Source: Candidatus Palauibacter australiensis (lineage in GTDB: Bacteria > Gemmatimonadota > Gemmatimonadetes > Palauibacterales > Palauibacteraceae). Taken from it: a stretch of DNA of 35,969 nt. A model generated the notes under the pieces. That model was not told where the DNA came from. It saw only the letters and a list, made by a program, of their open reading frames with translations, and searched no databases. The position numbers and the translations under genes are program-made. The stretch covers positions 1-35,969 of the forward strand of contig JAPPBA010000013.1 of NCBI GenBank assembly GCA_026705295.1, written 5' to 3'. This document shows, piece after piece, positions 1 to 35,969 of the stretch. The stretch's first letter is position 1. Every line of letters starts with the position of its first letter.

Positions 1-682
1 CCGGGTCGGTCTCGAAGATGCCGAGTTCGGTGTTCATCCAGTCGTGGACGTCGCGGTAGCGGTAGAACTCCGGGATGAAGTGCGCCTGCGCGTCGTACCA
101 GCGCTCGTTGAGGCGGGCGGCGACCGCCTCCATGCCGGACTGGTTCCCGCCGCTGTCGCCGAACAGGATGATGTGCTCGAAGCCGTGCGCCTTGAGGCTC
201 GACGCCACGTCATCGAGCACGGCCTCGAACGTCTCCTGCCGGAGGCTGATCGTCCCCGGGTACCGCATGTGCCCGGACGGCTCGTCGATGTCGCCCTCGG
301 GGACGAGCTTGACGACCGGCGCGCAGAGCGCGTTTCCGAGTTCGCGGGCCACGCCCTCGCAGGCACCCTGCAGCACGTAGTTGTGCTTGCCGGTGGCGAG
401 GTACGGCCCGTTCTGCTCGATGCCGCCGGTCGTGATGATCGCGGTGGTCTTCCCGGCCGCCATCGCGTCCCGGACCTCCATCCACGTCATCTCCTCGATC
501 CAGACGGTGTCGAACGCTTCGATGGGCCGCTCGGATACGAGTTCCTCCTGCACCTGGCGCTCCCGCTCGGCGGCCAGCCGGGCGCGCTCTTCGGGCGACA
601 TGTTCCGCTGCTGGCCCGCCAGCGCCGAGGCGGAGACCGCGAACATCGCGAGCAGGGGGAGGACGAATCGGGACTTTCTCAT
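1..682 (-). CDS. Secreted creatininase-family protein, 3' end cut by window edge
   Basis: The frame opens at an ATG (680-682) preceded by a GAGGTG ribosome site and runs off the left edge, so only the first 227 residues are present. An N-terminal signal peptide (MRKSRFVLPLLAMFAVSASA) predicts export. The body matches the creatininase/amidohydrolase fold: WIEEMTWMEVRDAM, then GGIEQNGPYLATGKHN, RYPGTISL and FGDSGGNQSG. In classical creatininase the corresponding blocks carry metal ligands (EQHG, a following Asp, and a His-rich loop before PGTIS). Here EQHG reads EQNG and the NGHGGN block reads GDSGGN, so metal binding or substrate probably differs. It is divergent from cobT with a 175-bp gap, and no link to cobalamin is evident. 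The family call is firm; the substrate is unknown. Confidence 0.8.
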   Translation of the reverse strand, partial: MRKSRFVLPLLAMFAVSASALAGQQRNMSPEERARLAAERERQVQEELVSERPIEAFDTVWIEEMTWMEVRDAMAAGKTTAIITTGGIEQNGPYLATGKHNYVLQGACEGVARELGNALCAPVVKLVPEGDIDEPSGHMRYPGTISLRQETFEAVLDDVASSLKAHGFEHIILFGDSGGNQSGMEAVAARLNERWYDAQAHFIPEFYRYRDVHDWMNTELGIFETDP

Positions 683-857
683 GGCACACCTCTGTTTTCG
701 CGAGCACGGGAGCACGATACCAGCCCCGAGATTAGCATATTCCGCCAGTGTCCGACCAGTAGTATGCGCTGGCCGCTGGCTCGCCTCTGCCCTCCACCCT
801 ATGCTGGCGGCGGTCCCATTCGGGGGTCTGCATATCTGCTGTTGTCCTGAACCCATC

Positions 858-1982
858 GTGAACACCTTTGCCGCATCTCCACAGAGCGTGATCGCGCGCA
901 CGGTTGTCGCAACTCCGCGGGGAGATCCCGCGGCGGTCCAGGCGCACCTCGACGCGCTGACCAAGCCGCCGGGCAGCCTCGGACGCCTTGAGAAGCTGGC
1001 GCTCCAGGTAGGCGTGGTCCTGGGCGACCCGCCGCCTCCGCTGGAGGACGCGGTGGTGTTCGTCTTCGCGGCGGATCACGGGGTCGCCGCGCAGGGCGTG
1101 TCGGCGTATCCGGCCGAGGTCACGGCGCAGATGTGCGCGAACTTCTCCGGTGGCGGGGCGGCGATCAACGTGCTCACGCGGGCGTGCGGCGCCGGGGTGC
1201 GTGTCGTCGACGCGGGCGTTGCGGCGGACGTCGGCGGGCTGGCGGGAATCGAGCACCGGAAGGTCCGCGCGGGCACGGATGATCTTTCGGCGGGGCCGGC
1301 GATGACCGCGAGCGAGGTCGAAGAGGCTCTGGCGTTGGGCATGGAAGTGGCGGGAGGTGGCGCCGGCTCCACTGGAGCAGCGCGTCCCCCCGGTCCCTGG
1401 CTCGTGGGTGTGGGCGAGATGGGCATCGGGAACACCACCGCGGCGGCTGCCGTAACGGCGTGCCTGACCGGGGCGGCGGGGCGCGAGGTCGTCGGCCGCG
1501 GGACGGGGGTCGACGACGGCGGACTGGCCCGCAAGCGCGATGTGGTGGAGCGCGCGGTGGCGCGGGTCGCCCGCGACGAGGATCCCCGGAGCGATGCCGT
1601 GGCGGTGCTGCGGCAGGTCGCCGGGTTCGAGATCGCGGCCATGTCGGGCGCCATGATCGGCGCGGCTGCGCGGGGCGCCCTCGTGCTTGTGGACGGGTTC
1701 ATCTCGTCGGCCGCGGCGCTGGCGGCCTGCCGCCTGTGCCCCGGCCTGTCGCCGTACCTGGTCGCATCGCACCGCTCAACCGAGCCGGGTCACGCGGTGG
1801 TGCTCGCTGCGCTCGGCCTCGAGCCCCTGCTCGACCTCGACATGCGGCTCGGCGAGGGGACCGGGTGTGCGCTCGCCATCCCCATCGTGCGGGCGGCCGG
1901 AGCGTTGCTCCGCGAGATGGCGACCTTCGAATCGGCCGGGATCTCGGGGCCGAGCGAGGGCCCGTCGCGGGCGGGATCATGA
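858..1982 (+). CDS. cobT: Nicotinate-nucleotide--dimethylbenzimidazole phosphoribosyltransferase CobT
   Basis: This enzyme activates the lower-ligand base: it transfers ribose phosphate from nicotinate mononucleotide to dimethylbenzimidazole to give alpha-ribazole phosphate. The 374-residue product carries the family landmarks KPPGSLGRLE near residue 40, FAADHGVAAQGVSAYP, GEMGIGNTT, and near the C-terminus GEGTGCALAIPIVRAA, whose Glu is the catalytic base in the family. The GTG at 858 is chosen because the protein then begins just before the conserved N-terminal region; the frame is open further upstream without similarity. The stop overlaps the cobU start (ATGA), which implies translational coupling. 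It is the first gene of cobTUSC. I saw no cobalamin riboswitch in the 175 bp upstream. Confidence 0.95.
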   Translation: MNTFAASPQSVIARTVVATPRGDPAAVQAHLDALTKPPGSLGRLEKLALQVGVVLGDPPPPLEDAVVFVFAADHGVAAQGVSAYPAEVTAQMCANFSGGGAAINVLTRACGAGVRVVDAGVAADVGGLAGIEHRKVRAGTDDLSAGPAMTASEVEEALALGMEVAGGGAGSTGAARPPGPWLVGVGEMGIGNTTAAAAVTACLTGAAGREVVGRGTGVDDGGLARKRDVVERAVARVARDEDPRSDAVAVLRQVAGFEIAAMSGAMIGAAARGALVLVDGFISSAAALAACRLCPGLSPYLVASHRSTEPGHAVVLAALGLEPLLDLDMRLGEGTGCALAIPIVRAAGALLREMATFESAGISGPSEGPSRAGS

Positions 1983-2512
1983 TGGAACTCATCCTCGTGA
2001 CGGGCGGGGCGCGCTCGGGCAAGAGCCGGTGGGCTCAGGGCGAGGCGCTGGCGCGCGGCGGGGAAGAGGTCACCGTGATCGCGACCGCGGAGGCCGTCGA
2101 CGACGAGATGCGTGACAGGATCGAGGCCCACCGCCGCGATCGTCCCGCGGGGTGGCACACCATCGAGGCGCCCGCGCGGGCGGGCGAAGCCATCCTCGCC
2201 GCCGGCACGGACACCGTGCTGCTGGACTGCGTGACCGTGCTGACCGGCATGGCGATCGGACGATTGGGCGCCGACGCCGAGGCGGCCGCGTTGGACGCGA
2301 TGGCCGCCGAGATCGACGGGATCCTCGATGCGCGAGCCGCGCGCACCGGTTTGCTGATCGTCGTGACGAACGAGGTGGGGTGGAGCGTGCACCCGCCCAC
2401 CGCGCTCGGGCGCTGGTACCAGGACGGGCTGGGCATCGCCAATCAGCGTCTCGCTGACGCGGCGGACCGGGTGGTTCTCATGGTCTCCGGGCTGGAACTG
2501 CGGTTGAAGTGA
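1979..2512 (+). CDS. cobU: Adenosylcobinamide kinase/adenosylcobinamide-phosphate guanylyltransferase CobU (CobP)
   Basis: This bifunctional enzyme phosphorylates adenosylcobinamide and then transfers GMP to it, giving the AdoCbi-GDP used by CobS. The 177-residue length fits the family. The P-loop GGARSGKS sits at residues 9-16, and the middle region LLDCVTVLTGMAIG and the later VTNEVGWSVHPP are typical. Two ATG codons (1979 and 1982) are possible starts; both overlap the cobT stop. Its stop overlaps the GTG of cobS (GTGA), so cobT, cobU, cobS and cobC are read as one coupled set that completes the nucleotide loop. Confidence 0.94.
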   Translation: MMELILVTGGARSGKSRWAQGEALARGGEEVTVIATAEAVDDEMRDRIEAHRRDRPAGWHTIEAPARAGEAILAAGTDTVLLDCVTVLTGMAIGRLGADAEAAALDAMAAEIDGILDARAARTGLLIVVTNEVGWSVHPPTALGRWYQDGLGIANQRLADAADRVVLMVSGLELRLK

Positions 2513-3327
2513 GGACATCGCTCCGGGGGGCGCGCGCCGCCTTCGTCTTCCTGACGCGTCTGCCGCTGGGCGGTTTTCCCTACTCGGCGGAAGAATGGCG
2601 GTGGGCCGCGGCGTGGTTCCCCCTGGTCGGACTCGTGCTCGGAGGGGCGTGCGCGGCCGTGTGGGGCCTGGTGGCGCCGCTGGGGCCGTGGGTGGCGGCG
2701 ATGAGCGTGATCGTCGTGTCGGTCCTGCTGACGGGCGCCTTCCACGAGGATGGATTGGCCGATACGGCCGACGCGCTGGGTGGAGCGACGGGCCGCGACG
2801 AGATCTTCGTCATCCTGAAAGACTCGCGGATCGGCGCGTTCGGGGCGCTGGCGCTCGTGACGTCCATCGCGTTCCGGCTGGTGCTGCTCGCGCAGTTGGG
2901 GAGTGCGGCACCGGCGTCCGCGCTCGCGGCGGGGGCCTCCCCGCTTGCGGCAGCGCCCGCCGCCCTGCTCCTCGCGCACGGCCTGGCGCGGGTCGGCCCG
3001 GTCTGGCTGATGGTCGCCCTCCCCTACGCGAACGCGGCGGCGGCGAAGAGCGGCCACGTCACGCGGGCCGGGGTGGCGCAGGCAGCGGTTGCGACCGCGG
3101 TCGGCGTGGCCGGCGCGGCGGCCGTGGTGGCGGCGGGTGCGATCGGCGCGACCGGCGTCCTCGCCGCGTTCGCCGCGATGGCCCTCGTCACCGCGCTCTG
3201 CGGCTGGCGATTCCGCGCGCGGGCCGGGGGCGTGACCGGCGACTTCCTCGGCGCGGCGGAGCAGGTCAACGAGATCGCGATCCTGGTCGCCGTGCTCGCG
3301 GTGCAGGTCGCGCAGGCCGCCGCGTGA
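2509..3327 (+). CDS. cobS: Adenosylcobinamide-GDP ribazoletransferase (cobalamin synthase) CobS
   Basis: This integral membrane enzyme joins AdoCbi-GDP with alpha-ribazole (or its phosphate) to form adenosylcobalamin (phosphate). The 272-residue protein is highly hydrophobic with several membrane segments. It has the family signatures FLTRLP near the N-terminus and GAFHEDGLADTADALGG around residues 80-96, followed by ILKDSRIGAFG; the acidic residues in these loops are thought to bind Mg2+. The GTG start overlaps the cobU stop by the GTGA arrangement, and the end overlaps the GTG of cobC. The C-terminal half is unusually Ala/Val rich but keeps the length normal for the family. Confidence 0.94.
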   Translation: MRTSLRGARAAFVFLTRLPLGGFPYSAEEWRWAAAWFPLVGLVLGGACAAVWGLVAPLGPWVAAMSVIVVSVLLTGAFHEDGLADTADALGGATGRDEIFVILKDSRIGAFGALALVTSIAFRLVLLAQLGSAAPASALAAGASPLAAAPAALLLAHGLARVGPVWLMVALPYANAAAAKSGHVTRAGVAQAAVATAVGVAGAAAVVAAGAIGATGVLAAFAAMALVTALCGWRFRARAGGVTGDFLGAAEQVNEIAILVAVLAVQVAQAAA

Positions 3328-3857
3328 TCCGGCTTCTCGCCATCCGCCACGCACCCGTCGCCGCCGAGGGCATCATCTACGGGCAGACGGACGTGCCGAC
3401 GACGCTGGACGGCGCCGAGGCGGCCGCGCGCATCGAGCCCGTCGTGGCCGAGTTTGCCCCGGCGATCATCTGGTCGTCCGATGCCGCCCGCTGCCGCGAA
3501 CCCGCCGCTCTGCTCGCGGAGCGGCTAGGCGTCCCGCACCGCATCGACGAGCGCGTGCGCGAGATGTCCTACGGCGACTGGGAGGGATGGGCCTGGGACG
3601 CCGTGCCACGCACCGAACTCGACGAATGGATGGCCGCCTGGCAGACGCGGTCCCCCCCGGGTGGGGAGACCGTCGCCAGGTTCACCGAGCGGGTGGCCGC
3701 GTGGTGGCGAGACCTGTACGCCGGCCCCCATTTCCTGATGGCGCACGCCGGGGTCGTGCACTGCCTCGACGTAGTGGCCGATGGTCTCCCCTGGGGACGG
3801 GCCATCGAGCGGCGGCTCGACTTCCTGGCGGCCAAACAGTTTACCGGAAACTCCTGA
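3324..3857 (+). CDS. cobC: Alpha-ribazole phosphatase-like histidine phosphatase CobC
   Basis: This is a histidine-phosphatase superfamily protein of 177 residues. The phosphorylated-His motif reads IRHAP at residues 7-11 (RHG in many relatives). The rest of the catalytic pocket is visible: the Glu in REMSYGDWEG, GGETVARF, and the second His in MAHAGVVHCL. Its position directly after cobS, with overlapping GTGA start and stop, supports dephosphorylation of alpha-ribazole phosphate or cobalamin phosphate as the last step of loop assembly. A general phosphatase role cannot be excluded from sequence alone. Its 3' end overlaps the 3' end of the opposing lipoprotein gene by 17 bp. Confidence 0.87.
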   Translation: MIRLLAIRHAPVAAEGIIYGQTDVPTTLDGAEAAARIEPVVAEFAPAIIWSSDAARCREPAALLAERLGVPHRIDERVREMSYGDWEGWAWDAVPRTELDEWMAAWQTRSPPGGETVARFTERVAAWWRDLYAGPHFLMAHAGVVHCLDVVADGLPWGRAIERRLDFLAAKQFTGNS

Positions 3858-5223
3858 TCTCGAGTCCCACTGGCCCCTGCCCCGGGGGGATGCTGTCGGT
3901 CAGCGCCCAGGTCTCCGGGTCATAGCGGAAGATCCAGGGCGACAGGTTCTGGCGCGTACTGCCGAAGAACGTCTGGTAGAGCGAGCCGTCCGCCGCCGTG
4001 TGCGCGCCAAAGGCGCCCCGGCAACCACCGCCGGCGAGGGGCGCGCAGATCGGGTTGGAGGCGTCGCGCACGAACGCCTTCGTGGCCGTGTTCCAGGCGA
4101 CCGTCCCCGTGAAGAACGCCGACGCAAAGAGCGTTCCGTCCTCCGACACGTGAACGTGTCCCGAGCCTGCGGGGAATCCCTCAACGACCTCGACGACTTC
4201 GAGTGAACCGGGGTCGATGATCGCCAGCGTCGACGGCGCGACGTAGTTGCCGGTGTTCATCACGTACAACATCCCGTCGGGCCCGATGGCCCCGAACTGC
4301 GGATTGGTGCCGCCGGTCTCGATGGTGGCGAGGACGGTCATCGTGAGCGGATCGAGCGCGGTCACCACCCCGTCGCCCGCAGGCGCGAAGTTCTCGTCCA
4401 GGTTTGCGGAGATGACGAAGGCGAGCGAGCTGGAGAACGGCACGATGCCGGTCGGGAACTGCGTCACCGGGACCAGGTCCCCGATGGCGCCGCCGGCCTG
4501 TCCGATCGTGAACCTGCCCACCTCATCCGTCCGCTGGTTGGCCGCCAGCACCGTCCTGTCGTCCACGAACGCCGACCCGGTCGCGTTCCCGGATTCGAAG
4601 AGGAAGAACCCGCCGATCTGTCGCGTACGGAGGTCGATGACGGCGACCGAGGCCGCGTTCCCGAGGGGAACGACGCCCATCTCGCCGCGGATGCTGATGC
4701 CGGTGGGAGTCACCGCGCTCGACGCCCCCAGGGCGATGTCGCGGTTCTCGCCCGGATCGCCGAGCTGGAAGAGCCGGAGCGCGTTCGCGCTCGAGTTCAC
4801 GACGATGCCGATCTGGGCGTCGGCCACCGTTCCGTCGAGAAACTCCAGCCTCTCGACCAGCAGCGAGACCGACGCGTTGCCGGTGTTACCGTCGGAGTCC
4901 GTTGCCCTCAGCGTGATCGAGTGCACGCCCACCGACGGCGATTCGATCTCCAGCGGCGAACCTGTGCCCAATGCCCCGTCGATCGAGCTCGTCCAGGCCA
5001 GCGCAGCGTTCCCCAGCGTGCCGTCCTGCGGATCCGTGGCCGAGCCGACCAGCTGGACCGGCGTCCCTTCGCTGACCATGAGCCCGGAGGCCGGCGAGGT
5101 GATCGTTACGCTGGGCGTGCCGGGCCCGATCGGGCCCACGGGTTCGACAGGGGGGTCATCGCCGCATGCGGTCAGAATGACGAGGGCGAGGGGTGCGATG
5201 AAGCGAAGCGCGGTACGGGTCAT
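3841..5223 (-). CDS. Beta-propeller lipoprotein next to BtuB, BtuG-like candidate
   Basis: The 460-residue product starts at an ATG (5221-5223) with a lipoprotein signal ending LTACGDD, so the mature protein is a lipid-anchored extracytoplasmic protein. After a Pro/Gly linker, residues of about 35-130 look like an Ig/PKD-type domain (VTITSPASG, LRATDSDGNTGNASV). The rest resembles a YncE-type seven-bladed propeller with recurrent short strands such as IDLRTRQIGGFF and ALDPLTMTVLATIE. It lies 53 bp downstream of btuB on the same strand, behind the same cobalamin riboswitch. In Bacteroides, BtuG is a propeller surface lipoprotein that captures B12 for BtuB. I infer an analogous role here; similarity to BtuG itself is not proven. 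The stop codon is TAA. Confidence 0.72.
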   Translation of the reverse strand: MTRTALRFIAPLALVILTACGDDPPVEPVGPIGPGTPSVTITSPASGLMVSEGTPVQLVGSATDPQDGTLGNAALAWTSSIDGALGTGSPLEIESPSVGVHSITLRATDSDGNTGNASVSLLVERLEFLDGTVADAQIGIVVNSSANALRLFQLGDPGENRDIALGASSAVTPTGISIRGEMGVVPLGNAASVAVIDLRTRQIGGFFLFESGNATGSAFVDDRTVLAANQRTDEVGRFTIGQAGGAIGDLVPVTQFPTGIVPFSSSLAFVISANLDENFAPAGDGVVTALDPLTMTVLATIETGGTNPQFGAIGPDGMLYVMNTGNYVAPSTLAIIDPGSLEVVEVVEGFPAGSGHVHVSEDGTLFASAFFTGTVAWNTATKAFVRDASNPICAPLAGGGCRGAFGAHTAADGSLYQTFFGSTRQNLSPWIFRYDPETWALTDSIPPGQGPVGLEIRSFR

Positions 5224-5276
5224 GAGAGGTCCATCCTTGGTTGACTGGGATACGGTGAACGAGGCGGATTGCGCGG

Positions 5277-7511
5277 TCATCTCGCGGCTCCGATGCGGAT
5301 CCGCGTCGACCAGCCGCGGCCCGGCAGGGGGTAGTCGACGAGCAGCGCGGCGCGTTCGTCGAGGAGGTTCGTAACGGCCACCTCGAGCCGCCCGGCGAAG
5401 CGGCTCCACTCGAAGGGCAGGGCGATGCCGGCGTTGAACAGCGTGTAGGCGGCGAGCGCGTTCAGCGGGGAGCCCGGCACCGTGCGGCGCGCCCCGACGT
5501 GTGTGCCCGACGGCGTGAGGGTGATTCCGGCCGGCATCCCGATGCCGAGGGCCACATCCGCCGTGAAACGCGGCCGGTAGGCAACTTGGCCATCGAGCAC
5601 GGCGCCGGTGTACTCGACCTCGGACCAGGCGGCGCTCGCGGTGAGGCTGTGCGTGCGTCCGAACGCGGCCAGATCCGTCGTGGCGCCGAGCTCGAGGCCG
5701 CGGCGCGCGACGTCGTAGTTGTCCGGGCTCCACACGAAACGGTGGTCGGGGAACCAGAGGATCATGTCGTCGAGGTCCGCGCGGTAGGCGCTCGCGCGCA
5801 GTTCCCCGGTTGCCGGGCCCACAGACCACCGCTGGGCGAGCGTCGCCGAGAGTTCTCCCCGTATGCGCTCCGGCCCGAGGTCGGGGTTGGGCTCGACGAG
5901 GACCCCTTCCTGGAAGAAGAGGTCGCCGAGCCCGGGAGGGGAGAAGCCGTGGCCCCACCGGAGGTCGAGGGCGAGCCCGCCCCGGGTGAGCGCGGCGTCG
6001 ACGGCGGGCGACAGGGTCACGCCATCCACAAGGTCGTGCCGGTCGGCGCGCAGGGAAGCACCCAGATCGAGGCGGAAACCGCGCCGCAGCTGCCAGCCGC
6101 GCCCGGCATGTGCCCACGCCCCGAGTTCGTCGAGGCCGATGCCGGGCGACGTCAGCGCGTTCGACTCGACATCGAGCCGTGCCGCTTGGAGGCCGAACCG
6201 GAGGTCAAGCGACTCGCGCGACGACGAGGACGCTTCCGCGCGCCACCATCCTTCCACGGCGAGCTCCGCCCGTCGCACTCGCGTCCGGGTATCGTAGGCG
6301 CGCCCGAAGGGGGGCTCCGGATCCGCGTAGTCCGCGCGCTGCCACTGCACCGAACTGCGGGCCGAGCCTCCGAGGCGTGCCGGAGAGGCGCCGTCCGATT
6401 CGACCGTGACGCCGAGCCCGTAGCGACGGTGGCGCTGCCGGCCGGTGGCGGAGGGCTGCGCGATCGTCCCCGGGCTCCCGCGCTCGATGTCGCTGAGGTG
6501 GGCGCGCAGCGAAGCCTCCGCGCTCCCGCGCCGTGTGATGCGGAGGTCTCCGCCGGCGTGCGAGAAGGCGGAGTTCTCGCGGGTCGTCTCGCCGCCGCCC
6601 CGGAAGGCGGGGACGTCGTAGGTGAAGGCGCCGTTCGATCGCCGCCAGCGGGCGCCGCCGGAGACCGACCAGGCGTTCCCGAAACCGCTCGACCCGGTGA
6701 CCGCCGTCTCCGCCGAGGACCAGGCGCCCATCCCGGCGGTGACGGCGGCGGTGGTCGCGTCGCGGTTGCGGCTCTCCAGCAGGACGACGCCGCCGAGCGC
6801 CTGCGGTCCGTACCGGGCGGACTGCGCCCCCGGAATCACGGTGATGCGGGACACGGATTCGAGGTCCACCGTGCTCAGGTCGGCGACGCCGGTGAGCGGA
6901 GAGTTGATCCGCGTTCCGTCGAGCAGTACCAGCACCTGGTCGCCGCCCGCGCCGCGCAGTTGCAGCACGGCGGGGGCCCCCGGTCCGCCCTGTCTCACGA
7001 CGGTTGCCCCGGGAACGCGTTCAAGCGCGGCCGGGAGATCCGTCACGCCGGGCGGAAGGCTGGCGGTCTCCAACACGGTGGCGCCGGCGTCCCGTTCGCG
7101 GGATGCCACCTGCACCACCAGCCCCCTGAGCCGCACAGGCGCCGGATCGAGCACGATGCTCGTTCGCGTGACACGCCCGTTCACGGCTTCGACCTCGACC
7201 GCGGCCTCCAGGAAGCCGGGCGCCGAGATCACGAGGGCGTGCCGTCCGGGCGAAAGACCTCGCAGGACGGCGACGCCGCGCGCGTCGGTCGTCGCCTGGA
7301 GCCCCGCGCCCCGGACGGCGACCATCGCCCCCGGAACGGCGACTGCCGCACCCGCGTCCGCCGCAGCCTCGCCCGGCGCGCCCGGCGCAGTCCTTGCCGC
7401 CCGCACGGACACGTGAACGGACGCAGCGACCTGCGTGGGGAGCGCGTGTGCCGAAGCGCCCGGGACGGCAACTCCGGCGGCCAGGATGGCAATCGCGAAC
7501 TTCGTCTTCAC
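5277..7511 (-). CDS. btuB: TonB-dependent cobalamin receptor, BtuB-like
   Basis: This is a 744-residue outer-membrane receptor predicted to import corrinoids with TonB energy. The GTG at 7509-7511 gives a clean signal peptide (KTKFAIAILAAGVAVPGASA). Residues of about 35-115 form a carboxypeptidase-regulatory-like domain (VAVLRGLSPGRHALVISAPGF). Next is the plug domain, with LPAALERVPGATVVRQGG, LQLRGAGGDQVLVLLDG and VIPGAQSARYGPQALGG, and then the barrel. The final residues RIRIGAAR are not the usual Phe/Tyr/Trp end. The cobalamin riboswitch about 100 nt upstream is the evidence for the substrate. The downstream gene is the propeller lipoprotein. A start-proximal hairpin holds the ribosome site. 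Confidence 0.9.
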   Translation of the reverse strand: MKTKFAIAILAAGVAVPGASAHALPTQVAASVHVSVRAARTAPGAPGEAAADAGAAVAVPGAMVAVRGAGLQATTDARGVAVLRGLSPGRHALVISAPGFLEAAVEVEAVNGRVTRTSIVLDPAPVRLRGLVVQVASRERDAGATVLETASLPPGVTDLPAALERVPGATVVRQGGPGAPAVLQLRGAGGDQVLVLLDGTRINSPLTGVADLSTVDLESVSRITVIPGAQSARYGPQALGGVVLLESRNRDATTAAVTAGMGAWSSAETAVTGSSGFGNAWSVSGGARWRRSNGAFTYDVPAFRGGGETTRENSAFSHAGGDLRITRRGSAEASLRAHLSDIERGSPGTIAQPSATGRQRHRRYGLGVTVESDGASPARLGGSARSSVQWQRADYADPEPPFGRAYDTRTRVRRAELAVEGWWRAEASSSSRESLDLRFGLQAARLDVESNALTSPGIGLDELGAWAHAGRGWQLRRGFRLDLGASLRADRHDLVDGVTLSPAVDAALTRGGLALDLRWGHGFSPPGLGDLFFQEGVLVEPNPDLGPERIRGELSATLAQRWSVGPATGELRASAYRADLDDMILWFPDHRFVWSPDNYDVARRGLELGATTDLAAFGRTHSLTASAAWSEVEYTGAVLDGQVAYRPRFTADVALGIGMPAGITLTPSGTHVGARRTVPGSPLNALAAYTLFNAGIALPFEWSRFAGRLEVAVTNLLDERAALLVDYPLPGRGWSTRIRIGAAR

Positions 7512-7515
7512 TCGA

Positions 7516-7537
7516 CCCCGTCTTCTCCGGGACGGGG
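7516..7537 (-). promoter_or_regulatory. Start-proximal hairpin with the btuB ribosome site in its loop
   Basis: On the minus strand CCCCGTC and GACGGGG form a perfect 7-bp stem closing an 8-nt loop, CCGGAGAA, which contains the only ribosome-site-like sequence before the GTG at 7511. It lies in the 100-nt stretch between the riboswitch and btuB and is a reasonable part of the expression platform, acting on translation. The stem is seen directly; the regulatory role is inferred. Confidence 0.4.
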
Positions 7538-7610
7538 AAGAGCACGGTCGAACGTCCACGCGACGGCGTGAACGCGGGACCACGCCCTCCCGCGAGGGTG
7601 CTGATCCGAA

Positions 7611-7774
7611 GACGGAGGAGAGGTCTCCTGGCTTGGGACGGATCCGCTCGCCTTCCCGGGCCTCGCGGCCCAGTGGCTTCGTGAACGGAACGCCGAGGGA
7701 TCGAAATCCCTCTGTCCCTTTACAGTGGCGGGGCCGCGCCGGACTTTCACCGGACTTCCGAGCGCCCCTCCGTC
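7611..7774 (-). promoter_or_regulatory. Cobalamin (AdoCbl) riboswitch upstream of btuB
   Basis: The minus strand carries the conserved aptamer blocks in order: a P1 5' strand GACGGAGG (7767-7774), GGTGAAAGTCCGG, CCCCGCCACTGTAAAGGGAC, the second GCCACTGGG, CCGGGAAGGCGAGC, and the B12 box AAGCCAGGAGACCT (7621-7634). The P1 3' strand CCTCCGTC (7611-7618) closes the element with 8 perfect pairs. This is a textbook cobalamin riboswitch of about 164 nt. It should repress the btuB-propeller transcript when cobalamin is plentiful. The aptamer call is very safe; the mode of control is inferred from the ribosome-site hairpin. Confidence 0.96.
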
Positions 7775-7790
7775 TATAAACTGCGATGAT
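7775..7790. promoter_or_regulatory. Possible divergent promoter between the btuB riboswitch and pduX
   Basis: TATAAA (7775-7780) is the only AT-rich stretch between the riboswitch 5' end and the pduX ATG at 7786. On the + strand a -10 here would start transcription close to the ATG, giving a nearly leaderless pduX. On the minus strand the complementary TTTATA could serve the riboswitch transcript. No convincing -35 hexamer is seen in either direction, so this is a weak call. Confidence 0.25.
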
Positions 7791-8895
7791 GGATACAGGC
7801 TCTGCCGACAGCGTGCAAGCCAGTGCAGTGTCGCGTAAGTCCGCGAGTCGCCGAGCGTGCCGGAGCTCCGCGGCGCCCTCGGCAAGGCGCCCGGCCGGGG
7901 CAAGTGCGGGGTCCGCGACCTGGGCAACCCCGGCCACCTGCGGCGAACTCGTGCAGGGCTTCGGTCGCGGCCGATGGCTCCAGATCGCGGCTCCCGTCGA
8001 CATGTACCGCACCGCCCGCGCCGAGGTCGTGCCGCTCGCCCGGTCCGACGCTGGCGCTTCCCGCCGCTACGCCAAGGTGAAACGCGGCCTGGAGATCCTG
8101 CTGCGCGACCGGCCCGGCTGCGCCGTGCGCGTGATGCTCGGCGGCGATGAGGTCCCGCGGGGGACCGGTTTCGGAAGCAGCACCGCCGACCTGGGCGTGG
8201 CGCTGCGCGCCGGCATGGACGCCCTCGGCCTGCGGGGGTCGTGTGAAGCCGTCGTCCGCGCCGCCCTCCAGGTCGAGCCGACCAGCGGCTCCCTCCTCTC
8301 GGGGCTCGTCCTGTTCGATCATCGGCGGGGTACGATCCGGGAGCCGCTCGGCCCGCCCCCGGCCCTGAACATCCTATGCATCAGACTCCCCGGGGCGGTG
8401 GACACGGTGACGTTCAACCGGGGCCTCCCCACGCGACTCCCCGAACACGCCCTGAGAGCCTGGCGCGACGCTTTCCGGCTCTGCGCCGAAGGGATTGCGC
8501 ACGGTGACGCCGGGAAGATCGGCGCGGCGGCGACGGCGAGCGCGGCGGCGGCCCGGCACCTGGGGTGTCCTCCCGCCCCGCCGGGACTGGAAGCGTGTGC
8601 CCGGGGGACGACGGCGCTCGGCATCCTGCGGGCTCACTCGGGCACGGTGTGGGGGCTGCTCTACCCGCAGGACGAGACGCCGGCCCCGGAGGAAGTCGCG
8701 GAGATCCTGAAGCACGGGGGGGCAATCACGACGCCCGCGCTGCCGGCGCGTTCGTCCGCGACGGTGGCGTCCCTGAGACTAATCGGCGGCGGCTGCCGAG
8801 TTGCCCCGTCCTCGGACATGCCGCTATCGTCGCAGATTGACGCGAGGGGGCCACCGGAAGTTCGGTCCGAAGCCGACGCGGCCCCGCCACTGTAG
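7786..8895 (+). CDS. pduX: GHMP-family L-threonine kinase, PduX-like
   Basis: This enzyme phosphorylates L-threonine; CobD then decarboxylates the product to aminopropanol phosphate for the corrin side chain. The signature PATCGELVQG falls near residues 48-57 and the GHMP ATP loop GTGFGSSTADLG near residues 127-138. HSGTVWGLL near the end is also typical. At 369 residues it is longer than PduX (about 300): roughly 45 N-terminal and 55 C-terminal residues look unconserved. The start is uncertain: ATG 7786 or 7789 has no ribosome site and lies 11 nt from the opposing riboswitch, so a start further in (such as GTG 7828) is possible. The TAG stop (8893-8895) lies inside the core of the next riboswitch. 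Confidence 0.85.
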   Translation: MMDTGSADSVQASAVSRKSASRRACRSSAAPSARRPAGASAGSATWATPATCGELVQGFGRGRWLQIAAPVDMYRTARAEVVPLARSDAGASRRYAKVKRGLEILLRDRPGCAVRVMLGGDEVPRGTGFGSSTADLGVALRAGMDALGLRGSCEAVVRAALQVEPTSGSLLSGLVLFDHRRGTIREPLGPPPALNILCIRLPGAVDTVTFNRGLPTRLPEHALRAWRDAFRLCAEGIAHGDAGKIGAAATASAAAARHLGCPPAPPGLEACARGTTALGILRAHSGTVWGLLYPQDETPAPEEVAEILKHGGAITTPALPARSSATVASLRLIGGGCRVAPSSDMPLSSQIDARGPPEVRSEADAAPPL

Positions 8896-9003
8896 GAGGT
8901 CCGGATCCCATCGCGGATCCGAAACGACGCGCTCGACGGCCACTGGATGATCCCGGGAAGGCGAGCGATGTCGCCTCGAGTCAGGAGACGCGGTTCCCTC
9001 GTC
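8839..9003 (+). promoter_or_regulatory. Cobalamin (AdoCbl) riboswitch upstream of btuF-cobQ operon
   Basis: Aptamer blocks in order: 5' P1 strand GACGCGAGGG (8839-8848), GGAAGTTCGGTCC, CGGCCCCGCCACTGTAGG (8879-8896), GGCCACTGG (8938-8946), CCCGGGAAGGCGAGCGATG, a degenerate B12 box GAGTCAGGAGACGC (8978-8991), and 3' P1 strand CCCTCGTC (8996-9003). Size and order match the element before btuB, though the B12 box departs from AGCCAGGAGACC. It controls the seven-gene import and assembly operon that begins at 9037. About 57 nt of its 5' half are also the end of the pduX reading frame. Confidence 0.94.
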
Positions 9004-9027
9004 CTTTGAACACCATCCTTCGAGGGA
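8995..9027 (+). promoter_or_regulatory. Alternative helix between P1 3' strand and the btuF ribosome site
   Basis: TCCCTCG (8995-9001), which mostly belongs to the riboswitch P1 3' strand, is perfectly complementary to CGAGGGA (9021-9027), the purine-rich ribosome site before the btuF GTG at 9037. The two pairings are mutually exclusive, so ligand-dependent closure of P1 could affect access to the ribosome site. The complementarity is visible; the role and its direction are inferred. Confidence 0.35.
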
Positions 9028-9036
9028 GGGGACCCG

Positions 9037-9987
9037 GTGTACACGGCACACCAGGCAAGGGCGAGCGCGACGCCGAGCGCGACGGCGCCCCCGAGTTCTC
9101 CGTTCGCCCGGTGGATCGCCGCCCTGCTCGCCCCGGTCCTCCTCACGTCCTGTGCCCCGGACGAGCCTCCGGACATGCCCGCAGTTTCCGTCACGGACGA
9201 TGCGGGATACACCGTCGCGCTCACCGCGCCGGCGGGCCGCGTCTTTTCGGTGATCCCCTCGCTGACCGAATCGATCACCGCGCTCGATCCCGGCGTCCTC
9301 GTCGCGCGCACCCGCTTCGATCGGGCGCCCGAACTCGCTCACCTCCCTTCGCTGGGCGGGACCATACAACCGAATCTCGAGGCACTGGCCGGTCTCGAAC
9401 CCGATCTCGTCGTCACGTGGGCCGACGCGTCCCAGCGCGCGGTGGGGGAACGGGTGGACGCGCTGGGCATTCCCGTCTACAGGGCGGTCGTGCAGACGAT
9501 CGACGATGTGCGCAGCCACCTGCGCCGCCTGGGCACACTCCTCGGCCGCGAGGAACGGGCCGCCGCGCTGGTGGATTCGCTGGACCTCGCGCTGGAGGGC
9601 GTGGCCGCCACGGTGCGCGGCCGCGAGCGCCTCGACGTCTACTACTCCGTCTGGCACGACCCGCCGCAGACGACCGGGCCGGGAACCTTCATCGACCAGG
9701 TCATCGAGCACGCGGGCGGGCGCAACATCTTCGGCGATGCCGCGCGCTCGTGGCCGCGGGTGTCCATCGAGGCGATCCTGCGGCGCGATCCCGACGCCCT
9801 CGTCATCGCTCGACACGCGCCCGGCGCGCCGGGTGCTCCGTGGCTCGAGGGGCCGGGCTGGCGGGAACTGCGGGCCGTCCGCAACGGCCGCTATACCCTC
9901 GTCGACGGCGACCTCTTCAACCGCCCCGGACCACGCGTGGCCGAGGCGGCACGTCGCATGGCCGAGTTCCTGCACGGGCCGCGTTGA
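9037..9987 (+). CDS. btuF: Cobalamin ABC transporter substrate-binding lipoprotein BtuF
   Basis: This periplasmic binding protein delivers corrinoid to the BtuCD importer. The GTG start at 9037 follows a strong purine-rich site (GAGGGAGGGG). The signal peptide ends LLTSCAPD, so it is probably lipid-anchored rather than free. The mature region has the class III binding-protein pattern: RVFSVIPSLTESITAL, then ALAGLEPDLVVTW, an alpha-helical linker, and the C-terminal lobe with AGGRNIFGD and RDPDALVIARH. At 316 residues the length is normal. It is the first gene after the second cobalamin riboswitch, and its stop overlaps the btuC start (TTGA). Confidence 0.9.
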   Translation: MYTAHQARASATPSATAPPSSPFARWIAALLAPVLLTSCAPDEPPDMPAVSVTDDAGYTVALTAPAGRVFSVIPSLTESITALDPGVLVARTRFDRAPELAHLPSLGGTIQPNLEALAGLEPDLVVTWADASQRAVGERVDALGIPVYRAVVQTIDDVRSHLRRLGTLLGREERAAALVDSLDLALEGVAATVRGRERLDVYYSVWHDPPQTTGPGTFIDQVIEHAGGRNIFGDAARSWPRVSIEAILRRDPDALVIARHAPGAPGAPWLEGPGWRELRAVRNGRYTLVDGDLFNRPGPRVAEAARRMAEFLHGPR

Positions 9988-10979
9988 CGCACACCCCCCG
10001 CCGGCTCGCACTCCTCGCGCTGGTCGTCGTGGCCGCGGTCGCGCTCAGCGTCTCCTTCGGCGCCTCCGGCCTGGGTCCCGGGGATCTGTGGCGCTTCCTC
10101 ATGGGAGAGGCCGATCCCACCACCCGTTCCATCCTGCTCCAATTGCGGCTGCCGCGCGCGGTGCTGGCGGCGCTCGTCGGAGGCGCGCTCGGCCTCTGCG
10201 GCTGCACCTTCCAGGCCCTTCTGCGCAACCCGCTCGCCGAACCCTACGTGCTGGGCGTCTCGGGCGGAGCCGCCGTCGGCGCGGTGGCGGTCGTGGTGAC
10301 GGGCATCGGGCTGCGCTTTCCCTGGATGCTCCCCCTGGGCGCGTTCGCCGGCGCGCTGGCCGCGATGGCGCTGGTGCTGGCGGTCGCGCGGCGGGCCTCG
10401 CCCGGTCGGATGGACACGCGTGTCCTGATCCTGTCGGGCGTGATCATCGGCGCCTTCTTCAACGCGGTAATCCTGCTTCTGCTCTCGCTCGCCGACGTGG
10501 AGTCGTTCCGCTCGGCGATCTTCTGGATGATGGGGAACCTGTCCGGCGCCGACTGGGCTTCGACCGGGCTGCTGGCCTTGCTGCTCGTGCCCGGCGCGCT
10601 GGCCGTCTTGTCGCTTGCCCGGGCCTTCAACCTTCTGTCGCGCGGAGAGGAGGTTGCGTTCTACCTGGGCGCCTCCGTGCAGCGGGTGAAGCTCACCGCC
10701 TATCTGGCCGCGTCGCTGATGGTGGCCGCGGCGGTCGCGGCCGGCGGCGTGATCGGCTTCGTCGGGCTGATCGTTCCGCACGCCGTCCGGCTCGCGTGGG
10801 GGAACGACCACCGCCTGCTCCTGCCCGCATCCTTCCTGGCCGGCACCGCCTTCCTCCTGCTCGCGGACACGGTGGCCCGGCTGGTGGTGGCGCCCGCCGA
10901 ACTCCCGACCGGGGTGGTCACCGCCGTCGCGGGGGTCCCGTTCTTCGTGGCGCTGCTGCTGCGGGGGGGACGGCGGTGA
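9984..10979 (+). CDS. btuC: Cobalamin/Fe3+-siderophore-type ABC permease BtuC
   Basis: This is a FecCD/BtuC-family permease of 331 residues with about ten membrane segments. Family marks include RLPRAVLAALVGGALGLCG, FQALLRNPLAEPYVLGVSGG, GVIIGAFFNA, and GFVGLIVPHAVRL, the last being the coupling region that contacts the ATPase. The start appears to be TTG at 9984, overlapping the btuF stop as TTGA; no ATG or GTG fits better without removing the first membrane segment. Substrate is assigned from the riboswitch and neighbouring cob genes, because the family also imports siderophores. Confidence 0.91.
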   Translation: MTHTPRRLALLALVVVAAVALSVSFGASGLGPGDLWRFLMGEADPTTRSILLQLRLPRAVLAALVGGALGLCGCTFQALLRNPLAEPYVLGVSGGAAVGAVAVVVTGIGLRFPWMLPLGAFAGALAAMALVLAVARRASPGRMDTRVLILSGVIIGAFFNAVILLLLSLADVESFRSAIFWMMGNLSGADWASTGLLALLLVPGALAVLSLARAFNLLSRGEEVAFYLGASVQRVKLTAYLAASLMVAAAVAAGGVIGFVGLIVPHAVRLAWGNDHRLLLPASFLAGTAFLLLADTVARLVVAPAELPTGVVTAVAGVPFFVALLLRGGRR

Positions 10980-11809
10980 GGGGAACCGCGCCCGCGCGCG
11001 ACTGGCGGCCAGTGTTGGAGGGCCGGGATCTGAGCTTCACCCATCCGCGCGCGGACGAGGCCGCCGTGCGCCGGGTCTCGCTCTCGGTCTCCCCGGGGAA
11101 GCTCCTCGCGGTCGTGGGTCCCAACGGCGCCGGTAAGACGACGCTGTTGAAGCTCCTCTCCGGTTCCCTGACGCCTCAGGAGGGTGGAGTGACGCTCGAC
11201 GACCGCGCACTGTCCGACCTGGGCGACCGGGACCGTGCCCTTGCGATCGCCGTGGTGCCGCAGTCCGAGTCCTCCCCCTTCCCGGTCACGGTGCGGGAGA
11301 TGGTGGGGATGGGACGATACGCGCACCTCGGCCCGTGGGAGCGCTCCGGCGACGGGGACCGCGCGGTGGTGGAAGATGCGATGGCGCGCTGCGCGGTCGC
11401 GGAGTTCGCGGACCGCCACCTGGGCGAACTCTCCGGCGGCGAGCGGCAGCGGGCGCGCATCGCTCGCGCGCTTGCCCAGGAGGCGCCGGTCCTCCTTCTC
11501 GACGAACCCACTGCCGGACTCGACCTCCGCTACCGCATGGAGCTCTTCCACCTGCTGCGCGAACTCCGGGGTGCCGGCCTCGGCGTGCTGGTCATCACGC
11601 ACGACCTCAACCTGGCCGCCCGGTTCGCCGACCGGCTGCTGCTGCTCGACCGCGGGCGCGCGCGGGCCCGGGGCGCCCCGGATGAAACGCTGTCACGAGA
11701 GTCGCTGGAGGCCGTCTACGACTGGCCGCTCAGAGTCGTGCCGCACCCCGGACCCGGGAGCGACACCGGCGCACCGCAGACTGTCCCGCTCAGGAAGGAA
11801 GACCCGTGA
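10976..11809 (+). CDS. btuD: Cobalamin ABC transporter ATP-binding protein BtuD
   Basis: This 277-residue ATPase powers corrinoid import with BtuC. Walker A GPNGAGKTT is at residues 48-56, the signature LSGGE at 152-156, Walker B VLLLDEPTAGLD follows, and the switch His is in VLVITHDLNLAARF. The GTG start at 10976 overlaps the btuC stop (GTGA), and its own end overlaps the GTG of cbiB. The C-terminal tail of about 25 residues is Pro/Gly rich and lies beyond the usual fold. The chain of GTGA junctions implies near-equal translation of importer and biosynthesis enzymes. Confidence 0.92.
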   Translation: MRGTAPARDWRPVLEGRDLSFTHPRADEAAVRRVSLSVSPGKLLAVVGPNGAGKTTLLKLLSGSLTPQEGGVTLDDRALSDLGDRDRALAIAVVPQSESSPFPVTVREMVGMGRYAHLGPWERSGDGDRAVVEDAMARCAVAEFADRHLGELSGGERQRARIARALAQEAPVLLLDEPTAGLDLRYRMELFHLLRELRGAGLGVLVITHDLNLAARFADRLLLLDRGRARARGAPDETLSRESLEAVYDWPLRVVPHPGPGSDTGAPQTVPLRKEDP

Positions 11810-12801
11810 GCGCGTCGCGGCGGGCCGCACGCCCCGTGGTGCTGAGCCTGGTGGGCGCCCTCGTCCTCGATTGGGTCCTGGGCCAGCCTCGCCTTCATCC
11901 GGTGCGGGCGATCGGAGGGCTGCTGGGCGGTGCGCGCCGACTGCGGCGCAGCCGGGGACCGCTGGGAAGCCTCGTCGAAGGGGCAGCGGCGCTGGCGGTA
12001 GTGTCGGGCATCGCCGCCGCGGCCTCGCGTCCCCTGGCGGCGCGCCCTGGGCGCTCCTCCCGACCGTCCTCCGGGTCCGGGCTGCCCGCCACCCTCCTGG
12101 CGGCAGGGACCGAAGCCCTGCTCCTGCATCCGGCCCTCGCCCTCGAACCGCTCGCCGAGGCGGGAGAACGGGTGGCCGCCGCGCTCGGGGCCGGAGACCT
12201 CGACGGAGCGAGACGCCACCTGGCGTGGGACCTGGTCAGCCGGGACACGAGCGCGCTCGACGCATCTCACTGCGCCTCCGCGGCGATCGAGTCGATGGCG
12301 GAAAACCTCTGCGACTCGGTGGTGGCGCCCGCTTGCGCCTACCTTGCGGCCGGCCTGCCGGGGGCCTGGGTCTACCGGGTCGTCAACACCGCCGACGCGA
12401 TGTTCGGCTACCGAACTCCCGACCTGATCTGGTACGGGAAGCCGGCGGCGCGTGCCGACGACCTCCTCAACTTCGTACCGGCCCGGCTGGCGGCCGTCCT
12501 GATCGTGATGGCCGCGGGGTCTCAACCGCTCCGCCGTGACGGGATCCGTCCGGTGCCCGACGGAGTCTTGCGTCTCCTCCCGCGTGAAGCGTCGCGCGCG
12601 GCGGGGCCCAACGCCGGGTGGCCGATGGCCGCCGCCGCGCTCGCCCTGGGAGTCCGGCTCCACAAGCCCGGCGTCTACACGCTGAACGCCGCGGGCGCTC
12701 GACCGGACGCCGGCGACATCGACGCGGCCGCCACTCTGATCCGCCGCGCCGCCTGGCTGGGCATCGGGCTGGTCGTCGCGGCAGGAGTCTGCCGCTCATG
12801 A
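11806..12801 (+). CDS. cbiB: Adenosylcobinamide-phosphate synthase CbiB
   Basis: This membrane enzyme attaches aminopropanol phosphate (or threonine phosphate) to the f-carboxylate of adenosylcobyric acid. The 331-residue protein shows family marks LVLDWVLGQPRLHPVRAIG at the N-terminus, VSRDTSALDASHCASAAIESMAENLCDS (residues of about 144-171; written here only as the region's sequence start VSRDTSALD and end SMAENLCDS), FGYRTPDLIWYGKPAARADD, and GPNAGWPMAAAA. It is flanked by btuD and cobD with overlapping junctions. Note that this gene is called cobD in the Pseudomonas naming scheme; I use cbiB to avoid confusion with the decarboxylase next door. Confidence 0.92.
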   Translation: MSASRRAARPVVLSLVGALVLDWVLGQPRLHPVRAIGGLLGGARRLRRSRGPLGSLVEGAAALAVVSGIAAAASRPLAARPGRSSRPSSGSGLPATLLAAGTEALLLHPALALEPLAEAGERVAAALGAGDLDGARRHLAWDLVSRDTSALDASHCASAAIESMAENLCDSVVAPACAYLAAGLPGAWVYRVVNTADAMFGYRTPDLIWYGKPAARADDLLNFVPARLAAVLIVMAAGSQPLRRDGIRPVPDGVLRLLPREASRAAGPNAGWPMAAAALALGVRLHKPGVYTLNAAGARPDAGDIDAAATLIRRAAWLGIGLVVAAGVCRS

Positions 12802-13985
12802 ACTGGCGACCCCCGCCCCCCGACCCCCGCCTTGCGGGGGCGCCGCCGGAGTTCCACGGCGGGCCCGGGTACGAGGAGGACGCGGAGTATCCCCCCGTGT
12901 CCGCCGACCTCAGCACCAACGTCAACCCGTACCTGCCGGACGAGGCCGTGCGCGGGGCCGTCGCCGCCGCACGGCTCGACGCCTATCCCGATCCGACTTC
13001 GAGCAGGGCTCGCGCACGGGTGGCCGGCGTCTGGGGCCTCGATGCCGAGCGCATCCTGCTCGCGCCCGGAGCCTCCGAGCTGATCTACCGGATCGCCCGC
13101 TGCTGGATTCGCCCCGGCGACCCGGCGGTCGTGTGCGGCCCCACCTTCGGCGAGTACCGCCGCGCCGTGGCGATCCAGGGTGGGGAAGTCCACGAGGTGC
13201 GGGGGGTCGCTCCGGATTTCAGGCTGCCGCTCGAACCGTTCTCCGACCGCGTCGCCCGGCTCCGTCCGCCGGTCGCTTTCCTCTGCACTCCCAACAACCC
13301 CACCGGCGAAGCACTCTCCGACACGAGCGTCGCCCAGCTCGCCGGCCGGATGCCCGCCGGGACGCTCCTGGTGATCGACGAGTCCTACCGCTCCTTCGCG
13401 GAGGGACGCCTCGCGCCACCCCACCTGCCCCACGACGACCGCGTCCTGCACCTGCGCTCCTTCACCAAGGATCTTGGCGTACCTGGGCTGCGCCTCGCCG
13501 CCGCCGTCGCGGCGCCTGGGATCCTCCACCCGCTCGCAAGCGTCGCGCCGCCCTGGTCCGTGTCCTCGGTCGCCCAGGCCGCGCTCCGGGCGGCGCTTGC
13601 CCCGCGCGCCCTCGCCCGACTCGAGGAGAGCCTCATCCGCATCGCTGCACGGCGCCGGACGCTGTCCGCGGCGCTCGCCCGGCGCGGGTGGCGTCCCGGC
13701 CCCTCCGCGACCGGCTTCATCCTCGCGGCGGTCCCCGATGCGGCCGCCACGGCACACGCCCTCAGGCTCCGGGGCGTCCGCGTGCGTCACGCGGCCTCCT
13801 TCGGGCTCCCAGGGCACATTCGTGTCTCGGTTCGGCGGCGCGCCGAGGAGGAGCGCTTCCTCGCCGCGCTCGACGAGATCGCCGCCTCGGACGAGATCGC
13901 CGCCCCGGACGGGATCGCCACCCCGGACGGGATCGCCACCCCGGACGGGATCGCCGCACACACAACCGCAGGAGGACCCTCGTGA
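12798..13985 (+). CDS. cobD: Threonine-phosphate decarboxylase CobD (PLP)
   Basis: This PLP enzyme converts L-threonine phosphate, the product of the PduX-like kinase, to (R)-1-amino-2-propanol phosphate for CbiB. The 395-residue fold-type I aminotransferase-like protein shows LSTNVNPYLPDEAV, APGASELIYRIAR, FLCTPNNPTGE, LVIDESYRSF and the PLP-lysine region LRSFTKDLGVPGLRL. The ATG at 12798 overlaps the cbiB stop. The last 35 or so residues are an odd acidic tail made of five six-residue repeats (DEIAAS, DEIAAP, DGIATP twice, DGIAAH) that lie after the normal end of the fold. Similarity to histidinol-phosphate aminotransferase is expected; context decides the call. Confidence 0.91.
   Translation: MNWRPPPPDPRLAGAPPEFHGGPGYEEDAEYPPVSADLSTNVNPYLPDEAVRGAVAAARLDAYPDPTSSRARARVAGVWGLDAERILLAPGASELIYRIARCWIRPGDPAVVCGPTFGEYRRAVAIQGGEVHEVRGVAPDFRLPLEPFSDRVARLRPPVAFLCTPNNPTGEALSDTSVAQLAGRMPAGTLLVIDESYRSFAEGRLAPPHLPHDDRVLHLRSFTKDLGVPGLRLAAAVAAPGILHPLASVAPPWSVSSVAQAALRAALAPRALARLEESLIRIAARRRTLSAALARRGWRPGPSATGFILAAVPDAAATAHALRLRGVRVRHAASFGLPGHIRVSVRRRAEEERFLAALDEIAASDEIAAPDGIATPDGIATPDGIAAHTTAGGPS
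13872..13961 (+). repeat. Five tandem 18-bp repeats in the 3' end of cobD
   Basis: Five consecutive 18-bp units of the form GACGRGATCGCCRCC plus a short variable end keep the reading frame and encode six-residue units. Copies 3 and 4 are identical; copies 1, 2 and 5 differ at a few positions. The array looks like replication-slippage expansion appended to the end of the protein. Confidence 0.9.
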
Positions 13986-14674
13986 CCCAGGACGACGAGC
14001 GGAGTTCGGACCGCTGCCGACCGCGCTGCCGTCCCGCGCCCCCGGAAACCGCCGATCCGAGGTGCTCGACCGGCGACCGGGGCGCCCGGCATCCGAAGGC
14101 CCCGGTGCCGAAGCAGAGGACGCCCGGACCCTACCGCGTCCCGCCCCGCGAGCGGCGCACGGGTCTCGTCATCCTCAACACCGGCGACGGCAAGGGGAAG
14201 ACGACGGCCGCCCTCGGTACGCTGCTGCGAGCCCGCGGCCGTGACATGACCGTGGCCATGCTGCAGTTCCTCAAGACCGAAGGCGTGCAGCGGGGCGAGC
14301 ACATCGCGGCCGAGAAGCTCGGGGTCGAGATCGTGCCGATGGGCGCGGGATTTACCTGGCTCAGCGAGCGCATCGAGGAGGACCGCGCGCTGGCGCGCGA
14401 GTGCTGGGCGCAGTGCCGGGAGGTTCTCGACTCCGGGCGCTACGACATCGTGATCTTCGACGAGTTGACCTACCCCCTCGCATACGGCTGGCTGGACCAC
14501 GGCGAGGTGCTGCCCGCGATCCGCGATCGTCCGGCCGGGACGCACGTGATCATCACCGGGCGCATGGCCACCCCGGAACTCATCGAGTTCGCGGATCTCG
14601 TCACCGAGATGAAGGACGTCAAGCACCCCTATCGGACGCGCGGCATCGGGGCGCAGCCCGGGTTGGAGCTGTGA
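13982..14674 (+). CDS. cobO: Cob(I)yrinic acid a,c-diamide adenosyltransferase CobO (CobA type)
   Basis: This cytosolic enzyme transfers the adenosyl group of ATP to the reduced corrinoid. The 230-residue protein contains the P-loop [12 protein letters not shown], the block [30 protein letters not shown], and the late block [15 protein letters not shown], then [22 protein letters not shown] split over the C-terminal third. About 55 N-terminal residues before [13 protein letters not shown] are Arg/Pro/Cys rich and not part of the fold, so translation may begin further in. The GTG at 13982 overlaps the cobD stop; the stop overlaps the GTG of the cobQ fragment. Confidence 0.92.
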
Positions 14675-16173
14675 GCGCACCCGTTCTCATGGTGCAGGGC
14701 ACGGGCTCGGGCGTCGGCAAGTCGCTGCTCACGGCGGCCTTCTGCCGGCTCGCCCGCCGCCGCGGGATCGCCGTCGCTCCCTTCAAGGGCTAAAACATGT
14801 CAAACAACGCCGCAGTCACGGCCGACGGTGGCGAGATCGGGCGGGCGCAGGCGCTGCAGGCGCGGGCCGCGGGGCTGGACCCGCACGTCGACATGAACCC
14901 GGTCCTCCTCAAGCCGCTCGCCGACACGCGTTCCGAGGTCGTGCGACTGGGACGCACGGACCGAGGAGCGACCGACCTCCCGTGGCGCGAGCGCAAGCCC
15001 CGCCTCTGGCCCGTCGTGACCGATGCGCTCGCCCGCCTCCGCGACCGCGCCGAACTCGTGATCGCCGAGGGCGCGGGCAGCCCGGCCGAGACGAACCTGC
15101 GCGAGAGCGACATCGTCAACATGGCCGTGGCCCGCCACGCGTCCGCGAGCGTCGTGCTCATCGCCGACATCGACCGGGGCGGCGCCTTCGCCTCCCTCTA
15201 CGGCACCTGGGCGCTCCTCTCCGCGGCCGACCGGGCGCTCTTCCGCGGTTTCATTCTCAACCGCTTCCGCGGGGATCCGGCACTCCTCGCGCCCGCCCCG
15301 GAGACCCTGCGTGAGCGCACCGGCGTGCGCGTCCTGGGCGTCGTCCCATGGATCGACCACAAACTGCCGGAAGAAGACGGCGGCCCTGCCCTCGACGCCG
15401 GACCCGGCAACGCCCCCGCCATCGCGGCGGCCGCCTACCCGCGCGCCTCCAACCTGGACGACCTCGACCCCCTGCGCCGTGAACCCGGCGTACGCCTGCG
15501 CTGGGTCCGCCGGGCGCGCGACCTGGCCGCCCTCGCGGCCCCGCCCGGACTTGCCGCCATCATCCTCCCGGGCTCGCGGAACACTCTCGACGATCTCCGC
15601 TGGATGAAGCGCACCGGCCTCGCGCACGCCGTCCGCGGCCTCGCGACGGACGGCATCCCGGTGGCGGGCCTCTGCGCCGGATACCAGATCATGGGCCGCC
15701 GGATCGCAGACCCGGCCGGCATCGAGGGTGGGGGCGAGGAGCGGGGACTGCGGATCCTGGACGTGCGCACCGAACTTGCCCCGAGCAAGGAGACGCGGCG
15801 GACGCGTGCGCGCATCACCGCCGCGCCCCCCGGCTGGCTGGAGGGTGAGGAAGGAGAGATCGTCGCCGGCTACGAGATCCACCACGGGCGCACGCGAGCC
15901 GCGTCCGGGCTCCGGCCGTGGCTCGCCGACGGGCCGCGCGACCTCGGGCACGCCGATGGCGCGCACTGGGGGTGTTACCTGCACGGCGCGTTCAGAAACG
16001 ACCGCCTGCGCACGGGCTGGCTGCGTTCGCTCGGCCTCCGACCGAATGCGGCGGGCTGGGGCGGCTCGATCGACCGCGAACTCGACCGCCTCGCCGACAC
16101 CGTCGAGCGCTGCCTGGATATCGACACCGTGTTCGAGGACGCACTGCGGCGGCCGGCCGCGACCCGAAGCTAG
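14671..16173 (+). pseudogene. cobQ: Cobyric acid synthase locus interrupted by an in-frame TAA
   Basis: The full frame (500 residues plus stop) matches CobQ/CbiP in length and order but has TAA at codon 41 (14791-14793). The first 40 residues carry the nucleotide loop [11 protein letters not shown] and end at VAPFKG. The frame resumes without loss as NMSNNAAVTADG. Intact relatives read APFK(S/G)QNM at this place, so the stop replaces a conserved Gln and one C-to-T change (CAA to TAA) explains it. No other lesion is seen in the remaining 460 codons, so the change is recent, an assembly error, or tolerated. TAA is a genuine stop elsewhere in the window (3841-3843 and 22937-22939), which argues against codon reassignment. 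Confidence 0.85.
14797..16173 (+). CDS. cobQ: CobQ main portion, possible reinitiated product
   Basis: The ATG at 14797 lies 3 nt after the TAA stop of the N-terminal fragment and has an AAGGG site 7 nt upstream, so termination-reinitiation could make this 458-residue product. It retains the rest of the synthetase domain (MNPVLLKPLADTRSEVV, IAEGAGSPAETNLRESDIVN, DIDRGGAFASLYGTW) and the glutamine amidotransferase domain with the nucleophile in GLCAGYQIMG and a downstream GYEIHHGRT. It lacks the N-terminal P-loop, without which ATP-dependent amidation is unlikely unless the 40-residue fragment complements it. The known reaction amidates four carboxylates of adenosylcobyrinic acid diamide to cobyric acid, a step not needed for salvage of cobyric acid or cobinamide. 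Confidence 0.75.
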   Translation: MSNNAAVTADGGEIGRAQALQARAAGLDPHVDMNPVLLKPLADTRSEVVRLGRTDRGATDLPWRERKPRLWPVVTDALARLRDRAELVIAEGAGSPAETNLRESDIVNMAVARHASASVVLIADIDRGGAFASLYGTWALLSAADRALFRGFILNRFRGDPALLAPAPETLRERTGVRVLGVVPWIDHKLPEEDGGPALDAGPGNAPAIAAAAYPRASNLDDLDPLRREPGVRLRWVRRARDLAALAAPPGLAAIILPGSRNTLDDLRWMKRTGLAHAVRGLATDGIPVAGLCAGYQIMGRRIADPAGIEGGGEERGLRILDVRTELAPSKETRRTRARITAAPPGWLEGEEGEIVAGYEIHHGRTRAASGLRPWLADGPRDLGHADGAHWGCYLHGAFRNDRLRTGWLRSLGLRPNAAGWGGSIDRELDRLADTVERCLDIDTVFEDALRRPAATRS

Positions 16174-16196
16174 GTCTGGCGGGCGCGTCCCTCCTG

Positions 16197-16223
16197 GAGA
16201 GAAGATTCGAGTTGGGTTCTCTC
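16197..16223 (+). terminator. Weak hairpin after cobQ
   Basis: GAGAGAA (16197-16203) pairs with TTCTCTC (16217-16223) across a 13-nt loop, 24 nt after the cobQ stop and before the next gene. The stem is perfect, but no run of T follows, so its role as a terminator is uncertain. Confidence 0.25.
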
Positions 16224-16242
16224 GTCTTACGGAGGTTTGAAG

Positions 16243-17271
16243 ATGGGTCGGCGGCTTTCTCTCCCGGTTTCCTGGCTCGCTCTTCCACTTCTCGTCGGCT
16301 GCGCGGCGCCCGACGACACCTCATCGGAGCCGGCCACGAACGCGGCCGATTCCGGCGCAGCCGACGCTACCGCGGCGGGGCCGGCGACGTCCGATCCGTA
16401 CGCACACGGGTTCACGGACGCGGACTATCCGAGGGTGACCGAGGTCGCGGAGGATGTGTACGCGTACGAGCAGATCCATCCGACGGGAGGCGAGATCATC
16501 ACGACGGTGAGCCTCATCGTCATCACCCCCGAGGGGGTACTCGTCGCGGACGGGCAGGAGAACCCCGAAGAGACGCAGCGGCTCGTCGACACGGTCGCGG
16601 GCCTGACCGACCAGCCGATCACGCACGTCGTCGTCGCCTCGGACCACGGGGACCACACGGGTGGGAACTCGGCCTTCCCCCCGGGCGCGCGCTTCTTCGC
16701 ACACCCGACTTCGGCCGCGCTCCTGGAGGCAACCGCGTTGAACTTCAACCCACCCGAAGGCGCACCGCCGGTCATCGTCCCGACGGAGATGGTGGATCCC
16801 GACACGGTGCTCGAACTCGGCGGCCGCGAGATCCGGCTCCTCCACCTCGGCCGCGCCCACACGGGCGGCGACCTCGTGGTCTACGTGCCCGAGGGGAAGG
16901 TGCTGTTCATGAGCGAGACGTACCTGAAGCACATCTTCCCGGCCATGCGCTCGGCGTACCCGTCTGAATGGGTCGCGATGCTGGACCGGGCGATCGAGAT
17001 GGACGTGGACGTGTACGTGCCGGGTCACGGGGTGATGGAGTCGCCCGCGATCCTCGAGGCGGAGCTGGTGTCGTTCCGGGACGCGGTGCGGGCCGTCGTG
17101 GAGGAGGCGACGCGGTTCCACGGTGAGGGGCTGAGCGCCGAGGAGGCAGCGGAGGCGGTCTCGTTCGGCGCCGTCGAGGAATGGTCGCTGCGGGACAGCC
17201 AGAAGCTGCGCGCAATCCGGCGGGTGTACCTGGAACTGAACGGACAGCTGTCGGGGTTTCTGGTCCCGTGA
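16243..17271 (+). CDS. Metallo-beta-lactamase-fold lipoprotein with altered metal motif
   Basis: The ATG at 16243 is chosen over an upstream TTG because GGAGG lies 7 nt before it and the signal peptide then ends in the lipobox LVGC. The 342-residue product has the MBL fold, but the first metal motif reads SDHGDH (133-138) where HxHxDH is usual, so the first His is replaced by Ser. Other ligand positions are His206 (GRAHTGGD), Glu225 where Asp is usual (LFMSET), and His262 (VPGHG). The arrangement resembles the quinoprotein-relay/SoxH-like branch rather than true beta-lactamases. It is translationally coupled (TGATG) to the amidohydrolase gene. Substrate is unknown, and activity may need a different metal geometry. 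Confidence 0.86.
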   Translation: MGRRLSLPVSWLALPLLVGCAAPDDTSSEPATNAADSGAADATAAGPATSDPYAHGFTDADYPRVTEVAEDVYAYEQIHPTGGEIITTVSLIVITPEGVLVADGQENPEETQRLVDTVAGLTDQPITHVVVASDHGDHTGGNSAFPPGARFFAHPTSAALLEATALNFNPPEGAPPVIVPTEMVDPDTVLELGGREIRLLHLGRAHTGGDLVVYVPEGKVLFMSETYLKHIFPAMRSAYPSEWVAMLDRAIEMDVDVYVPGHGVMESPAILEAELVSFRDAVRAVVEEATRFHGEGLSAEEAAEAVSFGAVEEWSLRDSQKLRAIRRVYLELNGQLSGFLVP

Positions 17272-19391
17272 TGGACGCGCGGATGAGGCGGAGGGTCGGG
17301 CTCGCCGCGGCGGTCGCGGGTTTCTCGGTCGTGGCGGGTATCGCGGCGGGAACCGGGCCGCTTCAGGCACAGTCGTACGTGACCGTGGACATCGGGGCCC
17401 GGGATCCCGCCTTCTCGCCGGATGGGTCGATGATCGCCGTCTCCATCCTGGGCAAGATCTGGACGCTTCCCGCCGAGGGCGGCCCGGCGCGCCAGCTCAC
17501 GGACGGGGCCTCGTGGGACACGCGCCCCGCCTGGTCGCCGGACGGCCGCTTCCTCGCCTACGCCGCCAGATCCCGCCAGGGGGCCGACATCCTCGTCCGC
17601 AACATGGCCACCGGCGGCGTCCGCTTTCTGCACGGCGTCCCGGGGTCGGTCGGGCACATGCAGTTCCATCCGGACGGGAGCCACCTCTTCTTCGTCGACG
17701 ACCGCTCGCAGTACGAGGCGCACGTGTGGCGGATCCCGCTCGCGGGCGGCGAGGCGGAACAGCTCACCCACACGCGGAGCTGGCACGAGTGGTCGTTCGC
17801 CCTCTCGCCCGATGGGAGTCGCATCCTCCTCGAGACGGGGCGCTTCGATGGCACCGACCTGTACGAACTAGACCTCGAGGAGATGTCGCTCGAACGGGTC
17901 ACGGACACGCCGGAGCGTGAGATGGCGGTGGCGTGGAGCCCCGACGGTATGCGCCGCGCGCACGTGATGGCGCATAACGGTCTCGACGAGATCGTCGTGT
18001 CGGTTCCCGGGGAACGGCATCGGTTCGCCAGCGCCTTCGACCAGAAGCAACTCGCGTTCCATCCGTCCGGCGAGTGGCTGCTCGTCCTCGGCGGGCGGCG
18101 GATGCAGCGGCTGGACCTGGAGAGCGGCGAGTTCACGCCGATTCCCTTCGAGGCCCGGTTCGAGGTGGCCGGGGATCCCGCCGACGATCTGCTGATCACG
18201 AACGTCCGCCTGTTCGACGGCACGGGCGACGGGGCGGTTTCCGGGTCGGCGGTCCTCGTCCGGGACGGAAGGATCGCCGAGGTGAGGACGGGGGAAGACG
18301 GCGGAGTGCCCGAGGTCGCGCCGGGCACAACGGTCATCGACGGGGGCGGCCGCATGCTGCTCCCGGGGCTGATGGACAACCACTACCACTACTGGCAGCC
18401 CCTCGCCGGCGCGGACCTGCTGGCCGCCGGAATCACCGCGATCCGCGACCCGGGCTCGGCGATCCAGGACGCGATGGACTTCAAGGACGCGGTGCGTCTC
18501 GGCGTCCTGGCCGGGCCCGACGTGTACACGGCCGGCCCCCTGATCGACGGCCCCGCCGGCTACCACCCCCTCGTCGACGTGAGCATCGACGACCCCGCGG
18601 CCGCTCCGGCGCTCGTCCGCGCGCTGAAGGCGCAGGGCGTGGATCTGCTCAAGGCGTACTTCCTCCTCGACCCGGACGTGCTCGCGGCCGTCGTGGCGGA
18701 GGCGCGCGTACAGGGGCTCCCGGTCACGGGCCACATCGGGGTGCGCACGGGTTGGCGGCAGGCGATCGAAGCCGGAATCAGCGGGTTCAACCACATCCGG
18801 GTGTGGCGCGACTTCCTCCCGCTCGAGATCCAGGTCGACGGACGGGACATGTCGCTCGACGGCGGACGGAACCCGGTCGGACGCATGCAGGCCGACTGGC
18901 GGGAGATCGATCCGGCGAGCCCCGAGGTCACGTCCCTCCTCGAACTCATGGCCGAGACCGAGACGGGACTCGACCCGACCCTCTACATCCAGGGCGTCGA
19001 TGACGAGGACCGCGCGCGCTTCTCGCTCGAAGGGTTCCACACGGCCCGGCAGGCGTACGAGCGCATGGGCGAGTTCGTCCGGCGCGCGGTCGAGGCCGGG
19101 GTCCCGCTGCTCGCGGGCACGGACAACGTGGGGCTGTTCAACGAACTCGAGGCCTACGCGGAGGCCGGCGTGCCGAACGCCGCGATCCTGCGGGCCGCGA
19201 CGGCGAACGGCGCGCGCTGGCTCGGGAAGGAGGACGATTTCGGGACGGTGGAGCCGGGGCGCCGCGCGCACCTCATCCTCGTGGATGGCGACCCGCTGGC
19301 CGACATCGCCGACCTGCGGAACATCGATCTCGTCGTGAAGGATGGCGTGATCGTCTTCGGCGGCCCGCCGACCGAACCGCTGGTCCCGTGA
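17271..19391 (+). CDS. Exported TolB-like propeller fused to an amidohydrolase
   Basis: The ATG at 17271 overlaps the preceding stop by one base and gives a signal peptide (residues of about 1-35, ending LQAQ), so the 706-residue protein is exported. Residues of about 38-300 hold WD40-like/PD40 repeats (FSPDGSMIAVS, WSPDGRFLAYAA, SPDGSRILLETG). Residues of about 308-700 are an imidazolonepropionase-type amidohydrolase: metal HxH at 371 and 373 (DNHYHYW), LKAYF with a likely carbamylated Lys, VTGHIG, FNHIR and LAGTDN. The ligand set looks complete, so it should be an active hydrolase of unknown substrate, perhaps a peptide or cyclic amide. Its end overlaps the next start (GTGA). Confidence 0.88.
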   Translation: MDARMRRRVGLAAAVAGFSVVAGIAAGTGPLQAQSYVTVDIGARDPAFSPDGSMIAVSILGKIWTLPAEGGPARQLTDGASWDTRPAWSPDGRFLAYAARSRQGADILVRNMATGGVRFLHGVPGSVGHMQFHPDGSHLFFVDDRSQYEAHVWRIPLAGGEAEQLTHTRSWHEWSFALSPDGSRILLETGRFDGTDLYELDLEEMSLERVTDTPEREMAVAWSPDGMRRAHVMAHNGLDEIVVSVPGERHRFASAFDQKQLAFHPSGEWLLVLGGRRMQRLDLESGEFTPIPFEARFEVAGDPADDLLITNVRLFDGTGDGAVSGSAVLVRDGRIAEVRTGEDGGVPEVAPGTTVIDGGGRMLLPGLMDNHYHYWQPLAGADLLAAGITAIRDPGSAIQDAMDFKDAVRLGVLAGPDVYTAGPLIDGPAGYHPLVDVSIDDPAAAPALVRALKAQGVDLLKAYFLLDPDVLAAVVAEARVQGLPVTGHIGVRTGWRQAIEAGISGFNHIRVWRDFLPLEIQVDGRDMSLDGGRNPVGRMQADWREIDPASPEVTSLLELMAETETGLDPTLYIQGVDDEDRARFSLEGFHTARQAYERMGEFVRRAVEAGVPLLAGTDNVGLFNELEAYAEAGVPNAAILRAATANGARWLGKEDDFGTVEPGRRAHLILVDGDPLADIADLRNIDLVVKDGVIVFGGPPTEPLVP

Positions 19392-20152
19392 TCGACCCGG
19401 TCGCAACGGGCGCCGTCGAGGCGGCCACGCTCGCGGCGCTGCAGGTCGAGCCGGCGGGCGGGCTCCTCCCGGCGCTCTCCGATAACCCGTTCCTCGCACT
19501 CGGCGCGCTCTTCGCGGCGGGCGTCCTCACGAGCACGAACCCGTGCATCTGGCCGATGATCCCGATCACCTTCTCCGTCATCTCCGGCACGGCGGGCGAA
19601 ACCCAGTCGCGAAAGCGCACCGTCGGCCTGACGCTGACCTACGCCCTGGGACTGGCGCTCCTCTATTCCGTGCTCGGCGTCATCGCCGGGCTCAGCGGCA
19701 CCGTCCTGGGCTCGATCGGGGCCAGTTTCTGGGCCCTGTTCGCGACCGGGAACCTCCTCCTCTTCTTCTCATTGTTCATGCTCGATGTCTTCCCGGTCCC
19801 GGTGCCGAAGCGGCTCCTCGCGTGGGCGGGCAGCCGCGGCGGCGGATCCTACCGCGCCGTGTTCCTCCTCGGGGCGACGTCCGGCATCGTGGCGGCGCCG
19901 TGCGGGGCGCCCGCCTTCGCGGTCGTCCTCACCTGGGTCGTCGCGGAACAGGCGGGCCTCATGGGTTTCGTCTACCTGTTCACCTTCTCCATCGGCATGA
20001 CCGCCGTGCTCATCGCGGTCGGGCTGTTCTCGGGGACGGTCGCCGTACTGCCGAAGTCGGGGACGTGGATGATCTGGATGAAACGGGCCGCGGCCGTCAT
20101 CATGATCGGGATGGCGCAGTTCTACCTGATCAGGGCGGGATACTTGATGTGA
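19388..20152 (+). CDS. CcdA/DsbD-like transmembrane thiol-reductant carrier
   Basis: This 254-residue membrane protein has about six helices and one conserved Cys in each half: Cys53 in TNPCIWPMIP and Cys172 in APCGAPAF. Such proteins carry electrons from cytosolic thioredoxin to periplasmic thioredoxin-like partners. The segment NPCxxPMIPI is closer to the DsbD membrane domain than to short CcdA. The GTG overlaps the amidohydrolase stop and its own stop overlaps the GTG of the TlpA-like gene, so the redox pair is co-translated. A likely role is to keep the TlpA-like protein, and through it a periplasmic peroxiredoxin or cytochrome, reduced. Confidence 0.88.
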   Translation: MIDPVATGAVEAATLAALQVEPAGGLLPALSDNPFLALGALFAAGVLTSTNPCIWPMIPITFSVISGTAGETQSRKRTVGLTLTYALGLALLYSVLGVIAGLSGTVLGSIGASFWALFATGNLLLFFSLFMLDVFPVPVPKRLLAWAGSRGGGSYRAVFLLGATSGIVAAPCGAPAFAVVLTWVVAEQAGLMGFVYLFTFSIGMTAVLIAVGLFSGTVAVLPKSGTWMIWMKRAAAVIMIGMAQFYLIRAGYLM

Positions 20153-20772
20153 ACACGAAACCGGGACGGATCCCCCGTTACGCGACGGCCACGGCGTTCG
20201 CCGCGCTGGTCGCGCTGGGGGCGTTCGCCGCGCTCGCCGTGGCGGCGCCTCTCCACGCGCAGGCGGGCGCGGGGCAGGTGAGCCTCGCCCCCGGGACGCC
20301 GGGTCCGGACGCCACGCTGCAGGATCTGGACGGCAACGAGGTCCAGCTTCTCGACTATGCGGACGGCAAGCCGGCGCTGTTCGAGTTCTGGGCCGCGTGG
20401 TGCGAACAGTGCGAGGGGCTGCAGCCCGAGATCGACCGGGTACAGGCCGACTTCGGAGACCGCGTGAACGTCGTCGCGGTGGCGGTCGCGGTGGCTCAAT
20501 CGCTGCGCCGCGTCCGGCGCCACGCGGAGGCGCACGGGGCGGAATACCCCTATCTGTGGGATGCGGACGGCGCCGCGGTGCGCGCCTACTCGGCGACCAC
20601 GACGTCGATCGTCGTGATCCTCGACGCGGAAGGGAAGGTGGCCTACACCGGCGTCGGCCCCGACCAGGATCTCGTCGGGGCCGTCACCGGAATCCTCGCT
20701 GTCGATTCTGCGACCGGTTCTGCTGCGGGTGCCGCTACGGGTCCACGGGCTCCGGCGTCACCTCGTCGATGA
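20149..20772 (+). CDS. TlpA-like periplasmic thioredoxin
   Basis: This 207-residue thioredoxin-fold protein has an N-terminal signal or anchor (residues of about 1-38, ending LHAQ) and the active site WCEQC with Cys85 and Cys88. The Glu-Gln centre is atypical for TlpA. A late Thr-Thr-Ser-Ile segment takes the place of the usual cis-Pro loop (YSATTTSIVVI), so the usual Pro is absent and substrate handling may differ. The GTG at 20149 overlaps the CcdA-like stop. The low-complexity end (Gly/Ala/Thr/Pro) overlaps the 3' end of the opposing peroxiredoxin gene by 38 bp. It probably receives electrons from the CcdA-like protein. Confidence 0.86.
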   Translation: MNTKPGRIPRYATATAFAALVALGAFAALAVAAPLHAQAGAGQVSLAPGTPGPDATLQDLDGNEVQLLDYADGKPALFEFWAAWCEQCEGLQPEIDRVQADFGDRVNVVAVAVAVAQSLRRVRRHAEAHGAEYPYLWDADGAAVRAYSATTTSIVVILDAEGKVAYTGVGPDQDLVGAVTGILAVDSATGSAAGAATGPRAPASPRR

Positions 20773-21331
20773 TGGCGGCGAGTTCGTCGTAGGCGGCGGG
20801 GTCGACCTGGTTGAAGCTCGGGATCACTCCCGCCACGCGCCCGTCGGGCCCCACCACGATCACGGCGCGGCTGTCCACCGCGTTGCTGTCCCTCAGGCCT
20901 CCGCCGAAGTCGACGTAGGTCCCCCCATCGTTGCCCGCGTCGCTCGCGAACAGGAAGGGGAAGTCCTCGTCCTTCAGCCATGACGCGAGTTCGTCGACCG
21001 GGTCGTTCGAGATGCCGACGAGGACCACGTTCCGGCCCTCGTTGAACAGACTTGCGTACTGATCACGGTACGCTCTCATCTGAACCGTTCAGCCACGCGT
21101 CCTGACTCTGAAGAAAAAGGCGAGGACGACCGTCTCGCCCCGGTAGTCGCTGAGGCGGATCGGGTTCTCCAGCGCCCCGTACCGCGTCGCGCCCGGCAGC
21201 GCGAAGTCCGGCGCCATCTCGCCCACCGCGAGCAGTTGCGAGTCCTGCGCGCTCACCGGGGCCGCGCCTCCGATGGCGAGCGTTCCGGCCAGGCCCAAGG
21301 CGAGGGCTGCGGCCAGGACAAGTCTCCGCAT
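20735..21331 (-). CDS. Secreted selenocysteine peroxiredoxin (UGA read as Sec at codon 81)
   Basis: The ATG at 21329-21331 follows AAAGGA and starts a signal peptide ending VSAQ. The frame meets TGA at 21089-21091 (codon 81) and continues in the same frame to a TAG at 20735, giving 198 residues. The UGA falls in TRG-U-TVQM, the peroxidatic Cys site (TxxC) of AhpC/TSA and BCP-like peroxiredoxins. Downstream sequence stays peroxiredoxin-like (AYRDQY, VVLVGISNDP, AVIVVGPDGRVAG). The reconstructed protein contains no Cys, so it would lack a redox residue unless UGA is decoded as Sec. A SECIS-like hairpin follows. A plain nonsense mutation of TGC or TGT is the alternative. Sec machinery lies outside this window, if present. 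Predicted role: periplasmic reduction of peroxides, fed by a TlpA/CcdA-type path. Confidence 0.82.
21047..21082 (-). promoter_or_regulatory. Candidate bacterial SECIS element
   Basis: In the message downstream of the UGA, GCGUAC (21068-21073) pairs perfectly with GUACGC (21054-21059) around the 8-nt loop CGUGAUCA (21060-21067). A lower 4-bp helix, CAGA (21079-21082) with UCUG (21047-21050), continues below a 5x3 internal loop. The apical loop begins 21 nt after the UGA, within the 16-37 nt range known for bacterial SECIS, and its second base is G followed by U, as SelB recognition prefers. The pairing is seen; SelB binding is inferred. Confidence 0.7.
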
Positions 21332-21463
21332 GTCTCGGTCCTTTCGTGCGGGTGGAAGACAGGTGGAAGAGCCATGCCGAAGGGTGGCGCGCCCTCCCCG
21401 TTCGCGCCAGAGTTGAGCAACGGTTCAAGTCCGATTCCGACCCTGCCCTAAAGGAGGCGCCTC

Positions 21464-22939
21464 ATGATCCGTCAGTCCCGAGGCCGTCCATGGCGTCGTG
21501 CCATCGCCTTCGTCATCGCCGTCGTTCTCGCGACCCCCGTGTCCGGGTGCGCGCAGGGGAACGGCGATCCCGTGAACGACCCGCGCTTTGAGCAGGCGGT
21601 GGCGCTGTTCGAGGCGTGGCTCGACGCGAAGATGGCGTACGAGAAGATCCCCGGCGTGTCCGCGGCGCTCGTGCACGACCAGGATCTCGTCTGGTCCCGC
21701 GGCTACGGGTACGCGCACCGCGAGACCGGGGTGCCGGCCACGCCGTCGACGATGTATTCGGTGTGCTCGATTTCGAAGCTCTTCACCTCCATCGGCGTGA
21801 TGCAGCAGCGTGACGAGGGCAAGCTGGATCTCGACGATCCCGTCTCCGCGCACCTTCCATGGTACGACCTCGAGCAGGTGTTTCCCGACGGTCCGAACGT
21901 GAGCGTGGAGGGGATCCTCACCCACTCCTCGGGGCTCCCGCGCGAATCGGCGCACCCCTACTGGACGGGCCCCGACCATCCCTTCCCGACGCGGGACGAG
22001 ATCATCGAAGGACTCTCCGGGCAGGAGACGCTCTATCCCGGCCGCCGCTACTTCCAGTACTCGAACCTGGGGATGGCGCTGGCGGGGCAACTGATCGAGG
22101 AGGCTTCCGGGATGGCGTACGACGAGTACATCCGGAGCCGGATCCTGGAGCCGCTGGGGATGTCCGACACCTACACCGACATTCCCGTCGAGCACCAGGG
22201 AGGCCGCTACGCCACCGGATATTCGCGGCTCGAGCGGGGTGGCCAGCGGGCCGAGGCCCCCTTCTTCCAGGCGCTGGGGATGGCGTCCGCGGCGGGGTTC
22301 GCCTCCACCGTGGAGGATCTGGCGCGCCTCGCCTCGTGGCAGTTCCGCCTGCTGGAACATGGGGGGACGGAGATCCTTGACGTCAACACGCTGCGGGAGA
22401 TGCACCGCGTGCACTGGGTCGACCCCGACTTCGACACGATGTGGGGGCTCGGGTTCGCGGTCTCGCGCCGCGACGGAGAGCGCGCGGTGGGCCACGGCGG
22501 GAGCTGTCCGGGCTTCCGCTCGACCTTCCAGATCCTTCCGGGGAAGAAGCTGGCGGGCGTGGTGATGATGAACGCCCTCGCCAATCCCACCGACGTGTGG
22601 ACGAAGATGATGGCGACGCTGGGCGCGGCCTTCGAGGAGGCCAGGGACGACCCCGGCGGCGGCACCGCGCGCCCGGCATCCCTCGCGGAATACGAGGGAC
22701 TGTACCAGTCCACGTGGGGAGAGTCGGTCATCCTCCGGTGGGACGATGGTCTCGCGGCACTCGGCCTGCCCTCGAATGATCCGGTCGAGGGAATGACGAA
22801 GCTGCGGCATGAGGGCGGCGATACGTTCCGGCGCATGCGGGACGACGGCGAGCCGGGAGAGGCGTACATCTTCCACCGCGAAGACGGGGCCATCGCCCGG
22901 TACAGCGTGCACGGCAACTTCTCGAACAAAGTCCGGTAA
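21464..22939 (+). CDS. Serine hydrolase lipoprotein, beta-lactamase/D-alanyl-carboxypeptidase family
   Basis: The ATG at 21464 is set by a strong AAGGAGG site (21451-21457). The signal peptide ends VSGCAQG, a lipobox. The 491-residue product has the class C fold: nucleophile Ser102 and Lys105 in SISK, the YSN motif in FQYSNLGMAL, and HGG in VGHGGSCPGF as the KTG-box equivalent. The last roughly 80 residues form a small beta domain seen in many family members. Such proteins hydrolyse peptides or esters; antibiotic hydrolysis is not implied. The gene precedes an aminotransferase with a 6-nt gap. The stop is TAA. Confidence 0.88.
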   Translation: MIRQSRGRPWRRAIAFVIAVVLATPVSGCAQGNGDPVNDPRFEQAVALFEAWLDAKMAYEKIPGVSAALVHDQDLVWSRGYGYAHRETGVPATPSTMYSVCSISKLFTSIGVMQQRDEGKLDLDDPVSAHLPWYDLEQVFPDGPNVSVEGILTHSSGLPRESAHPYWTGPDHPFPTRDEIIEGLSGQETLYPGRRYFQYSNLGMALAGQLIEEASGMAYDEYIRSRILEPLGMSDTYTDIPVEHQGGRYATGYSRLERGGQRAEAPFFQALGMASAAGFASTVEDLARLASWQFRLLEHGGTEILDVNTLREMHRVHWVDPDFDTMWGLGFAVSRRDGERAVGHGGSCPGFRSTFQILPGKKLAGVVMMNALANPTDVWTKMMATLGAAFEEARDDPGGGTARPASLAEYEGLYQSTWGESVILRWDDGLAALGLPSNDPVEGMTKLRHEGGDTFRRMRDDGEPGEAYIFHREDGAIARYSVHGNFSNKVR

Positions 22940-22945
22940 CGGAGG

Positions 22946-24205
22946 ATGACGGCGACGATGACGACCCTTTCCGGTCCTTCCGGCAGCCTCATACCCGCAG
23001 CGGCCGCGCGCGAAGGGAACGACCCGATCTTCGCCCTGCACGGCGAGGCCGTGCGCCGGGCCGCGGCCGGCGAGTCGATCCTGAACTCGACGCTCGGGGC
23101 GCTGATGGACGACGACGGGAGCCTCGCGGTGATGCCCGCGGCCGCCGAGGCGCTGGGGCGCGTGCCGCACGCGCGCGCCGCCGGCTATGCGCCGATCTCC
23201 GGAGACCCTCCGTACCTCGCCGCGGTGATCGCGGACCTGTTCGGGGAGGGCGGGCTGGCCGAGCAGGCGGTCGCCGTCGCGACGCCCGGGAGCACCGGCG
23301 CGATCCACCACGCGATCCTGAACTTCCTCGAGCCCGGACAGGCGGCGCTCACGCCCAGCTACTACTGGGGTCCGTACCACACGATCTCGACCCATTCGGG
23401 ACGCGCGGTCGAGACCTTCAACATGTTCGACGCCGGGATCCGTCTCGATGTCGAAGCGTTCCGGGCGGGGCTCGAAGGCCAGATCGAGCGGCAGGGGCGG
23501 TCGCTCGTCCTCTTCAACTTCCCCTGCAACAACCCCACCGGTTATTCGCTCGACGAATCGGAGTGGGAGGCCGTGGCGGAGATCGTGCGGGAGGTCGGCC
23601 GGCGGGGTCCGGTCGCGTTCCTCCTCGACCACGCGTACGCGAAGTTCGGGGACGAAGGGTCCAACGGCTGGATCGGCCACCTCCCGCGGATGATGGAGTC
23701 CGCGACGGTGCTCGTGGGCTGGACCGTGTCGAAGTCGTTCGCCCTCTACGGCGCGCGTGTGGGGGCGCTGGTGGCGCTCCACCGGGAGGCGGAGGAGCGG
23801 CAGCGGATCTCCAACGCGCTCGGCTTCTCGTGCCGGGCCACGTGGTCGAACTGCAACCACCTCGGGCTGCTCGGCGCCACCGAACTCCTCACCGATCCGG
23901 AGCTGCGCCGGCGCACGGATGAGGAGCGCGCGGGGATGATTCGTCTCCTCAACGAGCGCGTCGAGGTGTTCAACGAACTCGCGGGGCGGGCGGGGCTGTC
24001 CTACCCCCGCTACGAGGGCGGCTTCTTCGTCTCCGTGTTCACGCCCGACGCGGAGGTGACGGCCGCAACCATGCGCGAGGCGGCGGTGTACGTGGTCCCG
24101 ATGGAGGGCGCGGTGCGGATCGCGCTGTGCGCCACGCCGGCGCACTCGATTCCCCGGCTCGTCGACGCGCTGGCCGAGGGGATCGCGACCGCCCGCGCCG
24201 CCTGA
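22946..24205 (+). CDS. PLP-dependent class I aminotransferase
   Basis: This 419-residue fold-type I enzyme has the segment FNFPCNNPTGYSLDE, the Asp of FLLDHAYAKFGDEG that pairs with the PLP ring, and the Schiff-base Lys263 in TVSKSFALYGARVG. A C-terminal Arg-containing region (VRIALCATP) binds the substrate carboxylate in the family. The architecture is closest to aspartate/aromatic aminotransferases, so aromatic or aspartate substrates are likely, but specificity cannot be read. The start is unclear: ATG 22946 directly abuts GGAGG, while ATG 22958 (Met5) is 12 nt from it; Met5 may be the real start. The gene is co-directional with the serine hydrolase. Confidence 0.88.
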   Translation: MTATMTTLSGPSGSLIPAAAAREGNDPIFALHGEAVRRAAAGESILNSTLGALMDDDGSLAVMPAAAEALGRVPHARAAGYAPISGDPPYLAAVIADLFGEGGLAEQAVAVATPGSTGAIHHAILNFLEPGQAALTPSYYWGPYHTISTHSGRAVETFNMFDAGIRLDVEAFRAGLEGQIERQGRSLVLFNFPCNNPTGYSLDESEWEAVAEIVREVGRRGPVAFLLDHAYAKFGDEGSNGWIGHLPRMMESATVLVGWTVSKSFALYGARVGALVALHREAEERQRISNALGFSCRATWSNCNHLGLLGATELLTDPELRRRTDEERAGMIRLLNERVEVFNELAGRAGLSYPRYEGGFFVSVFTPDAEVTAATMREAAVYVVPMEGAVRIALCATPAHSIPRLVDALAEGIATARAA

Positions 24206-24248
24206 ACGGCCCGTGCCGGAGAACGACGATCTGTCCGTGAGAAAGAAG

Positions 24249-24803
24249 ATGGAACGACACAAGGCAGTACCGGTCCTTACGCCGACGCTTCCGGTTCTGG
24301 CGTCGGCCCTCGTACTCCTCGCGGCCACCGGTTGTACCGGCCAGACGCCGGCCGCGGGCTTGACGGACGACGAGAAGCTCGCGCGCGTGGAAGAGATGGT
24401 GGCGGAGGTCGAACGGCGCTTTCCCGACGTGGAGGCCGTCACCGTGGAAGACGTCGGGCGGCTGCTCGAGACCGGCAGCGTCGTGCTCGTCGACGCCCGG
24501 GCGCCCCGCGAGCGCGAGGTCTCCTGGATTCCCGGCTCCATCACCTCCGACGAGTTCGAGCAGGACCCCGACCGGTACGCGGACCGCACCGTCGTGGCGT
24601 ACTGCACGATCGGCCACCGGAGTTCCGAGTACGCAAAGCGGCAGAACGAGCAGGGCCGGCGCGTGCTGAACCTGCGCGGCAGCCTCCTCGCGTGGACCCA
24701 CGCCGGCGCGCCGCTCGTGGGCCCCGATGGGCCGACCCACCGCCTGCACGTCTACGGCGAAACCTGGAACCTCGCCCCCGCCCGCTACGAAACGACCTGG
24801 TAG
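24249..24803 (+). CDS. Rhodanese-like lipoprotein
   Basis: From the ATG at 24249 the protein (184 residues) has a signal peptide ending ATGCTGQ, a lipobox; an upstream in-frame GTG at 24213 would add 12 residues. A single rhodanese domain covers about residues 50-150: VLVDARAPRERE, then the active-site loop YCTIGHRSSEYA with Cys119, then GRRVLNLRGSLLAW. The last 30 residues (HRLHVYGETWNLAP) are typical of a secreted rhodanese subgroup. It may move sulfane sulfur or act as a periplasmic thiol enzyme. The gene follows the aminotransferase closely. Confidence 0.84.
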   Translation: MERHKAVPVLTPTLPVLASALVLLAATGCTGQTPAAGLTDDEKLARVEEMVAEVERRFPDVEAVTVEDVGRLLETGSVVLVDARAPREREVSWIPGSITSDEFEQDPDRYADRTVVAYCTIGHRSSEYAKRQNEQGRRVLNLRGSLLAWTHAGAPLVGPDGPTHRLHVYGETWNLAPARYETTW

Positions 24804-24819
24804 CGCCGGCGCGTGCAGG

Positions 24820-26355
24820 CTAGGGGACCAGGTTTGCGCCGGATGTGCGGGTGATGAACGTCGCCAGCGTTTCCCGCCACTGCGGGAGCAGGCTCTCCTC
24901 CACGTACATCATGTGGCCGGCGGCGAAGTCGTCCCGCGTGATGTTGTCGCGCAGGTCCGGCGGCAGGCCGAGTTGCTCCAGCGACCACACGATGGGGAAG
25001 TACGGCGTCGCGAAGTCGTAGATCCCGTTGATGAGCAGGACCTCGAGGCGCGGGTTTCGTTCGATCGCGTGCGCGAGGTCGGGTCCCACGTTGAGCGCCG
25101 AGCCGCCGAAGGGTCCGCGCCGGCCGCCCTCCCGCTCCCAGTTCCACGGGCGCGCCATCCCGCTGGGCCAGTACTCGCGGTCGCCGTCGTAGCCGAGTTC
25201 ATCCCGCACGTACGTGTTGAAGAGGGAGGTGTAGGCAGAACTGATGGCCGAGGACTGCGCGTCGTGGTCGGGGGTCGTGTCGAGCAGGTCTCCCGTGGGC
25301 CCCGTGAACCGGGTGTCGAGCCGGGCCAGCGTGAGCCGCCGGTCCCGCAGCAGTTCCTTCTCGAACTCGGGGGCGGAGACGCGCAGGTCGGCCTTGTCGA
25401 GATACTCCAGGCTCAGCCCCGTGTACTCGTGCATCTGCCGCAGCACGCGCGCGCGCTGGTCGGGGTCCACGGCGGTGCCGGCGAGCAGCGTCTGCGCGTA
25501 GTCGGTCAGCGCCCACGCCTCGACCTCCTTCATGAACGTCTCGAGGTCGTCGGGGCGGCCCCCGGGCAGCATGTCGTGGTACTCGGCGGCGACCGCGAAG
25601 GACGGGACATTCGTGATAAACCCGATATGGGACCCGTCTGGAAACTGGAGCGTGTTGAAGTCGATGACGGCGGAGACGAGCACGATCCCGTTGAGGTCGA
25701 TGTTCGCGCTCTGCAGGTGGCGGGCGAGCAGCACGGACCGCGTCGTGCCGTAGCTCTCGCCGAGGATGTAACGGGGCGAATTCCAGCGGCGGTTCTCGCT
25801 CAGGAACCGGCGGATGAACTGCGTGAGGGAGGCGGCGTCCTCGTCCATCCCCCAGAAATGGGTCCCGTCGGCATCGCCCGCGGGGCGGCTGAACCCCGTC
25901 CCGATCGGGTCCACCATCACGACGTCGGCGACGTCGAGCACCGTGTAGCCGTTGTCGACGAGCGGGTACGGTGGCGGCGCCTGCTGCCCCACGTTGGGCG
26001 TGACCACTCGGCGCGGCCCCATGATTCCCATGTGGAGCCAGAAGGAGGCGGACCCGGGTCCCCCGTTGTAGGCGAAGATGATGGGGCGCGTGGAGGGATC
26101 GTCGCCGTTCGTCCGGAAGTACCCCGTGTAGAAGAGTTCCCCCGTCGCGTTCTCCTCGTTGTCGCGGAGGATGACGCTGCCGACGACGGCCCGGTATTCG
26201 ACGGTCTCCCCGTCCACGACGATGGAATGGTTCGATTCCCAGCGCGAAGGCTCGGGCTCGTTTCCGTTTCCGCCTCCGGAGCCTTCCTGGGCGAGCGTGC
26301 CCGCGGGCAGCAGGCCGAGCGCGACGACGGACGTGATCAGGCTGAGCGACTTCAT
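24820..26355 (-). CDS. Secreted S10 serine carboxypeptidase
   Basis: The 511-residue protein starts at an ATG with AGGAGG five bases upstream and has a signal peptide ending GTLAQ. S10 family marks are NGGPGSASFWLH (oxyanion region), MVDPIGTGFSRP, the nucleophile Ser201 in GESYGTTRS, an Asp in LINGIYDFATPYF, and a His in AGHMMYVEE near the end, which complete the catalytic triad. It should remove C-terminal residues from peptides outside the cytoplasm. Its start lies 8 nt downstream of the stop of the HpaI-like gene, so the two probably form one transcript. Confidence 0.9.
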   Translation of the reverse strand: MKSLSLITSVVALGLLPAGTLAQEGSGGGNGNEPEPSRWESNHSIVVDGETVEYRAVVGSVILRDNEENATGELFYTGYFRTNGDDPSTRPIIFAYNGGPGSASFWLHMGIMGPRRVVTPNVGQQAPPPYPLVDNGYTVLDVADVVMVDPIGTGFSRPAGDADGTHFWGMDEDAASLTQFIRRFLSENRRWNSPRYILGESYGTTRSVLLARHLQSANIDLNGIVLVSAVIDFNTLQFPDGSHIGFITNVPSFAVAAEYHDMLPGGRPDDLETFMKEVEAWALTDYAQTLLAGTAVDPDQRARVLRQMHEYTGLSLEYLDKADLRVSAPEFEKELLRDRRLTLARLDTRFTGPTGDLLDTTPDHDAQSSAISSAYTSLFNTYVRDELGYDGDREYWPSGMARPWNWEREGGRRGPFGGSALNVGPDLAHAIERNPRLEVLLINGIYDFATPYFPIVWSLEQLGLPPDLRDNITRDDFAAGHMMYVEESLLPQWRETLATFITRTSGANLVP

Positions 26356-26363
26356 CTTTCCTC

Positions 26364-27212
26364 CTAGCGGCCGGCGGCGGCCATTCCGAGGGCGACGGCT
26401 TCCGGCTGGGTCACGATGATCACGCGGAACCCCTGCTCGATCCGCATGGCGATGTCGTCCACGCCGGCCGTGACCCCGCACGGCACGTCGAACTCGAGAC
26501 AGGCGGCGAGCACGATCTGGATCGCCTCCTCCACCTTCTCCATGTCTCCGTCGTAGACGCGCCGGAGATCGCCCGGCCCGGGGGAGACGGCGCTGACGCC
26601 GGGGGTGGAGACGATCTGCCGCACATTGTCGATTCCCAACTGGTCCTCGATGAGGAGGAAGCTGATCAGGTGGCCGTCGGGATTGCCGGGCCAGGCGGCG
26701 TTGCCGAGCGCGTCAACGGCGAGGGCCGCCTCCTCGGCGGTCTCGACATGCGGGTAGACGATGCCGGAGATGCCGGCCGCCAGACCCTGCGCGGCACGAT
26801 CCCGCGCCTCGTCGTGCCCATCCCGGATCGGGGGGATCCGCAGCAGCATCGGGTGGGGCATCATGTGCCCCGAGGCTTCCGACATCGCGGCGGCGTAGCT
26901 CTCGAGCGCGGGAATGTCGAAGGGGCCGGACTCCAGCGAGTAGAACACGAAATCGAGGGGACGGTTCGCGGCCATGGCGGCGCCGGCCTCGGGCGTGTGA
27001 TCTCCGGAGAAGAGTCCGAAGATCGCATCCCCGGCGGCGAGCCGGTCCACGATCCGCGTGTCCGCGGCCTCTTCGGCCTCAGCCATGGCGTCGGTCTCCT
27101 CCTCTCCCGGGGCTCCTCCGCAACCCTGGAACAGGGCCAGGCCTCCCGTGACGCTCCCCAGCAGGAGGAGGGTGCGGAGGGGAGGGTTCCTGTGCGTGTT
27201 TCCGGCGGCCAT
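26364..27212 (-). CDS. HpcH/HpaI-type aldolase-family lipoprotein
   Basis: The ATG at 27212 follows GAGG at 6 nt spacing; a longer open frame upstream lacks a ribosome site. The signal peptide ends LFQGCGGA, a lipobox, so this normally cytosolic fold is exported. The 282-residue body has an HpaI-like TIM barrel: AGDAIFGLFSGDHTPEAG, YPHVETAEEAALAVDALG, SFLLIEDQLGIDNV, VSPGPGDLRRVYDGD, and the final GFRVIIVTQPEAVALG. The usual DxEH active-site segment reads FYSLESGPFD, so catalysis is uncertain. It is paired with the S10 peptidase; the divergent neighbour is the HDAC-like gene. Function outside the cytoplasm is unknown. Confidence 0.78.
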   Translation of the reverse strand: MAAGNTHRNPPLRTLLLLGSVTGGLALFQGCGGAPGEEETDAMAEAEEAADTRIVDRLAAGDAIFGLFSGDHTPEAGAAMAANRPLDFVFYSLESGPFDIPALESYAAAMSEASGHMMPHPMLLRIPPIRDGHDEARDRAAQGLAAGISGIVYPHVETAEEAALAVDALGNAAWPGNPDGHLISFLLIEDQLGIDNVRQIVSTPGVSAVSPGPGDLRRVYDGDMEKVEEAIQIVLAACLEFDVPCGVTAGVDDIAMRIEQGFRVIIVTQPEAVALGMAAAGR

Positions 27213-27325
27213 GGGATACCTCGGGGTCAGGGGGGCCGGTCGAACGCTCGCGACGAGTTCTCGCGGAGGGCTCGCGACCCACGTCAAGCCTCGATTAGTC
27301 TAGTTTCAGGAAAGGGGGTCCCGCC

Positions 27326-28402
27326 ATGCGCACGCCGAGAGATTTCGCCCGCACGCGAAGGGAGTTCATCGAGGAGGCTGCCCTGGGTGTCGCGGGCTTC
27401 GGCCTGCTTCCGGCCACGGCCTGGGCCTGCGCGGAGGCCCCCGACGCGGGGGAGTTGGAGAGCGCCTCGAGCGACGCCGCTTCCACCCCGGCGACGGGGA
27501 CCGGACTCGTTTGGGACGACCGCTACCTGGACCACGTCCTGATCCGGCCGGACGGCGCACGCCCCCCGGAGATTCCCGACCGCCTCGTGCGCATCCGGGA
27601 GGAACTCGTCGCGCGGGGGCTCGACGCGGCCACCGTGCCGCTCGCTCCGGCCGCCGAGGCGATGCCGCACATCGAGGCGCTCCACACGCCGGAGCATGTG
27701 GCGTCGATCCGCGAAATCGAGGTATCCGGTCCGGTCGCCGAACTCGCCGTGTCCGGCGCGTTGACCGCGATCGATGCCGTCGTCGCGGAGCAGGTGCGGA
27801 ACGCCTTCTGCGCGGTCCGTCCTCCGGGTCACCACGCGAACAACACCGGCGCCGAGGAGGGGTTCTGCTACTACAGCAACGCCGCCGTGGCCGCCAGGTA
27901 CGCGCAGCAGGTGCACGGGTTCGAGCGGGTGCTCGTCATCGACTGGGACTACCACCACGGGAACGCGACGCAGAACGCCTTCTACGACGATCCTTCCGTG
28001 CTCTTCTTCTCCGCCCACGACTGGGCCGCCTATCCGCGCACGGGCGACCCGGCCCTCACCGGAGAAGGGGACGGAGCAGGACTCAACATCAACGTGCATC
28101 TCGACTGCGGCGCCACGGACGCCGACATGCTGGGCCGCTGGGATGACACCCTCTCGCCGGCCGTCGCCGCCTTCGACCCGGACTTCGTGATCCTCTCCGC
28201 GGGCTTCGACAGCCGCGTCGACGACCTCCTGGGCTGCTTCGCGCTCACGGACGACGCCTTCCGGCGCATGACGCGGACCGCGATGGACTACGCAGACACC
28301 TGCTGCGAAGGGCGCGTCGTCTCGCTGCTGGAGGGCGGCTACAACCTCGACGGCACCGCGCTCGCCACAGCCGCCCACATCGAGACGCTGCTCGAAGGAT
28401 AG
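27326..28402 (+). CDS. HDAC-like amidohydrolase with twin-arginine signal
   Basis: The 358-residue product starts at an ATG with AAGGGGG upstream. The N-terminus reads RTRREFIEEAALGVAGFGLL, a twin-arginine (Tat) signal pattern, so it is probably folded and then exported. The deacetylase fold is complete: catalytic His169 and His170 in RPPGHHAN, metal ligands Asp208 and His210 in DWDYHHGN, Asp295 in SAGFDSRVDD, and the Tyr in LEGGYN. Bacterial relatives hydrolyse acetylated polyamines or other acetyl amides. An exported version would act on extracellular acetyl amides, which is inferred. A hairpin terminator follows. Confidence 0.88.
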   Translation: MRTPRDFARTRREFIEEAALGVAGFGLLPATAWACAEAPDAGELESASSDAASTPATGTGLVWDDRYLDHVLIRPDGARPPEIPDRLVRIREELVARGLDAATVPLAPAAEAMPHIEALHTPEHVASIREIEVSGPVAELAVSGALTAIDAVVAEQVRNAFCAVRPPGHHANNTGAEEGFCYYSNAAVAARYAQQVHGFERVLVIDWDYHHGNATQNAFYDDPSVLFFSAHDWAAYPRTGDPALTGEGDGAGLNINVHLDCGATDADMLGRWDDTLSPAVAAFDPDFVILSAGFDSRVDDLLGCFALTDDAFRRMTRTAMDYADTCCEGRVVSLLEGGYNLDGTALATAAHIETLLEG

Positions 28403-28410
28403 GGGTCAAT

Positions 28411-28440
28411 CCCCCGGAGACGGGGGCCCCTGCTTCATTT
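28411..28440 (+). terminator. Hairpin terminator between convergent genes
   Basis: CCCCCG (28411-28416) and CGGGGG (28421-28426) form a 6-bp GC stem closed by a GAGA tetraloop, followed by CCCCTGCTTCATTT. It sits 8 bp after the HDAC-like stop and before the opposing YchF-like stop. The T-rich end is short, so termination is likely rather than certain. Confidence 0.5.
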
Positions 28441-28477
28441 AAGGGCAGCAAGCGACGCGGTGGCTTGGCCGGACGGG

Positions 28478-29518
28478 TCAGACGTTGAAGCGGATGTGGA
28501 GGATGTCGCCGTCTTCGACGACGTAGTCCCTGCCCTCGACCTGTAGCAGGCCCGCCTCCTTCACGGCCTGTTCGGAGCCGTACTTCGCGAACACCTCGTA
28601 GGGGATGACCTCCGCGCGGATGAAGCCGCGTTCCATGTCGGAATGGACCCGGCCCGCCGCCCGCCGGGCGCGCGTGCCGCGCCGGATCGTCCAGGCGCGC
28701 ACTTCGGCGGGGGCGGCGGTGAAGAAGGAGATGAGGTCGAGGAGTCCGTAGGCCGAGCGGATGAAGCGGGCGAGCGCCGGTTCGCGCAGGCCGAGCGCCT
28801 CCACGAAGGCGGCCCGGTCTTCCGGCTCGAGGTCGGCGATCTCCGCCTCGACGGGCGCGGACAGCGCCAGGCCGCCGGCCCCCATCGCGGCGAGTCGCGC
28901 GGCGAGCGCCGGCGGCAGCGCCTCCCCGGCGCGATCCTCGCTGCGGTTCAGCACGGCGAGCAGCGGACGGTCCGTCAGGAGGCCGTAGCCGCGGAACGGC
29001 GCGCGGTCCAGTTCCGCCCGGGGCACGGTCCGCAGCGGCTGCTCGCGTTCGAGCGCCCCCAGCGCCCCTTCGAAGGCGGCGATCTCGACGGCGTCCGCTC
29101 CCTCGCGACGCGCCCGGTCCAGCCGGCGCTCGACGATGTCGAGATCGGAGAGCAGACACTCCGTGGCGAAAGCCTCGAGTTCGCCCTCCGCGTCCGGCGG
29201 GTCGGCCAGCGCCGGGTTGTCGAAGTCCCTCAGGACGAGGCAGAGCGCCTCCTGGTCGCGGATCTGCTGGAGCCCGCGCGGCGACAGGCCCTTGCTCGCC
29301 GCGCCGTGCTCCCCCGGAATGTCGCAGAACCGCATCTCCGCGTACGTCGTCCTGCGCGGGGACAGGAGGGCGCTGAGCGCATCGATTCGCGCATCCGGAA
29401 CCCGCACCGTACCCAGCCGCATCTCGCCGCCGAACCCGACCGGGACGCCGAGTCCCGTCATCGCGTTGAACACCGTCGTCTTGCCGGCGCCCGCGAACCC
29501 CACGAGCCCAATCTTCAC
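28478..29518 (-). CDS. YchF-like TGS-domain GTPase
   Basis: This 346-residue protein begins with the nucleotide loop GFAGAGKTT (residues 7-15), which differs from the usual YchF GLPNVGKST. It ends with the highly characteristic DUF933/TGS-like block: LISFFTAAPAEVRAWT, RAAGRVHSDMERGFIRAE, VFAKYGSEQAVKEAG and DYVVEDGDILHIRFNV. FCDIPG is the G3-like motif. The middle holds a predicted alpha-helical insertion. YchF-family proteins bind ATP or GTP and interact with ribosomes. The unusual P-loop and altered core suggest a paralogue rather than the housekeeping YchF. The GTG start at 29518 has GAGG 5 nt upstream. Confidence 0.85.
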   Translation of the reverse strand: MKIGLVGFAGAGKTTVFNAMTGLGVPVGFGGEMRLGTVRVPDARIDALSALLSPRRTTYAEMRFCDIPGEHGAASKGLSPRGLQQIRDQEALCLVLRDFDNPALADPPDAEGELEAFATECLLSDLDIVERRLDRARREGADAVEIAAFEGALGALEREQPLRTVPRAELDRAPFRGYGLLTDRPLLAVLNRSEDRAGEALPPALAARLAAMGAGGLALSAPVEAEIADLEPEDRAAFVEALGLREPALARFIRSAYGLLDLISFFTAAPAEVRAWTIRRGTRARRAAGRVHSDMERGFIRAEVIPYEVFAKYGSEQAVKEAGLLQVEGRDYVVEDGDILHIRFNV

Positions 29519-29534
29519 CGCGTCCTCTCTCCGC

Positions 29535-29547
29535 TTATCTTCGGTGC
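29535..29547 (+). promoter_or_regulatory. Possible -10 for a leaderless transcript
   Basis: TATCTT (29535-29540) lies 7 nt before the GTG at 29548, in only 29 bp between two divergent genes. Its spacing suggests a leaderless message like the one proposed for pduX. There is no clear -35, so this is tentative. Confidence 0.22.
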
Positions 29548-29967
29548 GTGAATATCCAAATCCCGGTCTCCGCCGGCGAACTCATCGACCGCATCACCAT
29601 CCTGCGACTGAAACAGTCCCGGATCCGCGACCCCCGGAAGCTCGCGAACGTGAACTCCGAGCTCGAGCGCCTCCAGGAGATCTGCGAGCAGACGATCGGG
29701 CCGCTCGAGGGAGCCCCGCTCCGCGTCACGAAACGCCTCGGGGAACTGGAAGCGGTGAACCGGGGCATATGGGATGTCGAGGACAAGTTGCGCGCTCTGG
29801 AACGTGCCCGCGACTTCGGCCACCGCTTCATCGAAGCGGCGCGGCAAGTCTACCGCCTCAACGACGAACGTCACCGCCTCAAGCGCGCCCTCAGCGAGGA
29901 CTACGGCTCTGCGATCCTCGAGGAGAAGTCGCACGCGTCCGCCGACCCGGAGACGGACCCGGCGTAG
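29548..29967 (+). CDS. DUF6165-like small helical protein
   Basis: This 139-residue protein has no signal peptide. Its N-terminal block VSAGELIDRITILRLKQSRI and the later NVNSELERLQEICEQ, LEAVNRGIWDVEDKLRALE and IEAARQVYRLNDERHRLK give a largely helical, charged, coiled-coil-like chain. The GELIDRITIL pattern is what I recall for DUF6165, whose function is not known to me. The GTG start has no clear ribosome site. It is divergent from the YchF-like gene and convergent with a serine hydrolase; a small GCCCG/CGGGC hairpin (29996-30009) lies between the convergent ends. Confidence 0.72.
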   Translation: MNIQIPVSAGELIDRITILRLKQSRIRDPRKLANVNSELERLQEICEQTIGPLEGAPLRVTKRLGELEAVNRGIWDVEDKLRALERARDFGHRFIEAARQVYRLNDERHRLKRALSEDYGSAILEEKSHASADPETDPA

Positions 29968-30001
29968 TCGCGGACTGCGGAGGGTCGCGGACTCGGCCCG
30001 G

Positions 30002-31765
30002 TCACGGGCAGAATGGGTCGAGGCGGTCGGCCACCGCGGCCAGGCCGTCCACCGGTGAGACGTCGCTCCCCGTCACCTTCGAGATCCGGATCGCGACGAT
30101 GCCGTTGGGGAAGAGGACGACGCGGTGCCCGCCCCAGCCCGACATGCGCGGGAGGTCGACGACGCAGCCCCCTTCGCCGACGTAGTTCTGGTGCCAGACC
30201 GCGAGGTAGTAGCTGGGCTGCCCGATCTCGACGGGCGGGCCGAAGGCGATCCCCCGCGCGTCCGTCCGGTACAACACCTCGGCCGTCAACTCGGGGTGCA
30301 GCAGAGGCTCGCCCGCGTGCATGCCCCCGTTCTGGAGCAGCCGCGCGATCTTCGCGAGGTCGTCCAACGTCGGGTAGTAACCCTGTGACATCTGCGGCAG
30401 CGTGAGCGAGCCGTCCGCCTCGACGAGCCGGTTGGTCGGCACGTGCGGCACGCCGATGGGTCGGTACACCTCGTCCTCCAGCATCTCCCACAGATCGGCC
30501 TCCGGACCGGCCCGATGCTTGAGGTAGGCGTCCATCGCCGCGCCGATGAGGAACGCGTCCTGGTCGCGGTAGCGGACGACCTCGCCGGGTCCCCACGGAT
30601 GGTTCGAGGCGCGGAACACCTGCCGGATCCGCTCGTCCTTCGAAATCGCCGTGTACCAGTCGTCGTAGCCGATCAGGTAGCCGTCGCCCGTGTTGTTGGG
30701 CTCGGTCCGCGTCGATCCCTCTCCCACCCCCGTGGCCATGTTGAGGACGTCCCGGAAGCGGACGTCCTCCCAGCCGTCGTGTTCCGCCGTGACGTTCAGG
30801 TGGTCGGCCACGCGCTCCTCGAGGATCTCGCGCCCGTAGCGCTGCGCCAGCCGCAGCGCGGCCACCGTGTTCCCGGTGGACTTGGTGACGGACCAGATCC
30901 CGAAACGCTGCTCCCGGCAGAAGGGAAGCTCCCCGAACGGCGTGGGGCAGTCGGCGGCGTAGAGCGTGTCCCGCACGAGGAAGGCGGCCGTGACCATGTT
31001 CGCGGTATTCATGTCCCCGTGCATGGCGTCGAACACGGCGTCTCCCACCCGCGGGCGCAGGTCGGAGATCGGGCGCAGGGGCAGACGCCGCGCCTTCTCG
31101 GCGGCGAAGGCCTCGATCGCCCCCGCCGGCGCCGGGCCCGGCGCAAACTCCGCCGCGAGCTGGCCCCACATCAACCGCCGCTGCACGAGGAAGTAGGGCC
31201 GTCCCTGGGTCACGGTCTGGAAGCGGACGCCCGACACCTCCCGGTCGTTGAAGGCGAAGGTCGCAACCCCGTTGTACGTCTCGTTCTCGACGGAACTCGC
31301 GAGTTGCAGCGGGAACGCCGCCCGCGACCATGCTTCCCCCGGCTCGGCCCAGACGGTTCCGGGCCCGACCAGGACATCCCAATAACTCCCGGCTTCGGTG
31401 CGCGTGCCGGAGACGATGAGATTGCGGTTCCACGGGATCAGGTCGCGGCCATCCGCGACGAATCCCAGCGACACGTCGGGGAAGCGCTTCGTGTCCCGCC
31501 CCATGAAGCGGCGCGGATCGAGTTCCGCGGGCTCCGTCTCGATCTCGGCCCCGGCGAGCGTGATGACGCCGGAGAAGGGATGCCGGGCGGGCTCCGCTTC
31601 GGACGAGGGGAGAAAGCGGTCGTTGGGGAGCATGGCGGGCGGGGGCCAGGCCCCGCGGGTCAGCTCTTCGAGGGGGATCGGAGCGGAAGCGCCGGGGCCG
31701 CCCGCGCCTCCGCAGGCGCCTGAGAGCAGAAGCGCGGCCAGCAGCGGAAGCCGGTTTCGAGTCAT
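30002..31765 (-). CDS. Large exported serine beta-lactamase-family hydrolase
   Basis: The ATG at 31765 is chosen because AAAGGA lies 6 nt upstream and the signal peptide then ends LSGACGGA, a lipobox; a further Met lies 8 codons upstream. The 587-residue protein has a long N-terminal beta-rich region (about residues 60-250), then a serine hydrolase domain with Ser292 and Lys295 in SVTK, a HYRDQD-like YxN-equivalent (VRYRDQDAFLI), and WGGHR near the end in place of the KTG-type triad element. The two-part layout differs from the other serine hydrolase in this window (21464). The substrate is unknown. Confidence 0.83.
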   Translation of the reverse strand: MTRNRLPLLAALLLSGACGGAGGPGASAPIPLEELTRGAWPPPAMLPNDRFLPSSEAEPARHPFSGVITLAGAEIETEPAELDPRRFMGRDTKRFPDVSLGFVADGRDLIPWNRNLIVSGTRTEAGSYWDVLVGPGTVWAEPGEAWSRAAFPLQLASSVENETYNGVATFAFNDREVSGVRFQTVTQGRPYFLVQRRLMWGQLAAEFAPGPAPAGAIEAFAAEKARRLPLRPISDLRPRVGDAVFDAMHGDMNTANMVTAAFLVRDTLYAADCPTPFGELPFCREQRFGIWSVTKSTGNTVAALRLAQRYGREILEERVADHLNVTAEHDGWEDVRFRDVLNMATGVGEGSTRTEPNNTGDGYLIGYDDWYTAISKDERIRQVFRASNHPWGPGEVVRYRDQDAFLIGAAMDAYLKHRAGPEADLWEMLEDEVYRPIGVPHVPTNRLVEADGSLTLPQMSQGYYPTLDDLAKIARLLQNGGMHAGEPLLHPELTAEVLYRTDARGIAFGPPVEIGQPSYYLAVWHQNYVGEGGCVVDLPRMSGWGGHRVVLFPNGIVAIRISKVTGSDVSPVDGLAAVADRLDPFCP

Positions 31766-31909
31766 CGCGATCCTTTCCGAGCGGTGCACGTCACGTCGGT
31801 CACCCCTCGGCGAACCCCGCGGTTGCCGCCGCCGGGGCGTCTTGGAGGCGCCGAGACCTGTGCGTAGCTTGCGGCGGGAGCATACGAACTGTCACGAGGG
31901 GGAGTGAAT

Positions 31910-33178
31910 ATGCACGCATGGCGGGGAACCGTTCGACACGCCGGGATCGTGGTTCTGGCGGCCGTACTGGCGGTCTCATGCGATGGAAGTACCGGGCCGT
32001 CGAGCTTCGAGCCGGGACCGCTGGGAACCGTGACGATCCTGCGCGGCGAGTCGGTGCGGATCCGTTCCCTGCTGTCGATGACGGGCGCGCCATCGCTCGG
32101 GGTCGCGGCGCGGCGCGGCGTGGAGCTTGCCGTCCGCGACGTGGGCACCGTCCTCGGCCGCGGCGTCGACCTCGGCGACCCGGTGGACTCCAGGTGCTCC
32201 CCCGAGGGCGGGCGGGCCGGCGCCGCCGAGATCGTCGCCGATCCGCAGGTGGTGGGCGTCATCGGCACCTCCTGCTCGGCCGCCGCGGTGGCCGCCTCCC
32301 CGGTGATCAGCCGGGCGGGGTTCGCGATGATCGCGCCGAGCACCACGTCGCCGGTGCTGACCTCCGATCTGGCGGGCACCCCGAGCCCGGACCATCACCC
32401 CGGCTATTTCCGCGTCGCCAACAACGACCTCTACCAGGCGCGGGCCGTGGCGGACTTCGCCTACACTCATCTCGGCCTCCGTCGGATCGTCACGCTGCAC
32501 GACGGGGATCCCTACACGACGGCGCTGACGAACGCTTTCGGGGACGCCTTCCGCGCGGTCGGCGGAGAGGTACCCGTCGCCACCGGAATCGCGAAGGGTC
32601 AGACGGACATGACGTCCGTGCTCGCGGAGTTCGCGGCCGCCGGGCCGGACGGGATCTTCTTCCCGCTCTTCGTCCCCGAAGGGTCGCCGTTCGCGGCGCA
32701 GGCGCGTGGGTTCGATGGCCTCGAGGGCGCGACGCTGATCTCGGGTGCGGCCCTCCTCGTGTCGGAGTTCCTGGCGGAGCCGCAGTCCGAGGGGATCTAC
32801 TTCGCCGGGCCCCAGTCGGACTATCGCGGCAACGTCAACGCGGTGACCGGGAAGAGCGCCGAGACCGTCAGCGCCGCGTACAATGCCGAGTACGGCGAGC
32901 ATCCCTCGACCCCGTATTGGGCGCTCGCCTACGATGCGACGACGTTCCTGCTCGACGCCATCGGCGCCGTGGCGGTGGAGGAGGGCGGACGGCTCTACAT
33001 CGACCGCGCCGCGCTGCGCGCGCGGATCGGAGCCCATGGGATCGAGGGCCTGATCGGCACGATCTCCTGCGACGCCTTCGGCGACTGCGGAACCGGACGT
33101 CAGCTCATCTACCACCACACGGACTCGAGCGTCACGGATGTCGACCGGTTGCCCGTCGTCTACCGGTTTTCCCCCTAG
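31910..33178 (+). CDS. Orphan ABC-type amino-acid binding lipoprotein (Peripla_BP_6 type)
   Basis: From the ATG at 31910 (GAGGGGGAG upstream; a GTG at 31904 is an alternative) the 422-residue protein has a signal peptide ending LAVSCDGS, a lipobox. The body is a type I periplasmic binding fold of the Leu/Ile/Val class: RIRSLLSMTG, GVELAVRDVG, VVGVIGTSCSAAAVAASPV, FRVANNDLYQARAVADFAY and PYWALAYDATTFLLDAIG. No permease or ATPase genes lie next to it, so it may be an orphan receptor or sensor. Its last 41 bp overlap the P450 start in another frame. Confidence 0.86.
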   Translation: MHAWRGTVRHAGIVVLAAVLAVSCDGSTGPSSFEPGPLGTVTILRGESVRIRSLLSMTGAPSLGVAARRGVELAVRDVGTVLGRGVDLGDPVDSRCSPEGGRAGAAEIVADPQVVGVIGTSCSAAAVAASPVISRAGFAMIAPSTTSPVLTSDLAGTPSPDHHPGYFRVANNDLYQARAVADFAYTHLGLRRIVTLHDGDPYTTALTNAFGDAFRAVGGEVPVATGIAKGQTDMTSVLAEFAAAGPDGIFFPLFVPEGSPFAAQARGFDGLEGATLISGAALLVSEFLAEPQSEGIYFAGPQSDYRGNVNAVTGKSAETVSAAYNAEYGEHPSTPYWALAYDATTFLLDAIGAVAVEEGGRLYIDRAALRARIGAHGIEGLIGTISCDAFGDCGTGRQLIYHHTDSSVTDVDRLPVVYRFSP

Positions 33179-34424
33179 CAGGCCGTCACGGGCCGCCAGG
33201 GCCGCCGACCCGCCGGCGGATCTCGACGACCTCTTCGCGGAAGAGGTGATCGCGCGCCCGTACGCAACCTTCGCGCGGTTGCGGGAGCGGGATCCCGTCC
33301 ACTGGAACGAGAAGTTCGGGCTGTGGGTCGTGACCGGATACGATCCCGTCGTCTGGATCCTCCGGCACCACGAACTCTTCTCCTCGGCGGTGATCCGGGG
33401 CGTTCAGGGGGCGCCGTACCCGCCGGTGCTGCCCGAGGACGCGCCCCTGTTCGACGAGGTCAGGACGTTCCGCGCGGATCAACTCGTGGAGCAGGACCGT
33501 CCCGCACACCTCGAGCAGCGGAAGACGGTTCACTCCTTCTTCACGCCGACGGCGATGGAAGGCTGGCGACCCTTCGTGCGCCGGGCGGTCGACGAACTCC
33601 TCGACGAGCTGTGGCCCAGGGGACGGATGAACGTCGTCACCGACCTCGCGGCGCCGCTCCCCGTGCGGATTATCGCCCGGCTGATGGGCGTCCCCCGCGA
33701 GGACATGGACACGCTTCGGGGGCTCGCGGACAGCATCCTCCACCTGAATCGCGGCGAACCCGACCGGCTGCGGCCCCTGACGGAGGGGATTCGCGGGATC
33801 GTGGAGTACGCCCGCCCGTTCGTCGAGGAGCGGCTCCGGAATCCCGGCGACGACCTGATTTCGGCTCTGGCGCAGGGGGAAAACGACGGCGTCTTCACGC
33901 GGCACCAGGTGCTCGTGAATACGGGGCTGATGCTGTTCGCGGGACACGAGACGACGATGAACCTGATCTGCAACGGTCTCCGCGCCTTTATCGAGCATCC
34001 CGCGCAGTGGGACAGGCTGAGAGCGGACCCGGACCGCTTCGCCCGGACGGCGACCGAGGAGTGTCTCCGCTTCGATCCGCCGGTGAAGTCCACCCAGCGC
34101 ATCGTCGCGCGCGAGGCCGAACTGTGCGGGAAGACGCTGTCGCCCGGAGAGCGGATCCGCTGGATCATCGCGGCGGCGAACCGGGACCCGTCCGTGTTCG
34201 AGGACCCGGACCGGTTCGATATCGGGCGCCAGCCGAACCCGCATCTCTCCTTCGGGTCGGGGATCCACTACTGCCTCGGGGTCGCGCTCGCGCGCATGGA
34301 GGGACAGGAGGTGTTCGGCGGGCTGGCGCGCCGCTTCGAGCGCTTCGCCCTCGACACGGACGAACTGCGCTACCAGCCCAGCATCCAATTCCGCTCCATC
34401 GAATCCATGCCCGTGACATGGTGA
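33138..34424 (+). CDS. Bacterial class I cytochrome P450
   Basis: This 428-residue soluble P450 has the I-helix motif FAGHETT, the ExxR helix in TEECLRFDP, and the heme loop FGSGIHYCLGVALARME with Cys379 as thiolate ligand. The substrate-binding N-terminal half shows the usual RPYATFARLRERDPVHW. The only plausible start is ATG 33138, inside the preceding gene, with a weak ribosome site; the next in-frame GTG would remove conserved sequence. The ferredoxin gene 35 nt downstream is its probable electron donor. Substrate unknown. Confidence 0.92.
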   Translation: MSTGCPSSTGFPPSRPSRAARAADPPADLDDLFAEEVIARPYATFARLRERDPVHWNEKFGLWVVTGYDPVVWILRHHELFSSAVIRGVQGAPYPPVLPEDAPLFDEVRTFRADQLVEQDRPAHLEQRKTVHSFFTPTAMEGWRPFVRRAVDELLDELWPRGRMNVVTDLAAPLPVRIIARLMGVPREDMDTLRGLADSILHLNRGEPDRLRPLTEGIRGIVEYARPFVEERLRNPGDDLISALAQGENDGVFTRHQVLVNTGLMLFAGHETTMNLICNGLRAFIEHPAQWDRLRADPDRFARTATEECLRFDPPVKSTQRIVAREAELCGKTLSPGERIRWIIAAANRDPSVFEDPDRFDIGRQPNPHLSFGSGIHYCLGVALARMEGQEVFGGLARRFERFALDTDELRYQPSIQFRSIESMPVTW

Positions 34425-34472
34425 GGGCCGCATGGTGAGGATCGCATGGTGAGGATCGCATGGTGAGGATCG
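34417..34472 (+). repeat. Four tandem 14-bp copies of a start region
   Basis: Four contiguous units CATGGTGAGGATCG (the first has GGCCG at its end) run from the P450 stop into the ferredoxin start. Each unit has an ATG, an overlapping TGA and a GAGG ribosome site 5 nt before the next ATG. Units 1 to 3 encode six-residue peptides (MVRAAW, then MVRIAW twice); only the fourth opens the ferredoxin as MVRI. This is a tandem duplication of the translation start. Confidence 0.9.
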
Positions 34473-34699
34473 AGGTCGATCACGGGCTCTGCGTCGGCAA
34501 CGCGATGTGCGTGGCCACCGCGCCCGGCGTGTTCGCGCACAACGAGAACCGCCAGTCGACGGTCGTCGATGCCGAGGGCGACCCGGAAGCTCTGGTCCTC
34601 GAAGCGGCGGCGAACTGTCCCGTGAGCGCGATCCGTGTGATGGACGGAGACACCGGCCGCTCGCTGTTCCCGCCGGAGCCGGGCGCGGGAGGCGTGTGA
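34460..34699 (+). CDS. Small ferredoxin of the P450 electron-donor type
   Basis: The 79-residue protein carries a single cluster motif, C11-VGNAM-C17 followed by C53-P, the pattern of [3Fe-4S] (or site-differentiated [4Fe-4S]) ferredoxins in which the middle ligand position is not Cys, here Asn14. It lies directly after the P450 and is the likely electron donor. No reductase gene is in the window. The start is the last of four duplicated start units; the ribosome site GAGG in the unit above is 5 nt from the ATG. Confidence 0.9.
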   Translation: MVRIEVDHGLCVGNAMCVATAPGVFAHNENRQSTVVDAEGDPEALVLEAAANCPVSAIRVMDGDTGRSLFPPEPGAGGV

Positions 34700-34714
34700 C
34701 AGGGGGATGATCCA

Positions 34715-35578
34715 ATGACGCGAACCATGAGCGTGCCGGGCGGGGGCGGGGGCTCCGAAGCAAGGAAGCGGACGACGTTCGACCTCGTGGCGATGAAGGC
34801 GCGCGGCGAGAAGATCGTCGCCATCACCGCCTACGACGCGCTCTTCGCATCGCTCGTGGACGCGGCGGGCGTGGACCTGATTCTCGTGGGCGACTCCCTG
34901 GCGAGCGTCCTGTGCGGAGAGGAGACGACGCTTTCCGCCACGGTGGAGCAGATGACGTACCACGGCCGGATCGTGACGCGGGGGGCGACGCGCGCCTTCG
35001 TCGTCGTCGACATGCCCTTCCTGAGCTACCAGGTCTCGCGCGCGGAGGCCGTACGAAACGCCGGGAACATCCTCAAGCACACCGGAGCCGGCGCCGTGAA
35101 GCTCGAGGGCGGGTTCGAGGCCGTCGACGCGGTGCGGGCGATCGTCCGGGCGGGGATTCCCGTGATGGGCCACCTCGGGTTCACGCCGCAATCGGTGCAC
35201 GCGCTCGGGGGACACCGGATTCAGGGGAAGGACGAAGAGGCTGCGGCCCGGCTGGTGGAGGAAGCCGTCGCGCTGGAGGAGGCGGGGGTCTTCTCCATCG
35301 TCCTCGAGTTGATGCCGACCGCCGCGGCCCGGCGGGTGACGGAGGCCATCTCCGTCCCGACGATCGGGATCGGAGCCGGCCCGGAGTGCGACGGACAGGT
35401 GCTCGTGCTGCACGACATGCTGGGCCTGAACGAAGGGTTCAGCGCCCGTTTTCTGAAACGGTACGCCGAATTGGGGAAAGCCACGCGGGAGGCCGTCGCG
35501 CGCTACGCCGAGCAAGTGCGGGCGGGAAGTTATCCCGCGGAGGAACACGGCTACGAATCGACCGGGGACGGGGGTTGA
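34715..35578 (+). CDS. panB: 3-methyl-2-oxobutanoate hydroxymethyltransferase PanB
   Basis: This enzyme makes ketopantoate, the first committed step to pantothenate and CoA. The 287-residue product shows ITAYDALFASLVDAAGVD, VGDSLASVL, VVVDMPFLSYQ (metal Asp), GAVKLEGG, GIPVMGHLGFTPQSV, VLELMP (catalytic Glu), IGIGAGPECDGQVLVLHDM. Metal and substrate residues look intact. The ATG at 34715 has AGGGGG 8 nt upstream. The last codon and stop are followed at once by a short-chain-dehydrogenase remnant, so the 3' boundary may be a rearrangement site. Confidence 0.95.
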   Translation: MTRTMSVPGGGGGSEARKRTTFDLVAMKARGEKIVAITAYDALFASLVDAAGVDLILVGDSLASVLCGEETTLSATVEQMTYHGRIVTRGATRAFVVVDMPFLSYQVSRAEAVRNAGNILKHTGAGAVKLEGGFEAVDAVRAIVRAGIPVMGHLGFTPQSVHALGGHRIQGKDEEAAARLVEEAVALEEAGVFSIVLELMPTAAARRVTEAISVPTIGIGAGPECDGQVLVLHDMLGLNEGFSARFLKRYAELGKATREAVARYAEQVRAGSYPAEEHGYESTGDGG

Positions 35579-35715
35579 GCGACGTGTCCGCGCTCGGCCT
35601 CTTCCTCACTTCCGGCGCAGGTGCGAAGATATCCGGGCAGGCACTTCCCGCGGACGGACACACGGAGGGCCTGAGTTCCGGCGCGGACACGGACAGCGAC
35701 CCCAGCGGCGAATAG
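35579..35715 (+). pseudogene. Remnant of a short-chain dehydrogenase C-terminus
   Basis: A frame open from 35578 encodes SDVSALGLFLTSGAGAK followed by ISGQALPADGHTEGL, which is the typical end of short-chain dehydrogenase/reductase proteins (FL..S..A..ISGQ.L..DG). The similarity begins immediately after the panB stop and there is no upstream part of the gene, so this is a truncated tail. A GTG at 35584 could start a 43-residue peptide, but it would have no Rossmann core. Confidence 0.6.
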
Positions 35716-35730
35716 CGAGAGAAGGACGAC

Positions 35731-35969
35731 ATGCGAGCGGCATGGTACACGAAACTGGGGTCGGCAGGCGACGTTCTGGAGGTAGGGGAGCGGGAGACGC
35801 CGGTGCCCGGCCCCGGCGAAGTTCGGGTCCGCGTACGCACCTCCGGAATCAACCCCGTCGACGTAAAGCGGCGAGCCGGCGGCCGCGGCGCGCTCGACTC
35901 CACGCTCGTGGTGCCGCACTTCGACGGCGCCGGGGTCATCGACCAGGTGGGAGACGGCGTCGATGCCGG
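35731..35969 (+). CDS. Quinone-reductase/zinc-alcohol-dehydrogenase-family protein, truncated by window edge
   Basis: The ATG at 35731 follows AGAAGGA. The visible 79 residues, MRAAWYTKLGSAGDVLEVGE, TPVPGPGEVRVRVRTSGINPVDVKRRAG (region of about 24-51), and PHFDGAGVIDQVGDG, match the GroES-like N-terminal domain of medium-chain NADPH:quinone oxidoreductases. The GINPVDVK motif is typical of the quinone reductase branch, which lacks catalytic zinc. The nucleotide-binding half lies beyond the window. Confidence 0.88.
   Translation, partial: MRAAWYTKLGSAGDVLEVGERETPVPGPGEVRVRVRTSGINPVDVKRRAGGRGALDSTLVVPHFDGAGVIDQVGDGVDA

Follow-up and report, generated by a model that had tools for sequence, protein, structure and literature searches.

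A candidate BtuG-like lipoprotein beside a BtuB-like receptor and a cobalamin riboswitch in Gemmatimonadota

The locus and its cobalamin gene neighborhood

The window analyzed here, 35,969 nucleotides in length, is one whole contig of a Palauibacter-type Gemmatimonadota genome, that of a sponge- and coral-associated bacterium; lipoproteins of the window's relatives are 99%, 96%, and 89% identical to records of Candidatus Palauibacter rhopaloidicola, poriticola, and denitrificans, respectively. Its reverse strand carries a cobalamin riboswitch (7601–7785; Rfam RF00174, 73.9 bits, E 1.4e-16, cut-off 31.5) located 5' of a gene for a BtuB-like TonB-dependent receptor (5277–7511 including the stop codon; GTG start), which was assigned from Pfam and NCBIfam matches and from its fold. 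After a gap of 53 nt between the receptor stop and the next start comes a gene encoding a 460-residue lipoprotein with its lipid-bearing cysteine at position 20 (3841–5223; translation, AlphaFold model, and Foldseek). The arrangement originally predicted, a lipoprotein 53 bp behind btuB and below a cobalamin riboswitch, is therefore present in all its parts. A search of 3700–9100 detected neither a sigma-70-type promoter nor an intrinsic terminator; the spacing, together with overlapping genes in relatives, suggests that receptor and lipoprotein share one transcript.

The receptor comprises an N-terminal CarboxypepD_reg-like domain (7149–7343, reverse strand; Pfam/NCBIfam) and a plug (6786–7049, reverse strand; Plug PF07715, 2.5e-19). 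Its best NCBIfam model was TIGR01779, TonB-B12 (2.8e-29), with a score of 102 bits, far below the curated BtuB equivalog cut-off of 599.7. The predicted structure (pLDDT 83) found BtuB proteins at ranks 1–4, headed by BtuB3 (8p98) and BtuB1 (8blw), then E. coli BtuB (1nqg). The receptor is thus like these three proteins in its top fold matches and best NCBIfam model, and unlike them in sharing 17–20% identity and in bearing the extra N-terminal domain.

Convergent with the lipoprotein gene, on the forward strand, are cobT, cobU, cobS, and cobC (900–3857), associated with late cobalamin assembly and salvage (PF02277 1.5e-123, PF02283 1.2e-48, PF02654 5e-45; TIGR03162 2.3e-36, below its cut-off). 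A GHMP-kinase-like gene (7786–8895, forward strand) separates two divergent cobalamin riboswitches; it matched nothing in Pfam or NCBIfam at 1e-6 and, judged by eye, possibly encodes a PduX-like threonine kinase. The second riboswitch (8856–8989, forward strand; RF00174, 54.7 bits) precedes genes for a BtuF-like lipoprotein, BtuC (FecCD), and BtuD (ABC) (9037–11809, forward strand; PF01497 1.8e-21, PF01032 1.2e-91, PF00005 5.3e-33), and these are joined by the corrinoid salvage genes cbiB, cobD, the adenosyltransferase gene cobA/btuR, and a cobQ/cbiP-like gene (11806–16173, forward strand; PF03186 1.7e-71, PF07685 7.1e-41, TIGR01140 2.1e-65, below its cut-off, TIGR00708 2.8e-51). Published surveys did not find a B12 synthesis pathway in Palauibacterales, where btuB and btuF are present (PMC10469786), and report, for host-associated Gemmatimonadota, only the late B12 steps (PMC10581226). 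Given these surveys and the late-assembly and salvage genes, the organism most likely imports and remodels corrinoids.

Domains and predicted fold of the lipoprotein

The lipobox of the lipoprotein reads ILTA before Cys20, and a lipobox is present in nearly all relatives. An attempt to name the protein from Pfam was abandoned, as no family reached its cut-off; DUF5074 passed its cut-off only for a relative from the phylum KSB1 (L162). The AlphaFold model (mean pLDDT 90.7, pTM 0.81) contains two folded regions. Residues 137–458 (3850–4815, reverse strand) form a seven-bladed beta-propeller, as judged from model strands, profile matches, and Foldseek; the single sequence gives a weak signal of YncE/YVTN repeats (TIGR02276, 4.6e-4), which the model and the family profile show clearly, in agreement with the YncE-like propeller of the original prediction. 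Residues 36–124 (4852–5118, reverse strand) form an Ig/PKD-like domain. Here the family matches over residues 37–121 are weak (Big_7 1.6e-4, PKD 6.9e-4, both just under the gathering score), but the model folds the stretch confidently and the Ig structure 9kvu matches the lipoprotein at 4e-5, so that the predicted Ig-like region also holds.

When the lipoprotein model was compared by Foldseek with 350,542 PDB chains, ranks 1–8 and 11–17 were BtuG1, BtuG2, BtuG3, or 3dsm. The structural comparison with BtuG that had been proposed as a check accordingly returned BtuG as the best PDB match: BtuG structures aligned with TM scores, normalized by target, of 0.71–0.79 at 12–16% identity, as against 0.65 for the S-layer YVTN propeller 1l0q. 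The receptor and lipoprotein models, predicted separately, therefore have their best matches in the partner chains of the same known BtuBG complexes.

Recurrence across Gemmatimonadota

A profile search of 295 genomes of the class detected the propeller in 93, which represent 39 of 121 genera. Of the 80 genomes checked, 66 have a cobalamin riboswitch 2.2–5.6 kb upstream of the propeller and on its strand, and several of the 14 genomes without a detected riboswitch have the locus near contig ends. Among the 82 loci with enough upstream sequence, a TonB receptor gene ends -4 to 165 nt from the propeller start in 59; in eight receptor–propeller pairs, the two genes share 4 nt, which points to translational coupling. 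The other 23 loci miss this strict adjacency count in several ways: three (L087, L092, and L102) do so only through a misplaced start, since a receptor gene does precede the propeller; L105 and L108 are the second of two tandem copies; in four, a further stretch of 0.7–1.6 kb intervenes; and the remainder showed no receptor above the threshold used. The survey for further pairs that had been suggested thus found the pairing across the class and, as described below, in KSB1, and this recurrence rules out a chance pairing in one genome.

Two side observations concern the makeup of these loci. One genus of family f8 has two propeller lipoproteins in tandem behind a single BtuB (L105, 2060–4314; L108, 5956–8210). 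Outside its own genus, the family of the window has very divergent propellers (47–67 bits) beside BtuB-like receptors (L134, L136, L138, L139, and L140), with tmRNA genes nearby in all five loci.

Within the genus Palauibacter, the window-type propeller and the window-type BtuB are present in the same set of six genomes. Other Palauibacter genomes also hold cobalamin riboswitches. In most of the loci read (L178, L182, L183, L185, and L186), the riboswitch precedes a TonB receptor that is of another, more distant type and has no detected propeller of this family, which argues that a lid is not obligatory; in two (L180 and L184), it precedes a receptor with a divergent propeller.

The same arrangement in KSB1

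A scan of named genomes was run with a 15-row alignment, as the 71-row alignment was too diverse for it. The sole KSB1 locus that it returned, L162, comprises a riboswitch (95.5 bits), a BtuB-like receptor, and a propeller lipoprotein 34% identical to that of the window; as read from its sequence, it adjoins divergent methylmalonyl-CoA-mutase-like genes. A search of the phylum added four loci (L212, L213, L214, and L216), in each of which a riboswitch and a BtuB-like receptor come with a lipoprotein that has IYVLNEGLFGRDNSSLTFYD, the BtuG motif, or a close variant of it. In L214, this lipoprotein aligns along its length with BtuG1 (8blw_B) at 1.8e-32. By sequence, the lipoproteins of these four loci are BtuG homologs outside Bacteroidota, and they extend an earlier report, drawn from 313 human gut genomes, that BtuG homologs are exclusive to Bacteroidetes (PMC6143338). 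In two more KSB1 loci (L220 and L221), the riboswitch and BtuB are paired with a 640-residue secreted YVTN propeller that has the same long loops as those described below.

Relationship to BtuG

Published BtuG homologs were defined by BlastP at 1e-10 (PMC6143338); a single-sequence phmmer search of the PDB with the window lipoprotein returned no BtuG chain at E<=1. A profile of 71 relatives did match BtuG1 (8blw_B), at 2.7e-11, and scored the generic S-layer propeller 1l0q higher, at 2.9e-24. This order of scores, the identity to BtuG of just 12–16%, and the missing BtuG N-terminal motif (NEGxF...NxS, LGDxAxS) would fit convergence, in which an ordinary YVTN surface propeller was recruited onto BtuB independently of BtuG. 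Such an origin, which bears on ancestry only and is compatible with a lid function, appears rather unlikely to us. Profile–profile comparison scored the propeller family better against BtuG (3.3e-25) than against ordinary YVTN propellers (4.7e-17), the latter being three propellers not linked to BtuB, and 1l0q is a repeat-rich protein without the loop insertions that the family shares with BtuG. These insertions, long loops with the patterns NAxLDxNFxPA in blade 4 and NxGxF/Y in blade 5, are common to the propeller family, BtuG1, the KSB1 BtuG proteins, and the 640-residue KSB1 proteins; BtuG2 has only the blade-5 loop, and short turns take their place in ordinary YVTN propellers and 1l0q. On the basis of the profile similarity and the shared insertions, the propeller family and BtuG probably share common descent. 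The original prediction had allowed for a convergent or a related module; the second of these is favored, short of proof.

The putative binding pocket has diverged. In BtuG2, residues W194, W272, Y316, and Y335 form a clamp that narrows the upper-ligand cavity, and sequence alignment places N274, G353, F405, and T423 of the lipoprotein at these positions, which suggests that the pocket chemistry of the Gemmatimonadota propeller differs from that of BtuG2. BtuG1, for which cyanocobalamin-bound structures also exist, itself keeps only the two tyrosines of the clamp.

Like BtuG1, BtuG2, and BtuG3 of Bacteroides (PDB 8ptd, 8bai, and 8okv; PMC6143338, PMC10404256), the protein is a lipoprotein with a seven-bladed propeller whose gene lies by btuB below a cobalamin riboswitch; unlike them, it combines low identity with the missing N-terminal motif, replaced clamp residues, an added Ig/PKD domain, and an export signal that is unproven here. 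With the YVTN/YncE propellers (the S-layer protein 1l0q, DUF5074), it shares a repeat superfamily, 1l0q being the strongest profile match, and it departs from them in the long blade 4 and 5 loops of its family and in the poorer structural match of 1l0q. Because sequence similarity and clamp residues both fall outside BtuG membership, we file the lipoprotein as a divergent BtuG-like branch.

Proposed function and surface position

We consider it quite probable that the lipoprotein acts at the cell surface as a BtuG-like lid, capturing corrinoids for the BtuB-like receptor in a B12-salvaging organism. The gene order, the riboswitch, the lipobox, the predicted folds, and the recurrence of the trio are the observed part of this model; a surface position, corrinoid binding, and a complex with BtuB would make up the rest. 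In the proposed mechanism, a fall in intracellular corrinoid would lead the riboswitch to let both genes be expressed, and the lipid-anchored propeller would cap the BtuB barrel at the cell surface. Its central funnel would bind cobalamin or precursors such as cobinamide and hand them over to BtuB; BtuFCD would then carry the corrinoid across the inner membrane, and the neighboring CobA/CbiB/CobD/CobUSTC enzymes would complete or repair the cofactor. The Ig/PKD-like domain at the N terminus, in those lineages that have it, may space the propeller from the lipid anchor. The BtuG-like reading of the lipoprotein that prompted this analysis is supported by both the structural match to BtuG and the recurrence of the pair.

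The replaced clamp residues could also mean that the propeller is linked to corrinoids in another capacity, recognizing a different ligand, a corrinoid carrier, or a breakdown product, with only its fold in common with BtuG. Beta-propellers are versatile, and others serve siderophore TonB systems (XusB; PMC13142918). We regard such a job as very improbable, since a cobalamin riboswitch and a BtuB-type receptor accompany the propeller in almost every lineage checked, and no catalytic family of Pfam or NCBIfam was matched.

A second alternative keeps the partnership with BtuB and turns the propeller toward the periplasm, as an inner-leaflet lipoprotein that passes corrinoid from BtuB to BtuF or aids receptor assembly. 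Asp at position +2 of a lipoprotein directs inner-membrane retention in E. coli. An acidic residue follows the lipid cysteine at +2 in 16% of the relatives, and lipoprotein surface export is not established for Gemmatimonadota. This orientation nevertheless seems improbable: the best fold matches are external lids of BtuB, and SusD-like proteins, common in the class (31 of 61 genomes), share with the propellers a pattern of acidic residues at +2 to +4 that BtuF lacks. The mean number of such residues was 1.21 for SusD-like proteins (n=14), 1.12 for propellers (n=86), and 0.40 for BtuF-like proteins (n=45), a likeness that is suggestive only because the samples are small and related. As an observation in its own right, the SusD-like loci (L225–L254) and the acid-rich lipobox contexts suggest a Bacteroidota-like lipoprotein surface export signal in Gemmatimonadota.

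Electrostatic steering was considered as a family trait and dropped. Net charge ranges from -35 to +2 in the Gemmatimonadota propeller family, which as a whole does not share the strongly negative charge of BtuG2.

The Ig/PKD domain and lateral transfer

Most relatives are propeller-only proteins of about 350 residues without an Ig domain, and the 456–478-residue forms are limited to the window's genus and two genera of the distant family f6; the N-terminal Ig-like domain is thus an addition of some lineages, as had been proposed. Its assignment as a spacer between lipid anchor and propeller, which we infer, has a precedent in BtuH2 of Bacteroides, a B12 lipoprotein of the cell surface whose N terminus carries PKD domains (PMC8941943); it resembles the window protein in this PKD-type region and differs from it in having a B12-binding domain that is not a propeller.

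Over the whole cob/btu cluster, Palauibacter is 68–94% identical to genus g17 of f6, with BtuC at 89–94%, as against 31–64% identity to members of its own order; for window 900–10979 against L074, L076, and L078–L080, the range is 70–94%. The PanB control gave 61–71% for g17 and 60–61% for the own order. Since the cluster is closer to g17 than to the own order, its lateral transfer together with the Ig-bearing lipoprotein is the simplest reading.

Implications for surface corrinoid capture

BtuG has been called exclusive to Bacteroidetes, a distribution explained by competition in the gut (PMC6143338). The BtuB-plus-propeller architecture is found in KSB1 and in Gemmatimonadota that live in soil, in groundwater, or with sponges, which suggests that surface corrinoid capture is broader than the gut, and the Gemmatimonadota and KSB1 pairs offer an out-group for studying the evolution of the BtuB lid. 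BtuG2 is already in use in soil work (PMC11287211), and the propellers described here are distant candidate binders to try as corrinoid traps. As a joint proposal, to which we give slightly less than even chances, a riboswitch-controlled BtuB with a lid would be an old trait of several phyla (Gemmatimonadota, KSB1, and Bacteroidota) rather than a gut invention of Bacteroidetes; the Gemmatimonadota pocket would have a chemistry of its own, possibly tuned to other corrinoids, and the Ig-bearing form would have moved between unrelated marine lineages with a whole salvage cluster.
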